Shown: positions 1 through 64,000 of the stretch, in pieces
Layout: every line of letters begins with the position of its first letter
How positions within the stretch are numbered: the stretch's first letter is position 1
Origin: Eubacterium sp.
Lineage (GTDB): Bacteria > Bacillota > Clostridia > Lachnospirales > Lachnospiraceae
Reading direction: 5' to 3'
Assembly (NCBI GenBank): GCA_017539165.1
Contig: JAFYHN010000104.1
Coordinates: forward strand, 51,388-115,387
DNA: 64,000 nt
The notes under the pieces: generated by a model
Told to the model about the DNA's origin: nothing
Database searches by the model: none
The model's input: only the letters and a program-made list of their open reading frames with translations
Translations under genes and position numbers: made by a program

Positions 1-2
1 AT

Positions 3-665
3 CGTCTTATCAAGGATTCAAATGTAGATTTATATATTTCGTTTGATAACGAAAAGGTAGGCCGCCTTATGGGAGAGGCGCTTGTGGGTTATGAAATGCC
101 TTACAAGAGAGTCATTATGCTTTCCGGACCCAAAGAAGACAATAATGTATCTATGGTAGAAGATGGCTTTAGACAAGTTATGGAGGAAAATAATATCCAT
201 ATTTATGACTGTTTTAATGTCCCGGGATGGAAAGCTGAGGAAGCTGCACAATACATTAATGAACATCTGAATAATCTTAGAAGAGTAGATGCGATAATGT
301 GTGGAAATGACAATATTGCAACTACCATTATCAGAACTCTTTCGGAAGCTAGATTGGCAGGAAAGATAAAGATAGTAGGACAGGATGCCGATCTGGAGGC
401 GTGTCAGAGGGTCGTTGAAGGTACTCAGGTAATGACGGTATATAAACCGGTGGATAAACTGGCACAGGTTGCGGCGGAGTATGCGATAGAGCTGGCAGAG
501 AACAAAACACTGACGGATCTTACTGATACTATATCGGATGGAACTTATGATGTTCCGTATTACTGCCTTGATCCTATAGCAGTCACAAAAGATAATATTG
601 ATGAAACGATTATTGAGTCTGGATTCCATATGAAGGATGATGTATATTTGAACGTTTCAGACTAA
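3..665 (+). CDS. sugar-binding periplasmic-type domain protein, 5' truncated
   Basis: The reading frame is open from the first bases of the window, so the N-terminus lies outside. About 220 residues of a type I periplasmic binding fold (ribose/xylose-binding class) are visible. The segment YISFDNEKVGRLMGEAL aligns with YYVSFDNYTVGKLQGEFV of the next gene, and the C-terminal LDPIAVTKDNIDETIIESGF has the ending typical of XylF/ChvE-like proteins. The domain could belong to a secreted binding protein or to a LacI-type regulator; the missing N-terminus (lipobox or HTH) would decide. A strong terminator follows, so it is transcribed apart from chvE. Its ordinary codon use differs from the highly biased chvE, which suggests lower expression and a sensing role (inference). 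Confidence 0.8.
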   Translation, partial: RLIKDSNVDLYISFDNEKVGRLMGEALVGYEMPYKRVIMLSGPKEDNNVSMVEDGFRQVMEENNIHIYDCFNVPGWKAEEAAQYINEHLNNLRRVDAIMCGNDNIATTIIRTLSEARLAGKIKIVGQDADLEACQRVVEGTQVMTVYKPVDKLAQVAAEYAIELAENKTLTDLTDTISDGTYDVPYYCLDPIAVTKDNIDETIIESGFHMKDDVYLNVSD

Positions 666-710
666 TTGTTCACTATTCACAGTGGAGTGGATAGCACATA
701 ATTGTCATTT

Positions 711-744
711 ATAGCACAATTACGCAAGATTGTGCTATTTTTTT
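711..744 (+). terminator. rho-independent terminator
   Basis: A perfect 10-bp stem ATAGCACAAT/ATTGTGCTAT with an 8-nt loop is followed directly by a T-run. It ends the truncated binding-protein gene. Confidence 0.9.
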
Positions 745-805
745 GTGTTTTATTATGCATAATGATAAAAAATTAAAGAAAGTTGCAATCTATTACTAGA
801 CAAAG

Positions 806-814
806 TGTGATAAT
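806..814 (+). promoter_or_regulatory. candidate extended -10 promoter of chvE
   Basis: TGTGATAAT reads as an extended -10 (TGn plus GATAAT) about 50 bp before the chvE start. No good -35 box is seen at 17 bp, so the call is tentative. Confidence 0.35.
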
Positions 815-862
815 CTTATTCCATCAACTAATAAAAACAAACAATTATAGGAGGTTTTTAAA

Positions 863-2128
863 ATGGTTAAGAAGAAGTTAATGGCTGCCCTTTTAGGAAC
901 AGCAATGGCTGCATCACTCCTTACAGGTTGTGGTGGAGCAGCAGATTCAGGAAACTCAGGTTCTGGTGATTCTACTACTGCAGCAGCAGTAGAAGAGACA
1001 GAGGAAGCTACAGAGGCTGCTTCAGAGGAAGCTACAGAAGCTGAAGCTTCAGAAGAGGCAACAGAGGCTGCAGCAGATGATTCAGCTGGCGGAAAGAAAG
1101 TCGGAATCGCAATGCCTACTAAGTCTCTTGAAAGATGGAACCGTGATGGTGCATATCTTGAGGAGCAGTTCAAGGGTAAGGGATATGATGTAGCTCTTAC
1201 TTACTCAGACAACAAAGTTGATCAGCAGGTCAAGGATATTGAAGGACTTATAGCTGATAAGGTTGATCTTCTTATCGTTGCTGCAGTTGATGGTGAGTCA
1301 TTATCACAGGTTCTTGCAGAAGCTAAGGATGAGAACATTCCAGTTATTTCTTATGACCGTCTTATCCTTAAAACAGACGCAATAAGCTACTATGTATCAT
1401 TTGATAACTATACAGTTGGAAAACTTCAGGGTGAATTTGTTAGAGATCAGCTTGATCTTGATAATGCTGAAGGACCTTTCAACATAGAGTTTACAGCTGG
1501 TGATCCTGCAGATAACAATGCTGGTGTATTCTTCAAGGGTGCTTATGAAGCTCTTGAGAAGTACATTGACGACGGAAAGCTTGTAATTCCTTCAGGACAG
1601 ACAGAGTTTGATCAGGTTGCTACAAAGGCTTGGGATACTCCTACAGCTATGTCTCGTTTCCAGAACATTCTTGCTTCTAACTATTCAGACGGAACACAGC
1701 TTGATGTAGCTCTTTGCTCAAATGACTCAACAGCTCTTGGTGTTACACAGGCTATCGAAACTGACTATGCAGGAACAAACTCAGTTATCGTTACAGGACA
1801 GGACGGTGACGAGGCTAACCTTGCTAACATCATCGATGGAAAGCAGACAATGACAGTATATAAGGCAGTTGCTAACCTTGCAGTTGCTACACTTGATCTT
1901 GGTGTATCAATCCTTAGTGGTGAAACACCAGATGCAGGACTTATCGACAAGGCTGGATGGGACTTCAAGTGTGTATATGATACAGAGTCATATGACAACG
2001 GAACAGGTAAGATTCCTTCATTCCTTCTTGATCCTACAGTTGTTACAAAGGACAACATCCAGACAGAACTTGTAGATACAGGATATTATGAGATGGGTGA
2101 AGATGGATATCCTCATCCAACAAAATAA
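863..2128 (+). CDS. chvE: multiple-monosaccharide ABC transporter substrate-binding lipoprotein (ChvE type)
   Basis: This 421-residue protein has a lipoprotein signal peptide (LLTGCGG, acylated Cys near residue 23) and an Ala/Glu/Thr-rich acidic linker to about residue 75 that would lift the domain off the membrane. A type I sugar-binding fold begins at KKVGIAMPTKSLERW. The C-terminus LDPTVVTKDNIQTELVDTGYY is typical of ChvE, which binds aldoses such as xylose, galactose and arabinose for uptake. An AGGAGG ribosome binding site precedes the ATG. Codon use is strongly biased, fitting high expression. The terminator-like hairpin right after it and the ATPase and permease genes that follow match the usual excess of binding protein over membrane parts. 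The exact sugar cannot be read from sequence. Confidence 0.9.
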   Translation: MVKKKLMAALLGTAMAASLLTGCGGAADSGNSGSGDSTTAAAVEETEEATEAASEEATEAEASEEATEAAADDSAGGKKVGIAMPTKSLERWNRDGAYLEEQFKGKGYDVALTYSDNKVDQQVKDIEGLIADKVDLLIVAAVDGESLSQVLAEAKDENIPVISYDRLILKTDAISYYVSFDNYTVGKLQGEFVRDQLDLDNAEGPFNIEFTAGDPADNNAGVFFKGAYEALEKYIDDGKLVIPSGQTEFDQVATKAWDTPTAMSRFQNILASNYSDGTQLDVALCSNDSTALGVTQAIETDYAGTNSVIVTGQDGDEANLANIIDGKQTMTVYKAVANLAVATLDLGVSILSGETPDAGLIDKAGWDFKCVYDTESYDNGTGKIPSFLLDPTVVTKDNIQTELVDTGYYEMGEDGYPHPTK

Positions 2129-2163
2129 CAATTGATTGATAAATGACCATCAAAAAAATCGGT

Positions 2164-2202
2164 CTGGGGCAGGTGTTTAAGCCTTGCCCCAGCCCATTTT
2201 TT
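2164..2202 (+). terminator. intra-operon terminator/attenuator between chvE and mmsA
   Basis: The stem CTGGGGCA-GG / CCTTGCCCCAG (one bulged base) is followed by CCCATTTTTT. It lies between the binding-protein gene and the ATPase gene, so partial read-through would give much more chvE than mmsAB transcript. Confidence 0.8.
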
Positions 2203-2231
2203 GAAAAAGATGAGTGAAAGGAGGTAATGAC

Positions 2232-3785
2232 TTGTCAGATTATATTTTGGAAATGAAAGAAATTACCAAACTTTATCCTGGTGTTAAAGCGCTTGATAAT
2301 GTTAATTTACAGGTAGAACGTGGGGAAATTCATGCTCTGGTTGGAGAAAATGGTGCTGGTAAATCAACACTTATGAACGTACTTTCAGGTACAATCCCTT
2401 TTGGTGAATATACGGGTGATATCGTATATAATGGTAAAACGTGCGAATTTCATAATATACATAATAGTGAAGAACTGGGAATAGTTATTATTCATCAGGA
2501 ACTTGCTCTTATTCCCGAGCTGACAATAGCAGAAAATATGTTCCTCGGAAATGAGAGAGCTAATAAAGTCGGAAAAATTAACTGGGGTGAAACCTTTAAA
2601 CAGGCTGGTGAGCAGATGAAACGAGTTGGCCTTAAGGAGAATCCTTCAGTTTTGATAAAAGATATAGGAACTGGTAAACAGCAGCTTGTTGAGATTGCAA
2701 AGGCACTTTCTAAGAATGTTAAGCTTCTCATCCTTGATGAGCCTACATCATCTCTGAATGAGGAAGATTCCAGAATGCTTCTTGATATGCTTCTTGCATT
2801 TAAAGAAGAAGGGCTTACTTCTATTATTATTACTCACAAGCTTAATGAGGTTTCATACTGTGCAGATAGAATCACGGTACTTCGAGACGGTTCTACTATC
2901 GAGACTATCGACAATGCAGGACATAATATTGATGAAGATAGAATCATCAGAGGAATGGTTGGTCGAGAACTCACAGACCGTTATCCTACTAGAGAACACC
3001 ATGTGGGTAATGAAGTTCTCTTCGAGGCTAAAGATTGGACCGTATATCATCCTGTTTACACAGAGAAATGTATGGATAAAAATGTCAGCTTTAAAGTTCA
3101 CAAAGGAGAGATAGTTGGTTTCTCTGGACTTCAGGGTGCCGGCAGAACAGAACTTGCAATGTCACTCTTTGGAAAGAGTTATGGTAGCGGTGTTACAGGA
3201 CATGAGTTTATAAATGGTAAAGAAGTTCATCTTAAGAATGAACATGATGCTATAGCTCATGGTCTTGCATATGTTACAGAAGATAGAAAGACTAATGGAC
3301 TTGTTCTTTCAGATTCAATTGCAAGAAATACAACAATGGCTAAGCTTGAGAAGATATCTAAAAATGGTATCATAGATTTTGGTAAAGAAAAGAAAGTGGC
3401 TCAGGAATATGTTGAAGCCATGAAGACCAAAACTCCTAGCGTTGAACAGTCTGTAGGAAATCTGTCAGGTGGTAATCAGCAGAAGGTTCTTCTTTCTAAG
3501 TGGATGTTTGCAGAACCTGATGTTCTGATTCTTGATGAACCTACCAGAGGTATTGACGTAGGTGCCAAATACGAGATTTATTGCATAATGAATGAGATGG
3601 TTAAGCAGGGTAAGGCGGTTATTATGATTTCCTCCGAGCTTCCTGAACTTCTGGGTATGTGTGATCGTATCTATGTAATGAATGAAGGTGAAGTAGTTGG
3701 CGAATTCAAAGCAGAGGAAGCGACTCAGGAGAAGATCATGAGTGCGATTCTTTCTCATAATAGTAGTGAACTTAAGGAGGCATAA
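2232..3785 (+). CDS. mmsA: multiple-monosaccharide ABC transporter ATP-binding protein (MmsA/GguA)
   Basis: This is a tandem ATPase of 517 residues that energises sugar import with MmsB. The first nucleotide-binding domain has Walker [10 protein letters not shown] and Walker [12 protein letters not shown], though its ABC signature is degenerate ([15 protein letters not shown]). The second has a degenerate P-loop ([11 protein letters not shown]) but a clear signature [13 protein letters not shown] and [11 protein letters not shown], as usual for the sugar-transporter RbsA/XylG class. An in-frame GTG exists at 2214, but the Shine-Dalgarno AAAGGAGGT (2217-2225) lies inside that extension, so the TTG at 2232 is the likely start. 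mmsB begins 4 bp after the stop, so the two are co-translated. Confidence 0.93.
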
Positions 3786-3788
3786 GAG

Positions 3789-4946
3789 ATGAATGTTAAA
3801 GCATTTATAAAGAAATATACCATGGTAATCGCACTGGTAGTAGTATTTATATTCTTTACAGTACTTACCGATGGAAAACTTATTCTGGCTCAGAATATTT
3901 CAAACCTTCTCCTTCAGAATGCATACGTTCTGGTTATGGCATGTGGTATGCTCCTATGTATTCTGACTGATGGTAACGTAGACCTTTCAGTAGGTTCTAC
4001 ACTTTGTCTTTCTGCAGCTTTAGCAGCAAAGATAATGGAAAAAGGAAACAGCCCTATAGTAGCAATAGCTGTTTCACTTTGTGTATCAGTAGTAATTGGT
4101 ATCTGGCAGGGATGGCTCATAGGTTATATCCATATTCCTCCATTTATCTGTACACTTGCAGGAATGTTCCTTTTCAGAGGTCTTGCTCGTGTTGTACTTG
4201 ATTCTAAAACAATAAGTATTATGGATAAGGGATTCCTTAATCTCTTTGCTTCATATATCAATATTCCTGGGCTTGATGAAAAGCTTAAGTGTAAATCAGC
4301 TCTTTTTGTTGGTATTGCAGTTGCAGTTGCGCTTATGATTTATACAATAATCAGCGTATTAAAGAAGAAAAAGAATGGTTATGATACAACATCTACAGTT
4401 AGTCAGATTGCAAAGATGGCAGTTATCTGTTTACTTATCGTATTCTATTCTATTAAGCTTTATTCATACAAGGGTATTCCTGTAATGCTTGTCTGGATAC
4501 TCATTGTTGTACTTCTGTTTGCTTTTGTTACATCATCAACAGTATTCGGTCGTTACTTCTATGCAGTAGGTGGTAACGAGAAAGCTACAAAGCTTTCTGG
4601 TATTGATCCAAGAAAAGTTTATTTCTGGGCATACTTCCTTATGAGTTTTCTTGCAGGATTCTCAGGACTCCTCGTTGCTGCTCGTATCGGATCAGTAGAT
4701 GGTAACATGGGTAACTCATATGAGATGGACGCTATCGCATCATGCTTCATCGGTGGTGCTAGTGCTTACGGTGGTTCAGGTAATGTTCCTGGAATCATGG
4801 TCGGAGCTATTCTCCTCGGTGTTATCAACCAGGGTATGTCAATCTACGGACTTTCAGATCAGTGGCAGTACGTAGTAAAGGGTGCGGTTCTTCTCGTAGC
4901 CGTTGTATTCGACGTAGTATCAAATCACAAGACAGGAAAGTCATGA
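3789..4946 (+). CDS. mmsB: multiple-monosaccharide ABC transporter permease (MmsB/GguB)
   Basis: This 385-residue integral membrane protein forms the translocation channel. It has the conserved LTDGNVDLSVGST motif after the second membrane segment and the GGASAYGGSGNVPGIMVGA block near the C-terminus, both hallmarks of the RbsC/XylH/GguB permease family. A mid-protein loop (about 170-225, with a Lys-rich stretch) is longer than in ribose permeases and is normal for GguB. The ribosome binding site AAGGAGG sits at the end of mmsA. A hairpin terminator follows the stop codon, which closes the operon. Confidence 0.93.
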   Translation: MNVKAFIKKYTMVIALVVVFIFFTVLTDGKLILAQNISNLLLQNAYVLVMACGMLLCILTDGNVDLSVGSTLCLSAALAAKIMEKGNSPIVAIAVSLCVSVVIGIWQGWLIGYIHIPPFICTLAGMFLFRGLARVVLDSKTISIMDKGFLNLFASYINIPGLDEKLKCKSALFVGIAVAVALMIYTIISVLKKKKNGYDTTSTVSQIAKMAVICLLIVFYSIKLYSYKGIPVMLVWILIVVLLFAFVTSSTVFGRYFYAVGGNEKATKLSGIDPRKVYFWAYFLMSFLAGFSGLLVAARIGSVDGNMGNSYEMDAIASCFIGGASAYGGSGNVPGIMVGAILLGVINQGMSIYGLSDQWQYVVKGAVLLVAVVFDVVSNHKTGKS

Positions 4947-4959
4947 TAAAACATGACTT

Positions 4960-4985
4960 CCGGTCTTATGACCGGTTTAGTTATA
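4960..4985 (+). terminator. terminator after mmsB
   Basis: CCGGTC-TTAT-GACCGG is followed by TTTAGTTAT. A second small inverted repeat, GTCATG/CATGAC (4940-4957), overlaps the mmsB stop codon. Confidence 0.6.
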
Positions 4986-5004
4986 GATTTATAGGGTGAG
5001 AGAA

Positions 5005-5238
5005 TTGGATAAAGAACAAACAAAATTTATAACTAGATTATTAGTTTCAGCTTATTTACTGTATCTGTCTTATAATCTGATGATCAGCAGCAAAAGTTCC
5101 GAACAGGCAGTTTTGCTTATAATAATTGGTGCAATCTTCCTAATAGCCAGTATAGGTTTCATAGTATATTCTATACGTAAATTTATTAAGAGCAAAAAAG
5201 GGAAAGATGATAATAATGACGATACAGTTAACAGTTGA
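5005..5238 (+). CDS. small two-TM membrane protein of unknown function
   Basis: 77 residues from a TTG start. GGTG at 4995-4998 gives a usable ribosome binding site for it, whereas an in-frame GTG at 4996 has none. Two hydrophobic segments (about 9-27 and 34-55) form a hairpin, followed by a basic then acidic tail (SKKGKDDNNDDTVNS). I do not recognise a family. It lies 58 bp after mmsB but beyond a terminator-like hairpin, so a link to sugar transport is weak. The stop codon is next to a 70-bp inverted repeat. Confidence 0.55.
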   Translation: MDKEQTKFITRLLVSAYLLYLSYNLMISSKSSEQAVLLIIIGAIFLIASIGFIVYSIRKFIKSKKGKDDNNDDTVNS

Positions 5239-5300
5239 TTCATCGATGAGATAACCTCCTTTTTAGCAAATTAATGCTAATCATCTCATAGGATCAACTG
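5232..5300. repeat. long imperfect inverted repeat
   Basis: CAGTTGAT (5232-5239) pairs with ATCAACTG (5293-5300), then ATGAGAT (5246-5252) with ATCTCAT (5283-5289), and inside these TTAGCA/TGCTAA. The whole can fold into one 69-nt stem-loop overlapping the end of the small membrane protein gene. Confidence 0.65.
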
Positions 5301-5308
5301 ATAATAAT

Positions 5309-5360
5309 AGAGAGGTCAGGTGTGAAATCATGGCAGCACACCTGACCTCTCTGTTTTTAT
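5309..5360 (+). terminator. strong rho-independent terminator
   Basis: A perfect 16-bp stem, AGAGAGGTCAGGTGTG (5309-5324) with its complement at 5337-5352, is followed by GTTTTTAT. Confidence 0.9.
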
Positions 5361-5493
5361 GTAGTAGGAAACTGCGTCTCCTATTACACAAAAAACGCTC
5401 CGCTGAGGATGCGTCTTGGCGCGATAGGAAGCTAGTTGCCTGCGGCAACACGCGCCTCGCGCGGAGAGTGTCGCAAGCGACACTCTTTGTTTT
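5361..5493. repeat. GC-rich nested palindromic element
   Basis: This stretch is much richer in GC than its surroundings. It contains CTCCGC (5398-5403) facing GCGGAG (5461-5466), an inner GTTGCC-TGC-GGCAAC hairpin, and a final GAGTGTCGC/GCGACACTC hairpin followed by TTTGTTTT that can act as a terminator. No protein-coding potential is evident. It resembles a REP-like dispersed element (inference). Confidence 0.5.
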
Positions 5494-5522
5494 GCAAAAA
5501 AATGACATATCGTGTTTATCTC

Positions 5523-5650
5523 ATTATGCCGAAATGATGCAATAATGATTAACGCTTGATTCTTTCGGGTGTAAGAATAAAGTTGTACAGGGCAGCAGGT
5601 AGAAATTTCGCTAAAAAACCACCACTACAACATGTCTGTGCGCCCTGTAT
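5523..5650 (+). repeat. structured repeat, copy 1 (upstream of the CotH gene)
   Basis: This about 128-bp element is shared with 9018-9147 in the same orientation. Common blocks are TGATGCAAT-ATGATTAAC-CTTGATT, then GCAGGT followed a few bases later by TTTCGC. It closes with ACAGGGC (5587-5593) pairing with GCCCTGT (5642-5648). The closing stem differs between copies but stays paired. Confidence 0.7.
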
Positions 5651-5719
5651 TTTGGGTTAAAAATCTATTATTTTAAAATATGAAACCCGAAAACATAACT
5701 GAAAATACGAGGTAATGAC

Positions 5720-8700
5720 ATGAGGAAACGACTACAAATAATTAAGAGAGCATCGGTTACAGTGCTCGTTGCAGCTATGATGACAAACTGCACGACGGTG
5801 ACCGGTGATTTTTTTAGTTGCCCTTTATTTGTAAAGGCTGCTGAAGAAGAGGAATATGAGGAACACACCCAAACAGACGGTGTAAATGAGCATACAAAGA
5901 CTGATGCAGCCGTTATCGATTTCGAAGATGACACCCCATATGAAATGCATTTTTTTGATGATATATTTTTAGAGAATCATCTTTATTTCAGTAATAAAAA
6001 TGCAATGATTGAAGAGTGTTCGGATGGGATTCATATAAGTGGAAAGAATAAGGACTTACAAGGACAGAGACTAATTATAGGTAAGAAGTTTGACTTTGAA
6101 GAAGGTGCCTGCACAATGTATTTTGATGCTATTTCCAAAAGAGGAAAAAAGGTTATGGCAAAGTTTTATCTGGATGATGAAGAGACTCCTTTTGCAGAGT
6201 ATAAACTTCCGCTACAGAAAAAGAAAGATGATTGGTCAACTGATGGTGAGATGCGTATAGAGCTACCGGCGAATGTTCTGACAGGTGAACATTCGATTTC
6301 AATAGAGTTTTATGATGAAGATACTTTGCCGGATAAGAATACAGAAGTATCTCTTAGAGACTTTGTATTTTTTAAGCAGACAGGTATTCCGGTAATGGAT
6401 ATCAATATAGATGAATCATATACGCCTATCGATGATATGAATGAGGATATGGCTCATGCAACAGAATGCTATGGAAAGATAAGCATTTTTGTGCCAGAAG
6501 GATTCAACAGCGGATATAGTGACGAAGGGCAGACTGAATACACCGGTGGTGAGTATAAGCTTGATTATATCCGTGGACGAGGTAACTCGACATGGGGTGA
6601 GAGTAAGAAACCATATAAGATTAAGCTTGAAGAAGCGGCTAATCTTTTTGGTATGGGAACGGATAAGCATTGGACTCTTATAGCGAATCATTTTGATAAC
6701 AGTCTTATTCGAAACAGAATTACATATTATCTCGGAGAAAAGCTGGGGATGGAATATACACCACAGATTGTTCCGATAGATGTAAATATGAATGGTGAAT
6801 ATATCGGTAGTTATTATCTATGTGAACAGATAAGAATAGGTTCATCAAGAGTTGATCTGGATGATCTGGAGAATATTGAGTCAGACAGTGAAGATATATC
6901 AGGTGGATATCTTTTGCAATTCGACTCGGGAAGTGCTAATGATGGTTACAATTTCTTTACACATATGGAGATGCCCCTTCAAGTGGCATCTCCAAAGGAG
7001 ATATCAAACAGTAATATTTCCGAAGCTAAACTAGATGAGATGAACCAATATATTGAAGAATATGTAAATAAAACAGAAGAGGCAATATATGGAGATGATT
7101 TTAAAGATACTGAGGGAAAGCCGTATACGGAATATCTGGATCTGGATTCTGCTGCAAAGTATTATCTGATTCAGGGATTTTCACGTAATAATGATGCGTA
7201 TTATACTTCAAGCACATATTTGTATAAGAAAAAGAATGGTAAACTCTATTGGGGCCCTCTGTGGGATTTTGATTTTGTTGCATGGGGATCATATGACTAT
7301 ACAAAGGATCCGAGATCATGGGGGGCATATATACCTTCGTGTTCTTGGTTCAATAGATTATTGCTTAATGAAGAGTTCAGAAACAAAGTTCTTGAAGTAT
7401 GGGGAGGACAGGATAGTGAAGATCCTTCGACATTATACTATCAGCTAAATGAACTTATAAAAGAAGGAGGAATTCTTGATCAGTATGAGGCTCAGATGAC
7501 GACCTCTGCAGAAAACAACTTTGCAAAATGGGGAATGACTTCGTTTGAAAATAACAATGAAGAATACGAAGGGGAGATGTTTAGTTGTGAAAATTACCAT
7601 GATGAAATCGAAAGGTTGAGAACATGGATTTCCAAACGTATGGAATGGTTTGATAAAACCATCAATGATAAAAGTAAATGCAGATTCTATGATGGAGATG
7701 AGCTGGTATTTGAAACAGATATATATATGGGACAAGTTCCTGCTTCTGAGCCTGAAAATCCACAAAAGGATGGTTATGTATTTGATGGATGGTATCCTAA
7801 AAACGTGGATGAGGAACACGAGGATGGGGAGTTTTATGCTAAGTGGATTCCGGAAAACGAAATCATAAATCTGGAAAAAATCCATGTTTTGGAAAAAGAG
7901 ATTTATATGGAAGTGGCACAAGATACAGATATTTCTTATTCGTTAATACCGGAAGGGGCATGGTTAGGACCGCAGGGTGAGAGAATAACTCTTGTATCAT
8001 CTGATGAAAGTATAGTTTCAGTGCTAGAAAAGACAATATATGCAAATGACGTAGGAGATGCGGAGATTACTGTTTGTTCACCTGGAGGGATTACAGAAAC
8101 AATAATTGTTCATGTTTTGCCTGAAATACCGGAAGAACAAGAAGTCATTGTTAATATAAATGAAAAAGATGTTGAGATGAAACTCGGAGAAACAAAAGCA
8201 ATAGATTTTAATGTTGAACCGGAGATACATTTACCATTGAATATTCGAACAGCTAATCTTAATCCTGAAGTGGCAAGTATGGATGAGACAGGTGTGATAA
8301 CAGCAAAATCTGTTGGAAAGGCATATATAGTCGTCTTTTATAATGATAGTGATGAAAATATAGTTATCAAAGTAGATGTCAAAGCGGGTGAAGAGGATAA
8401 ACCTGATATACAATTACAAACAGAGGATAAAGAAAAGAAAAATCCTGAAGCTGAGACCATAGATGCGGTTTCTAAAGATAAGCCTGATAAGAAGAAAGAT
8501 GACACAAATACGTCTGAAAAGAATAAAAAGACTAAGGTTGAAAAGCTGAAGAAGGGAACCGAATTTGAGAAGGGTAACCTTAAGTATGAAGTTACCAAGG
8601 CCGGAAAACTAAAGAATGGTAAGGTGACCGGTGGAAAGGTCAGGGTTGTAGGTTTTTCTGCCAAAGGAGTTAAGGCTAAAACTGTTACAGTGAAAGATAC

Positions 8701-9010
8701 TATTTCCTATGAGGGGAATACATTTAAGATAACAGAAGTATGTAATAAGGCATTTACTGGAAATGACAATATCACTAAAGTTACAATAGGTAAAAATGTA
8801 ACAAGAATAGGAAAATGTGCATTCAATGAATGCGAGAATCTGAAAAAACTGGTTATTAAAGGAAAGAATGTAAAGTTTAGGAGAAAAGCATTCAAGGGTA
8901 CAAATGTGAATCTTAAGGCATATGTTCCTGCCGCGAAGCTGAAAACATATAAAAAACGTCTTTCTAAAGTAGGACTTACTAAAGAACAGGTTGTCAGAAA
9001 AGAAAAGTAA
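5720..9010 (+). CDS. CotH-family surface protein with InlB/Big_2/BspA modules
   Basis: This 1096-residue secreted protein has an N-terminal hydrophobic signal with a possible lipobox (AAMMTNC). An acidic region is followed by a jelly-roll-like segment (about 75-215) and a CotH domain (about 240-570) with the typical RGRGNSTW and KKPYKIKLEE motifs. CotH proteins of spore coats are atypical kinases; in anaerobic gut bacteria such fusions sit on the cell surface or in cellulosome-like systems. Next come an InlB-type repeat (DGYVFDGWYP, about 655-715), two Ig-like group 2 (Big_2) modules (to about 895), a Lys/Glu linker, and BspA-type leucine-rich repeats (about 990-1075). No sortase motif is seen. 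The gene stands alone between repeat elements and terminators. Its substrate is unknown. Confidence 0.85.
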   Translation: MRKRLQIIKRASVTVLVAAMMTNCTTVTGDFFSCPLFVKAAEEEEYEEHTQTDGVNEHTKTDAAVIDFEDDTPYEMHFFDDIFLENHLYFSNKNAMIEECSDGIHISGKNKDLQGQRLIIGKKFDFEEGACTMYFDAISKRGKKVMAKFYLDDEETPFAEYKLPLQKKKDDWSTDGEMRIELPANVLTGEHSISIEFYDEDTLPDKNTEVSLRDFVFFKQTGIPVMDINIDESYTPIDDMNEDMAHATECYGKISIFVPEGFNSGYSDEGQTEYTGGEYKLDYIRGRGNSTWGESKKPYKIKLEEAANLFGMGTDKHWTLIANHFDNSLIRNRITYYLGEKLGMEYTPQIVPIDVNMNGEYIGSYYLCEQIRIGSSRVDLDDLENIESDSEDISGGYLLQFDSGSANDGYNFFTHMEMPLQVASPKEISNSNISEAKLDEMNQYIEEYVNKTEEAIYGDDFKDTEGKPYTEYLDLDSAAKYYLIQGFSRNNDAYYTSSTYLYKKKNGKLYWGPLWDFDFVAWGSYDYTKDPRSWGAYIPSCSWFNRLLLNEEFRNKVLEVWGGQDSEDPSTLYYQLNELIKEGGILDQYEAQMTTSAENNFAKWGMTSFENNNEEYEGEMFSCENYHDEIERLRTWISKRMEWFDKTINDKSKCRFYDGDELVFETDIYMGQVPASEPENPQKDGYVFDGWYPKNVDEEHEDGEFYAKWIPENEIINLEKIHVLEKEIYMEVAQDTDISYSLIPEGAWLGPQGERITLVSSDESIVSVLEKTIYANDVGDAEITVCSPGGITETIIVHVLPEIPEEQEVIVNINEKDVEMKLGETKAIDFNVEPEIHLPLNIRTANLNPEVASMDETGVITAKSVGKAYIVVFYNDSDENIVIKVDVKAGEEDKPDIQLQTEDKEKKNPEAETIDAVSKDKPDKKKDDTNTSEKNKKTKVEKLKKGTEFEKGNLKYEVTKAGKLKNGKVTGGKVRVVGFSAKGVKAKTVTVKDTISYEGNTFKITEVCNKAFTGNDNITKVTIGKNVTRIGKCAFNECENLKKLVIKGKNVKFRRKAFKGTNVNLKAYVPAAKLKTYKKRLSKVGLTKEQVVRKEK

Positions 9011-9017
9011 CAAAAAG

Positions 9018-9147
9018 TATGCCATTATGATGCAATTATGATTAACCCTTGATTGTTTTATATGTAATAATACACACATACAAGGGAAGCAGGTTAACCT
9101 TTCGCAATACATACCATTTCACATTTATCTGCTTCCCTATGTTGTAA
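9018..9147 (+). repeat. structured repeat, copy 2 (downstream of the CotH gene)
   Basis: Same element as 5523-5650. Here the closing stem is GGGAAGCAG (9083-9091) with CTGCTTCCC (9129-9137), while the loop block GCAGGT...TTTCGC is retained. Sequence change with kept pairing suggests selection on an RNA structure. Confidence 0.7.
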
Positions 9148-9186
9148 AAATCGTTAATGAGTTAATCCTTTTAAATATTTTTCGCA

Positions 9187-9223
9187 CAAAATGGCCCGAA
9201 GGAAACCCCCTTCGGGTCATTTT
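9187..9223. terminator. bidirectional-type terminator
   Basis: The stem AAAATGgCCCGAAGG/CCTTCGGGtCATTTT has A/T tails on both sides and separates the CotH region from hisS. Confidence 0.75.
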
Positions 9224-9253
9224 AGGTTATAATAAATCGGGTATAATTCAGTA

Positions 9254-9282
9254 TTGGTTTTTGTTTTATTTTGTGATATATT
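9254..9282 (+). promoter_or_regulatory. candidate promoter of hisS
   Basis: TTGGTT, 17 bp, TATATT. A short hairpin GTTACTG-TGAA-CAGTAAC lies in the predicted leader (about 9298-9315). No T-box signature was found. Confidence 0.45.
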
Positions 9283-9401
9283 CTAAGTCTATAGGCGGTT
9301 ACTGTGAACAGTAACTATAAGTGAGCGTTCAATTGATGGATTCTGTGGGGATGCGTCGAGAGGATGCTTGCGTTTATGTTTAAATGAAGCGAGGAAAGAA
9401 T

Positions 9402-10721
9402 ATGGGTATGAAGAAAAAGCCTGTAACAGGTATGAAAGATATTATGCCGCAGGAGATGGCGATAAGAGATTATGCTATCGGTCTTATTAAAGATACATAC
9501 AAGAACTTTGGATTTACTTCTGTTGAAACTCCGGCGGTTGAACATATAGAGAACCTTACAAGTAATCAGGGTGGAGAAAATGAAAAACTGATATTTAAAG
9601 TAATGAAGCGTGGTGATAAACTCACTTCTGCTGCTGCCAAACTGGTTGAGGCTGGTGTGGATGGTGAGGCTATAGGAGGGCTTTCTGATTCAGGTCTCAG
9701 ATATGACCTTACACTTCCTCTTTCAAGATATTATGCTAATAATGCAAATGATCTTCCAAGTCCATTTAAAGCGCTTCAGATGGGAAATGTTTGGAGAGCT
9801 GACAGACCTCAGAGAGGGCGTTTTCGTCAGTTCATGCAGTGTGATATAGATATTCTTGGAGAGCAGAATATCATAGCTGAGATAGAGTTGATCCTTGCAA
9901 CTACGACTCTTCTTGGAAAACTTGATTTCAAAAACTTCACTATAAGAATCAATGATAGAAGAATTCTTAAGGCTATGGCTGCTTACAGTGGTTTTGCCGA
10001 GAGTGACTATGATACAGTATTTATCATTCTTGATAAGATGGATAAGATCGGACTTGATGGAGTTAAGGAAGAGCTTCTTAAGGAAGGATATTCAGAGGAT
10101 AAGGTTGAGAAGTATCTTGGTCTCTATGCTAAGCTTGCTGGTTCGGATAATGCGTCTGCAGATAAGGGACAGGTTAGTATCGAGAATATCAAGACGATTA
10201 AAACTGAGCTTGGTGACTTTCTGGATACTGAAGTGTCTGAAAATCTTGAGACAATTATTTCAAGCGTCGAAGATGCTAAGTCGGCTGATTTTGGAATGAT
10301 GTTCGACCCTACTCTCGTAAGAGGAATGTCCTACTATACAGGACCTATCTTTGAGATATCAATGGATGAATACGGTGGATCTGTTGGTGGCGGTGGACGC
10401 TATGATGAGATGATCGGAAAGTTTACAGGACAGTCAACACCTGCTGTCGGATTCTCAATCGGATTTGAGAGAATAGTAATGCTTCTTCTTGAGAATAACT
10501 TCCAGGTTCCTGGACAGTCAGATAAGAAGGCTTATCTTATTGAGAAGGGTATGCCTTCAGATAAGCTTCGTAAGATTCTTGAGATGGCGAAAGAAGAACG
10601 TGCGGCAGGAAAATCGATCAACGTTGTAATAATGAAGAAAAATAAGAAGTTCCAGAAAGATAAGATGCAGGAAGAAGGATACACAGAGTTCGTAGAGTTC
10701 TTTGCGGATCGTGAATTCTAA
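9402..10721 (+). CDS. hisS: histidine-tRNA ligase
   Basis: This 439-residue class II aminoacyl-tRNA synthetase charges tRNA-His. Motif 2 (RGRFRQFMQCDIDILG), the histidine-binding LVRGMSYYTGPIFEI loop and motif 3 (VGFSIGFERIVMLL) are all present. The C-terminal anticodon-binding domain is short and divergent compared with E. coli HisS but matches the variant of many Clostridia. The ORF opens at ATG 9384, but the Shine-Dalgarno GAGG (9391-9394) lies downstream of it, so ATG 9402 is the better start. aspS follows 65 bp later with no terminator between, so both are probably in one transcript. Confidence 0.93.
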   Translation: MGMKKKPVTGMKDIMPQEMAIRDYAIGLIKDTYKNFGFTSVETPAVEHIENLTSNQGGENEKLIFKVMKRGDKLTSAAAKLVEAGVDGEAIGGLSDSGLRYDLTLPLSRYYANNANDLPSPFKALQMGNVWRADRPQRGRFRQFMQCDIDILGEQNIIAEIELILATTTLLGKLDFKNFTIRINDRRILKAMAAYSGFAESDYDTVFIILDKMDKIGLDGVKEELLKEGYSEDKVEKYLGLYAKLAGSDNASADKGQVSIENIKTIKTELGDFLDTEVSENLETIISSVEDAKSADFGMMFDPTLVRGMSYYTGPIFEISMDEYGGSVGGGGRYDEMIGKFTGQSTPAVGFSIGFERIVMLLLENNFQVPGQSDKKAYLIEKGMPSDKLRKILEMAKEERAAGKSINVVIMKKNKKFQKDKMQEEGYTEFVEFFADREF

Positions 10722-10786
10722 TAAGAATTGCTAAACAAGCAGCAGAATCTATAAACTGGGAAGTCTAAAATTTGGAGGAAAGATAA

Positions 10787-12568
10787 ATGCAGTCAAGAAC
10801 GCATACTTGCGGAGAATTAAGAAAAGAGAATGTCGGTGAGAAGGTTACTATTGTCGGCTGGATGGAGAACGTCAGAGAGGTTGGTGGAAATCTAGCATTT
10901 GTTATAATGCGTGATTTTTATGGAACAACTCAGGTAGTAGTTGAAACTGAGGAAATGATGGGTGTTATTAAGCCGATTAACAAGGAGTCAACTCTTAAGA
11001 TTACAGGTACAGTTCGTGAGAGAAGTAGTGTTAATAACAAGATTCCTACAGGTGAGATAGAGATTGTTCCGGATTCGATTGAAGTACTTGGAAAGAACTA
11101 TCATGCCGAGCTTCCATTTGAGATTAATCACTCAAGAGAAGCTGATGAAACTTTCCGTCTGAAGCATCGTTATCTTGATCTTCGTAATCCGGAAGTTAAG
11201 AACAATATTGTGATGAGATGTAACGTTGTTGCTGCTCTGAGATCAGCTATGATAGCTCATAACTTCCTTGAGATTACAACGCCTATCCTTACAGCATCAT
11301 CACCGGAGGGCGCCAGAGATTATCTTGTTCCTGCCAGAAAGCATCCTGGCAAGTTCTATGCACTTCCACAGGCTCCACAACAGTTCAAGCAGCTTCTTAT
11401 GACTGCAGGTTTTGATAGATATTTCCAGATTGCACCTTGCTTCAGAGATGAGGATGCACGTGGAGATCGTTCGCCTGGAGAGTTCTATCAGTTAGATATG
11501 GAGATGGCATTTGCATCAAAGGACGATGTATTTGAGATAATCGAGGATGTACTTCCTCCAATCTTTGCTAAGTATGGAACATACAATATCGCTTCAGATG
11601 CTCCATTTACAAGAATTCCATACCTTCAGGCTATGGATGAGTTCGGTACAGATAAACCTGACCTTCGTATAGATCTTAGAGTTACTGATGTAACAGAAGA
11701 GCTGGCAGATTGTGGTTTTGAACCATTTAAGGATAATGTTATCAAAGCTGTTCCTGTATCAGACTGCAAGCTTACAAGAAAGCAGATTGATAAGATCTGT
11801 GCAGACATCGAAGTTCAGGCTGGCGCAAAAGCTTACTGGTTCAAGTGTGACGAGACAGGTGCTATAGCCGGTGGAATCGCTAAGTTTGTTAACGCAGATG
11901 CTGCAACTGCTGAAGCTATTACCAAGAAGTTAAATCTTGCTCCAAATACACTTGTAGTAGTTGGTGCTGGTAAGAAGACTCTCGCACAGAAGATATCAGG
12001 TGTTGCGGTCAAGATGCTTGGTGCAGAGTGTGAAGGACATATGGATAAGGAAAGATATGAGTTCTGTTGGATCGTAGACTTCCCAATGTACGAGCTGGGA
12101 GAGGAGTCAGGACTTCTCGAGTTCTGCCATAATCCATTCTCTATGCCAATCGGTGGTAAGGAAATCCTCGAGAAAGCACAGGCTGGAGAGGTTGATCCGC
12201 TGAGCATTATGGCTGATCAGTATGACCTTGTATGTAACGGAATTGAGCTTTCATCAGGTGCAGTAAGAAACCATGATCCGGAAGTTATGGTCAAAGCGTT
12301 TGAGATGGTGCGTCTTGGCGAGGACGAAGTTAAGGCTAAGTTCCCGGCTATGTACAACGCATTTACATACGGAGCACCTCCACACGCTGGAATCGCTCCT
12401 GGTGTAGACAGAATGATCATGCTTCTTGCGGGAGAGGAATCAATTCGTGAGATTATCGCATTCCCGATGAATAAGAATGCACAGGACATCATGATGGACG
12501 CTCCTTCAGTAGTAGAACCGTCGCAGCTTGAGGAACTCCATATTGCTATTACTGAAACGGAAGAATAG
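10787..12568 (+). CDS. aspS: aspartate-tRNA ligase
   Basis: This 593-residue bacterial-type AspRS has an N-terminal OB anticodon-binding domain (about 1-105), class II motif 2 (FRDEDARGDRSPGEFYQLD), a GAD insertion domain in the middle, and motif 3 (GIAPGVDRMIMLL) near the end. The length matches the bacterial family. A TTTGGAGGAAAG ribosome binding site precedes the ATG. No asparagine-specific features can be read from the sequence, so whether it is non-discriminating is open. Confidence 0.95.
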   Translation: MQSRTHTCGELRKENVGEKVTIVGWMENVREVGGNLAFVIMRDFYGTTQVVVETEEMMGVIKPINKESTLKITGTVRERSSVNNKIPTGEIEIVPDSIEVLGKNYHAELPFEINHSREADETFRLKHRYLDLRNPEVKNNIVMRCNVVAALRSAMIAHNFLEITTPILTASSPEGARDYLVPARKHPGKFYALPQAPQQFKQLLMTAGFDRYFQIAPCFRDEDARGDRSPGEFYQLDMEMAFASKDDVFEIIEDVLPPIFAKYGTYNIASDAPFTRIPYLQAMDEFGTDKPDLRIDLRVTDVTEELADCGFEPFKDNVIKAVPVSDCKLTRKQIDKICADIEVQAGAKAYWFKCDETGAIAGGIAKFVNADAATAEAITKKLNLAPNTLVVVGAGKKTLAQKISGVAVKMLGAECEGHMDKERYEFCWIVDFPMYELGEESGLLEFCHNPFSMPIGGKEILEKAQAGEVDPLSIMADQYDLVCNGIELSSGAVRNHDPEVMVKAFEMVRLGEDEVKAKFPAMYNAFTYGAPPHAGIAPGVDRMIMLLAGEESIREIIAFPMNKNAQDIMMDAPSVVEPSQLEELHIAITETEE

Positions 12569-12611
12569 AATGCTTGTAGATTTATTTTATTACGCTTGGT
12601 GGGGGGATAAA

Positions 12612-13403
12612 ATGAGTTATGCATTTATGACTGTTCTGGCGGTTGCCGGAGGTTTTCTGTATACACTTTTAAACGTAATAATTCGAAGATATGTGGCAAA
12701 TGTCAGAAGCCGTGAGGATTATGATGAGGATGTTGACGGGAAGATGACAGCTTCTGAGAAAGAGGCGTCGATCGCCTCTAAGGCATTTGAACTCGAAAAG
12801 AAGAAAGTGGGCTTCAAGGAGGTATTTGACGAAAAGCCGCTTCGTTTTGCGGTTATAGTATGTCTAGGAGTTGTGCTTAATGGACTTCTGGCTATTGATC
12901 AGGGGCTTACGCCTATGGCTTTCGTTTACTTCCTGTTCTTTGCACTTCTTACAATTATTGCATTTGTTGATCTGGACACTATGGAGATTCCGCCTAGTCT
13001 GAACTATATCATCCTCGGATTGGGGATTATATCCATATTTCTTCAGCCGGAAGTGACGATAGTCCAGAGGCTTATTGGATTTGTATGTGTCAGTGGATTT
13101 TTGCTGTTACTTACAATTCTTATTCCTGGAGCTTTTGGCGGTGGAGATATAAAGCTTATGGCTGCTGCTGGATTTCTTCTCGGCTGGAAGGGGATCCTTA
13201 CAGGGTTTATTATTGGATTGTTTGTTGGGGCCGTGATCGGAGCTTTGCAGATTGCGATGAAACAGAAAGGCGGAAAGGAACATATGCCATTTGGCCCTTC
13301 TCTCTGCATAGGACTTGTCGCAGCTGTCCTGTATGGACACATGATCATAGAATGGTACTGGAACATTATCAAGATGTCCATGCCGAACACCTATGGTGGA
13401 TAA
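12612..13403 (+). CDS. prepilin peptidase (A24 family) with atypical N-terminus
   Basis: This polytopic membrane aspartic protease cleaves class III signal peptides of pilins or Flp-like proteins. The two active-site motifs are visible: DLDTMEIPPSLN (about 122) and FGGGDIKL (about 177). Unlike PilD, the N-terminus has no CxxC zinc module; a membrane segment is followed by a charged cytosolic loop (about 25-75) instead. The ATG at 12612 follows GGTGGGGGG and gives 263 residues. An upstream in-frame ATG at 12570, 2 bp after the aspS stop, would add 14 residues. No pilin genes are nearby, so the substrate is encoded elsewhere. Confidence 0.85.
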   Translation: MSYAFMTVLAVAGGFLYTLLNVIIRRYVANVRSREDYDEDVDGKMTASEKEASIASKAFELEKKKVGFKEVFDEKPLRFAVIVCLGVVLNGLLAIDQGLTPMAFVYFLFFALLTIIAFVDLDTMEIPPSLNYIILGLGIISIFLQPEVTIVQRLIGFVCVSGFLLLLTILIPGAFGGGDIKLMAAAGFLLGWKGILTGFIIGLFVGAVIGALQIAMKQKGGKEHMPFGPSLCIGLVAAVLYGHMIIEWYWNIIKMSMPNTYGG

Positions 13404-13416
13404 ATAATGATTTTAG

Positions 13417-13458
13417 AAAAATATGACAGTTGAAATCAGATTTCAACTGTCATATTTT
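13417..13458. terminator. bidirectional terminator between convergent genes
   Basis: A near-perfect 19-bp stem, AAAATATGACAGTTGAAAT (13417-13435) with its complement at 13440-13458, has an A/T tract on each side and serves the prepilin peptidase and aminotransferase genes. Confidence 0.88.
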
Positions 13459-13473
13459 GCGTTTTTGTTATAT

Positions 13474-14526
13474 TTATACGATTTCAAGAATTGTATTGAC
13501 CATCAGATCGTTCTGTTTTGGATTCATGAAGCAGAATCTGATGTACTTGTTTGAAAGTCCTCGGATGTCATCGCATTTTCGGATGATGATTCCACGCTGA
13601 TTGCAGTGCATTGCTACGTCTGCGGCTGTAATATCATCTTTGAGAAGTTTTACAAGCATGAAATTCGCATCCGGCTTAAACAGATGAATACTTCTGCTGG
13701 TTGACATTGCGAGATACACAAGTGATCTTTCTGTGTGGATAGTTGACTGTGACTGGGTTATATAATCATCGTCTTTTAACATATCCGTAATTGCGATAGC
13801 GGTGAGCGAATCTATATTGTTTTTCGTCTTAATGATGTCGATTTTTTCTTTGTATGCCGGATTACTCATGATAGCATATGCGAATCTGAGTCCGGGAACA
13901 GAGAAAAATTTTGACACGCTTCTTATTACGGCGAGATTATCATAAACCTGGGCAAGACCGGTTGCTGTAAATGCCTCATAATTCTCAGTGAACTCAATAT
14001 ACATTTCATCAACAATGAGGAAAATGCCCTTCTTCTTACAGGTATCCGTGATTTTAGTTATGTCTTCCAGCGATATACGTTTAGAAGTTGGATTATTCGG
14101 ATTGCTTATTATAACCATATCCAGGTCATCGGTTATGGCGTTAATAAAATCACTGGTATTCAGTGCGAATTCGTCCTCTTCCTTGAGATTGAAGTATACG
14201 ATATCTGTGTTATTGGAAGAAAGAACTCTGGTATATTCAGTTGGTCCTGGTGAAAGCAGAAGTGCTTTGCGCGGAGAAATAAGCGCAGTAAAAAGCTTGA
14301 GAAGATCATTGGATCCATTTCCCATAATTATGTGTTCCAACGATGCATTAACATACTCTGCCACAGTTTTTTTAAGCTTTGTATAATAGATGTCGGGGTA
14401 TTTGGAAATAGAACTGATGTTCTGCTGAATAGCGCGAGTCACGGAACCAGGGATGCCACGGGGATTCAGATTTGCATTGAAAAGAACGGTTTCATATTGC
14501 TCTATCCTCAGCGGACTGGAATTCAT
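13474..14526 (-). CDS. class I/II PLP-dependent aminotransferase, HisC/CobD-like
   Basis: This 350-residue fold type I PLP enzyme has YPD near residue 43, a cofactor-contact GNGSND motif (about 69), ISNPNNPTS (about 140), the DEMYIEF aspartate region, and the Schiff-base lysine in RSVSKFFSVPGLRFAY. These features fit histidinol-phosphate aminotransferases and the related threonine-phosphate decarboxylase CobD. No histidine or cobalamin genes are adjacent, so the substrate is undecided. The start has a good GGAGG site (CTGGAGGAAAA). It is divergent from the DUF5717-like gene. Confidence 0.8.
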   Translation of the reverse strand: MNSSPLRIEQYETVLFNANLNPRGIPGSVTRAIQQNISSISKYPDIYYTKLKKTVAEYVNASLEHIIMGNGSNDLLKLFTALISPRKALLLSPGPTEYTRVLSSNNTDIVYFNLKEEDEFALNTSDFINAITDDLDMVIISNPNNPTSKRISLEDITKITDTCKKKGIFLIVDEMYIEFTENYEAFTATGLAQVYDNLAVIRSVSKFFSVPGLRFAYAIMSNPAYKEKIDIIKTKNNIDSLTAIAITDMLKDDDYITQSQSTIHTERSLVYLAMSTSRSIHLFKPDANFMLVKLLKDDITAADVAMHCNQRGIIIRKCDDIRGLSNKYIRFCFMNPKQNDLMVNTILEIV

Positions 14527-14554
14527 AGTAGTTTTCCTCCAGATAAAAATAGTC

Positions 14555-14583
14555 TTTAAAACTCTGGCCTAATCTGATATAAT
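14555..14583 (+). promoter_or_regulatory. candidate promoter of the three-gene cassette
   Basis: TTTAAA, 17 bp, TATAAT in the divergent intergenic region, about 80 bp before the first cassette gene. Confidence 0.5.
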
Positions 14584-14660
14584 AAGGTGATTTATTTTCG
14601 TTTTTTGTTAACAGATATATTGTACAAAGTTTTTAAGTTAGTTGCAAGGGAAAAATAAAT

Positions 14661-17600
14661 ATGAAGGCTATAGTAGAACAATATGCAAAGGGACAGTTTA
14701 AGATAGACCGGCCGGAGGTTTATATCTCCGAGCAGAATTTCAAGATCAATATTGAAGCCGGCACCGTATACGAGGGACAGTTCCTGATAGAGAGCAGGAA
14801 CAATTACCCGATAAAAGGTATGGTGTACGACAGCAGATACATGCTTCGCTTTGAAGATCACAGCTTTATAAGCAGGAACTTCACAGTGAAGTATACTTTT
14901 GATGCTACTTGTCTGGAAGCCGGTCAGAATTTCCGCGGACATATAAATGTCATAACAGACGGTGGTGAGTGGAGGCTTCCATATGATATCAGCATAGTTC
15001 CTTCGTGTGTAAAGTACCATGATGAGAAGATTGATGATCTATTTAAGTTCGCTTCCCTTGCGGAAAGAAACTGGAATGATGCGGCAAGACTATTCGTCAA
15101 TGACGATTTCCGCCGTACTTTCATCTATAAGGAGACGCTTATTAAAAAGATGTATGAGAGTCTTCTTGAGAGCCGTTCAGTTAATCAGGCTATGGAAGAA
15201 TTTCTTGTTCTTGTTTCCAAGAAACGTACAGTTACTCTGTCTGTATCTAAACCTAAGATAGATATCGATATGCCAAGAGAGACAGAGAGCATAACTGTTG
15301 ATATATCAAAGAATACCTGGGGTTATACATTTTCAGAGATATATTCCGATTCGGAATTTATTATTCCATCGAAGAAGACCATATCAGCAAAAGACTTTTC
15401 GGGAAATGTATGCTCACTCAAGGTTTACATTTCACCTGAGCATGTTCCGGATGGAGAGAACTCAGGAAAGCTTATAATTGAGAATATATATCAAAGGATA
15501 GAGGTTGAGATACATCTTGCAAAACCTCTGTCTGTTCGTTCGAATACTGAATATCGTATGCGACTTCAGGATTATAAGAAGAGCAGATCTACGATCACCA
15601 GAGCTTATATTGATTTCAGAATGGATAGAATATCTCTTGATGAGTATATTTCCAAGAATATCGAAGCTCTTGGTAAGCTGAATGACCTCGAACCTGAAGA
15701 GGATATGTACCGGCTTGGCATAATGCATATGAATATTCTGGCGGGTGAAGGCTCCAGGGTGGAGCAGGAATTCATGCGTATTGAAGCAGATGTCGACAAG
15801 GACAGTATGAGCAACCAGCAGTTGTGTTACTATAACTATCTCAAGGCTATGGTAACCAAGGATGAAGAGATTACTCAGCAGGCTGCAAATGTCATCCGAA
15901 GGAATTACAGAACTCAGGAACCAAAGATGTTCTATTTCTGGCTTCTTCTCTTTGTTGACCAGACATATACAGAAGATAAACCTGCTCTGTACAGAGAACT
16001 TGCGCAGATGTACAACGAGGGCGAGAACAGTCCTATCATATATTTCGAGTTGTGTAACCTGTTCAATTCGAATCCGATGCTTCTAAAGAAGCTCACTCCT
16101 TATGAGATAACTGCTATCAAGTGGGGACTCAGAAAGAAGTTTATCTCAGATGAAGTTCTTCTCGAGTTTGTAAAACTCGCAGGAAAGAATAAAGATTTCA
16201 ATAAACAGATATTCTCCGTGCTTCGTGAGATTTACGATAAGAATGAAGCAGAGCTCAGAGCTCAGCGCCTTAAGATCGCAGAATCCAGAGGACTTAGCGA
16301 GAGTGATCTGTATGACATTCCTTTAAAAGAAACAGACGGTGTAAAGATTTCGTCTATACATGAGTACGATGATGAATCTCTTGAGGATATGCCATTTGAA
16401 TTTGGACAGACAAAGGATTCAGAACTGGCTGATGTTTCGACTGAGACAAAAGAATCTGATGCGACAGAGAATGACGATCCGTGGGGATTTGGCGATGCAG
16501 AGGAAGAGGTTGAATCTGAGGATGAAGCTGAAACTCTCAGTGCAGAGATTGACGAGGGACTGGAAGATGAAGGGGAAGAGGACTTTATCGGCAGTCTGAG
16601 TGATTCGATAAGAGGTAATGTAAATAAATCACAGTCTATATCCGATATCCTTAAACAGGGAGAGGATGAGGCTGAGATAAAGGATGAGCCAATCGATTCG
16701 AAACTTGATGCGGCTGTTCGTGCAGATGTGGCAGAGAAACTGTCACGTAAGGAGAATGAGAACCTGGAAGTTCTTTCGAGTATATGCTCCATGCTCATTT
16801 CTGCAAATATGCTCGATCATAAGTATCACAGATTTTACAAGGCTGCAGTACTTAGAAGCCTCAAGTTTATCGGTTTAAATGAGTGCTACATCAGAAGTAT
16901 GAATATGAAGAGGTATGATCTGATACCTACATCAGTTCTTATGTACCTCAATTATAAGAATACACTTACTGAGGATGAACTTGCTTATCTTTATGCAAAT
17001 GTAATCTTCAATAAGTCCGAACATATGAAGATTTATCATGAATATGCTCCAACTATGGAGGATTTCATGGAGAATATGATAGTAAAGGGCAAGGTAAATG
17101 ATGACCTGACGGTTATCTATGATGAATTCCTTGAGCCGGAGAATGTAAGCTCGCTTTACGCAGGTAAGCTTATCAATATCATTTTCAGAAGAAAGATCGT
17201 ATGTACGAACAAGAATCTGGCTGCGGTAATCGTAAGTCATGAGGAACTTCAGAACGATCAGAGAGTTCCACTTGTGAATGGTGAAGCGTATGTAGAGATT
17301 CTTTCCGAAAATGCCTCTATCATATTTGAGGATAAGAATGGAAACAGATACGCTGGATCTATACCGTATCATTTTGAACGGATAGTTGATGAGAAAGCAT
17401 ATATGCCAATATGCAGGGAGTACAGTCCTAGAGATTTCAGAGTACTTCTCTTCAACTATGAAAGTATAGGTCAGTTTACTTACAGAAGCGCCAAAGAAGT
17501 AAATGCTGCCAGAGAGATAATCCAGTGTGATGAGATCTCTTACGAGTATAAGCAGATGGCGTGTCTGAACATTATCGAGTATTATCATGAGAATCTTGAT

Positions 17601-18737
17601 ACTGACGTTCTTGCGAAGTATCTGAGCAAACTCGATATCGAGTATCTGACACATGCAAATGCCAGAACAGTCATCACATATCTTATCGATATGAACATGT
17701 TCGCTAAAGCGTTTCAGGCTGTTAAACTATATGGATTTAACGAGCTGGATGTAAATGAGCTTTACCGACTTGCTGATTACGGTGTTACTGATGCGGATGG
17801 CTTCGTCAATGAAGACCTTCTGTCTATCTGTATAAACCTCTATAAGACAGGAACGGTAAATGTAAATATCCTGGGATATCTTACATCAAACTTCAAGGGA
17901 AGCCTTGAGGAACTGGCAGACCTCTTTAAGCTGGCTAAGGACAGAGTTTCTGATGTTGGACAGCTTGCGGAGAACACACTTGCTCAGATGATGTTTGCCA
18001 ATACATATGACGAATACATCTACGATATATTTATAACTTATTACGGTGGAAGAAGCAGAGGACTTGTTGTTAAGGCATTTACAAGGCTATCAGCATACAA
18101 TTATCTTGTAAAAGATGCTCAGGTGCCGAACTTCATCTTCGATGCTATGTTCCAGGAAGTTATCAAGGGTAATATTGACGACGAGATCTCAAATATGGCA
18201 TTGCTGCTTTATTTCAGCAAGCTTGAGAGATTTACGGATGTTCAGAAGAAATGGATAGAAGATAATGTTGCTAAGTTTGTGGATGCAGGTAAGATCCTGC
18301 CGTTCTTCAAAAACTTTGCATCATTCATCAGACTTCCTCAGGATGTATTCCTTAAGACATATCTTGTTTACAAGAGTGAAAATGAGAGACAGGTATTTGC
18401 TCTCTTCAGTTTTGATACAGGAACAAGAAGTAAGCAGAGAATCGAAAGAAGACGACTTGAAGAAGTTGTTACTGGAGTTTATGTTCTGGAATTCGTTGTA
18501 TTCCACGGTGAACGCCTTGTGTACTCTATCGAGGATGATCCGAATGGAAATGCCAAGATAGTTGAATCAGAGGTTCTGAAGAAGAAGTCATTTGCCAGCA
18601 AGAATCTGAGCAGATTCGAGCAGATAAATTCTATGCTTGTAAAGCAGGAGATGAGAAAAGACAGAGAGCTTCTTGAAGATCTTGATGTATACATCAATAC
18701 AGTTCATCTGTTCGAAGAAACTTTGCGGATTTTATAA
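14661..18737 (+). CDS. giant beta-sandwich/alpha-solenoid protein, DUF5717-like
   Basis: 1358 residues with no signal peptide and no membrane segments, so probably cytosolic. Residues about 1-115 and 195-300 look like two beta-sandwich (Ig-like) domains (YEGQFLIESRNNYPIKGMVY; SGKLIIENIYQRIEVEIHL). The remainder to residue 1220 is mostly helical, like a solenoid of degenerate TPR units, broken by a very acidic Ser/Glu/Asp linker at about 565-690. The C-terminus (about 1225-1358) is mixed alpha/beta. It resembles the Lachnospiraceae family I recall as DUF5717, of unknown function. It is followed by an Hsp70-like gene and a TPR-like gene, which suggests a large adaptor or scaffold of a chaperone-like complex (inference). 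Confidence 0.7.
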   Translation: MKAIVEQYAKGQFKIDRPEVYISEQNFKINIEAGTVYEGQFLIESRNNYPIKGMVYDSRYMLRFEDHSFISRNFTVKYTFDATCLEAGQNFRGHINVITDGGEWRLPYDISIVPSCVKYHDEKIDDLFKFASLAERNWNDAARLFVNDDFRRTFIYKETLIKKMYESLLESRSVNQAMEEFLVLVSKKRTVTLSVSKPKIDIDMPRETESITVDISKNTWGYTFSEIYSDSEFIIPSKKTISAKDFSGNVCSLKVYISPEHVPDGENSGKLIIENIYQRIEVEIHLAKPLSVRSNTEYRMRLQDYKKSRSTITRAYIDFRMDRISLDEYISKNIEALGKLNDLEPEEDMYRLGIMHMNILAGEGSRVEQEFMRIEADVDKDSMSNQQLCYYNYLKAMVTKDEEITQQAANVIRRNYRTQEPKMFYFWLLLFVDQTYTEDKPALYRELAQMYNEGENSPIIYFELCNLFNSNPMLLKKLTPYEITAIKWGLRKKFISDEVLLEFVKLAGKNKDFNKQIFSVLREIYDKNEAELRAQRLKIAESRGLSESDLYDIPLKETDGVKISSIHEYDDESLEDMPFEFGQTKDSELADVSTETKESDATENDDPWGFGDAEEEVESEDEAETLSAEIDEGLEDEGEEDFIGSLSDSIRGNVNKSQSISDILKQGEDEAEIKDEPIDSKLDAAVRADVAEKLSRKENENLEVLSSICSMLISANMLDHKYHRFYKAAVLRSLKFIGLNECYIRSMNMKRYDLIPTSVLMYLNYKNTLTEDELAYLYANVIFNKSEHMKIYHEYAPTMEDFMENMIVKGKVNDDLTVIYDEFLEPENVSSLYAGKLINIIFRRKIVCTNKNLAAVIVSHEELQNDQRVPLVNGEAYVEILSENASIIFEDKNGNRYAGSIPYHFERIVDEKAYMPICREYSPRDFRVLLFNYESIGQFTYRSAKEVNAAREIIQCDEISYEYKQMACLNIIEYYHENLDTDVLAKYLSKLDIEYLTHANARTVITYLIDMNMFAKAFQAVKLYGFNELDVNELYRLADYGVTDADGFVNEDLLSICINLYKTGTVNVNILGYLTSNFKGSLEELADLFKLAKDRVSDVGQLAENTLAQMMFANTYDEYIYDIFITYYGGRSRGLVVKAFTRLSAYNYLVKDAQVPNFIFDAMFQEVIKGNIDDEISNMALLLYFSKLERFTDVQKKWIEDNVAKFVDAGKILPFFKNFASFIRLPQDVFLKTYLVYKSENERQVFALFSFDTGTRSKQRIERRRLEEVVTGVYVLEFVVFHGERLVYSIEDDPNGNAKIVESEVLKKKSFASKNLSRFEQINSMLVKQEMRKDRELLEDLDVYINTVHLFEETLRIL

Positions 18738-18801
18738 GGCAGCTATTCACCGGCTTAACGAGATTATTTACTACGGCGAATAGTAACAGGAGGAGATACA
18801 C

Positions 18802-20055
18802 ATGGCAGACGTGTTCTACATAGGTATGGATCTGTGTTCGGATTTTACACAGTTATCTTACTATAACGACATAAAAAGAGAACCGGAATCGGTCAGCCAG
18901 CTGAACAACAAAGAGACATATCTGATGCCGAATATTCTGTTCTTCAGTACAGATACTGAACACTGGTATGTGGGCGGTGAAGCCTCAGAGGCCAGATTCA
19001 ACGAAAATGGTACGGTAGTTGATGGGATATTTGAGAATCTTGAAAACAACGATACTATAACAGTAGCGGGTAAGGATTATACATATCAGGAACTCTTTAT
19101 GATGATGGTAAAACTGCATATAGACTCGTTCCTTTACAGATATGAGACTGCTGAGATCAAGAAGCTTGTTATATCGGTTGATGATTATAATCCGCTTATA
19201 TTCAGATTGCTCGGCAGACTATACGAGACTATGGGAGTAAGCAAAGAGACTATAGAACTTACCAGTCATCTGGACAGTGGTCTGTATTATATATTCAATC
19301 AGCCGTCAGAACTGTGGAATAACAGCGTGGCACTTTATGATTATAGTGCCGACGGACTGAACTATTACAGAATTGACATAGCTAAAAACAGAGATCCAAA
19401 GAGTATAACCGTTATTCATGAAGACTATCAGGAACAGATGTCACTTTCCAAGTATGGAAATGACACTTATCAGATGGATATAGACTTTGCAAAGATTGCT
19501 GAGTACGAAGGCAAGAAGGCATACATTTCCGCGGTCTTCCTTACTGGTGTTGGTTTTTCAAACAAATGGATGAAAAAGTCGACAAATGTTCTCTGCCAGG
19601 GACGACGAGTCTTTGTCGGACAGAACATCTATACTAAGGGGGCCTGCTACAGAGCGGTTGCTGGTGAATACAGATCGTTCTACGATGAATACTTTATTGA
19701 GACGAAGGAGAATGTCCTTGCCGATATAGGTATTACTCTTATGGATGAGAAGGATACATTTGTCCCTATCATCAGCGGTGGAAAACAGTGGTACAATACC
19801 TATGGTAAGTTAAATGTCATCATGGATGATACGGATAAGATTACTATAGTCTATAAGAATCACAAGACCGAAGAAGAGAAGAGGGAGACTGTTCGTATCC
19901 ATGGACTTCCAAAGCGACCAAATAAGACAACGAAGCTTAGTCTTGAAGTTGAATTCGAGAGTCCGAAGGAAGGCGCAGTCATCATCAAGGATATGGGATT
20001 TGGAAAGCTTTTCCCTACCACTAACAAAATATATAGAAAGGAGTTTAAACTCTGA
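18802..20055 (+). CDS. degenerate Hsp70/actin-fold protein, DUF5716-like
   Basis: 417 residues. The order of motifs follows Hsp70: FYIGMDLCSDFTQLSY stands where phosphate-1 (DLGTT) is expected, MPNILFF for the MPSVV strand, VALYDYSADGLNYYRI for phosphate-2, and VFLTGVGFSNKWMKK with KGACYRA for the adenosine-motif helix. A beta-rich tail from about 300 (LADIGITL, FVPIISGGKQ) recalls the Hsp70 substrate-binding domain. The usual glycines and threonine of both phosphate loops are replaced, so ATP hydrolysis is doubtful. AGGAGG precedes the ATG. The stop overlaps the next start by one base (TGATG), which implies fixed stoichiometry with the TPR-like protein. Confidence 0.7.
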   Translation: MADVFYIGMDLCSDFTQLSYYNDIKREPESVSQLNNKETYLMPNILFFSTDTEHWYVGGEASEARFNENGTVVDGIFENLENNDTITVAGKDYTYQELFMMMVKLHIDSFLYRYETAEIKKLVISVDDYNPLIFRLLGRLYETMGVSKETIELTSHLDSGLYYIFNQPSELWNNSVALYDYSADGLNYYRIDIAKNRDPKSITVIHEDYQEQMSLSKYGNDTYQMDIDFAKIAEYEGKKAYISAVFLTGVGFSNKWMKKSTNVLCQGRRVFVGQNIYTKGACYRAVAGEYRSFYDEYFIETKENVLADIGITLMDEKDTFVPIISGGKQWYNTYGKLNVIMDDTDKITIVYKNHKTEEEKRETVRIHGLPKRPNKTTKLSLEVEFESPKEGAVIIKDMGFGKLFPTTNKIYRKEFKL

Positions 20056-20888
20056 TGTCGAAGATTATATTATGTACTTCAAAAACGGCAGAGACTCCTT
20101 TTACTTTCCTCAACACTAAGGTTGAGATATATACATATGAGGAGCTGTGCTTTTACATTTATAACAATACGGTTCTTATAAGTAAGTCATCTCTTTCTGA
20201 GAAACTCTTTGAGTGGATAAGGGATGAGCTCGGTATGGATGAACTTGCAGACAAGCTTTTAGGTATGATGAATAAGACTACCTATGCGCAGGATTTTCTT
20301 ATTGAAATTCTGAGTGCAGGAGAATACTATACCGTAGAAGAGATTAAGAACTATGCCGAAGCATGGCATAAGTACCGTAAGCTCGACCATCTTCAGAAGG
20401 CAAAGCTTAAGGCGGATGGTTATCTGGCATATAGACGTTATATTAAGGCTGCAACATTTTATGATGATATCATAGATGAAACCGATGAGAATACTGACCC
20501 CGTATTCCTTGGAAATATCTATCATAACAGAGGTGTTGCTGCTGCCAATAATATGGATATGGATGATGCAAAGGAGTATTTCCTTAAGGCCTTTGAGCTG
20601 AATGAAAATCCAGATTCCATTAAGAGCTACTTCTACATAGTGGCTATAACATCTGATACATCGACACTCAGGACTGAGATCAGAGACCAAGGTTTTCCTG
20701 ATGAATATCTGGATGAGATCATGGCTGAGATCGGAGAATCGAAGGATGATGTTAGAGAGATGACGATCTTTGCAATGCTTCAGAGAGCAGCGTATAACAA
20801 GATGAATAAAGATATGACGGACTATGATAAGAGAATGGATATTATTCTTAGTGAGCTTAAAGATGATTTCCGTGAGCAAGCTATATAA
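20055..20888 (+). CDS. TPR-like protein, third gene of the Hsp70-like cassette
   Basis: 277 residues, soluble, acidic. A small alpha/beta N-terminal part (about 1-95) precedes helical TPR-like repeats at about 110-210 (KLKADGYLAYRRYIKAATFY; NIYHNRGVAAANNMDMDDAK), then a helical C-terminus. Its ATG overlaps the TGA of the Hsp70-like gene, so translation is coupled. TPR proteins commonly partner Hsp70s as co-chaperones, which supports a complex of the three products (inference). I do not recognise a named family. Confidence 0.7.
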   Translation: MSKIILCTSKTAETPFTFLNTKVEIYTYEELCFYIYNNTVLISKSSLSEKLFEWIRDELGMDELADKLLGMMNKTTYAQDFLIEILSAGEYYTVEEIKNYAEAWHKYRKLDHLQKAKLKADGYLAYRRYIKAATFYDDIIDETDENTDPVFLGNIYHNRGVAAANNMDMDDAKEYFLKAFELNENPDSIKSYFYIVAITSDTSTLRTEIRDQGFPDEYLDEIMAEIGESKDDVREMTIFAMLQRAAYNKMNKDMTDYDKRMDIILSELKDDFREQAI

Positions 20889-20891
20889 GAC

Positions 20892-21060
20892 GCCGGCATG
20901 AAATATGCCTGCTCAACTCTACTCGCGTACGGTTTGGGTCACCCCTAGAGGCCGCTTCGCTCGCTAAACTCTCACTTCGCACGATGTGCTCGTGAATCGT
21001 TAAGCGCCTAGGCCCAAAACGGTCTCGCAGGCATACTCCATGCCTTGCGTATATAGCCGG
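20892..21060. repeat. 169-bp GC-rich palindromic element upstream of valS
   Basis: Arms pair in order: CCGGC (20893) with GCCGG (21056-21060); GGCATG...ATGCCTGC with GCAGGCAT...CATGCC; ACGGTTTGGG with CCCAAAACGG; and CCTAGAGG loosely with GCGCCTAGG. Each outer arm also forms its own hairpin. The central part on the minus strand reads GTGAGAGTTTAGCGAGCGAA, a type of sequence I associate with dispersed intergenic repeats in Lachnospiraceae (recall, not verified). It is neither a tRNA nor a T-box. Confidence 0.6.
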
Positions 21061-21134
21061 ACGGGAGAGTGAAAGCTTTATGTCACAAAGAATAATATTG
21101 GGGAAATAGAGAAAAGAGAAAAGAGGAAAAAGAA

Positions 21135-23804
21135 ATGAGTAAGGAACTGGAAAAGAATTACAATCCTGCTGAGATTGAAGGCAGGTTATATCAGAAGTGG
21201 ATAGATAAAGGTTACTTCCACGCTGAGGTGGATAGAAGTAAGAAACCTTTTACAATCGTGATGCCACCTCCAAATATAACCGGACAGCTCCATATGGGAC
21301 ATGCTTTTGATAATACAATGCAGGATATCCTTATTCGTATGAAGAGAATGCAGGGCTATAATGCTCTGTGGCAGCCGGGAACTGATCATGCAGCTATCGC
21401 TACAGAGGTTAGAGTTATTGAGAATCTTAAGGAACAGGGAATCAGTAAGGATGACCTGGGACGTGAAGGATTCTTGAAGAGAGTATGGGACTGGCGTGAG
21501 GAGTATGGTGGACGTATCGTTAATCAGCTTAAGAGAATGGGTTCTTCTGCTGATTGGGACAGAGAACGTTTCACTATGGACGAAGGAAATAACAAAGCTG
21601 TAAATACGGTTTTCAAGAAGCTGTATGACAAGGGCTGGATTTATAAGGGATCTCGTATAGTTAACTGGTGCCCTGTTTGTCAGACTACTATTTCTGATGC
21701 TGAGGTTGAGCATGAGGAGCAGAATGGTAACTTCTGGCACATCAATTATCCAGTAGTTGGCGAAGAGGGAAGATTTGTAGAAATAGCAACAACTCGTCCG
21801 GAGACTCTTCTTGGTGATACAGCTGTCGCTGTAAATCCTGATGATGAAAGATATGCAGACATAATTGGAAAGACTCTTCTTCTTCCGCTTGTAAACAGAG
21901 AGATTCCAGTTATTGCTGATTCATATGTAGATAAGGAGTTTGGAACAGGATGCGTTAAGATTACTCCTGCTCATGACCCTAACGACTTTGAGGTTGGAAA
22001 GCGTCATAACCTTGAAGAGATAAATATCATGAATGATGATGCTACTATCAATTGTCCTGAAACAAGATATCATGGCATGGATAGATATGAGGCCCGTAAG
22101 GCAGTTCTTGAGGATCTTGAGGCTCAGGGGCTTCTTGTAAAGGTTGTTCCTCATGTTCATCAGGTTGGTACTCATGATAGATGTGGAACTACAGTTGAGC
22201 CGCTCATCAAGCCTCAGTGGTTTGTAAAGATGGATGAGATGGCAGCTCGTGCCCGTAAGGTTGTTGAGACTGGCGAAGTAAAGTTAGTTCCAGAAAGAAT
22301 GAATAAGATTTACTACAACTGGCTGGATAACATCCGTGACTGGTGTATATCAAGACAGCTGTGGTGGGGACATAGAATTCCAGCCTGGTATTGCCAGGAT
22401 TGTGGTGAGACTATCGTAGAGATGGAAGCTCCATGCTGCTGTCCAAAATGTCAGAGCAAGAATCTGAAGCAGGATGAAGATACTCTTGATACATGGTTCT
22501 CATCGGCACTTTGGCCATTTTCAACACTTGGATGGCCTGATACAGAGTGTGGGGACTATAAGTATTTCTTCCCAACAGATGTACTTGTAACTGGTTATGA
22601 TATCATTTTCTTCTGGGTTATCAGAATGGTATTCTCTTCACTTGAGCAGACCGGAGAAGTTCCGTTTCATACAGTTCTCTTCCACGGACTCATCCGTGAT
22701 GAGCAGGGAAGAAAGATGAGCAAGTCTCTCGGAAATGGTATCGATCCTATAGAAGTTATCGATAAGTACGGTGCAGATGCGCTGAGATTCATGATCATTA
22801 CAGGAAATGCTCCTGGTAACGATATGCGTTTCATCTGGGACAGACTTGAGGCAAGTCGTAACTTTGCTAATAAGATCTGGAATGCTTCAAGATTTATCAT
22901 GATGAATATGCCTGCTGAAGATGCTTCTTCAGGTCTTACAATGGATGCTATAAATTCAGTTAAACTTGAAGATCTTACAATGGCTGATAAGTGGATTATC
23001 GCCAAAGCTAATCAGGTGGTTCGTGATGTTACAGATAACATGGAGAAGTTCGAGCTCGGTATCGCAGCTGATAAGATCCATGACTTCCTTTGGGATGAGT
23101 TCTGTGACTGGTATATAGAGATGGTTAAGCCGAGACTCTGGGCTGAAGATGATAACACAAAGGCTGCTGCACTCTGGACTCTGAGAGAGGTTCTTTCAAT
23201 CGGACTTAAGCTTCTTCATCCTTATATGCCATTTGTTACTGAAGAGATTTATTGTACTCTTACAGATGATGAATCTATCATGGTTGCAGACTGGCCAGTA
23301 GCTGATGAGGCAAGAGACTTCAAGGTTGAAGCAGAGAATGTCGACATTATCAAGAATGCCGTTAGAGCAATAAGAACAGTAAGAACAGACATGAATGTTC
23401 CACCTTCAAGAAAGGCTGCAGTTTATGTTGTTTCTGATAAAGAAGATATTCGCAAGATATTTGAAGAGAGTAAGGTATTCTTTGGAACCCTCGGATATGC
23501 AAGTGAAGTAAATGTACAGGCTGATAAGGCGGGAATCGCAGATGATGCTGTTTCAGCGGTTATCCATAATGCGGTTATTTACATTCCATTTGCGGATCTC
23601 GTGGATATAGATAAAGAGCTTGAAAGACTCGGTAAGGAGAAAGCTCGTCTTGAGGGCGAGATCAAGCGTGGTGAGGGGATGCTCAGCAATCCTAACTTCG
23701 TAGAGAAAGCTCCTGAGGCTAAGGTAAATGCCGAGAAAGAAAAACTCGCTAAGTACAAGGAAACATACGCTCAGGTATGCGAGAGAATTGAAGCTCTTAA
23801 ATAA
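21135..23804 (+). CDS. valS: valine-tRNA ligase
   Basis: This 889-residue class I synthetase contains PPPNITGQLHMGHAFD (HIGH motif), KMSKSLGNG (KMSKS), the editing (CP1) domain (about 190-340), a zinc-type CxxC cluster (about 415-445: WYCQDCG, CCCPKC), and a C-terminal coiled coil (about 815-889) that is typical of ValRS. The length is normal for the Firmicutes form. The start is supported by AGAGGAAAAAG. A structured 169-bp element lies upstream, but no T-box. Confidence 0.96.
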   Translation: MSKELEKNYNPAEIEGRLYQKWIDKGYFHAEVDRSKKPFTIVMPPPNITGQLHMGHAFDNTMQDILIRMKRMQGYNALWQPGTDHAAIATEVRVIENLKEQGISKDDLGREGFLKRVWDWREEYGGRIVNQLKRMGSSADWDRERFTMDEGNNKAVNTVFKKLYDKGWIYKGSRIVNWCPVCQTTISDAEVEHEEQNGNFWHINYPVVGEEGRFVEIATTRPETLLGDTAVAVNPDDERYADIIGKTLLLPLVNREIPVIADSYVDKEFGTGCVKITPAHDPNDFEVGKRHNLEEINIMNDDATINCPETRYHGMDRYEARKAVLEDLEAQGLLVKVVPHVHQVGTHDRCGTTVEPLIKPQWFVKMDEMAARARKVVETGEVKLVPERMNKIYYNWLDNIRDWCISRQLWWGHRIPAWYCQDCGETIVEMEAPCCCPKCQSKNLKQDEDTLDTWFSSALWPFSTLGWPDTECGDYKYFFPTDVLVTGYDIIFFWVIRMVFSSLEQTGEVPFHTVLFHGLIRDEQGRKMSKSLGNGIDPIEVIDKYGADALRFMIITGNAPGNDMRFIWDRLEASRNFANKIWNASRFIMMNMPAEDASSGLTMDAINSVKLEDLTMADKWIIAKANQVVRDVTDNMEKFELGIAADKIHDFLWDEFCDWYIEMVKPRLWAEDDNTKAAALWTLREVLSIGLKLLHPYMPFVTEEIYCTLTDDESIMVADWPVADEARDFKVEAENVDIIKNAVRAIRTVRTDMNVPPSRKAAVYVVSDKEDIRKIFEESKVFFGTLGYASEVNVQADKAGIADDAVSAVIHNAVIYIPFADLVDIDKELERLGKEKARLEGEIKRGEGMLSNPNFVEKAPEAKVNAEKEKLAKYKETYAQVCERIEALK

Positions 23805-23819
23805 AGGGTAGCATTTAGA

Positions 23820-25880
23820 ATGAACAAAGAAAAACAGCTGAAAAGAAAAATAGAATACATCATTATCATTCCGATACTCCTGGCGCTAACGCTGCTGGTA
23901 TTTACTATAATTGAGAATGGTCTTGATACAAGAATCGGTACTATAAGTGTTGCGCTTCTTGTGGTTTACATCGCAGTGGTTATCATACTGTATCTGAGAC
24001 TTATCCCATCTATCAGCAGTGTGCTTGTTGATTATTCGCTGGAGCAGGGAAAGGTTCAGAAGGAGCTTCTTCATGAACTGGAGATACCATATGCAATACT
24101 TGATACGTCAGGTCATGTAATGTGGGCAAATAACATGTTTCATGATATTCTCGGAGTTGGCCAGGATAAGCGTATCAAGAAAACAGTGGACTCATATTTT
24201 CCTGAAATATCAACTGACCTTGTTGATGAGGCAGATACCATAGATGTTGGAATCGAGTATGAAGACAGGAAGTATAGAGTGACTCTTAGAAGGATGGATC
24301 TCTCTACTGTTTTTGAGGATGATAAGTCTCCTAAGAAGGATGATGACATAGTTATCGCAATGTATCTCTTTGATGAGACAGAGCTCAGGCGTTATGAGCA
24401 GGAAAATGCAGATCAGAAGCTTTACGCTGGTCTTATCTATCTAGATAACTATGATGAAGTTATGGATTCGCTTGAAGATCTGAAGCATTCTATTCTTACA
24501 GCACTTGTTGAGAGAAAGATAAATATGTATCTCAGCAATATCGATGCAATCGTAAAGCATACAGAAAATGATAAGTATTTCTTTGTTTTTAAGCAGAAGT
24601 ATATACAGACTCTCAGAGAGGATAAGTTCTCACTCCTTGATGAGGTTAAGGGTATAAATGTCGGAAATGACATTTCCATGACACTTAGTATCGGTATCGG
24701 AGGAGACTCTGATCCGGTGCAGAATAGTTTTATGAATGCCTATGATAATGCGCGTACCGCTATTGGTATGGCTATGGGACGAGGTGGTGACCAGGCGGCT
24801 ATCAAGTATGGTGATCAGGTTACTTACTTTGGAGGAAAAAGTGCCGGAACAGAAAAGGCTACAAGAGTTAAGGCAAGAGTTAAGGCTCAGGCTTTCGAGG
24901 AGCTTCTTCTCAGTAAGGACAAGGTTCTTATCATGGCACACAAGAGACCTGACGCTGATGCTTTTGGGTCGGCTATAGGTATCTATAGAATGGTTACCAG
25001 TCTTGGTAAGAAGGCTTATATAGTTATAAATGAAGTGACAGATGCGATAAAGCCTCTGTACAATTCATTTAAGGTGGGTAACTTCTATGATGGAGTATTT
25101 TTGACGAGTACGGAAGCTGTAAGTCAGGTTAATCAGAATACGGTCGTTGTTGTCTGCGATGTTAACAGACCAAGCATGACTGAGTGTGAAGAGCTTCTAG
25201 GACTTGTGCCTACGGTTGTTGTATTTGACCATCACAGACAGACAAATGAGGCGGTACAGGGAGCTACGCTTTCTTATATAGAACCGTTTGCTTCGTCTGC
25301 TTGTGAGATGATAGCAGAGATGTATCAGTACATTTCCAGAAATCCTAAGCTTCGTACTCAGGAAGCTGACGCCATGTATGCGGGAATACTTGTTGATACG
25401 GATAATTTCCTGACGAAAACTGGTGTTAGAACTTTCGAGGCAGCTTCATACCTTAGAAAGAGTGGAGCGGATGTTACCAGAGTGAGAAAGATGTTCCGAA
25501 GCTCTATGGAAGAGATGAAAGACAGGGCTCAGGGAATTGGAAATGCAGAGATATACATGGATCATTTTGTATTATCGTATGTAACTCCTGATCGTGCTTC
25601 GGGCGATGCGCCTACTGTTGCTGTTGCAAAGACCGCAAATGAACTTCTCAATGTTGAGAACATCGACGCTTCTTTTGTTGTAACTGAAGCGGATGACGGA
25701 ATACTCTATGTTTCCGCAAGATCCATAGGAGATGTAAATGTTCAGCTCGTTATGGAGAAGTTTAATGGTGGTGGACATGCAAATGTTGCAGGTGCACAGT
25801 TAATAGGTGTAACAAAAGAGGATTTCTTCGCCCAGTTGAAGGAGGCTCTACAGGAAATGCATACAGGAGGAGAAATTTAA
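23820..25880 (+). CDS. gdpP: cyclic-di-AMP phosphodiesterase GdpP
   Basis: This 686-residue membrane protein hydrolyses c-di-AMP, a second messenger for potassium and wall homeostasis. Two N-terminal membrane segments (about 10-60) precede a PAS-like domain (about 80-190), a degenerate GGDEF domain (about 195-330) and a DHH/DHHA1 phosphodiesterase. Motifs include AHKRPDADAFGSAIG, FDHHRQ (the DHH) and GGGHANVAGAQ. A degenerate GGDEF is the family norm. The stop overlaps the rplI start by one base (TAATG), and the gdpP-rplI-dnaB order is classical in Firmicutes. Confidence 0.95.
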   Translation: MNKEKQLKRKIEYIIIIPILLALTLLVFTIIENGLDTRIGTISVALLVVYIAVVIILYLRLIPSISSVLVDYSLEQGKVQKELLHELEIPYAILDTSGHVMWANNMFHDILGVGQDKRIKKTVDSYFPEISTDLVDEADTIDVGIEYEDRKYRVTLRRMDLSTVFEDDKSPKKDDDIVIAMYLFDETELRRYEQENADQKLYAGLIYLDNYDEVMDSLEDLKHSILTALVERKINMYLSNIDAIVKHTENDKYFFVFKQKYIQTLREDKFSLLDEVKGINVGNDISMTLSIGIGGDSDPVQNSFMNAYDNARTAIGMAMGRGGDQAAIKYGDQVTYFGGKSAGTEKATRVKARVKAQAFEELLLSKDKVLIMAHKRPDADAFGSAIGIYRMVTSLGKKAYIVINEVTDAIKPLYNSFKVGNFYDGVFLTSTEAVSQVNQNTVVVVCDVNRPSMTECEELLGLVPTVVVFDHHRQTNEAVQGATLSYIEPFASSACEMIAEMYQYISRNPKLRTQEADAMYAGILVDTDNFLTKTGVRTFEAASYLRKSGADVTRVRKMFRSSMEEMKDRAQGIGNAEIYMDHFVLSYVTPDRASGDAPTVAVAKTANELLNVENIDASFVVTEADDGILYVSARSIGDVNVQLVMEKFNGGGHANVAGAQLIGVTKEDFFAQLKEALQEMHTGGEI

Positions 25881-26329
25881 TGAAGATAATTCTGACACAG
25901 GATGTTAAGTCCCTTGGTAAGAAGGGCGATATAGTTGAGGTTAATCAGGGATATGCTAGAAATTTCGTGCTTCCAAAGAAGCTTGGAATAGAGGCTACAC
26001 CTGAGAATATGAATGACCTTAAACTGAAGAATAAAAATGATGAGAAGATAGCTGCAGAGAATCTTGCGGCTGCAGAACAGTTAAAGAATGAACTTGCAGA
26101 GAAGAAGATAGTAGCAAGTATGAAGGTTGGTGCTAATGGCAAGACTTTCGGTTCTGTATCTTCAAAGGAGATAGCTACTCTGATAAAGAGCCAGCTTGGT
26201 TATGATATAGATAAGAAGAAGATAATTCTTAAGGATGCTGTAAATACACTTGGTGGTTTTACTGTAAATATCAAACTTCATCCAAAAGTAACAGCAGAGC
26301 TGCTTCTTGATGTAGTAGAGCAGAAATAA
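25880..26329 (+). CDS. rplI: 50S ribosomal protein bL9
   Basis: 149 residues with the N-terminal RNA-binding motif MKIILTQDVKSLGKKGDIVE and the GYARNFVLPKKLGIEAT signature, a long central helix and a C-terminal domain, as in bL9. An AGGAGGAG ribosome binding site lies in the end of gdpP, whose stop overlaps this start by one base. Confidence 0.97.
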   Translation: MKIILTQDVKSLGKKGDIVEVNQGYARNFVLPKKLGIEATPENMNDLKLKNKNDEKIAAENLAAAEQLKNELAEKKIVASMKVGANGKTFGSVSSKEIATLIKSQLGYDIDKKKIILKDAVNTLGGFTVNIKLHPKVTAELLLDVVEQK

Positions 26330-26353
26330 TAATCATTTGATGGTAGAAGAATA

Positions 26354-27694
26354 ATGGCAGAAGAAAATGTTATAAAAAGAATACCACCGCATGACAACAA
26401 TGCTGAACGAAGTGTTATTGGTTCTATGCTCATGGACCGTGATGCTATCTCTGAGGTGAACGGAATTCTTGAAAAAGAAGATTTCTATAATACTCAGTTC
26501 GGGATACTTTATGAGGCAATCGTAGGATTATTCAATGAGGGAAAACCTGTCGACGAAGTTATTCTGGGAGAGAAACTCAGAGAGATGGGGGCTCCGGATG
26601 AAATCTGCGGTCTGTCATATCTGTCAGAGATATATGCGAGTGTTCCGACGGCAGCATTTGTCAAGTCGTATGCTGCTATTGTGAAGGACAAGTCGTATCT
26701 CAGAAAACTGATAAAGCTGTCTGATGGTGTTATAAACCGTTCGTATGAAGGTTCTGACCCTGTTGATACCATATTGGAGAGTGCTGAGACGGATATGTTC
26801 CAGCTCATGCAGAAGAGAACAGGTGCTACAGATTTTGTTCCTATCAGGAATATTCTTGTAAATGTTATCGGAGAAATAGAAGCAGCTACCAAGAATAAGG
26901 GTAAGATAAACGGTCTTCGTACTGGATTTACGGATCTTGATAACATGCTTACAGGACTTCACGGAGGTGAGCTTATACTTATCGCTGCGAGACCTGCTAT
27001 GGGTAAGACGGCATTTGTCCTTAATATAGCTCACCATGTTTCGATGAAGGAGAGAGTGCCTGTTGTACTGTTTTCCCTCGAGATGAGCCGTGAACAGCTT
27101 GTTACCCGTCTTGTTGCTGTGGATTCTATGGTTGAGGCTAAAAAACTTAAGACTGGTGAACTGAATGATAATGACTGGACGAAGATTATCGAGACAGCCG
27201 ATAATATGGCTACAGCCTCGGTGTTTATAGATGATAATTCTTCTATTAATATGGCGCAGCTCAGATCTAAGTGCAGAAAGCTGAAACAGACGGAAGGAAT
27301 CGGTCTGATCATAATTGACTACCTGCAGCTTATGAGCTCCAGTGAGAAGGTGGAATCGAGACAGCTCTTTATTTCTGAAGTATCGAGATCTCTTAAGTCA
27401 CTTGCACGTGAACTGAATGTTCCGGTAATCGCACTTTCACAGTTGAACCGTGCGGTTGACTCGAGACCGGACCACAGACCTGTTCTTGCTGACTTGCGTG
27501 AGTCGGGAGCTATCGAGCAGGATGCCGACGTAGTAATGTTTATATATCGAGACGATTATTATAATCCGGATACGACCGAAAAGCCGGGAGTAGCTGAGAT
27601 AATCGTGGCAAAACAGAGAAACGGATCTACCGGACCAGTAGATCTGGCGTGGATTAGCCGTTATACCAAGTTTGCTAATCTTAAAAAAGATTGA
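26354..27694 (+). CDS. dnaB: replicative DNA helicase DnaB
   Basis: 446 residues. An N-terminal primase-interacting domain starts at PPHDNNAERSVIGSML. The RecA-like helicase domain has Walker A ARPAMGKTAF, Walker B LIIIDYLQLM, the LSQLNRAVDSR sensor region and the ESGAIEQDADVV arginine-finger region. The length is normal and no intein is present. It is co-transcribed with rplI (24-bp gap) and followed by a terminator. Confidence 0.97.
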   Translation: MAEENVIKRIPPHDNNAERSVIGSMLMDRDAISEVNGILEKEDFYNTQFGILYEAIVGLFNEGKPVDEVILGEKLREMGAPDEICGLSYLSEIYASVPTAAFVKSYAAIVKDKSYLRKLIKLSDGVINRSYEGSDPVDTILESAETDMFQLMQKRTGATDFVPIRNILVNVIGEIEAATKNKGKINGLRTGFTDLDNMLTGLHGGELILIAARPAMGKTAFVLNIAHHVSMKERVPVVLFSLEMSREQLVTRLVAVDSMVEAKKLKTGELNDNDWTKIIETADNMATASVFIDDNSSINMAQLRSKCRKLKQTEGIGLIIIDYLQLMSSSEKVESRQLFISEVSRSLKSLARELNVPVIALSQLNRAVDSRPDHRPVLADLRESGAIEQDADVVMFIYRDDYYNPDTTEKPGVAEIIVAKQRNGSTGPVDLAWISRYTKFANLKKD

Positions 27695-27704
27695 TACATT
27701 TCAA

Positions 27705-27733
27705 ATGACGCCCGAGAGAGCGTCATTTTTTTT
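27705..27733 (+). terminator. terminator after dnaB
   Basis: The stem ATGACGC/GCGTCAT (with CCGAGAGA between) is followed by a T8 run. Confidence 0.9.
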
Positions 27734-27754
27734 GGAAAAATATTAATTTTCTGC

Positions 27755-27783
27755 TTTACATAAAAAATGATGTGTGTTATTAT
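27755..27783 (+). promoter_or_regulatory. strong sigma-A type promoter for the hairpin/peptide transcript
   Basis: TTTACA, exactly 17 bp, TATTAT. Each box is one mismatch from consensus. The predicted transcription start (about 27789-27791) falls inside the 5' arm of the following hairpin. Confidence 0.75.
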
Positions 27784-27786
27784 CCT

Positions 27787-27834
27787 TTGTGCAGTTTGTA
27801 TTTCTGCGAGGAGCAAAAACGGCAAACTGCACAA
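27787..27834 (+). ncRNA. 5' leader hairpin of the small peptide mRNA
   Basis: TTGTGCAGTTTG (27787-27798) and CAAACTGCACAA (27823-27834) form a perfect 12-bp inverted repeat around a 24-nt loop. The loop contains GCGAGGAGC, which resembles a Shine-Dalgarno. The transcript would start at or next to the stem. Confidence 0.6.
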
Positions 27835-27862
27835 TTAAATGTGGCGTGAAAGGCGAAAGGTT

Positions 27863-27943
27863 ATGGGTAAAATACTGAGAGTGATAGCAGTGTTTGTTGC
27901 TGTACTGATCACGATAGCATCTGCTCCTATCTGTATTATGTAA
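27863..27943 (+). CDS. 26-residue hydrophobic peptide
   Basis: ATG with an AAAGG site 5' of it encodes a lysine/arginine-containing start (MGKILR) followed by about 20 hydrophobic residues (VIAVFVAVLITIASAPICIM), a single membrane-spanning segment. It has its own strong promoter and a hairpin leader. Size and composition fit either a type I toxin-like peptide or a small membrane-protein regulator; no antisense RNA gene was identified. It could also be a chance reading frame on a regulatory RNA. It is unlike its neighbours and no family is recognised. Confidence 0.5.
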   Translation: MGKILRVIAVFVAVLITIASAPICIM

Positions 27944-27972
27944 TGATATTTTATGCGAATAAATGTGAAGTT

Positions 27973-29205
27973 TTAGTTACGTAGTCTTATGAGCTTTTCG
28001 AGCAGTTCTTCATCTGTAAGATTATATATATTGTCGATTACCCAGATATGCATCTCTTTTGCTCTCTGCTTAAAGAAAGAAGTACCGCTTGAAGATGAAT
28101 CACAAGGCATTGCCATTGCCAGAGCCTTGCAGGCGTACTTGCCGCCAAAACGTTTGGTTACGGTTTCCAGTTCATGAAGTGAATTGCTGCTGGCTTTGCC
28201 GCTCTTGCATGATATGAAGATTGGCACGCAGGAGCGCATGAGAATGACGTCAATCTCATTTATAGTATCGTATGTCGCATTCATATATTTCTCGTACTGA
28301 GTCTTATATTCTATCTTTTCGTCCTCGGTCTTGTCTCCATTCCAGTCGATCATGGCGCCGATTATCTCATCGGTGAAAATCTTAGGATTTCTCGAAGCTA
28401 CTTCGTACACGTGAAGTTCGAGGATATTTCCGGTTTTTGTTACTATATGCTTTATTGAATCACTTTTGAAACGAAAATGTATTCGTTTGGCATCCTGACT
28501 GTAATCTCTGATCATATCTATTTTTTCAAGACTATCGATGAGCCAGACTGCTTCTCCGAGAGAGGATTTCGGAAGAGTGTAGTATCCGCTTTCGTCACAT
28601 GGATTTGCTTTTATCACATCTTCTATTATAGAACAATATCTGTTCCATTTGTGCTGGATGCGTCTTGCAATATCCCATATCTTTCGAATGTCTTCCTTAA
28701 ACTCGTCAGTGAAACTCCAGGTTGCATAGTTTCCGGTCTGTCTTGTGAGCTGGCCGCCATGAAGAATGATATTCTCTTTTACAGTGATCTTGAGATTGTC
28801 GTGGTGCTGAGTTGGCTTACTTCCGGGCATCATATCGACTTCGAGCCCAGTATATGGATCGATTCGGAGCGTTTTCAGGTTCCTGGAAGCGCTGATAAAG
28901 CCAAATGCAATCAGCAGCATCTCGCCTCCGCCGGTCAATTCGTAGTAAGCATCCGGAAATCTTTCGACGATGTCATTTATTGCGTCAATACATTTTTCAA
29001 GATTATCTCGTGGGACTTCCTTGAACTCCAGCTCGGTTTCCGGAGACTTCAGATTGGCAAAGTCTGTCAGACTGTCCATTTTCCTGGTGAGCATGGTTGA
29101 TTTGTGCCCAAGATAGATGATTCTTGCTGGTTTGTACTGAAGAAGGCACATTACATTTTCCAAGGCCTCATCAGAAAAAAATTCTACATATACATCTTTA
29201 CTCAT
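27973..29205 (-). CDS. Card1/Can2-like CARF-domain nuclease (DUF1887 type)
   Basis: 410 residues. The N-terminal Rossmann-like CARF domain (about 1-140) has VYVEFFSDEALENVMCLL and a conserved YYELTGGGEMLLIAFG loop, where such domains bind cyclic oligoadenylate. A winged-helix-like middle (about 150-270) leads to a C-terminal PD-(D/E)xK-type nuclease domain with EIDVILMRSCVPIFISCKSG (catalytic Asp and Lys visible, Glu of ExK replaced by Ser). Card1 proteins cut nucleic acid when activated by cA4 from type III CRISPR systems. No cas gene or CRISPR array is in this window. The start is supported by GGGGGAT. It sits 34 bp after the SDR gene on the same strand, probably one operon. Confidence 0.75.
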   Translation of the reverse strand: MSKDVYVEFFSDEALENVMCLLQYKPARIIYLGHKSTMLTRKMDSLTDFANLKSPETELEFKEVPRDNLEKCIDAINDIVERFPDAYYELTGGGEMLLIAFGFISASRNLKTLRIDPYTGLEVDMMPGSKPTQHHDNLKITVKENIILHGGQLTRQTGNYATWSFTDEFKEDIRKIWDIARRIQHKWNRYCSIIEDVIKANPCDESGYYTLPKSSLGEAVWLIDSLEKIDMIRDYSQDAKRIHFRFKSDSIKHIVTKTGNILELHVYEVASRNPKIFTDEIIGAMIDWNGDKTEDEKIEYKTQYEKYMNATYDTINEIDVILMRSCVPIFISCKSGKASSNSLHELETVTKRFGGKYACKALAMAMPCDSSSSGTSFFKQRAKEMHIWVIDNIYNLTDEELLEKLIRLRN

Positions 29206-29239
29206 ATTATCCCCCTTTTTGCTACATCACTTTTGTTGA

Positions 29240-29959
29240 TCAATACCATCCACCGTCGAAACTCACAACCTCTCCTGTAAAATACGGAGGCATGTTAAGA
29301 AGAGACAGAACTGCATCGGCAGCTTCGTCTGCGGTAGCCATGCGGCCTGCCGGTATTTCATCTTCGAGGATTGCTTTTTCGTCATCTGAAAGATGAGAGT
29401 TCATTTCGGTATCCACCACACCAAGGGCAACAGCATTTACCTGAACGTTGCTTGGTGCAAGTTCCTTGGCCAGGGCTCGTGTAAATGCATCTACGGCGCC
29501 TTTGCTTGCACTGTATGCAACCTCGCACGATGCGCCGATACGTCCCCAGACAGAGGAGATATTAATGATATGCCCACTATGCTGTCTTATCATATAAGGA
29601 GTATAGGTGTGGCATGTGTTGTAAAGAGATGTAATGTTTGTGCTGATGATGTGATCCCACTCATCAGGTGACATATCCGTCAGAAGCCGGATATAAGCTA
29701 CTGCGGCATTATTAATGACGACATCTACCGGACCGAAGTCTTTATAGATGCTTTCGATATATTTGATATCTCCGACATCACCAAGAGTGGTGATGACATT
29801 TTCGACACCGCGTGACATTATTTCCTGTGCCGTCTCGTTAAGTGAGGCGGAATTCTTATATGCATTGATAATGATCCTTTCGAACCTTCCGGAGTCGGCA
29901 CATTTGATAGCTATAGCTCGGCCTACGCCTCGAGAGGCTCCTGTAATCAGTATTTTCAT
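29240..29959 (-). CDS. short-chain dehydrogenase/reductase, FabG-like
   Basis: 239 residues of the classical SDR fold: the cofactor motif TGASRGVGRAI at the N-terminus, NNAA at about 85, catalytic Ser in NISSVWG (about 137), the YSASK pair (Tyr about 150, Lys about 154), and a FabG-like C-terminus TGEVVSFDGGWY. It likely reduces a carbonyl with NAD(P)H. Isolated from fatty-acid genes, so a role in lipid synthesis is not supported by context. An AGGAGAG site precedes the ATG. It leads into the CARF-nuclease gene. Confidence 0.88.
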   Translation of the reverse strand: MKILITGASRGVGRAIAIKCADSGRFERIIINAYKNSASLNETAQEIMSRGVENVITTLGDVGDIKYIESIYKDFGPVDVVINNAAVAYIRLLTDMSPDEWDHIISTNITSLYNTCHTYTPYMIRQHSGHIINISSVWGRIGASCEVAYSASKGAVDAFTRALAKELAPSNVQVNAVALGVVDTEMNSHLSDDEKAILEDEIPAGRMATADEAADAVLSLLNMPPYFTGEVVSFDGGWY

Positions 29960-29978
29960 GTGACATCTCTCCTGGTTT

Positions 29979-30006
29979 ATTATATTGATTTTATTTGTAT
30001 TGATAA
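29979..30006 (-). promoter_or_regulatory. candidate promoter of the SDR-CARF operon
   Basis: On the minus strand: TTATCA, 16 bp, TATAAT, 20 bp before the SDR ATG. Confidence 0.45.
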
Positions 30007-30041
30007 CTAACCCTAGTATAACACATATGGCGGGAAATATC

Positions 30042-30070
30042 TTGAAATACTTTTTTAGGTTTGTTATACT
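30042..30070 (+). promoter_or_regulatory. promoter of the LytR_C gene
   Basis: TTGAAA, exactly 17 bp, TATACT; each box is one mismatch from consensus. Confidence 0.7.
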
Positions 30071-30145
30071 TTTACACGTTAAAAACGAAGGGTTTTTCGA
30101 ATTTATCGTGAATGGTAAATGCTTGATATAGATAGGAGGGTCAAA

Positions 30146-30727
30146 TTGGCTTCTAAAAAGAAAAAAGATAGTACGATCGGAATGTTTTTTTCGTTTTTTC
30201 TAAAGGCCTCGGTTATTATTCTTGGCCTGGTAATACTTGCGATGAGCGTATATCTTGTTAAACAGATTATGTTACAGAAGAATTCGGAAGCAGAGAATAA
30301 AAGTGATGAAGCAGTGTTTGAGGATGATCAGAGAGATGATCTGATGATGGCCAGTAAAGGGGATGCGGACGTTTTGTTTGCTAAAGATGACGACAAACTT
30401 GACGTGGCCGAAAATAAAGATCTTGGGTTTGATGCCAAAATAGTTGTACTTAATGCGACTGAGACGGCAGGACTTGCCGGAGCATGGAAAGAGAAACTGG
30501 AAGAAGAAGGTTTCAAGAATGTTGAGGCTGGTAATTATACCGATGGAGTTCTGGAATCTTCTAAGATAGTTTTAACAGCTGAGAAAACTGGCGAGAACCT
30601 TAAGAAATACCTGCCTGAAGCGACTGTGGAAACTATGCCTGCAGACCAGGTGCCTTCTGATGTTTCGGGAGATAGCATAGCAGCTTTTTTTATAATAGGA
30701 AACTCAGATAATATAATAGCGGAATAA
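30146..30727 (+). CDS. membrane-anchored LytR C-terminal (LytR_C) domain protein
   Basis: 193 residues from a TTG start chosen because AGGAGGG lies 5 bp before it; the longer frame from ATG 30119 has no such site. A basic N-terminus is followed by one membrane segment (about 15-40), an acidic linker, and an extracytoplasmic LytR_C domain (AKIVVLNATETAGLAGAWKE to the end). LytR_C modules are found in wall-polymer ligases and other envelope proteins; here there is no LCP catalytic domain. The gene is monocistronic with its own promoter. Function in the envelope is inferred only. Confidence 0.75.
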   Translation: MASKKKKDSTIGMFFSFFLKASVIILGLVILAMSVYLVKQIMLQKNSEAENKSDEAVFEDDQRDDLMMASKGDADVLFAKDDDKLDVAENKDLGFDAKIVVLNATETAGLAGAWKEKLEEEGFKNVEAGNYTDGVLESSKIVLTAEKTGENLKKYLPEATVETMPADQVPSDVSGDSIAAFFIIGNSDNIIAE

Positions 30728-30991
30728 CAAATAACATTTAACAATTTCGTAATATGTTTAGTGAAACTATCACAAAGCGATATGGTAATTTCTACAAATA
30801 AAACAATTTTTTGGGCAAAAGTGATAGCACTATAAGGTCAATGTGCAAAATGAACAAATCTTTTTTGAATTATTTATGTAAGATATACATAGTCTAAAAA
30901 CGAAAAAAGTTGTATTATCAAACAAGTTAAACGCCTTGGGTGTTTTAAGTGCTGAAAAAGTAAAGCGAGATGCTATTAGGAGGATTAAAAA

Positions 30992-32104
30992 ATGGCAGGA
31001 CTACAACTAAAGAATATCTACAAGATTTACCCTAATGGTTTTAACGCAGTTAAGGACTTCAACCTTGATATCGAGGATAAGGAGTTCATAATCTTCGTTG
31101 GACCTTCAGGATGTGGTAAATCAACAACACTGAGAATGATTGCCGGACTCGAGGATATCAGTTCAGGTGAACTCTGGATTGATGGTAAGCTCTGTAACGA
31201 TATAGAGCCAAAGGATAGGGATATCGCCATGGTATTCCAGAACTACGCTCTGTATCCACATATGTCTGTATATGACAATATGGCATTCGGACTTAAACTC
31301 AGAAAGGTACCAAAGGAAAAGATTGATAAGCAGGTTCATGAAGCTGCTAAGATCCTTGAAATTGAGCACCTTCTTGATCGTAAGCCAAAGGCTCTTTCAG
31401 GAGGACAGAGACAGAGAGTTGCCATGGGACGTGCTATCGTTCGTGAGCCAAAGGTATTCCTTATGGACGAGCCACTCTCAAACCTTGATGCTAAACTTCG
31501 TGTACAGATGCGTGTTGAGATCTCTAAACTTCATCAGAGACTTCAGACAACAATCATCTACGTTACACATGACCAGACAGAGGCTATGACACTTGGTACT
31601 CGTATCGTAGTTATGAAGGATGGTATCGTTCAGCAGGTAGATTCACCTCAGAACCTCTATGATCATCCATGCAACCTCTTCGTTGCCGGATTCATGGGAA
31701 TGCCTCCTATGAACTTCATCGATTGTAAGGTAGTTAAGTCAGGTGCTGACGTGCTCCTTATGTTCGGTTCACACTCAATCAAAGTTCCAGAAGCAAAGGC
31801 TAACAAGCTTATTGCTGGTGGATTCATCGATAAGGACGTTGTACTTGGTATCCGTCCAGAAGATATACATGATGAGCAGCTCTTCATCGAGTCATCACCT
31901 GAGTCAGTTATTGATGCTCGTATCAATATCTACGAAATGCTCGGTGCTGAAGTTTATCTGTACTTTACAATTGACCAGTTCGATATCACAGCTAGAGTTA
32001 ATGCTCGTACAACAGCTAGACCTGGTGATACAGTACAGTTCGCATTTGACCTTTCAAAGATTCATATCTTCGATAAGGAATCAGAGGAAATCATTGTAAA
32101 CTAA
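30992..32104 (+). CDS. ugpC: carbohydrate ABC transporter ATP-binding protein, MsmK/UgpC type
   Basis: 370 residues: Walker A GPSGCGKSTT, signature LSGGQRQRVAMGRAIVR, Walker B VFLMDEPLSNLD, the switch histidine in YVTHDQTEAMTLG, and a C-terminal TOBE/regulatory domain (about 235-370). In Firmicutes such solitary MsmK-like ATPases energise many CUT1 sugar transporters encoded elsewhere. No permease is adjacent, which supports that shared role. Codon use is strongly biased, as for high expression. The 264-bp upstream region holds an AGTGATAGCACT palindrome but no clear promoter or catabolite-response box that I can defend. Confidence 0.9.
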   Translation: MAGLQLKNIYKIYPNGFNAVKDFNLDIEDKEFIIFVGPSGCGKSTTLRMIAGLEDISSGELWIDGKLCNDIEPKDRDIAMVFQNYALYPHMSVYDNMAFGLKLRKVPKEKIDKQVHEAAKILEIEHLLDRKPKALSGGQRQRVAMGRAIVREPKVFLMDEPLSNLDAKLRVQMRVEISKLHQRLQTTIIYVTHDQTEAMTLGTRIVVMKDGIVQQVDSPQNLYDHPCNLFVAGFMGMPPMNFIDCKVVKSGADVLLMFGSHSIKVPEAKANKLIAGGFIDKDVVLGIRPEDIHDEQLFIESSPESVIDARINIYEMLGAEVYLYFTIDQFDITARVNARTTARPGDTVQFAFDLSKIHIFDKESEEIIVN

Positions 32105-32156
32105 CATAACGATTAAAAAAACGTTCACTGTATTAGTAATAATGTGAAAAAAATAT

Positions 32157-32194
32157 GAGGAAATGTAGAAAATTCTACATTTCCTCTTTTTTAT
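32157..32194 (+). terminator. terminator after ugpC
   Basis: The perfect stem GAGGAAATGTAGAA/TTCTACATTTCCTC is followed by TTTTTT. Confidence 0.93.
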
Positions 32195-32207
32195 AGCTGA
32201 ATTTTTT

Positions 32208-32225
32208 GGTATACTTATTAAGTAT
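32208..32225 (+). promoter_or_regulatory. extended -10 overlapping a palindromic operator
   Basis: TGGTATACT is an extended -10 element. It overlaps the perfect palindrome ATACTTA-T-TAAGTAT (32211-32225), so a bound repressor would block the promoter of the PucR-type regulator gene. Confidence 0.45.
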
Positions 32226-32313
32226 GCATGGACTGTTTATTTGATGCAGTTAATATGTAGATTTTAAATATAATGTAGAATCCAAAGGGGATACAAAGAA
32301 TAGGAGTAGGGCT

Positions 32314-33405
32314 ATGATATCAAATCAGATCTTACAAGAAACACTTGAAGGAATTAAAACCATAACAAAAGTAGACCTTATTGTTATGGATGTGGAGGGA
32401 AGACTTCTGGCTAAAACATCAGAGGAAGGACCTCTTGATTATGAAGATGCTGTAATGGCATTTGCAGAATCACCTGCGGAAAGTCAGTCGCTGCTTGGCT
32501 ATCAGTTTTTCAAAGTAACAGATGACAAACAGCTTGAGTATATTATTCTTGCTAAAGGTGATACAGACAGTACCTACATGGTAGGACGTATGGCAGCGTT
32601 CCAGATCCAGAATCTGCTCGTTGCATATAAAGAGAGATCGGATAAAGATAACTTTATCAAGAATCTGCTTCTTGATAATCTGCTTCTTGTTGATATATAC
32701 AACAGAGCAAAGAAGCTCCATATCGACACAGATGTGAAGAGATGTGTATTTATCATCGAGACAAAATCCGATAAAGACAGTAATGCTCTTGAAACTGTTA
32801 GAAATATCTTCTCAGTTAAAACAAGAGACTTTATTACAGCGGTTGATGAGAAGAACATCATACTTGTTAAAGAGGTTAAGCCAACTGATACATATGATGA
32901 ACTTGGTAAGACTGCTAATGTGATCGTAGATATGCTTAATACAGAGGCTATGATCTCTGTTCATGTAGCTTATGGTACGATTGTAAATGAGATTAAAGAA
33001 GTATCTCGTTCATACAAAGAAGCTAAGATGGCACTTGATGTAGGTAAGATATTCTACAGTGATAAGAATATCATCGCATACAGCAATCTTGGTATCGGAA
33101 GACTTATATATCAGCTTCCAATTCCTCTTTGCCGTATGTTCATTAAGGAAATCTTTGATGGCAAATCACCTGATGAATTCGATGAGGAAACACTTACAAC
33201 AATCAACAAGTTCTTTGAGAACAGCCTGAATGTTTCTGAGACATCCAGACAGTTGTACATTCACAGAAATACACTTGTTTACAGACTTGATAAGATTGAG
33301 AAGTCAACAGGACTTGATCTTAGAGTATTTGAAGATGCGATCACATTTAAGATTGCGCTGATGGTTGTAAAGTATATGAAATACATGGAAAGCCTCGATT
33401 TCTAA
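32314..33405 (+). CDS. PucR/CdaR-type transcriptional regulator
   Basis: 363 residues. A poorly conserved N-terminal sensor region (about 1-130; KVDLIVMDVEGRLLAKT) and a GGDEF-like middle (about 140-260) precede a PucR-family helix-turn-helix at the C-terminus (FFENSLNVSETSRQLYIHRN, then TLVYRLDKIE). Homologues of CdaR respond to sugar diacids; here the ligand is unknown. It is followed 22 bp later by ftsE, so it may be co-transcribed with the division genes, an arrangement I recall in other Lachnospiraceae. A palindrome over its promoter suggests autoregulation (inference). Confidence 0.8.
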   Translation: MISNQILQETLEGIKTITKVDLIVMDVEGRLLAKTSEEGPLDYEDAVMAFAESPAESQSLLGYQFFKVTDDKQLEYIILAKGDTDSTYMVGRMAAFQIQNLLVAYKERSDKDNFIKNLLLDNLLLVDIYNRAKKLHIDTDVKRCVFIIETKSDKDSNALETVRNIFSVKTRDFITAVDEKNIILVKEVKPTDTYDELGKTANVIVDMLNTEAMISVHVAYGTIVNEIKEVSRSYKEAKMALDVGKIFYSDKNIIAYSNLGIGRLIYQLPIPLCRMFIKEIFDGKSPDEFDEETLTTINKFFENSLNVSETSRQLYIHRNTLVYRLDKIEKSTGLDLRVFEDAITFKIALMVVKYMKYMESLDF

Positions 33406-33427
33406 TTCAGGGAGGATTTTGTAACCC

Positions 33428-34114
33428 ATGATTAAGATGGATAATGTAACAATGAGGTATCCTACAGGAACAGTTGCCCTTAAGGATGTCAATATAGAGA
33501 TTGAAAAGGGTGAGTTTGTTTTTGTAGTAGGTTCTTCTGGTTCCGGTAAAACTACCTTTATAGAACTGCTCCTCAGAGAGCTTGTTCCTACAAGGGGACG
33601 CATAGAGATAGCTGGTTATGACTACTCAAGAGTAAAGAAAGATAAGATTCATTTGGTTCGAAGAAAGATTGGAGTTGTATTCCAGAACTTCCGTCTTCTC
33701 AAAGATAGAACTGTATATGAAAATGTTGCTTTTGCACAGAGAGTTATTGAAACTCCATCAAGATATATAAGAAGACAGGTCCCGGCAGTGCTTTCGCTGG
33801 TTGGACTTGCAAATAAGTATAAATCTTACCCGAATCAGCTTTCGGGTGGTGAGCAGCAGAGAGTTGCACTTGCACGTGCACTTGTTAATAAGCCTGATAT
33901 AATTCTTGCTGACGAGCCTACAGGAAATCTTGATCCGAAGAATTCTTGGGACATCATGAATCTGCTTGATGAGATAAACGCGAAAGGTACAACCGTCGTT
34001 GTAGTAACTCACAATAAAGAGATCGTAAATGTCATGAAGAAGAGAGTTATAACATTGAAGGAGGGCGTTGTTGTAAGCGACGTTCAGAAGGGTGGTTATA
34101 TCGATGAGGATTAG
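33428..34114 (+). CDS. ftsE: cell division ATP-binding protein FtsE
   Basis: 228 residues: Walker A GSSGSGKTT, signature LSGGEQQRVALARAL, Walker B IILADEPTGNLD, switch His VVTHNKE. FtsE drives FtsX to activate peptidoglycan hydrolases. GGGAGGAT precedes the ATG. The end overlaps ftsX by 11 bp. Confidence 0.95.
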   Translation: MIKMDNVTMRYPTGTVALKDVNIEIEKGEFVFVVGSSGSGKTTFIELLLRELVPTRGRIEIAGYDYSRVKKDKIHLVRRKIGVVFQNFRLLKDRTVYENVAFAQRVIETPSRYIRRQVPAVLSLVGLANKYKSYPNQLSGGEQQRVALARALVNKPDIILADEPTGNLDPKNSWDIMNLLDEINAKGTTVVVVTHNKEIVNVMKKRVITLKEGVVVSDVQKGGYIDED

Positions 34115-35012
34115 TTCTGTAGGTTATAGTGTAAAACAGGGTGTAAAGAATATCAGGCGAAACATTCTGTTTTCATTGGCTTCAATCGGTACAATAATAG
34201 CGTGTCTGTTCGTATTTGGCCTGTTTTATTGTGTTCTGGTCAACTTCCGTTCGGCTATTCATAAGATTGAAAACAGTATATCTATATCAGTGTTCTTTGA
34301 CGAAGGGATATCTGAAGAAGGAATAAACCTTATCGGAGAACAGATAAAAACCAGAAAAGAAGTAAATACCATAGATTTCATTTCTGCTGAAGAAGCCTGG
34401 TATGATTACTCTGAGACAACATATGATGATCCTGAAGCAGCCAGAGCAGCTTTTGGGGATGATAATCCACTTAAGAATTCTGCATCATATACGATAACTT
34501 TGAAAGATTCTGAAAAGCAGGCAGATTTTGTTCAATTCCTTAAAGGTATTGATGGTGTCAGAAAAGTCAGCAGTTCAGCTGTAACTGCCGATAGTATATC
34601 TGCAATCAATGCATTTGTCGGATATGCTTCATTCGGTATTATCCTTATTCTTTTGCTTGTTTCCATATTCCTGATCAATAACACGATCACAATAGGAATC
34701 ACAGTCAGAAGAGAAGAGATAAAGATAATGAAGCTGATCGGAGCAACAAATACATTCGTAAGAGCTCCGTTTATCGTTGAAGGTGTGATCATCGGTCTGA
34801 TAGGATCGATAATTCCACTTATTTTGCTATTCTATCTATATGATATGGTTCTTAATTATATAGCCGGAAGGTTTTCTATCCTTAAGACTCTTTTTGACTT
34901 TGCGGCACCTATTGATATATTCAAACTTCTTATTCCTATAACGCTTGCGCTGGGTATCGGCATCGGACTTGTAGGAAGTTTGATAACAACGAGAAAACAT
35001 CTTAAGGTTTAA
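34104..35012 (+). CDS. ftsX: cell division permease-like protein FtsX
   Basis: 302 residues with the FtsX layout: TM1 (about 20-45), an extracellular domain (about 50-165), then three TMs with the conserved IKIMKLIGATNTFVRAPFI between TM2 and TM3. It transmits FtsE ATPase action to an extracytoplasmic hydrolase. GTG 34092 is possible, but ATG 34104 follows GAAGGGTGG and gives the typical start MRISSVGYSVKQG. Confidence 0.94.
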   Translation: MRISSVGYSVKQGVKNIRRNILFSLASIGTIIACLFVFGLFYCVLVNFRSAIHKIENSISISVFFDEGISEEGINLIGEQIKTRKEVNTIDFISAEEAWYDYSETTYDDPEAARAAFGDDNPLKNSASYTITLKDSEKQADFVQFLKGIDGVRKVSSSAVTADSISAINAFVGYASFGIILILLLVSIFLINNTITIGITVRREEIKIMKLIGATNTFVRAPFIVEGVIIGLIGSIIPLILLFYLYDMVLNYIAGRFSILKTLFDFAAPIDIFKLLIPITLALGIGIGLVGSLITTRKHLKV

Positions 35013-35037
35013 ATCGTAGTACTGAGGTTTGGATCTA

Positions 35038-36447
35038 ATGAGTAAGAAAAAATCTGTATTATTATTTATATCGGTTTTGGGCATTGTTTTGTTCCTTTGT
35101 GGTCTGTGTATATACACAGGTGGCGGTGAGGGTCTTCGCAGTGTCAGAGCTGCAAAGAAAGCATCCGAAACGGATGCTGAACAGCAGGATAAGGATAAAA
35201 TAACATCTGAGGATACAGCAAGCGGAGACGTAACTGATACAGGAGCTGATACTTCTACAACAGAAGAGGATACTTCAACTACTGAACAGAATACAATTGC
35301 TATGCCTCAAATAACAACAACATATATTGATACAGCTGCTTTGGCAGCTTTGACAAATGATTATACTGACACTCTTAAAGAGAAAGCAGAAGTTCAGACT
35401 AAACTGAATGAGCTTATGGAAAGTCAGAATGACTTTATCAGCAAACTTCGAGAGATAGATGATATGATCATCAAATATCAAGACAAGATAGATGATATCG
35501 AAAGTCGGACAAGTACTGCTTATGAGATGATGAAGGAACTCTCTGATCAGGTGGCATTAGCTGAATCTCAAAGAGATGAACAGTATCAAAAACTTAAGGA
35601 TCAGATAGCCCAGGAGTATGAGAATGGGTCATATACTTATATGGACGCACTGTTTAATGCAACTGATTATTCTGATATAGTTAATAAGAGTGAGTATATT
35701 CAGAGTGTTGATTCATATAATAACAACATACTTGGACAGCTCACGGATGCTAAAAGAAGGCTGAATGATAAGAGTACACTTCTTGCGAGCCTTACATCTG
35801 ATCTGAAAAAACTTGAAGAGGCTTATACAAATGAACAGGAAACTCTTCAGATTCTCTCGGATGAAAAAGAGAAGCAGGTTAGTATGTTCCAGTCTTCGAT
35901 TGAGACGGTAAAGGGTGAGCTTAATAAGATTGAGAGACTTGAGCAGGAACAGTCTTTACGTATATCTTCGATGGAACAGTCATACAGAGTATCTGTTTCC
36001 ACAGGAGTGTCAGAAAGTGGTACTAAATATGCAGGTGGAGATTTCCTGTGGCCGTGTCCAAGTAGTACTACTATTACTTGCCCGTTTGGTCCCAGAGAAG
36101 CACCAATAGAAGGTGCATCTACCAACCATAAGGGTATGGATATAGGCTGTAATACGGGTGCCAATATAGTTGCTGCCGCTGATGGTAAGGTTATCCATGT
36201 CGGATATATGGATATTAACGGAAATACTATAGTTATAGATCACGGAAGCAATATTTCTACAGTTTATGCCCATTTGTCCGGGTTTGCTGTAAATGCGGGA
36301 GATACAGTACAAAGAGGACAGACGATAGGGTATGCGGGTAGTACTGGAGTATCAACCGGACCACATCTGCATTTTGCTGTAAGAGAAAACGGAGAATATG
36401 TAAATCCTCTAAAGTATTTTTCGGGATTTGGAGGCTCCGGACAATAA
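35038..36447 (+). CDS. FtsEX-associated coiled-coil M23 peptidoglycan hydrolase
   Basis: 469 residues. An N-terminal membrane anchor (about 5-27) leads to a Thr/Asp/Glu-rich linker, long coiled coils (about 100-300) and a C-terminal LytM/M23 domain (about 335-465). The zinc-binding motifs NHKGMD (HxxxD) and GPHLHF (HxH) are intact, so the enzyme should be catalytic, unlike E. coli EnvC. Position just after ftsX fits the hydrolase gated by FtsEX, with the coiled coil contacting FtsX. A TTG at 35029 is possible, but GAGG spacing favours ATG 35038. Confidence 0.9.
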   Translation: MSKKKSVLLFISVLGIVLFLCGLCIYTGGGEGLRSVRAAKKASETDAEQQDKDKITSEDTASGDVTDTGADTSTTEEDTSTTEQNTIAMPQITTTYIDTAALAALTNDYTDTLKEKAEVQTKLNELMESQNDFISKLREIDDMIIKYQDKIDDIESRTSTAYEMMKELSDQVALAESQRDEQYQKLKDQIAQEYENGSYTYMDALFNATDYSDIVNKSEYIQSVDSYNNNILGQLTDAKRRLNDKSTLLASLTSDLKKLEEAYTNEQETLQILSDEKEKQVSMFQSSIETVKGELNKIERLEQEQSLRISSMEQSYRVSVSTGVSESGTKYAGGDFLWPCPSSTTITCPFGPREAPIEGASTNHKGMDIGCNTGANIVAAADGKVIHVGYMDINGNTIVIDHGSNISTVYAHLSGFAVNAGDTVQRGQTIGYAGSTGVSTGPHLHFAVRENGEYVNPLKYFSGFGGSGQ

Positions 36448-36479
36448 TTTTATGGATAAAATTTAATCAAGATATAAAA

Positions 36480-36505
36480 TGAAAAGGGGGTTAATCCCCT
36501 TTTCG
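36480..36505 (+). terminator. weak terminator between the M23 gene and ctp
   Basis: GAAAAGGGG-GTTAA-TCCCCTTTTC is a good stem but has no T-run beyond it, so read-through into ctp is likely. Confidence 0.45.
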
Positions 36506-36519
36506 CATTGTGAGGAAAA

Positions 36520-37824
36520 ATGAAGATGAAACTAAAAGAACTAGGTAACAAAAAATCTGCGACGAGGCTGATTTGTGGTACATTTGCCTCGCTGATGGTA
36601 GTTGGCAGTGTCAGTGGATGTGGAGTAGTTGACAAGTTATCGTCTGTTGGAGAGAAGCCAGAGATAATTGATGACAGTGATAATGCTGATAACAGTAGTG
36701 CCGCTTCATTTGAAGAGGACTCAAGTGATGTTAGGCATAAGACTGATGAGATAGAGGGAATCATTGACAAGTACTTCTACTTCGATCAGGATGAACAAAA
36801 AAGAGAAGAAAGTTACTATGACGGAATCATGAAGGGACTTGATGACCCATATTCTGTTTATTATACAAAAGAAGAGTATGATAAACTCATGGAAGAGGAT
36901 TCGGGTAAGTTTGAAGGTATCGGTGCCACCGTTTCCAAGGATAATGAGAAGGGTACTATCTATATCGTTAAACCAATCGTAGGAAGTCCTGCTGAGAAGG
37001 CCGGTTTGCTTCCGGACGATATTCTGGTGGCAGTTGATGATCTGGACATAACGACTGATATGGAACTTGATTATGTTGTAGATCATATCAGAGGAGAAAA
37101 AGGTACCAAGGTTACTCTTAAGGTTTACAGAGAGGGCGAACCTGATTATCTCTATATAGATATAGTAAGGGATACTATTACAAATACTACTGTAAATTAT
37201 GAGATGCTTGATAATAAGATCGGCTATATACAGATTGAACAGTTTGTGGAGAATACTCCGGAACTGTATAAGAATGCAATAGATGATCTGGTATCTCAGG
37301 GGGCAAAGGGACTGGTTTTCGATGTTAGAAATAATCCGGGTGGACTTCTGAAGGCTGTTATAGAGATGGCAGACTATGTAATAGATGATTCGAAAGTTGC
37401 TGAAGGTGCTGATAGTGCCGGACTGCTTCTTCAGACAAAGGATAAGGATGACAAAGTTCAGGAAGAGTACAGTTGTGAAGATAAGCACAGTGTTGATCTT
37501 CCGATAGCCGTTCTTGTAAATGGAAATAGTGCTAGTGCTTCTGAGATATTCTCAGGATGCCTTAAGGATTATGGAGTCGCAACTATCGTTGGTACTACTA
37601 CATATGGTAAAGGTATTGTTCAGTCGATAATGAAACTTAAAGATGGTTCTGCTATTAAGCTTACAATAGCTCAGTATTTCCTGCCTTCAGGAACAGCTGT
37701 TCATAAGGTTGGTGTTGAGCCAGATGTTGAAGTTGAACTGAACGACGATCAGAAGCGTAAAATTACTATTGAACATGATAAGGATAATCAGTTACAGGAA
37801 GCAATCAAACAGCTAGGTAAATAG
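36520..37824 (+). CDS. carboxyl-terminal processing protease (S41 family)
   Basis: 434 residues, exported and probably a lipoprotein (GSVSGC lipobox near residue 33). After an acidic linker come a CTP helical segment, a PDZ domain (about 125-215, with [18 protein letters not shown]) and the tail-specific protease core. The catalytic Ser is in [13 protein letters not shown] (about 340) and the Lys in [10 protein letters not shown] (about 367). Such enzymes degrade or process envelope proteins; in other bacteria they limit the level of M23 hydrolases, which fits the neighbouring hydrolase gene. The start is after GTGAGGAAAA. Confidence 0.9.
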
Positions 37825-37838
37825 CTAAGGAGGAAGAG

Positions 37839-39398
37839 ATGGAAAGAGAACTGATAGTTGTTCTGGATTTTGGAGGACAGTATAATCAGCTTATAGCAAG
37901 AAGAGTCAGAGAGTGTAACGTGTATGCAGAGGTTCATCCATATACAAGATCTCTGGAAGAAATCAAAGCACTTAACCCTAAGGGAATCATCTTCACGGGT
38001 GGACCAAACAGTGTTTATCTGGAGACATCTCCAAGTTATACTAAGGAGATATTTGATATAGGAGTTCCAGTTCTGGGAATATGCTATGGATCACAGTTGA
38101 TGGCACATCTTCTTGGAGGAAAGGTTGCTACAGCTCCTGTAAGTGAGTATGGTCGTACTAAAACTATTATAGATGGAAGTGGTTCATCAATTCTTTTTGA
38201 AGGAATACCTTCAGAGATTAATTCATGGATGAGTCATACGGATTATATAGCAGAAGCTCCAGCTGGATTTAAGGTTACAGCTCATACAAATGACTGTCCT
38301 GTTGCGGCTATGGAGAATGTTGAAAAAGGTTTCTATGCTACACAGTTCCATCCTGAAGTAATGCATACAGAATATGGTCAGGAGCTACTTCGTAACTTCG
38401 TTCTGAATGTGTGTAAATGTTCAGGTGATTGGAAGATGGATAGCTTCGTTGAGACTACAGTGCAGGCACTTCGTGAGAAGATTGGAAAGGGTCGTGTACT
38501 TTGTGCTCTTTCAGGTGGCGTTGATTCATCCGTTGCAGCAGTTCTTCTTTCAAAGGCTGTAGGAAAACAGCTTACATGTGTATTTGTTGATCATGGTCTT
38601 CTTCGTAAGAATGAAGGAGATGAGGTAGAAGCAATATTTGGACCGGAAGGTAACTATGAGCTTAACTTTATAAGAGTAAATGCTGCAGACAGATTCTACG
38701 GAAAACTTGCAGGAGAGACAGATCCTGAGAGAAAGAGAAAGATAATCGGTGAAGAATTCATCCGAGTATTTGAAGAAGAAGCTAAGAAGATAGGTGCTGT
38801 TGACTTCCTTGCACAGGGAACTATCTATCCTGATGTAATCGAGTCAGGACTTGGTGATTCAGCAGTTATCAAGTCACATCATAACGTCGGTGGGCTTCCT
38901 GACTATGTAGATTTTAAAGAGATAGTAGAACCGCTTCGTATGCTCTTCAAGGATGAGGTTCGTAAGTGCGGTCTTGAACTCGGAATTCCTGAATATCTGG
39001 TAATGCGTCAGCCATTCCCGGGACCGGGACTTGGAGTTCGTATAATAGATGAGATAGATGCTGAAAAGGTACGCATCGTACAGGATGCTGATGCAATATA
39101 TAGAGAAGAAGTAGATGCTGCAGTAAAACGCGGGGAGATTAAGAATCCGCCAAATCAGTACTTTGCAGCACTTTCCAATATGCGTTCAGTTGGAGTTATG
39201 GGTGACTTTAGAACATTTGACTACGCAGTAGTGCTTCGTGCTGTTAATACATCAGACTTCATGACAGCAGACTGCTGTGAGATACCATTTGAAGTTCTCC
39301 AGAAGTGTATGAACAGAATAATAAATGAGGTTAAGGGAGTAAACAGAGTAATGTACGACCTGACGAGTAAACCGCCAGGAACTATTGAACTCCTATAG
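37839..39398 (+). CDS. guaA: GMP synthase (glutamine-hydrolysing)
   Basis: 519 residues. The class I glutamine amidotransferase domain has the nucleophile in LGICYGSQL and the His/Glu pair in QFHPEV. The ATP pyrophosphatase domain has the PP-loop LSGGVDSS, and the C-terminal dimerisation domain ends [15 protein letters not shown]. It converts XMP to GMP. AAGGAGG precedes the ATG. The last codons are part of a 17-bp direct repeat (39387-39403) that recurs at 41954, so the 3' end is the insertion site of the island next door. Confidence 0.97.
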
Positions 39399-39403
39399 TA
39401 AAC
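39387..39403. other. left attachment-site repeat (attL-like) at guaA 3' end
   Basis: GAACTCCTATAGTAAAC is identical to 41954-41970. It covers the last guaA codons and the stop, leaving the gene intact, as tyrosine-recombinase elements do when they use gene ends. Confidence 0.75.
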
Positions 39404-39448
39404 AAGAGCTCGCAGAAGCCCTAAAATAGGGCACTCGCGAGCTTTTTT
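39404..39448 (+). terminator. terminator downstream of guaA, on the island side
   Basis: Outer stem AGCTCGC/GCGAGCT encloses a GCCCTA-AAA-TAGGGC hairpin and is followed by TTTTTT. Confidence 0.85.
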
Positions 39449-39457
39449 GATGCTTCG

Positions 39458-39498
39458 TGGTACTAATTTGGTACTAAAACAAGATTTGGGATGGTACT
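39458..39498. other. TGGTACT arm-like sites, left end
   Basis: TGGTACT occurs at 39458, 39469 and 39492. The first two are spaced 11 bp start to start, one helical turn. The same pair with the same spacing lies at the right end (41832, 41843). This is the pattern of integrase arm-binding sites. Confidence 0.55.
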
Positions 39499-39503
39499 TT
39501 GTC

Positions 39504-39875
39504 TTAGCTTTTTTCTTTATTTTGAGAATTTTTGGATAATGCTTCAATATATAATTGCATCCTTTTAATCAATTCTTCTCGTCTATTATCAGCTCTGCTT
39601 AATTCTAGGAAATCAAAAAGGGCTGGATTGTCATCTTTTTTTAAAATAATAAGATTAGGTGACGGGTCATTTGTTTTATCTGTTAGGTATTCAATCGACG
39701 TATTTAATACATCAGCGATTATAGTGAGTGTCTGGATAGATGGAACTCTATCTCCATTTTCATAACGTAAATATGCAGGTTGCGAAAGGTTCATTCGTTT
39801 CGCAGCCTCCATTTTTGTTATTCCTTTTTTGATTCTACATTCAATTAATCTATCTGTATTTATTGTGAGATTCAT
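39504..39875 (-). CDS. XRE-family repressor of the island
   Basis: 123 residues. An HTH_3 domain (about 5-62) has RIKKGITKMEAAKRMNLSQ followed by AYLRYENGDRVPSIQTLTII; a helical C-terminal tail is about 60 residues long. It is phage-repressor-like. A GAGG site favours the ATG at 39875; an upstream in-frame ATG at 39884 is too close to it. It is transcribed away from the ORF6N gene, and both promoters overlap within a set of ATACCGACGG-type repeats that it probably binds. Confidence 0.8.
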   Translation of the reverse strand: MNLTINTDRLIECRIKKGITKMEAAKRMNLSQPAYLRYENGDRVPSIQTLTIIADVLNTSIEYLTDKTNDPSPNLIILKKDDNPALFDFLELSRADNRREELIKRMQLYIEALSKNSQNKEKS

Positions 39876-39901
39876 ACTTAACATACCTCGAATAAATTTA
39901 A

Positions 39902-39959
39902 TTGATTATACCACCGGTATATGGTATAGTCAATTATACCGACGGAATGATACCGACGG
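39902..39959. promoter_or_regulatory. face-to-face divergent promoters with operator repeats
   Basis: Plus strand: TTGATT (39902-39907), 17 bp, TATAGT (39925-39930). Minus strand: TTGACT (39928-39933), 17 bp, TATAAT (39905-39910). The two promoters occupy the same DNA. Operators: the palindrome TATACC-ACC-GGTATA (39907-39921) and two direct ATACCGACGG copies (39936, 39950). Confidence 0.75.
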
Positions 39960-40040
39960 TTACAAGTCAAAGGTTAGCATTTGAAAAAAGCAAAGTTATT
40001 TGTGCCAACAGTGTTGTTACAAATTATTTTGGAGGAATAA

Positions 40041-41039
40041 ATGGGTAAAGCAGATAATGAAAATAGTAAAGAGCTTATTCCTGTTGAGATTACAGTCGAT
40101 AGTTTAAAATCAAAAATCTATACTATCAGAGGGCAACGGGTTATGCTGGCTTCGGATTTGGCTGAAATTTATGGTTATTCCACAAAGGCTTTTAATCAGC
40201 AAGTAAAAAACAATATAGAAAAATTTGATGAAGATTTTCGATTTCAATTATCTCATGATGAGACGGATAATTTGCGGTCAAATTTTTTGACCGCAAATGT
40301 TAACACTAAAAGTAGATATGAACCATATGTCTTTACTGAATCTGGCATATATATGCTTATGACAGTATTGAAAGGGGATTTAGCCGTTCGTCAGAGTAAA
40401 ATTTTGATAAGAACATTTAAGCAGATGAAGGACTATATTATTCAAGATACTTTGTTGCTTGATGCATCAGCTGCTATGAAACTGTCGTTACAGGTCTCTG
40501 AGAATATAAAAGATATTAGTGAGATAAAAGAAAACATGCTTACAAAGGATGATTTGACAAAGGTTATACAAAGCTTCTCTATTCCTGATAAAGGAATAGA
40601 ATATGTAATATACTCTGGAAAAACATTTGAGGCTGATTCGGCTTATGCGGATATTTATAGTAAGGCGAAGCGAAAGATATTCATTGTGGATAATTATATA
40701 GGGCCGAAGACTTTATTAATGCTAAAAAGTGCACCATCAAATGTAGATATTATTATATTTAGCGATAATATAAGAAATATGCTTCGTTTGTCTGAACTTC
40801 AATCATTTCAAAAGGAATATCCAAATGTCAGATTATCATTTCAGAAGACTGGCGGAAAGTTTCATGATAGGTATATTATTCTGGATTATAAATGTAGAAC
40901 GGAAAAGATATATCATTGTGGAGCTTCGTCAAAGGATGCTGGTAACAAAATTACTACGATTTCAAAATCAGATAATAATGTACTTTATTATCCGATGGTT
41001 GATGATTTGATATTACAGCCTGCCTTAATACTGAGATAA
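40041..41039 (+). CDS. ORF6N-domain protein with C-terminal PLD-like domain
   Basis: 332 residues. The ORF6N DNA-binding domain (about 12-135; YTIRGQRVMLASDLAEIYGY) is common in phage antirepressors. After a helical linker, a PLD-like domain (about 185-330) has GGKFHDRYIILD, where a His and an Asp form an HxK/HxD-type half-site, and a HCGASSKDAG tail. Such fusions are frequent on mobile elements in gut Firmicutes; whether they cut nucleic acid is unknown to me. GGAGG precedes the ATG. It is opposite the XRE repressor, so a repressor/antirepressor switch is plausible. Confidence 0.78.
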   Translation: MGKADNENSKELIPVEITVDSLKSKIYTIRGQRVMLASDLAEIYGYSTKAFNQQVKNNIEKFDEDFRFQLSHDETDNLRSNFLTANVNTKSRYEPYVFTESGIYMLMTVLKGDLAVRQSKILIRTFKQMKDYIIQDTLLLDASAAMKLSLQVSENIKDISEIKENMLTKDDLTKVIQSFSIPDKGIEYVIYSGKTFEADSAYADIYSKAKRKIFIVDNYIGPKTLLMLKSAPSNVDIIIFSDNIRNMLRLSELQSFQKEYPNVRLSFQKTGGKFHDRYIILDYKCRTEKIYHCGASSKDAGNKITTISKSDNNVLYYPMVDDLILQPALILR

Positions 41040-41056
41040 AATGTTTATACATAATC

Positions 41057-41120
41057 CCCCACAACTTGTGGGGTTATTTGGCTGAAAGTAAAGATATACA
41101 AAATTTGCCACAACTTGTGG
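41057..41120. repeat. two copies of a 13-bp perfect palindrome
   Basis: CCACAACTTGTGG occurs at 41059-41071 (inside CCCCACAACTTGTGGGG, 41057-41073, then TTATTT, a possible terminator) and at 41108-41120. Between and after them the DNA is AT-rich. Confidence 0.6.
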
Positions 41121-41171
41121 TACAAATATCGGAATGTTATAACATTCTAATTAAGTTTTGGTGATGATGCT

Positions 41172-41304
41172 ATGAAAACATATAGGGAAGTTCTTTGTCC
41201 TGATTGTGGAAATATATCCAAGCGGAAGGATAGTGATAGGACCAGATCGGTTTCATAATACAGGTAGGTGGATAGATTATTATCCTCAAGGAAAGAAGAG
41301 GTGA
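41172..41304 (+). pseudogene. possible frameshifted small zinc-ribbon-like gene
   Basis: The ATG at 41172 opens a 28-residue frame (MKTYREVLCPDCGN...) with one CPxCG knuckle, stopping at 41258. A shift near 41209 would continue as EIYPSGRIVIGPDRFHNTGR and further to a stop at 41302-41304, next to the ribosome binding site of the following gene. The second part has good protein-like composition but no start of its own. A decayed short gene is the simplest reading; chance is not excluded. Confidence 0.35.
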
Positions 41305-41309
41305 ATAGT

Positions 41310-41696
41310 ATGGAATTAACAAGTGTAGGGTTTTATAAAGAAATGCCTCATGGAGGGGATTCTGAATTATCAATTCTGGATTTTGTTGATAAAGCAAAGG
41401 ACAATATTTATAAAATTGTCAAATACTTAATTGATGGTAAAGCTTTGATAATTAGCCCGGGTTTAGTCGATGATGTTATTGATAGTAGTAAAGGTCCGGC
41501 AGGAACACCTACTGTTTACACAGATGGGAAATGGATATGGCCGGGAGATTTAGCATATTATGTTAAGAATTATCATCTGGAATTGCCTCAAGATTTCTTA
41601 GATTATATGAAAGAAAAGAATTGGACAGTTGATTTTTCTCTGGATGATATGGATTTTGATTCAGTGATGATTGATGGACAGCATGTTGAAATGTGA
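41310..41696 (+). CDS. hypothetical protein of the guaA island
   Basis: 128 residues, soluble, acidic (many Asp/Glu). AGAGGTG 7 bp upstream supports the ATG at 41310; a longer frame from 41268 lacks a site. Recognisable sequence includes FYKEMPHGG, LIISPGLVDDVIDS and TDGKWIWPGDLAYYVKNYHL. I have no family name for it. Size, charge and position on a small mobile island would suit an immunity or cargo protein, but that is only inference from context. Confidence 0.65.
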   Translation: MELTSVGFYKEMPHGGDSELSILDFVDKAKDNIYKIVKYLIDGKALIISPGLVDDVIDSSKGPAGTPTVYTDGKWIWPGDLAYYVKNYHLELPQDFLDYMKEKNWTVDFSLDDMDFDSVMIDGQHVEM

Positions 41697-41718
41697 TTTA
41701 AGAAGTAACATTTGATTG

Positions 41719-41752
41719 CGCAGCTATATTGAAAATTAGATATAGCTGTGCA
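41719..41752 (+). terminator. hairpin after the island's last gene
   Basis: GCGCAGCTATAT and ATATAGCTGTGC pair around a 10-nt loop with one G-T pair. No strong T-run follows. Confidence 0.5.
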
Positions 41753-41831
41753 CTATCAAGGATAGTTTTTAAATAATTTGAATACTACCTCAAAACCACT
41801 CGGACTTTCATCAGTAAAGATTTTGCCACTG

Positions 41832-41849
41832 TGGTACTGGAATGGTACT
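41832..41849. other. TGGTACT arm-like sites, right end
   Basis: TGGTACT at 41832 and 41843, 11 bp apart, matching the left-end pair. The region 41697-42106 contains no gene that I can support. Confidence 0.5.
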
Positions 41850-41953
41850 AAGAGAAGAAAGAAAAATATGGACTAAAAGAAAAAACAGAGAAACACTAAA
41901 CAAAAATGCTTAGAATGGCGATTGTATAGACCGAGAAGAACTTTGAATTCTGC

Positions 41954-41970
41954 GAACTCCTATAGTAAAC
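41954..41970. other. right attachment-site repeat (attR-like)
   Basis: Second copy of GAACTCCTATAGTAAAC. It is followed by GCAGAAG in both copies (after 9 and 2 bp) and then by what is probably the original guaA terminator. Confidence 0.75.
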
Positions 41971-41976
41971 TTGCAG

Positions 41977-42016
41977 AAGTGGCAAAAATGAGTTAAATCA
42001 TTCTTGCCACTTTTTC
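41977..42016 (+). terminator. terminator right of the island
   Basis: AGTGGCAAAAATGA pairs with TCATTCTTGCCACT around GTTAAA and is followed by TTTTTC. It probably ended guaA before the island inserted. Confidence 0.8.
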
Positions 42017-42041
42017 ATTTGTTTGGTCAGTGTTATTATAC

Positions 42042-42063
42042 GATTATAAGATATCTTATAATC
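42042..42063. promoter_or_regulatory. perfect 22-bp palindrome over a promoter
   Basis: GATTATAAGAT/ATCTTATAATC is a perfect two-arm palindrome. It overlaps a candidate promoter TTGGTC (42023), 16 bp, TATAAG (42045-42050) for the gene at 42107, so it is a likely operator. Confidence 0.55.
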
Positions 42064-42106
42064 ATTTGCAGGAATGCTACACAAGGATTTATAAGGAGAA
42101 TTCGCT

Positions 42107-43183
42107 ATGAAGAATATAAACAAACTCACGGATTGGGTAATTCAAAAGATAGAAAAAGAATATAAAGAAGATATTGCCTTGCTACTTGCAGTACATGGGC
42201 ATAACACTGACGGGGATCAGCACGGATTATGTTTTGATTATTTTGTGCCAACTACGGAAAGAGGATGTGAACTGGCTGAAACTTTTATTATCAATGGAGT
42301 AGGTCATGACCTGTATCCTAGATCTTGGGAGAGGCTTGAGGAATCAGTTCAACTGAATGATATGCCGATAGTGATAGAAGGAGCTGAGATTCTTTATGCT
42401 CACTCAAAAGAGGATGAAGAAAGATTTAATGATATGAAAATGCGTCTTCAGGGCAATCTGAAGGATCCGGAATTTGTATATGGGAAAGCTTTGGAGTACA
42501 TGGATAAGGCACTTGAAATCTATAGAACAATTATCTTTGAAGATAAGTCATACCGTGTGATTAATGAAGCTGGTTGCATTCATTTATTCCTTACTAAAGC
42601 GGTTGCAGTTCTGAATCATACTTATTCAGAAGGACCAATCTTCAGTAGAAAGCAGGCATACGATTCTGATCCGGATAGTCGTATTTACTCCTGTCCAGAA
42701 ATGAAACTGGTTCCGGATGGATTCTTTGAAAATGCAGAGAGACTTTTGAAAGAAAAAGATCCAGAGAAAATAAAAGAAATCATTATGCATTTACTTAAAG
42801 CAACAAGAACATTCATTCTTGAAAGGGAACCAGGTAGCGGTCAGTCTCGGGATTTAACAAAGGTCGATTTTAATGGACTTGCCAACTGGTATCAGGAACT
42901 CAGTCTTACATGGAAGAGGTTAAGATATTTCTGCAAAAATAATATGACTGAAAAAGCCTTTTATGATGCTGGATATCTGCAGGAAGAACTTCTATATATT
43001 TTCCAGGAATATCATGTGGATGAAATGAATCTACTGGATTCTTTTGATGCAGATGATCTTAGTAAGCTTGTTACTCGGGCAGATTGCATAGAAAAGAAAA
43101 TTCTGGGATTACTTGCAGATCATGAAACATCTGTTAATTCTTATGATTCATTGGAAGATTTCCTCGAGGCAAGGGAGATATAG
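42107..43183 (+). CDS. nucleotidyltransferase-like protein of unknown substrate
   Basis: 358 residues. The N-terminal part (about 20-105) recalls polymerase-beta-type nucleotidyltransferases: AVHGHNTDGDQHGLCFDYFV occupies the GS...DxD region, then FIINGVGHDLYPRSWERLEE. The Gly-Ser pair is not present, so activity is uncertain. The remaining 250 residues are helical. I recall similar unannotated proteins in Firmicutes but no function. A GGAGA site precedes the ATG. The next gene (HTH) starts 13 bp later, so they are one unit. Confidence 0.6.
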   Translation: MKNINKLTDWVIQKIEKEYKEDIALLLAVHGHNTDGDQHGLCFDYFVPTTERGCELAETFIINGVGHDLYPRSWERLEESVQLNDMPIVIEGAEILYAHSKEDEERFNDMKMRLQGNLKDPEFVYGKALEYMDKALEIYRTIIFEDKSYRVINEAGCIHLFLTKAVAVLNHTYSEGPIFSRKQAYDSDPDSRIYSCPEMKLVPDGFFENAERLLKEKDPEKIKEIIMHLLKATRTFILEREPGSGQSRDLTKVDFNGLANWYQELSLTWKRLRYFCKNNMTEKAFYDAGYLQEELLYIFQEYHVDEMNLLDSFDADDLSKLVTRADCIEKKILGLLADHETSVNSYDSLEDFLEAREI

Positions 43184-43196
43184 GAAGGATAGGCAT

Positions 43197-43454
43197 ATGA
43201 AATATCGAAATGCATTAGATATTTTTCCGGATGAACTCCTAAAGGAAATTCAGAAATACAGTTCGGGCGAAATGATCTATATTCCGGAGAATACAAAGAA
43301 AAAGGATTGGGGTGAAAAGTCCGGAGCACGGGATTATTATGTCAAAAGAAATACCGAAATCCGCGATAAATACCATAAAGGTAAGTCAATTCAAGAACTG
43401 GCAGATGAGTACGGACTTTCCCGTGATACGATACGTAGAATATTATATAAGTAG
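43197..43454 (+). CDS. CD3324-family (Mor-like) helix-turn-helix protein
   Basis: 85 residues. MKYRNALDIFPDELLKEIQK, GEMIYIPENTKKK, then a C-terminal HTH, ELADEYGLSRDTIRRILYK. The pattern matches the small CD3324/Mor-activator-type family of Clostridia. GGAAGGA lies 8 bp before the ATG. It probably regulates its own unit with the nucleotidyltransferase-like gene; the 22-bp palindrome at 42042 is a candidate target. Confidence 0.75.
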   Translation: MKYRNALDIFPDELLKEIQKYSSGEMIYIPENTKKKDWGEKSGARDYYVKRNTEIRDKYHKGKSIQELADEYGLSRDTIRRILYK

Positions 43455-43580
43455 GTTGAGAAACAATCACTAAACAACTAAACACTTTTGGCATATTAGT
43501 TTTATTGTGGTATAGACGTAAAATGATATAATGTATATAATCGTAAACACAATCCTATTTATATATTTGGGGAGAAGAAT

Positions 43581-44129
43581 ATGATAGAAACAGAAAGACT
43601 TTTACTAAGAGATTATTCGATGGATGATTTTGATGCGCTTTATGAAATAATGTCAGATCCAGAGACTATGCAGCATTATCCAGCTCCATTTGATGAAGCA
43701 AGAACAAGAGGATGGATTGAATGGAATCTGGATAACTATAAAAAGTACGGTTTTGGTCTGTGGGCGGTTGTGCTAAAAGAAACGGGAGAATTTATCGGTG
43801 ACTGTGGCATTACTATTCAGAATATTGATGGGGAAATGCTTCCGGAGATAGGTTACCATATTCATAAAAAGTACTGGAGACGTGGATTTGGAAAAGAGGC
43901 TGCGCAGGCTGTCAGAGACTGGGTATTTCATAATCTGGATTACGATGTAATCTACTCCTATATGAAGTATACTAATGTCGGATCTTATTCTACCGCTATC
44001 GCTAATGGTATGAAAAAAGTGAAGGAATATCCGGATCCAAAGAATACGATATCTTATGCATATGCGATTACACGTGGAGAGTGGGAGAACCTGCTTTCGA
44101 AAAAAGATGACAAGTTAAATCAGATTTAA
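43581..44129 (+). CDS. GNAT family N-acetyltransferase (RimJ-like)
   Basis: 182 residues with the GNAT fold: METERLLLRDYSMDDF-type start (here MIETERLLLRDY), EFIGDCGITI, and the acetyl-CoA-binding stretch YWRRGFGKEAAQAV (R/QxxGxG/A type). These enzymes acetylate small molecules or protein N-termini; the substrate is unknown. A GGGGAGAA site precedes the ATG. It stands alone and ends at a bidirectional hairpin shared with the DUF2812 gene. Confidence 0.85.
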   Translation: MIETERLLLRDYSMDDFDALYEIMSDPETMQHYPAPFDEARTRGWIEWNLDNYKKYGFGLWAVVLKETGEFIGDCGITIQNIDGEMLPEIGYHIHKKYWRRGFGKEAAQAVRDWVFHNLDYDVIYSYMKYTNVGSYSTAIANGMKKVKEYPDPKNTISYAYAITRGEWENLLSKKDDKLNQI

Positions 44130-44140
44130 CCTGTCATCTT
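44104..44140. terminator. bidirectional terminator
   Basis: AAGATGACAAGTTAAAT pairs with ATTTAACCTGTCATCTT (one mismatch) between the convergent GNAT and DUF2812 genes; the 5' arm lies in the GNAT coding end. Confidence 0.75.
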
Positions 44141-44156
44141 GATAAATAAAATATTA

Positions 44157-44795
44157 TTAGAAATTCTTATAAGATAATTCTTTCCTTTTGGCATTGATGG
44201 CGCATATTGCAAATGTGATGATCAATATCAGCCACAGGAATGGGACTCCGTTTCTTAATAAGACAAATGGTAATTCAAACAAAAATGCAAATACAAAACG
44301 TGGACCATTAAGATTCCATAATCCTGGTGTTAAGAATAAATCTTTTGGATGCAGAAAAGATGTTAAGTCATAATGAGGTAAACATACAAAGAACAGACAT
44401 AAAAAGATAGCCAACCATGTGATAGCATATATAAAGAGTCTTTTATACAGTTCTGCATGTGAATGCTTATCAGAGAATAATTCATCATTCGTATCATCAT
44501 TCATCTGTTCGAAATATTGTATACCGCTATTCTTTGTTCCTTTAATGTGTTTCCAACCTGCGTCTTCAAATAAAGAGAGATAATCCTGATATTCATCATT
44601 TTTACTGAACATTCTATAATCTATTCTTACTCTGGGAATGAAGGTGTCTTTGCTTTTCTTGAATATAAAAGAGAAGGATTCATTATTTAAATATGCAAGC
44701 TTGTATCCTTTTTCTCTGTAACTATCCATAAACTGTTGCTCTTTTTCGATATCTATGATAAATATTCGATGTTTAACTATTGTCTCTTTTTCCAT
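44157..44795 (-). CDS. DUF2812 membrane protein
   Basis: 212 residues. A soluble N-terminal DUF2812 domain (about 1-105; the segment YREKGYKLAYLNN, FEDAGWKHI) is followed by two or three membrane segments (about 122-205). Start chosen at the ATG after GGAGGATAATATC; a longer frame adds five residues. It follows the PadR gene with a 26-bp gap. PadR-DUF2812 pairs are common in Firmicutes, where PadR represses the partner. Function is unknown. Confidence 0.8.
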   Translation of the reverse strand: MEKETIVKHRIFIIDIEKEQQFMDSYREKGYKLAYLNNESFSFIFKKSKDTFIPRVRIDYRMFSKNDEYQDYLSLFEDAGWKHIKGTKNSGIQYFEQMNDDTNDELFSDKHSHAELYKRLFIYAITWLAIFLCLFFVCLPHYDLTSFLHPKDLFLTPGLWNLNGPRFVFAFLFELPFVLLRNGVPFLWLILIITFAICAINAKRKELSYKNF

Positions 44796-44821
44796 GATAT
44801 TATCCTCCATAATAAATGATG

Positions 44822-45133
44822 CTATAAATTATTAGCGTCTGCAACGGACACCATTGATCTTAATCGGTTCGTTTCTTCCTTCAGAATTGCCATACCGCTG
44901 TCAGTGATCTGATAAACTTTTCTTCTTGCGTCACTGCTGGGAACCGAGGTTATCCATTTTAGCTTCATAAGATTTTCAATAGCTCCGTACATGGTTCCGG
45001 CGGCAACTCGTACATTCCCATCACTTAATTCTTCTACCTTTTGCATGATACGGTATCCGTGTCCTGGCTCAATGAGAGCAATTAATATAAGATATGTGGT
45101 TTCTGTAAGTGGCAAATACTTACTTCTATTCAT
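44822..45133 (-). CDS. PadR family transcriptional regulator
   Basis: 103 residues. A winged helix of the PadR type: LTETTYLILIALIEPGHGYRIM, GTMYGAIENLMKLKWI, DARRKVYQITDSG. It represses transcription until a ligand binds. GGAGGA precedes the ATG. Its own promoter overlaps an inverted repeat (45212-45238), which suggests autorepression together with the DUF2812 gene. Confidence 0.92.
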   Translation of the reverse strand: MNRSKYLPLTETTYLILIALIEPGHGYRIMQKVEELSDGNVRVAAGTMYGAIENLMKLKWITSVPSSDARRKVYQITDSGMAILKEETNRLRSMVSVADANNL

Positions 45134-45211
45134 CTGTTTATTCCTCCAAAACTGCTAGTTCATATTTATAATCATAAGCATGTATCCTTAATTCAGATCA
45201 ATATACAGCTC

Positions 45212-45254
45212 AACTGTATAATTGGATTATATACAGTTGGACTATATATATCAA
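45212..45254 (-). promoter_or_regulatory. promoter and operator of padR-DUF2812
   Basis: Minus strand: TTGATA (45249-45254), 17 bp, TATAAT (45226-45231). AACTGTATAA (45212-45221) and TTATATACAGTT (45227-45238) form an inverted repeat over the -10, the sort of AT-rich dyad PadR proteins bind. Confidence 0.65.
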
Positions 45255-45357
45255 CTATATATTTGAATAATTCTATTTTATAATGAGTTTTTTGACACAA
45301 AAAAGCTGATATGGCTTTGTATAATGCAAAGGCTGATTCGAATAACAGATACTGTGT

Positions 45358-46224
45358 TTATGGATGAGACTCCAGGAAATACTTCCTATATTGGAGCGGA
45401 GTTATCGCCTCGCGCTTTTTGAATAACTGGATAAAATGACTGCACTTGTTAAAGCCGCAGAGTTCTGCTATCTCAGATACGGATTTATCAGTGCTTCTTA
45501 GCATAGCTTTTGCAGTTGAAAGCCTTGTAGTTATCAGATATTCATAGGGACTATATCCCAGCTGTTCTTTAAAAATGTGTGAAAGATAGAATTTGCTGAC
45601 TTTAAGGCGGTCGCACATTTTGTCTAATGATATTTCTTCGGATAGATGTTCTTCCAGATAATTTGCGGCGTCACGAACTAAAGGCGTGATGTTACCTGAA
45701 TCAGCATCTTGTCCGGTCTTTAACGCCATAAGATATGAAGAGCACAGATTTATAATCTTGGTAGAAGCTAGAAGAGCACTTAACGGATTGGAATCATGTG
45801 CATTTTTTAAAATGTCATCAAAGAAGATGTCCATATCTGTTATTTCAACGGGAGCCCAGTTATCAAAAATATCAGAAAGATATCCCTCAATTCCGGAACC
45901 GTAGAAATGTAACCAATGAAAATCCCAATCGTTTTCAGGAACAGTATAGTATGAATGAACCTGAGTGCAGTCTATAATGACGGACTGCCCTTGTGATATA
46001 TAGTGTCTCTGTCCCATAAATTCAATACAGCCTTGTCCTGATACAGTATAAATGACAAGATAACTACTAAGATTACTTCTTTTTAATACATTATAACTAT
46101 CTGATGTGCGGAAGAAACCCATACATTGAACATAAAGATATTTTCGTCTGGTTTCCTCAGAAGGTGTGTAATCCTCGGCCCAAGAGCCCTCATATATGTT
46201 GTTGTATGGTGTGACAGTTTTCAT
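45358..46224 (-). CDS. AraC family transcriptional regulator
   Basis: 288 residues. An N-terminal cupin-like ligand domain (about 40-150; FHWLHFYGSG) and a C-terminal double HTH (about 190-285; LSEEISLDKMCDRLKVSKFY, SVSEIAELCGFNKCSHFIQL). AraC regulators with this layout usually sense sugars and activate the adjacent genes. AGGAGA precedes the ATG. It is divergent from the DUF5107 gene, the likely target. The 198-bp gap between them has no promoter I can assign with confidence. Confidence 0.9.
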   Translation of the reverse strand: MKTVTPYNNIYEGSWAEDYTPSEETRRKYLYVQCMGFFRTSDSYNVLKRSNLSSYLVIYTVSGQGCIEFMGQRHYISQGQSVIIDCTQVHSYYTVPENDWDFHWLHFYGSGIEGYLSDIFDNWAPVEITDMDIFFDDILKNAHDSNPLSALLASTKIINLCSSYLMALKTGQDADSGNITPLVRDAANYLEEHLSEEISLDKMCDRLKVSKFYLSHIFKEQLGYSPYEYLITTRLSTAKAMLRSTDKSVSEIAELCGFNKCSHFIQLFKKREAITPLQYRKYFLESHP

Positions 46225-46422
46225 TTGAATCTTCTCCTATATAAAAACAATGATATCATAAAACTGTTAAATATGACACAGCAAGATAGTGATATTTTTA
46301 TGGCAAGTTAGAGTAGTGACCAAAACTTATTGGTATGTTAATCTCAGTTTTAAAGGATGATAAAAACCGGTTATAAGATCGGTAAGAGGAATGTTTTGAG
46401 GATTATTATAAAGGAGAAAAAT

Positions 46423-49400
46423 ATGAGTACAGTAAAGATTTGGGAAGAACAGGTAATTATTCCTACGTATGAAGTAGGACCTGCTGATAAGAATCCTATG
46501 TTTCTGGAAAAAAGAGTTTATCAGGGAAGTACAGGTAAGATATATCCATATCCATCAACGAATGAGATAAGCAGAACAAAAACTGATAAGGTATGGAATG
46601 CTGTATGGCTTGAAAATGATTATATCAAAGTTATGATCTTACCTGAGCTTGGGGGACGAATTCAGAGGGCTTATGATAAGACAAATGATTATGATTTTGT
46701 TTATTACAATCAAGTTATAAAACCTGCACTTGTAGGACTTACAGGTCCATGGATATCAGGCGGAATTGAGTTTAACTGGCCACAACACCACAGACCTACA
46801 ACTTATAGTACAGTTGACCACAAGATTGTGGAAAATAAAGATGGAAGTAAAACCCTTCTGACAGGTGATGTTGACCAGATGTATGGAACAAAGGAGATAA
46901 CAAAGTTTACCCTTTATCCTGATAAAGCATATATCGAGATCACAGGGCAGTTATATAATAGGACTCCACTGCCGCAGACATTTTTATGGTGGGCTAATCC
47001 TGCCGTTTCGGTAAATGATTATACTCAGTCTATATTCCCGCCTGATGTGCATAGCGTATATGATCATGGAAAGAGAGCAGTGTCAAGATTCCCTATTGCT
47101 ACAGGAGAGTATTATAAGCACGATTACAGTGAAGGAGTTGATATCTCCAGATATAAGAATATTCCTGTTCCGACTTCTTACATGGCTGAAAAATCAGATT
47201 ATAACTTTGTCGGCGGTTATGATTATCAGAAAAAAGCAGGACTTCTTCACGTTGCAGATCATCATGTATCTCCCGGAAAGAAGCAGTGGACATGGGGATG
47301 CGGCGATTTTGGTAAAGCATGGGATAGAAATCTGACTGATGAAGATGGTCCGTATATAGAGCTGATGACCGGAATGTACTGCGATAATCAGCCTGATTTC
47401 TCATGGCTTAAGCCTTATGAGGAAAAAGTATTTAAGCAATATTTTATGCCTTACAAGGCAGTAGGTCAGGTGAAAAATGCAACTATAAATGCTGCATTAA
47501 ATGTTGAGAAGAAAGAAGATGGAAAACTCTATATTTGTGCATATGCGACCGGAAAGTATGAAGATGCCGAAGTCATAGTAACTTATGATGGAGAAGAGGC
47601 ATATAGCGAATCCATCATCATCTCTCCGGTTGATATATATGAAAAAGAATTAGAACTCAATCTGTCTGATATATATAAGGCGAAGGTGGCTGTATATTCA
47701 GGAACAAAAGAACTTGTTTCCTATCAGGCTAAGGATCAGGGGATACCGAAGCTCGCAGAGCCAGCTGTTGCGGCAAAAGAACCGAAGGATATACTAACAA
47801 ATGAGGAACTATATCTTACAGGACAGCATATTGAGCAGTATCGACATGCTACATGGCTTCCTGATCCATATTATGTAGAGGGATTGAAGAGGGATCCAGA
47901 CGATACAAGAATAAATAATGCATACGGACTTTTGCTTCTTAGAAGAGGCCAATTCGAGCTTGCTGAGAGATATTTCAGAGTTGCGCTTAAGAGACTTACT
48001 TCTATGCATCCAAATCCATATGATTCAGAACCGTATTATAATCTTGGTCTTGCGCTCTTTTATCAGGAAAAATACGATGAGGCTTTTGATTCATTTTATA
48101 AAGCTACATGGGTAAATGAACTTCAGGAGATGTCATTCTACTATCTGGCAGCAATCTGCGTAAGAAGAAGAGAGTATGAAGAAGCGTTGGAACTGATCGA
48201 TAAAGCGTTGGTTAAGAATGTTCACAGCGTTAAGGCCAGAGGACTTAAGGCTGCTATACTATGGAAACTGGGAAGAAATGAAGATGCTGAAAGCTGGATT
48301 GCAGAAAACCTTGAACTGGATGCATTTGACTTTGTTTCAATGTTTATACGTATATGTATATCAAATCATTCAGAGCCGCTGATAAGCGAATTCCATAGAC
48401 TGACCAGAGAGTTCCATGAAACATATCTGATGGTAGCGAGGGACCTTGCAGAGGCTGGTTTATATGATGAGGCGGTAGCTGTTCTTGATGAATTTTCTGG
48501 AGATAAGCCTATGCTCCACTATTATAAGGCTGCATATCTCATGAAGCTAAACAAGGTTAAACAGGCTAAAGAAGAACATGAAAAAGCAAAGCAGTCCGAT
48601 CCATCATATTGCTTCCCGAATAAGCTTGAGGACATAGCTGTTTTGAAGAATGCTATAGAAACTGATAAGAATGATTCGAAAGCGAGATACTATCTCGGGT
48701 GCTTATATTATGACAAGCTTCAATTTGGCATAGCAATACAGCTTTGGGAAGAAGCGAAGGATATCGATCAGAGCTTCCCTACTCTTTTAAGAAACTTGTC
48801 TATAGCTTATTACAATAAATGTGGTGAAAAGGCAAAAGCTAAAGCGTGTATTGAAAATGCATTTGAACTCGACAAGACTGATGCGAGAATATTCCTTGAA
48901 ATGGATCAGCTTTATCAAAAGCTTTGCATTCCACTTGACGAACGTTTAAAGAAATATCAGGATAATATCGGACTAATTGAAAAACGAGATGACCTATACA
49001 CAGAGTATGTCACATTGCTTAATAGCATCGGTATGTATGATGAGGCATATGAAAGGATCACTACTCATAGTTTCCAGACATGGGAAGGAGCTGAGGGCAA
49101 GATCACGACACAGTTTAAGGTCTGCCTTATTGAGAAAGCCAAAGCTCTTTTGGATAATGGTGATGGAAGAGGTGCTGAGAAACTTCTGAATGAGGCAATG
49201 TCGTATCCGGAGAATCTTGGAGAAGGACGTCTTGAAGGAACAAAAGATAATCATATCTACTACAATCTTGGACTTGCATATGAACTTATGGGAGATAATG
49301 ATAAGGCTAAAGAATGCTTTAAAAAAGCTACCCTTGGAGCTATGGAAGTAGCAGGAATGATGTATTACTACGATCAGCCCGCAGATATGATACTCTATCA

Positions 49401-49713
49401 GGGACTTGCAAAGGAAAAGCTTTCTGATCAGAAGGCTGCAAATTCCAGATTCTACAGACTTCTTGATTTTGGCGAACAGCATCTTAGAGATATATTTAAA
49501 ATGGATTATTTTGCTGTATCTATGCCGGATATGTCTGTATACGATGCTGACATGACCAAGAAGAATTCAATACATTGTTACTATCTTATGGGGCTTGCAA
49601 ATCTTGGCCTTGGCAAAAAGAACGAGGCAGTTAAATTCTTTAATACAGTACTTGAAATGGACAATACCCACCAGAATGCATATATATATATGAAGATGGC
49701 AGAACAGTTATAA
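46423..49713 (+). CDS. DUF5107 domain protein with TPR repeats
   Basis: 1096 residues without signal peptide. The N-terminal half (about 1-330) is a DUF5107, mutarotase-like domain (MILPELGGRIQRAYDKTNDY, GGIEFNWPQHHRP). A beta segment follows, then many TPR-type repeats (about 480-1096; YDSEPYYNLGLALFYQEKYD). DUF5107/TPR proteins occur in gut anaerobes next to carbohydrate regulators; a role in sugar metabolism is inferred, the reaction is unknown. ATG 46423 after AAAGGAGAAAA is preferred over 46357. AraC next door likely controls it. Confidence 0.85.
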   Translation: MSTVKIWEEQVIIPTYEVGPADKNPMFLEKRVYQGSTGKIYPYPSTNEISRTKTDKVWNAVWLENDYIKVMILPELGGRIQRAYDKTNDYDFVYYNQVIKPALVGLTGPWISGGIEFNWPQHHRPTTYSTVDHKIVENKDGSKTLLTGDVDQMYGTKEITKFTLYPDKAYIEITGQLYNRTPLPQTFLWWANPAVSVNDYTQSIFPPDVHSVYDHGKRAVSRFPIATGEYYKHDYSEGVDISRYKNIPVPTSYMAEKSDYNFVGGYDYQKKAGLLHVADHHVSPGKKQWTWGCGDFGKAWDRNLTDEDGPYIELMTGMYCDNQPDFSWLKPYEEKVFKQYFMPYKAVGQVKNATINAALNVEKKEDGKLYICAYATGKYEDAEVIVTYDGEEAYSESIIISPVDIYEKELELNLSDIYKAKVAVYSGTKELVSYQAKDQGIPKLAEPAVAAKEPKDILTNEELYLTGQHIEQYRHATWLPDPYYVEGLKRDPDDTRINNAYGLLLLRRGQFELAERYFRVALKRLTSMHPNPYDSEPYYNLGLALFYQEKYDEAFDSFYKATWVNELQEMSFYYLAAICVRRREYEEALELIDKALVKNVHSVKARGLKAAILWKLGRNEDAESWIAENLELDAFDFVSMFIRICISNHSEPLISEFHRLTREFHETYLMVARDLAEAGLYDEAVAVLDEFSGDKPMLHYYKAAYLMKLNKVKQAKEEHEKAKQSDPSYCFPNKLEDIAVLKNAIETDKNDSKARYYLGCLYYDKLQFGIAIQLWEEAKDIDQSFPTLLRNLSIAYYNKCGEKAKAKACIENAFELDKTDARIFLEMDQLYQKLCIPLDERLKKYQDNIGLIEKRDDLYTEYVTLLNSIGMYDEAYERITTHSFQTWEGAEGKITTQFKVCLIEKAKALLDNGDGRGAEKLLNEAMSYPENLGEGRLEGTKDNHIYYNLGLAYELMGDNDKAKECFKKATLGAMEVAGMMYYYDQPADMILYQGLAKEKLSDQKAANSRFYRLLDFGEQHLRDIFKMDYFAVSMPDMSVYDADMTKKNSIHCYYLMGLANLGLGKKNEAVKFFNTVLEMDNTHQNAYIYMKMAEQL

Positions 49714-49724
49714 GTGATAGAGTA

Positions 49725-49751
49725 AACCGCGGCAGAGATGCCGCGGTTTTG
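49725..49751 (+). terminator. terminator after the DUF5107 gene
   Basis: AACCGCGGCA-GAGA-TGCCGCGGTT followed by TTG. Confidence 0.88.
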
Positions 49752-49886
49752 TTCTGTGCTTTTGTTTCTTACCGGTCATTTACTCTCTGATACCGTTCAT
49801 GTCAAAACTATTTTCTTTTCTGAATCGGCTTTATATAATCACTCCAACATTAACAGATACCAAGTGATATGAGAAAGGAATAAGTT

Positions 49887-50621
49887 ATGATCAGAATAGA
49901 AAACCTCACAAAAAAATATGGAACGAAGGAAGCTGTAAAGGGTATTAGTTTTGAAGTTAAGGAAGGTGAGATGCTTGCGCTTCTCGGAGTTAACGGTGCC
50001 GGAAAGACCACTACTATAAAAATGTTGTCCTGCCTTTCGAAGCCTTCGGGCGGAAGTGCTGAGATAGCAGGATATGATGTAGTTGAAGAATCAGATAAAG
50101 TGAAAAAGATGATAGGTGTTTCAACACAGGATACAGCGATAGCGAAGAATCTTAGCGTAGAAGAAAATCTTCAGTTTATGGCCGACATTTATCTGGATGA
50201 TGAAGAGTATACAAAGAAGGATAGGGTCGCTCATGTAAATGACATCATAAAAAGCTTCAAACTAGATGAAGTAAGAAAGACCAGAAGTGGAAAGCTCTCA
50301 GGAGGATGGCAGAGAAGGCTTTCGATCGCTATGGCTATAATCGGTGATCCAAAAGTTTTATTTCTTGATGAACCGACGCTTGGACTTGATGTTCTGGCAC
50401 GTCGAGAACTCTGGAAAGAGATTGAGAATCTTAAAAGGGATAAAACCATAATACTAACTACACATTATATGGAAGAAGCAGAAGAATTGGCAGACAGGAT
50501 AGCGATTATGATAAACGGAAATATAGTGATGATGGGAGATCTGGCTGCGCTGGAAGAGAAAACAGGACAGAAGGGACTTGAGAATGTATTTGTAGCTGTT
50601 GCGGAAGGAGAATCAAAATGA
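49887..50621 (+). CDS. ABC-2 type transporter ATP-binding protein
   Basis: 244 residues: Walker A GVNGAGKTTT, signature LSGGWQRRLSIAMAI (Trp in place of the usual Gln), Walker B VLFLDEPTLGLD, switch His TTHYMEEAEE. It resembles drug or lantibiotic-type exporters (DrrA/CcmA class). The stop overlaps the permease start by 4 bp (ATGA). The substrate is unknown; placement 5 kb before a lanthipeptide locus does not by itself link them. Confidence 0.9.
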   Translation: MIRIENLTKKYGTKEAVKGISFEVKEGEMLALLGVNGAGKTTTIKMLSCLSKPSGGSAEIAGYDVVEESDKVKKMIGVSTQDTAIAKNLSVEENLQFMADIYLDDEEYTKKDRVAHVNDIIKSFKLDEVRKTRSGKLSGGWQRRLSIAMAIIGDPKVLFLDEPTLGLDVLARRELWKEIENLKRDKTIILTTHYMEEAEELADRIAIMINGNIVMMGDLAALEEKTGQKGLENVFVAVAEGESK

Positions 50622-51385
50622 AAACTATAGTATTCGCTAAGAAAAATCTTATAGAGCTTTCAAGGGATGTGCTGGGATATATTTTCTGTATTGCATTTCC
50701 AATAGTGATGTTGATCATTATGTCGGTTGTAAATGAAAGCATTCCGAAAGAAGCGGGGATGAGCATCTTTAGAATAGATAATCTGGCAGGTGGAGTTCTT
50801 ATATTTGGACAGACATTTATAATGCTTTTCACAGCAATACAGGTAACAAATGACAGAAGCAGTTCATTTCTGATAAGACTTTTTTCATCGCCTATGAAAG
50901 GCAGAGATTTTGCGCTTGGATATATTCTTCCAATGTTGCTTGTCAGCATTGTTCAGGCGGTAGTTACATTTACAGCGGCAATAATTATTTCTAAAGTAGT
51001 TGGATATGATCTGAACCTTGGAGGACTTGCGTTGGCAGTTGTTACAACACTTCCGTCAGCGATGATGTTTATTTCAATCGGACTCATATTTGGTTCGATA
51101 CTCAATGAGAAGTCTGCGCCGGGAGTATGTTCTGTGATCGTTTCGGGTGGAACATTTCTCGGAGGTGTTTTCTTTGATGCTGAGGGTGTGGGTGGATCTA
51201 TCTATAAGGTATGCAAATGCCTTCCATTTATTTACTGTACCAAAGTAGCCAGAGCAAGTGTAAATATGGATATCACGGGTTCTTTTGATAAGTTTGGGCG
51301 CCCGTTTACAGTTACTGTTTTATCGGCTTTGGTAATAAGTGTAATTGCTATATTAGTTTTTGGTAGACAGATGAAGAAAGATTAA
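50618..51385 (+). CDS. ABC-2 type transporter permease
   Basis: 255 residues, six predicted membrane segments (first at about 20-38, last about 232-250), with the loop segment TNDRSSSFLIRLFSSPMKGR typical of ABC2_membrane proteins. It pairs with the preceding ATPase through an ATGA overlap. Confidence 0.88.
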   Translation: MKTIVFAKKNLIELSRDVLGYIFCIAFPIVMLIIMSVVNESIPKEAGMSIFRIDNLAGGVLIFGQTFIMLFTAIQVTNDRSSSFLIRLFSSPMKGRDFALGYILPMLLVSIVQAVVTFTAAIIISKVVGYDLNLGGLALAVVTTLPSAMMFISIGLIFGSILNEKSAPGVCSVIVSGGTFLGGVFFDAEGVGGSIYKVCKCLPFIYCTKVARASVNMDITGSFDKFGRPFTVTVLSALVISVIAILVFGRQMKKD

Positions 51386-51445
51386 ATTATACTTTATATA
51401 TGTTTAATTATAAAATCATCCCAAATACAAGGCAGGGAACCCTTT

Positions 51446-51898
51446 TTGAAGATAAAAGCAGAGATAAAAGAACAGTATAAAGAGATAGAGGTTCATGTAT
51501 GTAATAATGAACTCAGTGACGAAGTGAAGAATGTGCTGGATAAGCTCCACACATTCTTTGATTCGTCTATTTCTGCTACAGATGAAGTGGGTAATAAATG
51601 TATGCTCAACCCGATGGATGTGATCACATTTTACTCGGAGGGGCAGCGGGTTATAGCTATGGATAAGGACAAGAAGTATATTATCCAGAAGAAGCTTTAT
51701 GAACTAGAAGAAGAATATGAGTCACTCTGTTTTGTAAGAATTTCTAAGTCTGAGATAGTCAATTATAAGCGAATAAAAAGCCTTGATATGTGTTTGGCAG
51801 GCACAATCAAAGTGATCATGAAGAATGGATATGAAACCTATACTTCGCGTCGAAATGTTTCCAAGATCAAGGAGCTTTTGTTGAAAGGTAAAAAATAA
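51446..51898 (+). CDS. LytTR DNA-binding domain regulator
   Basis: 150 residues with no receiver domain. The first 45 residues (MKIKAEIKEQYKEIEVHVCN) lead to a LytTR domain (about 50-148; VITFYSEGQRVIAM, FVRISKSEIVNYKRIKSLDM). The start is TTG with AAGGCAGGGA upstream. It is followed directly by a DUF3021 gene, a pairing common in Firmicutes, where the membrane partner is thought to control the regulator. It could also regulate the ABC-2 exporter before it. Confidence 0.88.
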   Translation: MKIKAEIKEQYKEIEVHVCNNELSDEVKNVLDKLHTFFDSSISATDEVGNKCMLNPMDVITFYSEGQRVIAMDKDKKYIIQKKLYELEEEYESLCFVRISKSEIVNYKRIKSLDMCLAGTIKVIMKNGYETYTSRRNVSKIKELLLKGKK

Positions 51899-52360
51899 AT
51901 GATGAAAGAAGTTTTAAAAAAAGGGGCTATAAGCTTTTTCATCTCTGCTTTTGCGGGTGTGATAGTTAACTTAATAATATATATGGCAGCCAATGCGGCG
52001 GGGGCTTCGGATTTCTGTTCGATATCTCCGGAGTTTAGAGCACTATTTCCAACAACTGCGATAGCTGTTTATTTGAATATCATTTTGTATGGAATAATAG
52101 GTGCTACATTTGCAATGATGACAGTTATATATGAATTTGAAAAAATAGGGTTCATAATTCAGAGCGTTATATATTTTGTTGTTACTACATCGGTTTGTCT
52201 TGCAATAACTATGCTTCTGTGGCAGCTGCATAGATATCCACAGGCTTTGATAGGGACATTGCTTGGTTATACGGCGACACATGTAATCATGATCACATTA
52301 GAGTATAATAAATTAAAAAATGACATCAAAACTATAAATGAAGAAATAGGTGAGGAATAA
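51899..52360 (+). CDS. DUF3021 membrane protein, LytTR partner
   Basis: 153 residues with four membrane segments (about 10-32, 52-75, 82-103, 108-130). Start ATG immediately after the LytTR stop. Typical DUF3021 length and layout. Probably a membrane co-regulator (inference). Confidence 0.85.
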   Translation: MMKEVLKKGAISFFISAFAGVIVNLIIYMAANAAGASDFCSISPEFRALFPTTAIAVYLNIILYGIIGATFAMMTVIYEFEKIGFIIQSVIYFVVTTSVCLAITMLLWQLHRYPQALIGTLLGYTATHVIMITLEYNKLKNDIKTINEEIGEE

Positions 52361-52463
52361 GTATATATAAGAAAAAAATAATTTAAATATGGAAGAAAAA
52401 GTTAGTAATTTGATTGATATTGCACATTTTGAACTTCTTGAGAAAAAACGTAAAAATTTGACA

Positions 52464-52492
52464 TTGATTATTTGAATTAGTGTGGTTATAAT
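52464..52492 (+). promoter_or_regulatory. promoter of the OPT-PqqD operon
   Basis: TTGATT, 17 bp, TATAAT, about 40 bp before the OPT start. A second TTGACA lies just upstream (52459). Confidence 0.65.
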
Positions 52493-52532
52493 CGTAGGGC
52501 GAAAAAATTACATAAAGAGGAGTAAAGTAAAA

Positions 52533-54446
52533 ATGGGCGAAAATAAGAAGGATTTTAAACCTTATGTTCCGGCTGAAAAAATCACACCGGAATTCACGTT
52601 CACATCAATCATTATGGGTATCATTCTTGCTGTAGTTTTCGGCGCGGCTAATGCATACCTCGGACTCAGAGTCGGAATGACAGTTTCTGCATCCATACCG
52701 GCAGCGGTTATCTCAATGGGTGTTATAAGACTGATCATGAGAAAAGATTCAATACTCGAAAGCAACATGGTTCAGACAGTTGGTTCTGCAGGTGAGTCAC
52801 TTGCAGCAGGAGCAATATTTACAATGCCTGCTATATTCCTTTGGGCAAAAGAAGGCGTTACAGAATCACCTAGTATGGTGACAATTACACTTATCTCTTT
52901 ATGCGGTGGTATTCTTGGAGTTCTCTTTATGATACCGCTCAGAAATGCACTCATAGTTAAAGAACATGGCGTACTTCCTTATCCGGAAGGAACTGCCTGT
53001 GCAGAAGTTCTTCTTGCAGGTGAAGAGGGTGGATCTAGTGCAAAGTCTGTATTTGCAGGTATGGGTCTTGCGGCACTTTTCAAGTTGATCGTTGACGGAT
53101 TCAAAGTAGTTCCTGGAGTTGTCACTGCGAATATCAAAGCACTTAAGACAGAGCTTTCAGCTGAGGTTTATCCGGCGCTTATCGGTGTAGGATATATCTG
53201 TGGTCCTAAGATTGCTTCATACATGCTTGCCGGTGGTCTTCTTGGATGGTTTGTGTTTATCCCGGCTATCGTTACATTTGGTGCTGATACTGTACTTTAT
53301 CCAGGTACAGACACTATCATGAATATATATCTTGAAAATGGTGCAGGTGCAATCTGGAGTTATTACATCAGATATATCGGTGCAGGAATGGTTGCTGCCG
53401 GAGGAATCATAAGTCTTATAAAGTCTATGCCACTTATCTGCAGCACATTCGTAGATGCTATGAAGGGAATGAAGAGTTCCGGAGAAGCTGGAGCAAAGCG
53501 TACAGAACAGGATATCAACATGAAGGCTGTTCTCGTAGGAGTATTTGCAGTAATACTTCTGATTTGGCTTATTCCACAGATTCCAGTATCACTTATTGGA
53601 GCAATTCTTATAGTTGTATTCGGTTTCTTCTTTGGAGCAGTTTCATCAAGAATGGTTGGACTTGTAGGAAGTAGTAACAACCCAGTATCTGGTATGGCTA
53701 TAGCAACACTTCTGTTCTCAACATTTATCCTCAAGTTAACAGGTGACACAGGTTCACATGGTATGCTTGGGGCTATATCAATCGGATCTATCATATGTAT
53801 CGTAACAGCTATGGCAGGAGATACATCTCAGGATCTGAAGACAGGTTATATACTTGGAGCAACTCCTAAGAAACAGCAGATTGGTGAGCTTTTCGGAGCT
53901 GTAGTTGCAGCACTCACAATCGGTGGAGTTCTTATACTTCTTGATAAAGCATGGGGCTTCGGAACAACTGAACTTGCAGCGCCACAGGCAACACTTATGA
54001 AGATGATCGTTGAAGGTGTTATGAATGGAAATCTTCCATGGGCACTTGTGTTCATCGGTATATTTACAGCAGTTGTTGTTGAAATCCTTGGAATCCCTGT
54101 ACTTCCAGTAGCTATTGGTCTGTATCTTCCACTTGAGCTTAGCACAACAATCATGATCGGTGGTATCATCAGATGGTTCGTTGATAAGAAGTCTAAGAAA
54201 GCTAATAATGAAGCTGGTTCAGGAATACTCTTCTGTTCAGGAATGATTGCGGGTGAGGGACTCGTAGGTATCCTTCTTGCAATACTTGCAGTTGTTGGAG
54301 TTGATTCAAAGATTGACTTCTCAGGAAGTATAAATCTTGGAACTATTGGTGGAATTGTCCTTCTTGTTGCGATGATAGTTTGCGTAAAGATATTTGCTAA
54401 GAACAAGAATGCAAGTGCGAAAGAAAAAGAAAGTTCTGAAAAATAA
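52533..54446 (+). CDS. OPT family oligopeptide transporter
   Basis: 637 residues, about 15 membrane segments. The proteins of this secondary-transporter family import peptides or metal-chelate compounds with protons. Family features: YLGLRVGMTVSASIPAAVIS near the N-terminus and a GTACAEVLLAGEEGG segment (about 170). The ATG at 52533 with GAGGAG upstream is chosen; the longer frame from 52482 overlaps the promoter. The stop overlaps the PqqD-like gene start by one base, so the two are translated together. Confidence 0.92.
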   Translation: MGENKKDFKPYVPAEKITPEFTFTSIIMGIILAVVFGAANAYLGLRVGMTVSASIPAAVISMGVIRLIMRKDSILESNMVQTVGSAGESLAAGAIFTMPAIFLWAKEGVTESPSMVTITLISLCGGILGVLFMIPLRNALIVKEHGVLPYPEGTACAEVLLAGEEGGSSAKSVFAGMGLAALFKLIVDGFKVVPGVVTANIKALKTELSAEVYPALIGVGYICGPKIASYMLAGGLLGWFVFIPAIVTFGADTVLYPGTDTIMNIYLENGAGAIWSYYIRYIGAGMVAAGGIISLIKSMPLICSTFVDAMKGMKSSGEAGAKRTEQDINMKAVLVGVFAVILLIWLIPQIPVSLIGAILIVVFGFFFGAVSSRMVGLVGSSNNPVSGMAIATLLFSTFILKLTGDTGSHGMLGAISIGSIICIVTAMAGDTSQDLKTGYILGATPKKQQIGELFGAVVAALTIGGVLILLDKAWGFGTTELAAPQATLMKMIVEGVMNGNLPWALVFIGIFTAVVVEILGIPVLPVAIGLYLPLELSTTIMIGGIIRWFVDKKSKKANNEAGSGILFCSGMIAGEGLVGILLAILAVVGVDSKIDFSGSINLGTIGGIVLLVAMIVCVKIFAKNKNASAKEKESSEK

Positions 54447-54793
54447 TGTCAAAAGATAAAAACGATAACTATCTTGATTTCATTCCTGTCAGATCCGACA
54501 AGAATAAGTGGGAAGCTGATGAGGAGGGAAATGTAACCATATTTGTAGAGAATAAAGGGGTTTTTAATAAGCTGGCACAGATGCTGCTTAAAAAACCCAG
54601 ATTTTCACAGATACATCTTGAACAGTTTGGAAGCTTTATATATCCTCTCATAGATGGAAATGATTCTATATATGAGATAGGACAGAAGGTTAAAGAACAC
54701 TTCGGAGAAGAAGCAGAACCTCTGTATCCGAGATTGATACAGTATTTCAAGATGTTGAATGACTATGGATTTATAAACTATAAAAAATTATAA
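54446..54793 (+). CDS. PqqD-like protein (RiPP-recognition-element fold)
   Basis: 115 residues. FIPVRSDKNKWEADEEGNVT, HLEQFGSFIYPLIDGNDSIY and EAEPLYPRLIQYFKMLNDYG match the PqqD family, whose winged-helix fold binds peptide substrates of modification enzymes. Members with this long, KGVFNKLAQ-containing N-terminus occur in Clostridia without PQQ genes. It overlaps the OPT gene (TAATG) and lies 220 bp before the lanthipeptide precursors but is closed off by a terminator. What peptide it would bind is open. Confidence 0.85.
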   Translation: MSKDKNDNYLDFIPVRSDKNKWEADEEGNVTIFVENKGVFNKLAQMLLKKPRFSQIHLEQFGSFIYPLIDGNDSIYEIGQKVKEHFGEEAEPLYPRLIQYFKMLNDYGFINYKKL

Positions 54794-54811
54794 GTCAGAA
54801 TGATATAAGAT

Positions 54812-54852
54812 AAAAGGTCAAATGAGGATGAGTGTCTCGTTTGACCTTTTTT
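54812..54852 (+). terminator. terminator after the OPT-PqqD operon
   Basis: AAAAGGTCAAA pairs with TTTGACCTTTT, extended by TGAG/CTCG, followed by TT. Confidence 0.9.
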
Positions 54853-54912
54853 GCTATATTTTTATGTTGTTTGTTTATAGAAAAACATTTAATACATGAT
54901 TTTTGCATTAGA

Positions 54913-54958
54913 AGACAGTTTTATATTTTTAGTAGTATTTTGCATATACTAGTATCTG
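54913..54958 (+). promoter_or_regulatory. lanthipeptide precursor promoter (P1)
   Basis: AGACAGTTTT then, 23 bp after its start, a 23-bp block (54936-54958) that includes TATACT as -10 and the palindrome ATACTAGTAT. The same 23 bp recur before lanM. No good -35 box is present at 17 bp, so an activator is likely needed. Confidence 0.65.
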
Positions 54959-54967
54959 CAAGGCCGA

Positions 54968-55216
54968 GCAAAACAAAAACAACAAAACAAAAAACAACAT
55001 AAGGAGAACAAAAATGAAAGATTACGAAGTAAACAACGCAGTAGAGGAAATCAAGGAGCAGGATCTCGAGGGACAGGAAGCTGGTGCAGGAGTAGGAACA
55101 GCAATCCAGCTTACACTTGCAAGTAAGTGTGGTGGATGGTTCACATTCTCATATGAGTGCACAAGCAACAACGTAAGCTGTGGCTAAGATTTACTCATAC
55201 TTGAAATAAATCCAAA
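54968..55216 (+). repeat. tandem duplication, unit 1
   Basis: About 250 bp containing an A/C-rich leader (CAAAACAAAAACAACAAAAC), AAGGAG, precursor 1 and its short 3' flank. Repeated at 55231-55479 with 263-bp period. Confidence 0.9.
55014..55187 (+). CDS. lanA1: class II lanthipeptide precursor 1
   Basis: 57 residues. An acidic leader (MKDYEVNNAVEEIKEQDLEG, then QEAGAG) has no canonical GG; removal could follow AG (residue 24) or GA (25). The core (about 25-57) has Cys at 39, 49 and 56 and eight Ser/Thr, enough for three rings. T44-F-S46-Y-E48-C49 fits the TxSxEC lipid-II-binding pattern of the lacticin-481/mersacidin type (TISHEC, TLTSEC). AAGGAG lies 7 bp before the ATG. LanM, 0.5 kb downstream, is the modifying enzyme. 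The mature product would be an antibiotic or signal (inference). Missing from ordinary gene calls because it is short. Confidence 0.88.
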   Translation: MKDYEVNNAVEEIKEQDLEGQEAGAGVGTAIQLTLASKCGGWFTFSYECTSNNVSCG

Positions 55217-55230
55217 CTAGAATAGATTAA

Positions 55231-55479
55231 GCAAAACAAAAACACAAAACAAAAAACAACAAAAGGAGAACAAAAAATGAAAGATTACGAAGTAAACAAT
55301 GCAGTAGAAGAAATCAAAGAGCAGGATCTTGAAGGACAGGAAGCTGGTGCAGGAGTAGGAACAGCAATTCAGCTTACACTTGCAAGCAAGTGTGGTGGAT
55401 GGTTCACATTCTCATATGAGTGCACAAGCAACAACGTAAGCTGTGGCTAAGATTTACTTATACTTGATATAAATCAAAA
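55231..55479 (+). repeat. tandem duplication, unit 2
   Basis: Second copy of the leader-precursor unit. Promoter P1 is not duplicated, so this copy relies on read-through. Confidence 0.9.
55277..55450 (+). CDS. lanA2: class II lanthipeptide precursor 2 (identical peptide)
   Basis: Encodes exactly the same 57 residues as precursor 1. The two coding sequences differ at seven codons, all third-position synonymous (for example AAC/AAT, GAG/GAA, AGT/AGC). AAAGGAG precedes the ATG. This pattern means the peptide, not just the DNA, has been kept after duplication. Doubling of precursor dose is the simplest benefit; two-component lantibiotics need two different peptides, so that is excluded here. 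Confidence 0.88.
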   Translation: MKDYEVNNAVEEIKEQDLEGQEAGAGVGTAIQLTLASKCGGWFTFSYECTSNNVSCG

Positions 55480-55500
55480 AAGATTTAATATACACTTCTT

Positions 55501-55537
55501 AAAGAGATGCGGATAGCCTGTGCTATCCGCAATCTTT
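55501..55537 (+). terminator. terminator after the precursor pair
   Basis: GCGGATAGC-CTGT-GCTATCCGC, extended by AAAGAGAT/ATCTTT. It separates abundant precursor mRNA from lanM. Confidence 0.85.
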
Positions 55538-55579
55538 AATTTAGAGAAAAAACGGTTAATGCGTAATATCGCGATTATA

Positions 55580-55626
55580 AGACAATTTTTGTATGTTTGC
55601 TTATATTTTGCATATACTAGTATCTG
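55580..55626 (+). promoter_or_regulatory. lanM promoter (P2), near-copy of P1
   Basis: AGACAATTTT, then the same 23-bp block as P1 at 55604-55626 and the shared AAGG after it. Spacing differs by one base from P1. It marks co-regulation of precursor and enzyme. Confidence 0.65.
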
Positions 55627-55678
55627 TAAGGATAAGCGAAAAAACTATGTAAGTTACTAAAGTATAAAGGATAAGGAA

Positions 55679-58600
55679 ATGAACATAGATACAATAAGAA
55701 CGGAAAAGAACATAACAGAAAAGAGAATAGACAACTGGCTATGTCTGTTTCCTAAAAAGAATCAGAATGAAGTAGATGAGATATGTATAAAAATCTCTGG
55801 GAAAACTCTTGAAGATTTCAATAATGAATATTCAGAAGAGAAAGAACTGATTGATAGAATAGAAGATACATTTGAGAGAATAAAAAAAGATGAGACAAGG
55901 ATTTGGCTGGAACAGATCTTTGAAAAGATTTACAACGAAAATAAGTGGGTGCATTTTTATACACCTCTATTCTATAAATATATAGATCTTATAGATAAGA
56001 TCAAAGAATCATACGATATCGTAGGAGATACAGAAATCCTTCTTGGATCAGTTTTAAGAGATGTGTCTTATAAGCTAAGTGATAAAAGCTACCGGGTATT
56101 AATGAATGAGTATAATAATGCTTCAGTAGAGAAAGAACATTTCTTTGAAGCTGTATTAAAAGATAAGGATTATGATGAGAAGCTCTTCGAAAGATATCCG
56201 GGTCTTTATGAGGTAATGGATAGTACCGTAAGATACAGTTTAGAGTATGTTAATGAAATATTAAAGAATACCAATGCTGAAATAAAGAGTATTGCTGCAG
56301 AATTTAATTGGGACAAGTCATTTGGTAAGATTCGTACTATTCAGCTTGGTACAGGTGATACTCACAATAACGGAAGAACTGTTGCAGCTATATCTTTTGA
56401 AGATGGAAAGAAACTTATGTATAAACCTCACTCCCTTCGTATGGAAGAGAGTTACGGAGAATTCGTCGATTGGCTAAGAGAGAAAACTAAAGGTGAGATA
56501 GATCAGGATTACTGCAGAGTATACCGTGCTAAAAATGTCGGCTGGACAGAATTTATAGAGAATACTGAATGTTTAAGTGAAGAAGAAGTGAAAGACTACT
56601 ACAGAAAGATGGGTGAGCTTCTGTGTATTTTATATACATTCAGTGCTAAGGATTTTCACTGTGAGAATATAATCGCAAGAGGAAAGTATCCGATACCTAT
56701 CGATATGGAAACACTCATTCAGATGCAGCATTCATCCAGAAACAGTGAACATACCAGTGTTGAAGAAACAATATGTGACTTTCTGGAGAAGTCAGTTTAT
56801 ACTACTGCATTACTTCCGTCGGTTCTTCACAATTTCAATACTGACGAGAGTATGGAAGTAGGTGGAATATCATCAGGAAGAAAGAGGATCTCACCATTTA
56901 AAGCCAAGGTTGTGGAATATTCGGAGGGAGATAAACTCTCAGTAAAGAATGTAAATAAAGAAATTCCTTTAAATCAGAATCTTCCGGTTTATAAAGGAGA
57001 GAAGATAGGTGTAGTTGGATACTTCAGTGAAGTAAAGAATTCATTTGAGAAGACTTATAGGTGGATCTTAGAGCATAAAGAAGAGTATATTAAAAAGGTT
57101 ATTGAGATATTCGGAGGAGTAGAATGCCGAGTTATATTTAAAACAACAAATAATTATACTCAGCTTCTTGCTACCAGCTATCATCCGTCATTTCTACATA
57201 ATAAGATCGACAGAGAAGTTTACTTCCATCGCATCGGACTCTTATATGATGAGAAAGAAGACATGGGAACGCTCTATCGTGATGAGATAAAGAGTATGAT
57301 GAACGGTGATGTTCCTGCATACTTTATGATGTCAGATGATACAACAGTCTATAACATGGATCATTCTGTGGTTTATACAGGTTCTTCAAAGACTCCACTG
57401 GAGGATATTGAAGAAAAGATTAACAACATGTCATTGGAAGATATGGAACGACAGATATCACTTATCTACCTTACATTTGATGGATGCAAGATTCCTACAG
57501 ATGTAAATGAGAAGAGTAAACTGAGTGGTATCAGCTGCGGAACTATACAGAAGGAAGAAGTACTAGCTGCGGCAAAAAGAATAGCAGATAAGACTATTGA
57601 GAGAGCTTTCAATGAAAATATAAATGGACACAAACTTATCAGCTGGCTTGGATTTATGGGAATGGGCGAAAATGGTTTCGGTATTCTTCCGGTAGGCTGG
57701 GATGTATACAAGGGGAACTGCGGAATAGCATTATATCTTCTCAGGCTTGCTGAGACGACGGGAGATAAGAGATATCTTGAATACGGAAAAGATATTCTTA
57801 AAACAGTTGAGAAGACTCTCAATGAAGCTGATAATAATGCTCTTAAACTGATGGGTATAGGAGCATTTACAGGATTCAATGGTTATATATATACCGTATG
57901 TAAGTGCGCTGAACTCGGATGGCTTGAGGCAGCCGAGATAGAAGCAAGGATGCCTATAGTTGAAAAACTGATAAACTATATGGAAGAGGCTGAAACAGAG
58001 AACGAAAGACTTGATGTTTTAAGCGGACTTTCCGGAGTACTTGGGGTGTTCGTAACATTACATGAATGCATCATCAATCCGAAACTGAGAGGGTTTAAGG
58101 TTTCTGATGAAAGTGTGATAAAAGTTATTGCAAAACTTTCGGATGCTTTACTTTGCAGGCTTACATATTTTGATAACGGAAGAGCAACCTGGTTCGAAAA
58201 TGGAGATATCGGTTATGTCCATGGAAATGCAGGAATAATGGCTCAGCTTGCCAGAGCAGCTCAGTATATCAAGAATGAAAAAATATATAAAGCTATCGAT
58301 GCTTCACTCAGGTATGAGAGAGAAGGAAGATATGATAAGGACAATGAAAGATGGATACTGAGAGATGGAGTCCATTATATGTCCTGGTGTAACGGAATAG
58401 CCGGAATTCTTATAGCTAAGATGATAATGAGCAAAGCAATAGGAAAAACGGAACAGTTTGAAGATGAGATCCGTAGACTTGCATATCAGCTTAAAAATGT
58501 AGGCTTTGGAATCACACATTGTTTATGTCATGGAGATATGGGATCTCTTATAACATTAAGATATGCAGCAGATCATATTCAGGATGAGGAACTAGTGAAA

Positions 58601-58765
58601 GAGTGTAGAGCTACCGCATCTGAGTATATAAAGAAGAATGTTAATAAGGATATGTTCGTAAGAGAAGACTGGGGTCTGATGACCGGTGTCTCAGGCGCAG
58701 GTTTTGGTCTCTTAGAACTGATGGAGGATAAAGATATCCTTCTGTCAATCCTATCATTAAACTAA
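55679..58765 (+). CDS. lanM: class II lanthionine synthetase LanM
   Basis: 1028 residues. The N-terminal dehydratase (about 1-600) phosphorylates and eliminates Ser/Thr in the core; it shows kinase-like MYKPHSLRMEE, DFHCENIIA and PIDMETL. The C-terminal LanC-like cyclase (about 680-1028) has all zinc ligands: C904 in SWCNG and C950-H951 in CLCHG. The length is normal for LanM. It has its own promoter P2 and is followed by the BceAB-type transporter. AAAGG lies 8 bp before the ATG. Confidence 0.96.
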   Translation: MNIDTIRTEKNITEKRIDNWLCLFPKKNQNEVDEICIKISGKTLEDFNNEYSEEKELIDRIEDTFERIKKDETRIWLEQIFEKIYNENKWVHFYTPLFYKYIDLIDKIKESYDIVGDTEILLGSVLRDVSYKLSDKSYRVLMNEYNNASVEKEHFFEAVLKDKDYDEKLFERYPGLYEVMDSTVRYSLEYVNEILKNTNAEIKSIAAEFNWDKSFGKIRTIQLGTGDTHNNGRTVAAISFEDGKKLMYKPHSLRMEESYGEFVDWLREKTKGEIDQDYCRVYRAKNVGWTEFIENTECLSEEEVKDYYRKMGELLCILYTFSAKDFHCENIIARGKYPIPIDMETLIQMQHSSRNSEHTSVEETICDFLEKSVYTTALLPSVLHNFNTDESMEVGGISSGRKRISPFKAKVVEYSEGDKLSVKNVNKEIPLNQNLPVYKGEKIGVVGYFSEVKNSFEKTYRWILEHKEEYIKKVIEIFGGVECRVIFKTTNNYTQLLATSYHPSFLHNKIDREVYFHRIGLLYDEKEDMGTLYRDEIKSMMNGDVPAYFMMSDDTTVYNMDHSVVYTGSSKTPLEDIEEKINNMSLEDMERQISLIYLTFDGCKIPTDVNEKSKLSGISCGTIQKEEVLAAAKRIADKTIERAFNENINGHKLISWLGFMGMGENGFGILPVGWDVYKGNCGIALYLLRLAETTGDKRYLEYGKDILKTVEKTLNEADNNALKLMGIGAFTGFNGYIYTVCKCAELGWLEAAEIEARMPIVEKLINYMEEAETENERLDVLSGLSGVLGVFVTLHECIINPKLRGFKVSDESVIKVIAKLSDALLCRLTYFDNGRATWFENGDIGYVHGNAGIMAQLARAAQYIKNEKIYKAIDASLRYEREGRYDKDNERWILRDGVHYMSWCNGIAGILIAKMIMSKAIGKTEQFEDEIRRLAYQLKNVGFGITHCLCHGDMGSLITLRYAADHIQDEELVKECRATASEYIKKNVNKDMFVREDWGLMTGVSGAGFGLLELMEDKDILLSILSLN

Positions 58766-58781
58766 CAAAAGGAGAGAAATT

Positions 58782-59537
58782 ATGGAAAAGATTCTTGAAA
58801 CACGCGATATCAGGAAGGTTTACGGAAATGGAAACAGTGCGGTTAATGCGCTGGATGGAGTGTCATTTTCAGTAAATAAAGGTGAATTTGTGGGGATAAT
58901 GGGTGCTTCGGGATCCGGTAAATCAACACTTCTGAACTGCATCTCGACTATCGATGATGTGACAGAAGGAAGTATCATGATCGGTGATGATGACATCACT
59001 AAGATGAAGAGAAAGAGTAAGACAAAATTCCGTAAGGATAAGCTTGGATTTATCTTCCAGCAGTTTAATCTACTTGATACTCTTACTGCATATGAGAATA
59101 TAGCAATCCCTCTTTCTATCAAGGGAACAGCACCTAAGGAGATAGATGAAAAAGTAAAAACTATTGCTAAGAAACTGGACGTGGAAAAGATGCTTAAGAA
59201 GTATCCATATCAGATGTCAGGTGGACAGCAGCAGAGAGTTGCAGCTGCCAGAGCTATAGTTTCTGAGCCATCTATCATTCTTGCAGATGAACCTACAGGA
59301 GCACTTGATTCTAAGTCAGCTAAGATGCTTCTTAACAGCTTAGAGACAATGAATGAAGAAATGAATGCAACGATACTGATGGTAACACATGATTCATTTT
59401 CAGCCAGCTACTGTAAGAGAATCCTCTTCATTAAAGATGGAAAGGTTTATAAAGAAATCGAAAGAGGAGGTAAGGACAGAAAGGCATTTTTCGATGATAT
59501 AATGGATGTAGTGTCTGAGATCGGAGGTGCTGAATAA
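58782..59537 (+). CDS. BceA-type ABC transporter ATP-binding protein
   Basis: 251 residues: Walker A GASGSGKST, signature MSGGQQQRVAAARAI, Walker B IILADEPTGALD, switch His MVTHDSF. This class works with a BceB permease to free lipid-II cycle intermediates from peptide antibiotics, so it likely provides self-immunity. It starts 16 bp after lanM and overlaps the permease gene by one base (TAATG). Confidence 0.92.
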   Translation: MEKILETRDIRKVYGNGNSAVNALDGVSFSVNKGEFVGIMGASGSGKSTLLNCISTIDDVTEGSIMIGDDDITKMKRKSKTKFRKDKLGFIFQQFNLLDTLTAYENIAIPLSIKGTAPKEIDEKVKTIAKKLDVEKMLKKYPYQMSGGQQQRVAAARAIVSEPSIILADEPTGALDSKSAKMLLNSLETMNEEMNATILMVTHDSFSASYCKRILFIKDGKVYKEIERGGKDRKAFFDDIMDVVSEIGGAE

Positions 59538-61561
59538 TGTATCTGAAGCTGATTTTTAAGAATGTTGTAAAGAATATAAAAGATTATGGAATATACTTCT
59601 TTACACTTATGATTTCGGTTGCAGTATTCTATTCGTTTAATTCCATAGAATCACAGCCGGTTATAAAAGCGGCGCAAAATTCAAACGGAAATATGATGAA
59701 AACACTTATTCCGATGATTCATCTTATTTCCTGGTTTGTAGCTATCATGCTTGCATTTCTTATAATATATGCTAATCAGTTTCTTCTTAAAAGAAGAAAG
59801 AAGGAACTTGGAATATATATGATCCTTGGAATGTCAGAAAGCAGAATGTCTGGAATCTTCGTTGGAGAAACATTGATCATAGGAATTATGGCTATGATAT
59901 TCGGTATGGGTATCGGTGTTATTATGTCCCAGGGAATATCAATGTTTGCAATAAAAATGTTTGCATATGATCTGTCAGAATACAGATTCGCTTTTTCGAT
60001 GGATTCATTTAAAGAAACTATGATCTGCTTCGCAATTATATTTGTGGCAGTGATGATCTTGAATGTTATTACTATCACTAAAGTTAAGCTGATAGATCTG
60101 CTTACAGCATCCAGAAAGAACGAAAGAATGGGTGTGGAGAAAACAGGAATGTTCGTTATAGTGTTCCTCTGTTCGCTTATTCTGTTCGGACTTGCAGGAT
60201 ATCTTCTGTATTATAAAAACGGTCTATCTTTTAAGACTAAGGAACCGGCAATCGTTGTAGTGGCTATCTGTGTAGGAACAGCTATGCTGATCTACAGTAT
60301 ATCAGGAGTTGTTCTTAAACTACTTCAGAAGAATAAAAAATGGTATCTGAAGGGAATTAACAGCTTTCTTGTTCGTCAGATAAGCAGTAAGATACAGACG
60401 AATTATCTTACTATGACAGTGGTAAGCCTTCTTCTGACAGGTACAATATGTATCATCTCGGTCGGTATGGGCATGGCTTCTTCTATGAATGATATGGTTA
60501 AGAATGCTACGCCATTTGATATTGTTCTCTATAAAGTTGAAAAAGGAGTAAATGAATCAAAAGAGAGCTTTTATGATGATCTACAGGCTCATGGTATGGA
60601 GCTTGATAAGGCTGTTACCGATTATGAGATAATAACAAGTAGAATTGATAAGACATTTACATATAAAGAAATATTATCTGATACGGAACATTTGGCACCT
60701 GTTGATGTGGATGATGTAGATAGTCCGGTAACGATCATCAGTGTTAGTGATTACAATGCTGACATGAGACTTCAGGGTAAAGAAGAGATAACTTTGGCTG
60801 ATGGCCAGTATATGATAAATAGTAATTACAGAGGTACAGATAAAAATATTCAGGCTAAGTATGACAGTAAACCGGAGATTACAGTTGGAGGAACAAAACT
60901 AGTTCCTGCTAATGATACAGTTCTTCATAATACGTATTACCTTACTGTTGTAGGAATGAATGATAAGGGTACGGTCATAGTGCCGGATTCGGTAGCAGAA
61001 ACACTTGATATTGATCTGCATATGTTTGTTGGAATGATGAACCCTGATTATGATGAGCAGACTATTAATGGAAATATTATAAATCTGTATGGAGATGTTA
61101 TTGATTCGCAATATTCGGGATATACAAAGGGGATGATACAAGCAGGATTCTACGGAACTTTTGCAGTTGCTGCATTTGTTGCCTGCTATATCGGAGTAAT
61201 ACTTCTGATAATCTGTGTTGCGCTTCTTTCACTTCAGCAGCTTACTGAGACAAATGATAATGTCTATCGTTATCAGCTTCTTGGAAAACTGGGAGTTGAG
61301 AGAAATGTTCAGAACAGTGCATTGTTTAAACAGATTATGATGTACTTTGGAGTCCCTCTTGTAGTAGCCTGTATCTATGCGGCTGCAGGATTACCGAAGG
61401 TAGTGCAGAAGATTAAGGACATGCTCGCTATGGAAGTGGGTTCTCGTGCAAGTGTCATAATAATTTTAATGGTTGTAATCTATGGAAGTTACTTCCTGAT
61501 CACTTATTTTTCATGCAGAAGGATAATTGCTGAAAAGAAGGGACGTTCAGACATAGATTAA
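59537..61561 (+). CDS. BceB-type ABC transporter permease (FtsX domain)
   Basis: 674 residues with the BceB layout: ten membrane segments and a large extracellular domain between TM7 and TM8 (about 320-545). FLLKRRKKELGIYMILGMSE is the conserved FtsX segment after TM2. The extracellular domain usually determines the peptide recognised. It partners the preceding ATPase. No BceRS sensor kinase is seen nearby; the LytTR regulator follows instead. Confidence 0.9.
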   Translation: MYLKLIFKNVVKNIKDYGIYFFTLMISVAVFYSFNSIESQPVIKAAQNSNGNMMKTLIPMIHLISWFVAIMLAFLIIYANQFLLKRRKKELGIYMILGMSESRMSGIFVGETLIIGIMAMIFGMGIGVIMSQGISMFAIKMFAYDLSEYRFAFSMDSFKETMICFAIIFVAVMILNVITITKVKLIDLLTASRKNERMGVEKTGMFVIVFLCSLILFGLAGYLLYYKNGLSFKTKEPAIVVVAICVGTAMLIYSISGVVLKLLQKNKKWYLKGINSFLVRQISSKIQTNYLTMTVVSLLLTGTICIISVGMGMASSMNDMVKNATPFDIVLYKVEKGVNESKESFYDDLQAHGMELDKAVTDYEIITSRIDKTFTYKEILSDTEHLAPVDVDDVDSPVTIISVSDYNADMRLQGKEEITLADGQYMINSNYRGTDKNIQAKYDSKPEITVGGTKLVPANDTVLHNTYYLTVVGMNDKGTVIVPDSVAETLDIDLHMFVGMMNPDYDEQTINGNIINLYGDVIDSQYSGYTKGMIQAGFYGTFAVAAFVACYIGVILLIICVALLSLQQLTETNDNVYRYQLLGKLGVERNVQNSALFKQIMMYFGVPLVVACIYAAAGLPKVVQKIKDMLAMEVGSRASVIIILMVVIYGSYFLITYFSCRRIIAEKKGRSDID

Positions 61562-61690
61562 AAAAATAATCGACGGTTACATCGTAATATATACATTTTA
61601 CGACAAACTGATATATTATTTGACCGGATATGTTATTATGATAACAGCTTAAAAAGCTGAATTGTCATACACATATGAACGGAGGAGAGT

Positions 61691-62413
61691 ATGTTAAAAA
61701 TATATGTATGCGAAGATAATCAGGAGCAAAGAGATAGAGTGACTAAAAGTATCGGTGAGATACTTGAATCAGAGAATTACAATATGGAAATGGGGTTAGC
61801 CACAGGCGACCCCATGGAAGTATTAGAGACATTAAAGACAGAAAAAGATCTTGGAATCTTCTTTCTGGATATAGATCTTAATGCAGAGATAAATGGGATT
61901 GAGCTGGCGAATGAGATTCGTAAGTTCCAGCCAAGATGCTATATAATCTTTGTTACAACTCACTCAGAGATGTCTTATATGACATTTACATATAAGGTAG
62001 AAGCAATGGATTTCATCATAAAGGATAATCCGGGAGATCTTAAGAATCGTATTCATCAGTGTCTGGATAACTGCTATCGACTGAGTGATCAGCAGTCTGA
62101 TGATGTGACAAAGAATTACATGGTAAGAATGGGAAGTCGTGTTAAGGCGATTCCTTATACCGATATTCTTTTCTTTGAAGTGTCACAGAATGCGAGAAAG
62201 ATAATCTTGTGCTCTAAGAACGCAAAGATAGAATTCGTTGGAAAACTTAAAGATATCGAAAAAGAACTGGACAAACGCTTCTATAGATGTCACAGATCAT
62301 TTCTGGTTAATAAGGAAAACATTGAAGAAGTGGATGTTGACAGTGGAGTCATCACTATGGTAGGTGGTGTTGAATGTCCGATGTCAGTTAGAATGAGAAA
62401 GGGGCTGATATAG
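61691..62413 (+). CDS. LytTR response regulator 1 (AgrA-like)
   Basis: 240 residues. The receiver (about 1-125) has the acidic pair (CEDN), the phospho-Asp in FFLDIDLNAEI (about 60), and an unusual long VTTHSEMSYMTFTYKVEAMD segment. The LytTR DNA-binding domain (about 140-238) has FFEVSQNARKIILC and FYRCHRSFLVNKENI. AgrA/ComE-type regulators bind paired direct repeats and respond to peptide-sensing kinases, none of which is in the window. GGAGGAG precedes the ATG. It is the probable activator of P1/P2 (inference). Confidence 0.92.
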   Translation: MLKIYVCEDNQEQRDRVTKSIGEILESENYNMEMGLATGDPMEVLETLKTEKDLGIFFLDIDLNAEINGIELANEIRKFQPRCYIIFVTTHSEMSYMTFTYKVEAMDFIIKDNPGDLKNRIHQCLDNCYRLSDQQSDDVTKNYMVRMGSRVKAIPYTDILFFEVSQNARKIILCSKNAKIEFVGKLKDIEKELDKRFYRCHRSFLVNKENIEEVDVDSGVITMVGGVECPMSVRMRKGLI

Positions 62414-62427
62414 ATCAGCCCCTCTTT
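62401..62427. terminator. terminator overlapping the end of regulator 1
   Basis: GGGGCTGAT-ATAG-ATCAGCCCC followed by TCTTT; the stop codon TAG sits in the loop. It lies between the convergent regulator genes. Confidence 0.82.
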
Positions 62428-62434
62428 AAGTTAT

Positions 62435-63157
62435 TTAAATAAATGTTTTTAATTGTTTAGCTGAAGCAAAACAAACATCGTTGTTGCTCATCTGAATAGT
62501 TCTCTCTTTAATGTCAATCTCGCTTATGTGATTCTTATTTATAAGATAAGATCTATGGCATTGAGAGAATCTTCCGTCCAGGGTTGCGGCGATATCTTTC
62601 AGCTTACCCTGAAACTCAAGAGTACTTGAAACTGTATGAACTATAACCTTATGAGGGTTAAGTGATGATTCGAAATAGATGATGTCATCGTAAGGGATAC
62701 AGTATTCCTTGTCACTGAGTTTAATAACATAGTTAAGGTCTGTGTTATTGTTAGAAGAAGCGTATCTGGAATAAGCATCCAGGATACACTTTCTGATACG
62801 ATTTCCCATATCACTTTGATTGTCTTTGACTATAAAGTCCATAGCTTCGACTTTGTAAGTAAATGTCATATAAGACATTTCAGAATGAGTGGTTACAAAA
62901 ACGATGAATCCGCGTGAATCGTACTTTCGGATTTCTTTAGCAAGTGTTAGACCATTTATATCACTGTTAAGATCGATATCGAGAAAATAAAGACCTGTTT
63001 CGGAATGGTTCTCGATAAGACTTATAATCTCATGAGGATCAGCAGTTGCTTTTACAAAATTAAGATCCGCATCCTCTATGAGTACTGTGTTTTGTATGTG
63101 GTTTGAGATGATCTCACGCTGCTTATCATTGTCTTCACATAAGTAAATGTTGAGCAT
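62435..63157 (-). CDS. LytTR response regulator 2, paralogue of regulator 1
   Basis: 240 residues, close relative of the convergent gene: LYFLDIDLNSDINGL with phospho-Asp, the shared FVTTHSEMSYMTFTYKVEAM segment, and a LytTR domain with YFESSLNPHKVIVH and FSQCHRSYLINKNHI. The ATG at 63157 gives a start matching regulator 1 (MLNIYLCEDND / MLKIYVCEDNQ) and has GAAAGG at good distance; an ATG nine bases upstream abuts the ribosome binding site. It is divergent from agrB (120-bp AT-rich gap). Confidence 0.92.
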   Translation of the reverse strand: MLNIYLCEDNDKQREIISNHIQNTVLIEDADLNFVKATADPHEIISLIENHSETGLYFLDIDLNSDINGLTLAKEIRKYDSRGFIVFVTTHSEMSYMTFTYKVEAMDFIVKDNQSDMGNRIRKCILDAYSRYASSNNNTDLNYVIKLSDKEYCIPYDDIIYFESSLNPHKVIVHTVSSTLEFQGKLKDIAATLDGRFSQCHRSYLINKNHISEIDIKERTIQMSNNDVCFASAKQLKTFI

Positions 63158-63276
63158 AGGATACATCCTTTCGTGTTGATAAGTATTTAAAAAATTTTAA
63201 CTAACGAAGAAATTTTAATATATTATATTTTAATAGTCAATAAAAGAAATGAAAGAAATGTGAGAAAGGTGAAAAA

Positions 63277-63834
63277 ATGGATTTACAACATAAAATGGCA
63301 GAAAAACTTGCGTTACTATTTCTTGATGATAAAGATGATGAAAGAGAAAAAGCAGTCATCACTTATGGGATAGAAGTGGTGCTGAATGAATTGTTGAAGG
63401 CTATCTTGATTTTTTTGTTGGGAGTTTTATTTGGTAAAATTTGGATTGCAATAATTGGATTGACATATCTTCTTATTATTAGAAGATATCTGGGCGGAAG
63501 ACATTTCGACAGTAATATAATGTGTACTATATTTACTGTTTTTTCGGCTTTTCTAGGTCCTGTTATGATTATGATGATAAGGATTCCATTGTTTATTCAA
63601 GTAGTGGTGGGGATAATATTGACGTTGACTATTATTTTTATGAATCTATATACGAAAGATGAACCATTTCCGCCAGAAAAGATACGAATTAATAAAATTA
63701 TTTCAATTGTATTATTTTGGACTGTAGGAATCATTTCATATATATTCGGAGGACTTGATTATCTAAGTGCTATTTTGTTTATTGAAATTATAGGAGTTGT
63801 TTTTGCGTTTGATTTAAAACGATGGAAACAATAA
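63277..63834 (+). CDS. agrB: accessory gene regulator B (AgrB) family peptidase
   Basis: 185 residues, several membrane segments. The catalytic pair is present: GGRHFDSNIMC places His and Cys seven residues apart, as in S. aureus AgrB. AgrB cuts and cyclises a signal-peptide precursor (AgrD) at the membrane. No AgrD-type gene with a core Cys lies directly upstream or downstream; two hairpins follow the stop. AAAGGTG precedes the ATG. With two LytTR regulators beside it, a peptide quorum-sensing role is likely. Confidence 0.9.
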   Translation: MDLQHKMAEKLALLFLDDKDDEREKAVITYGIEVVLNELLKAILIFLLGVLFGKIWIAIIGLTYLLIIRRYLGGRHFDSNIMCTIFTVFSAFLGPVMIMMIRIPLFIQVVVGIILTLTIIFMNLYTKDEPFPPEKIRINKIISIVLFWTVGIISYIFGGLDYLSAILFIEIIGVVFAFDLKRWKQ

Positions 63835-63835
63835 A

Positions 63836-63863
63836 AAAGATAGATTTTTATCAATCTATCTTT
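63836..63863. terminator. bidirectional hairpin after agrB
   Basis: AAAGATAGATT-TTTATC-AATCTATCTTT; A-run before it and T-run after (on each strand) allow use in both directions. Confidence 0.75.
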
Positions 63864-63880
63864 CAGACTGTAGACAAAGC

Positions 63881-63919
63881 CGGTTGCGAAACGTAGTTTT
63901 CGCAACCGATTTTTCTTTT
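63881..63919 (+). terminator. second terminator after agrB
   Basis: CGGTTGCGAAA pairs with TTTCGCAACCG and is followed by ATTTTTCTTTTT. Confidence 0.88.
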
Positions 63920-63924
63920 TAGGC

Positions 63925-64000
63925 TTATGCTAAAGCAAAACCGAATGAAAAAGGATTAATTGGTCCTCCTATTATCCCCTTTCTTTGTAACATTTTTGCA
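63925..64000 (-). CDS. C-terminus of a small peptide with a GG motif, truncated by window edge
   Basis: Minus-strand frame open to the window edge. From an in-frame ATG at 63993 the last 22 residues are MLQRKGIIGG followed by PINPFSFGFALA. GIIGG followed by a short hydrophobic tail without Cys recalls double-glycine peptide precursors (signal or bacteriocin), but the full gene is not visible and the frame may extend upstream. The convergent terminators give it a proper end. Could be chance. Confidence 0.4.
   Translation of the reverse strand, partial: AKMLQRKGIIGGPINPFSFGFALA

Follow-up and report, generated by a model that had tools for sequence, protein, structure and literature searches.

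A Degenerate Hsp70 in a Conserved Three-Gene Cassette of the Lachnospiraceae: a Putative Remnant of a Larger Lachnospirales Hsp70 Operon

The Three-Gene Cassette

The window (the whole 64,000-nucleotide stretch of Eubacterium sp. DNA analyzed here) carries three consecutive genes for a DUF5717 protein, a DUF5716 protein and a TPR protein (Table 1). Their extents were as given in the first-pass annotation, as was the one-base overlap of the last two (TGATG). The family names that it gave were correct, with Pfam scores far above the curated cut-offs: for the first protein DUF5717_N (PF18984; E 1.8e-274, 913.2 bits versus a cut-off of 25) and the C-terminal DUF5717 family (PF18983; E 2.1e-62, 211.5 bits versus 25), and for the second DUF5716_C (PF18980; E 4.4e-98, 328.3 bits versus 34.7). 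The Pfam lines for these families read "unknown function". In NCBIfam, the three cassette proteins had matches only far below cut-off.

Table 1. Features of the cassette and its flanks (positions in the window).
Feature	Position	Strand	Remarks
Aminotransferase gene, CobD/HisC-like	13474..14526	-	Flank, outside cassette; divergent; neighbor in other families too
Promoter-like site with TATAAT	14555..14583	+	78 bases upstream of first ATG; consensus scan only
DUF5717 gene	14661..18737	+	1358 aa; likely scaffold; PF18984 and PF18983
N-terminal beta-sandwich-like part	14661..15569	+	Residues 1-303; homologous to separate Sand protein
C-terminal DUF5717 domain	17811..18716	+	Residues 1051-1352; PF18983
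DUF5716 gene	18802..20055	+	417 aa; degenerate Hsp70 by profile comparison: NBD part without lobe IIB, SBD-beta part, no lid
Altered phosphate-1 loop	18823..18846	+	GMDLCSDF (DnaK GIDLGTTN); alignment
Altered phosphate-2 loop	19339..19362	+	DYSADGLN (DnaK DLGGGTFD); alignment
Missing lobe IIB stretch	19363..19539	+	Motif spacing and alignment gaps
Adenosine-motif position	19540..19560	+	LTGVGFS (DnaK LVGGSTR); G249 retained, arginine lost
SBD-beta-like C-terminal part	19687..20052	+	GLPKRPNKTTKL...DMGFGKLFP stretch common to Hsp70-B/Hsp70-C (hhalign)
TPR protein gene	20055..20888	+	277 aa; homologue of ~387 aa TPR protein closing the full operon
Valine-tRNA ligase gene, predicted	21135..23804	+	Flank, outside cassette

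The cassette is widespread in its family. DUF5716 was found in 244 and DUF5717 in 245 of 250 Lachnospiraceae genomes, and both are mostly single-copy. The idea that the three genes travel together was borne out within the family: they lay side by side on the same strand in 60 of 60 loci (each from a different genus, chosen for long contigs among the matches listed) and were together in 73 of 78 other loci. Three of the five exceptions were cut by contig ends (L052, L087 and L089), in another (L088) the DUF5716 ORF reaches no more than 249 aa and lies about 1 kb or less from a contig end, and in the last (L038) the DUF5717 ORF ends early. Three family genomes had neither DUF; they had no match to the TPR protein, with weak generic TPR stretches in one of them (G318). 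Among close relatives, the median dN/dS was 0.034 for DUF5717 (13 of 351 pairs with usable dS), 0.026 for DUF5716 (18 of 666) and 0.038 for the TPR protein (24 of 630), and all three genes are thus under strong purifying selection there. This selection, together with the contiguity in 60 of 60 loci, indicates that the cassette is not a chance arrangement.

A fourth gene, for a protein with two TM segments and long helical-looking arms, was present in just under half of the family genomes; it was not found in the window's genome. The promoter-like site upstream of the cassette is no evidence of function, because 25 such sites were found in the region versus 19.4 expected. A consensus search of the window for the heat-shock CIRCE element did not find one. 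The flanking genes are common to the window locus and the full operons described below: the aminotransferase gene adjoins the locus in 30 of 60 family loci and 13 of 28 non-family genomes, and in 3 of 28 genomes the gene that we take to be that of valine-tRNA ligase also comes directly after the full operon's last gene.

The DUF5716 Protein

The middle protein had been described as having the motif order of Hsp70 with altered phosphate loops. On its own, the window protein does not reach PF00012, its sole Pfam match at E<=1 being DUF5716_C, and single-sequence PDB searches returned weak, unrelated proteins only (best E 0.03 for DUF5716 and 0.3 for DUF5717). Profile comparisons tie the family to Hsp70. 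All 12 PDB matches at E<=10 of profile A5, made from 44 Lachnospiraceae DUF5716 rows, are heat-shock proteins: eight are named DnaK (best 1.6e-8) and four "putative heat shock protein" (0.013-0.028), the latter presumably fungal Ssz1. In hhalign, A5 gave P 100 versus Hsp70-B and 99.9 versus Hsp70-C of the operon described below, 94.5 versus the genome's own DnaK and 0.1 versus the single control, a solenoid profile. The homology spans NBD and SBD-beta, nearly the whole length, and the Hsp70-B of one locus (L265) matches both PF00012 and DUF5716_C. A5 and the trees used only rows of 330-470 aa, with 4 fused ORFs among 90 loci left out; one DUF5716 profile also scored TPR proteins weakly because fused DUF5716-TPR ORFs were included in it. 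Judged from these comparisons, DUF5716 is a true but degenerate Hsp70.

The altered phosphate loops are real, both aligning with the DnaK loops. Among 87 DUF5716 rows, the phosphate-2 loop has no common sequence, and the position of DnaK Lys-70 is never a lysine (0/87). The stretch between the two motifs that bound lobe IIB has a median of 61 residues in these rows; the DnaK of the window's genome has 133 there, and none of the 87 rows has a residue at DnaK positions 235-245. In DnaK, lobe IIB is contacted by GrpE. The protein has no SBD-alpha lid, with ~125 residues past DnaK position 360 versus 256. DUF5716 has therefore none of four features of a canonical Hsp70: catalytic lysine, intact phosphate loops, lobe IIB and lid. 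Its SBD-beta part carries some of the best conserved positions. Most rows retain the phosphate-1 aspartate (D in 73 of the 87) and the glycine of the adenosine motif (86 of 87), which counts against a loss of nucleotide binding.

Of the four PF00012 matches in the window's genome, one was a DnaK, one was an HscC-like protein, and two were weak and taken by us for MreB; no further copy of the operon's Hsp70-A, C or D appeared in that search.

The DUF5717 and TPR Proteins

The DUF5717 protein corresponds to a fusion of two proteins, Sand (beta-sandwich-like, ~400 aa) and Sol (a TPR-solenoid, ~890 aa), which other Lachnospirales families mostly encode separately; these separate homologues match parts of DUF5717's own Pfam models. 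The matched positions of PF18984 are 1-302 in the window, 12-283 in the Sand of L289 and 28-276 in that of L265. That this N-terminal part is a beta-sandwich is suggested by the look of its sequence. Fused Sand-Sol forms also occur outside the Lachnospiraceae (L290 and L273), and of the 116 genomes sampled across the order, 62 had the PF18983 part. Two sets of matches were put down to general TPR similarity: a weak DUF5717_N match below cut-off in G116, and four weak solenoid matches from the class-level search outside the family, which covered ~80-140 profile positions of the TPR region.

The description of the third protein as TPR-like held at the level of the family, and in the window sequence alone the match was below cut-off (TPR_1, 8.2e-5). 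A profile built from 23 relatives matches TPR proteins of solved structure, and the relative in one full operon (L275) matches PF07719 at 2.5e-24. Each of 30 divergent genomes had a TPR match next to DUF5716 or joined to it, with four single-frame DUF5716-TPR fusions among them. These fusions support binding of the TPR protein to DUF5716, which we infer.

The Full Operon in Other Lachnospirales Families

The system had been thought to be one of the Lachnospiraceae. It is near-universal there, but its origin is wider, and fuller versions exist in other Lachnospirales families. The order of the full operon is Sand, Sol, Hsp70-A, a GrpE-domain protein, the degenerate Hsp70-B, Hsp70-C, Hsp70-D with vWA, and the TPR protein, a DUF5717 homologue often coming first. 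In 20 of 28 non-family genomes, the genes from Sol through A, GrpE, B and C to D followed this order. The GrpE-domain protein matched the GrpE Pfam family at 2.6e-11 and 5.4e-12, and Hsp70-D of L275 has a VWA domain. The K70 position is a lysine in Hsp70-A (25/25), C (20/20) and D (21/21), and in none of 21 Hsp70-B proteins; the phosphate loops of A, C and D are likewise intact, and these three have no lid.

Of the 48 non-family genomes of the order sample that have both a DUF5717 and a DUF5716_C match, 34 had the two on the same contig and no more than 12 kb apart. Of the other 14, six were cut by contig ends and eight had them truly apart (seven of family f82, and G629); the pieces in f82 and G629 rule out strict colinearity of the operon. 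Where the operon is dispersed, Hsp70-B still adjoins the gene of the GrpE-domain protein (5 of 5 loci seen), and Hsp70-B may therefore still use an exchange factor. In another genome (G621), B and C come later on the same contig, after a series of lipoprotein-like genes. One candidate reduced form (G602) was rejected, as a second DUF5716_C match lies on another contig. The stages seen across the order are the full operon, a dispersed operon, a locus with Sand, Sol and B only, and the window form.

Descent and Proposed Function

In the tree, DUF5716 is sister to the Hsp70-B of one locus (L254_B; 100/100), inside Hsp70-B (100/100) and next to Hsp70-C (100/100), and a larger quick tree agrees on this placement. 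Since DUF5716 falls inside Hsp70-B, the window holds a reduced machine without catalytic Hsp70s and GrpE. Sequence comparison shows the cassette to be a reduced, orthologous remnant of an eight-gene Lachnospirales Hsp70 machine, with DUF5716 derived from Hsp70-B. The DUF5717 scaffold and the TPR protein were kept, and three Hsp70s with intact motifs and the GrpE-domain protein are gone from the locus. As neither phosphate loop, nor lobe IIB, nor the lysine at the catalytic position is preserved, DUF5716 would no longer hydrolyze ATP or need an exchange factor. It may act through SBD-beta as a low-affinity clamp for peptides or partners, like Ssz1 in yeast RAC. DUF5717 and the TPR protein would keep it in a single cytoplasmic complex; in just under half of the genera, the two-TM protein of the adjacent gene may tether this complex at the membrane. 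The complex may pass clients to the housekeeping DnaK, or keep a fixed partner set in place. We consider this explanation as a whole, a remnant of the machine with a non-hydrolyzing, Ssz1-like clamp on a TPR scaffold, moderately probable.

Several other explanations were weighed. DUF5716 could still be an ATP-driven Hsp70 with an unusual active site that borrows the cell's GrpE and DnaJ, as might be suggested by its strong constraint (median dN/dS 0.026), the canonical DnaK kept in the genome, the phosphate-1 aspartate and the constant place of its paralogue Hsp70-B beside the GrpE-domain gene even in dispersed operons; the lysine absent from all 87 rows, the phosphate-2 loop without common sequence and the missing lobe IIB make this quite unlikely. 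It is also unlikely that the cassette forms an assembly of structural or cytoskeletal kind in which DUF5716 is an actin-like building block and DUF5717, together with the two-TM protein in genomes that have it, provides the scaffold. A polymer subunit has no need of SBD-beta, which is retained and well conserved here, although Hsp70 and actin belong to one superfamily, the repeat scaffold is large, the two-TM neighbor has its helical-looking arms in many genera, and a vWA domain lies behind Hsp70-D in the full operon.

We give little credence to the full operon being a conflict or defense system akin to the GAP1-N2 Hsp70/GrpE systems, with the window as a domesticated remnant. Those systems likewise combine HSP70, GrpE, a second HSP70 and TPR-fused repeat proteins (PMC7159879), and the PADLOC candidate model PDC-M61B was weakly matched by Hsp70-C (2.1e-8), A (4.8e-4) and D (6.6e-4), which we took as general Hsp70 likeness. 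PADLOC gave no match for the three window proteins, the operon proteins scanned had no GTPase or GAP1 domain, and, unlike a defense island, the cassette is near-universal and mostly single-copy in its family. The genes could also be neighbors by inheritance alone and act separately. Their order is old and matches that of the full operon, so that being adjacent is by itself a weak argument for a complex; in f82, parts persist apart in a dispersed operon. The contiguity in all 60 chosen family loci, the four fusions and the joint absence in three genomes make separate action very improbable.

We lean slightly toward a wider proposal, an undescribed Lachnospirales chaperone machine. It would comprise three lidless Hsp70s with intact catalytic motifs (one with vWA) and a pseudo-Hsp70, together with its own GrpE-domain protein and a scaffold of beta-sandwich and TPR parts; some versions would add a membrane protein. 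The Lachnospiraceae would have shed the catalytic Hsp70s and the exchange factor and kept the pseudo-Hsp70 and scaffold as a nearly universal core. If true, the conserved function would lie in a dead chaperone with its scaffold and not in ATP-driven folding. Two DUF families without stated function, in almost every sampled genus of a major gut-bacterial family, would gain a descent and a testable role. Because the stages from full operon to window form are found across the order, it can be asked directly what work is left to a pseudo-Hsp70 once the catalytic paralogues have been lost, and the persistence of pseudo-chaperones becomes open to experiment in cultured commensals.

Comparison with Known Systems

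Among the open-licence papers listed, judged by title and the start of the abstract, none was on the DUF5716 or DUF5717 families or the operon; the name "DUF5716" occurs once in a paper on curcuma derivatives (PMC8115291). Ssz1 of the fungal RAC binds ATP without hydrolyzing it, retains SBD-beta without the SBD-alpha lid and is part of a fixed complex (PMC7083937). The sequence of DUF5716 would fit such a protein, with an SBD-beta part, no lid and an NBD whose catalytic motifs are altered. Unlike Ssz1, it is bacterial, lacks lobe IIB, has DUF5717 and the TPR protein as probable partners and has its origin in a tandem paralogue array. No J domain was found in the three window proteins or the operon proteins scanned, and the RAC parallel is therefore without a Zuo1 counterpart.

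The GAP1-N2 GTPase systems have neighboring HSP70, GrpE, a second HSP70 without peptide-binding domain and FNIII-repeat proteins fused to TPR (eLife 2020, PMC7159879). A like neighborhood of HSP70 and GrpE is present in the full operon and absent from the window cassette. The operon proteins scanned, a subset of neighbors, had no TRAFAC GTPase or GAP1 domain; the present system differs also in its four Hsp70s, one degenerate, its occurrence in the Lachnospirales and its core in one family. Like DnaK-DnaJ-GrpE, the operon has Hsp70s (A, C and D) with intact loops and catalytic lysine, with a GrpE domain encoded between A and B. Unlike it, the operon is without lid and, among the proteins scanned, without J protein, Hsp70-D is joined to vWA, and the window's genome is without the operon's catalytic members. 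The window proteins are members of the Pfam families DUF5717 and DUF5716, and what is new here is their link to Hsp70, GrpE and a multi-Hsp70 operon.

The Cassette in the Window

The three open reading frames (ORFs) of the first-pass annotation were recovered at exactly its coordinates, including the one-base overlap of the last two, and the family names given there, DUF5717 and DUF5716, were confirmed by Pfam (see table). NCBIfam and single-sequence PDB searches gave no significant match, PADLOC gave none for the three window proteins, and a simple hydropathy scan detected no transmembrane stretch in them. Purifying selection is strong on all three genes, with median dN/dS among close relatives of 0.034 for DUF5717, 0.026 for DUF5716 and 0.038 for the TPR protein (from the 13/351, 18/666 and 24/630 pairs, respectively, with usable dS). 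The N-terminal part of DUF5717 reads as a beta-sandwich. The window DUF5717 also has an acidic low-complexity stretch, and its open frame is 1366 aa, versus mostly 1175-1230 aa among the genera listed. A 1096 aa protein elsewhere in the window resembles exported CotH-type proteins, and its C-terminus looks leucine-rich.

Coordinates of genes and stretches in the window and in fetched loci (L) of sampled genomes (G)
Feature	Sequence	Positions	Strand	Description
DUF5717 gene	Window	14661-18737	+	ORF, 1358 aa; Pfam DUF5717_N and DUF5717
DUF5716 gene	Window	18802-20055	+	ORF, 417 aa; Pfam DUF5716_C
TPR-protein gene	Window	20055-20888	+	ORF, 277 aa; Pfam TPR, sub-threshold
Acidic stretch of DUF5717	Window	16323-16730		About residues 555-690
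1096 aa protein	Window	5720-9010
Second Hsp70 with TPR-looking gene	L295 (window's genome, contig C95)	2-3192		About 36 kb before window
Split Hsp70-D/TPR frames	L254 (G538)	840-2884 and 360-731
Split Hsp70-D/TPR frames	L278 (G538)	12205-13231
Lipoprotein-like genes	L272 (G621)	14114-18001		Similar starts; behind GrpE gene
Upstream ~440-480 aa protein	L265	12828-14150
Upstream ~440-480 aa protein	L289	196-1644
Upstream ~440-480 aa protein	L272 (G621)	4301-5614

DUF5716 as a Degenerate Hsp70

The sequence of DUF5716 is that of a degenerate Hsp70. When 44 DUF5716 proteins from Lachnospiraceae were combined into a profile, it matched 12 PDB sequences at E values up to 10, all of them DnaK or heat shock proteins: eight were named DnaK, six of these at 1.6e-8 to 5.6e-7, and four were named putative heat shock protein (0.013-0.028), which we take to be fungal Ssz1. 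In profile-profile comparisons DUF5716 reached P 100 against Hsp70-B and 99.9 against Hsp70-C, two proteins of the operon described below, and 94.5 against DnaK of the window's genome; a solenoid profile, used as the single control, gave P 0.1. The Hsp70 alignments cover the nucleotide-binding domain as well as the beta portion of the substrate-binding domain. These matches agree with the Hsp70 likeness proposed at first pass. Counting against it, the window DUF5716 did not reach Pfam PF00012 as a single sequence.

With the genome's DnaK as reference, the catalytic lysine position holds lysine in 0/87 DUF5716 proteins. The phosphate loops, already suspected of being altered, are indeed so, reading GMDLCSDF and DYSADGLN in the window protein. 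Lobe IIB is missing, because a median of 61 residues separates the phosphate-2 and adenosine motifs, compared with 133 in DnaK. The lid is absent too: beyond DnaK position 360 the proteins continue for about 125 residues, compared with 256 in DnaK itself.

Distribution in Lachnospiraceae

Of the 250 genomes (249 genera) in the family sample, 244 have a DUF5716_C match and 245 a DUF5717_N match. Comparison of the two lists places both in 242 genomes, neither in three (G318, G380, G512) and one only in five. Completeness is 67-70% for four of these five and 99% for the other, G387, which has DUF5717 (E 4.4e-150), no DUF5716 match and a weak TPR match; its scaffold gene may stand alone, or the contig may break there. 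The TPR protein was sought in the three genomes lacking both DUFs: two of them gave no match to its profile, and G318 gave only short TPR stretches of a generic kind. Among the 291 genomes of a class sample, only the 10 from Lachnospiraceae exceeded the threshold for either DUF; titles of the nearest relatives include Lachnospiraceae bacterium and Eubacterium ruminantium.

That the three genes occur together held within the family. They adjoin on one strand in 60/60 loci (one genus each, picked for long contigs among the listed matches) and are contiguous in 73 of 78 further loci. Three of the five exceptions are truncated by the end of the contig. In L088 the DUF5716 ORF is only 249 aa long and close to a contig end, and in L038 the DUF5717 ORF ends early. 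In all 30 genomes with weaker DUF5716 matches a TPR match was beside or inside the DUF5716 ORF, and in four of these (G466, G502, G360, G332) the two are fused as one open frame of 690-727 aa.

A Fuller Operon in Other Lachnospirales

In the order-level sample (116 genomes), the DUF5717 C-terminal domain was found in 62 genomes, 51 of them outside Lachnospiraceae, and DUF5716_C in 59 (55 over the cut-off), part of its weak matches being Hsp70-C. Both occurred in 59, DUF5717 only in three (G540, G577, G596), DUF5716_C only in none, and neither in 54. Loci fetched for 28 of the 51 non-family genomes usually had the order Sand, Sol, Hsp70-A, GrpE-domain protein, Hsp70-B, Hsp70-C, Hsp70-D, TPR protein (~387 aa), in which Sand (beta-sandwich-like, ~400 aa) matches the start of DUF5717_N and Sol (a TPR solenoid, ~890 aa) the remainder of DUF5717. 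The order from Sol through A, GrpE, B and C to D was observed in 20/28, with the TPR protein recognised in 17. Four of the other eight end at a contig or locus edge (G539, G540, G545, G597). G621 has Hsp70-B and C matches on the same contig, beyond a run of lipoprotein-like genes; G602 has Sand-Sol-A-GrpE-B at the locus, and its second DUF5716_C match is on a different contig; G548 has Sand-Sol-B only, and G608 has Sol with no Hsp70s adjoining.

By comparison of the two match lists, 34 of the 48 non-family genomes with both DUF5717 and DUF5716_C have them on one contig, no more than 12 kb apart. In six of the other 14 a contig end interrupts the region (G539, G545, G549, G595, G604, G623), and the matches are truly apart in eight: seven from family f82 (G558, G570, G599, G608, G617, G625, G632) and G629. 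In these eight the operon is broken up into Sand-Sol, (A-)GrpE-B and C. Hsp70-B adjoins GrpE in 5/5 f82 loci examined (L336, L337, L338, L339, L345; G558, G599, G608, G625, G632), hinting that these two proteins act together.

Pfam HSP70 was matched in locus L265 by Hsp70-A (2e-67), C (8.5e-61) and D (5.4e-92), and Pfam GrpE in L265 (2.6e-11) and L254 (5.4e-12). Hsp70-B of L265 matched both HSP70 (5.4e-11) and DUF5716_C (2.1e-19). Judged by length, a DnaK-like lid is absent from Hsp70-A, B and C; in Hsp70-D a vWA part starts where the lid would be (Pfam VWA in L275). The catalytic position is lysine in A (25/25), C (20/20) and D (21/21) and in 0/21 of B; the degenerate state was therefore already present in the paralogue ancestral to DUF5716.

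Descent and Reduction

In a maximum-likelihood tree of 44 rows picked to span the groups, DUF5716 formed one group (100/99), sister to Hsp70-B of G538 (100/100) and inside Hsp70-B (100/100), whose neighbour is Hsp70-C (100/100); separate groups were formed by A and D. A 91-row quick tree agrees. The inner order within Hsp70-B/DUF5716 is uncertain because of long branches and some rows of unusual composition. The cassette and the full operon occupy the same locus. They share flanks, also found in the window: a divergent CobD/HisC-like aminotransferase upstream (30/60 family loci, with an identical position in 28; 13/28 non-family genomes) and, within the fetched region, a valine-tRNA ligase gene downstream (12/60 and 3/28).

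Hsp70-A, C and D are nowhere else in the window's genome, as its four PF00012 matches are otherwise accounted for: one is DnaK, one is HscC-like, and the remaining two are weak and taken for MreB. The second Hsp70 of this genome (564 aa, intact loops), HscC-like by our reading, is encoded directly 3' of a 490 aa TPR-looking gene, a further Hsp70-TPR pair. The simplest history would be that in the Lachnospiraceae ancestor Sand and Sol fused and A, GrpE, C and D were lost, with Sol, B and TPR kept. G538 belongs to the family that the tree puts closest to Lachnospiraceae. Its Hsp70-D is split into two overlapping frames (198 and 494 aa), and its TPR protein into two frames of 123 and 195 aa, representing either decaying genes or assembly errors.

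Putative Membrane Partners

A fourth gene lies 3' of the TPR gene in 22/60 family loci and 3' of the full operon in 4/28 non-family genomes. Its product (~400 aa) has two hydrophobic stretches between long helical arms that look coiled-coil by reading, and none of four such proteins reached any Pfam cut-off. Its profile matched 94/200 family genomes, four weakly and partially, leaving 90, and gave no match in the window's own genome. Nine matches (G459, G416, G307, G418, G368, G485, G399, G386, G451) are interrupted by an internal stop codon, and the gene may be repeatedly decaying while the others stay. In L265 and L289 the operon is preceded by a different protein (~440-480 aa), which starts with a hydrophobic stretch and gives coiled-coil-like matches; L272 has a similar-looking one. 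This protein is possibly another membrane partner.

Proposed Mechanism and Known Systems

We propose that DUF5716 would act as a clamp without hydrolysis sitting on the DUF5717 scaffold, that the TPR protein would join the two, and that in just under half of genera the clamp would be placed near the membrane.

In the parts of the open-licence literature consulted, no treatment of DUF5716/DUF5717 or the full operon was found ("DUF5716" occurs once in PMC8115291), and the duplicated-DnaK and Myxococcus Hsp70 papers, as far as seen, do not describe the full operon. The nearest published architecture found in these parts belongs to some of the GAP1-N2 GTPase systems, which include an HSP70, a GrpE and a second HSP70-domain protein (sections of PMC7159879); unlike these, the operon proteins scanned showed no GTPase or GAP1 domain.

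The best parallel for DUF5716 is probably Ssz1 of the fungal RAC, although the cassette is not a RAC member, because the proteins scanned include no J-domain partner. According to passages of PMC7083937, Ssz1 is an Hsp70 that binds ATP without hydrolysing it, has no lid, retains SBD-beta and, as a fixed part of its complex, shows weak client binding. The sequence features of DUF5716 match those of Ssz1, except that lobe IIB is additionally lost in DUF5716, which may have happened in step with loss of the operon's GrpE-domain protein.
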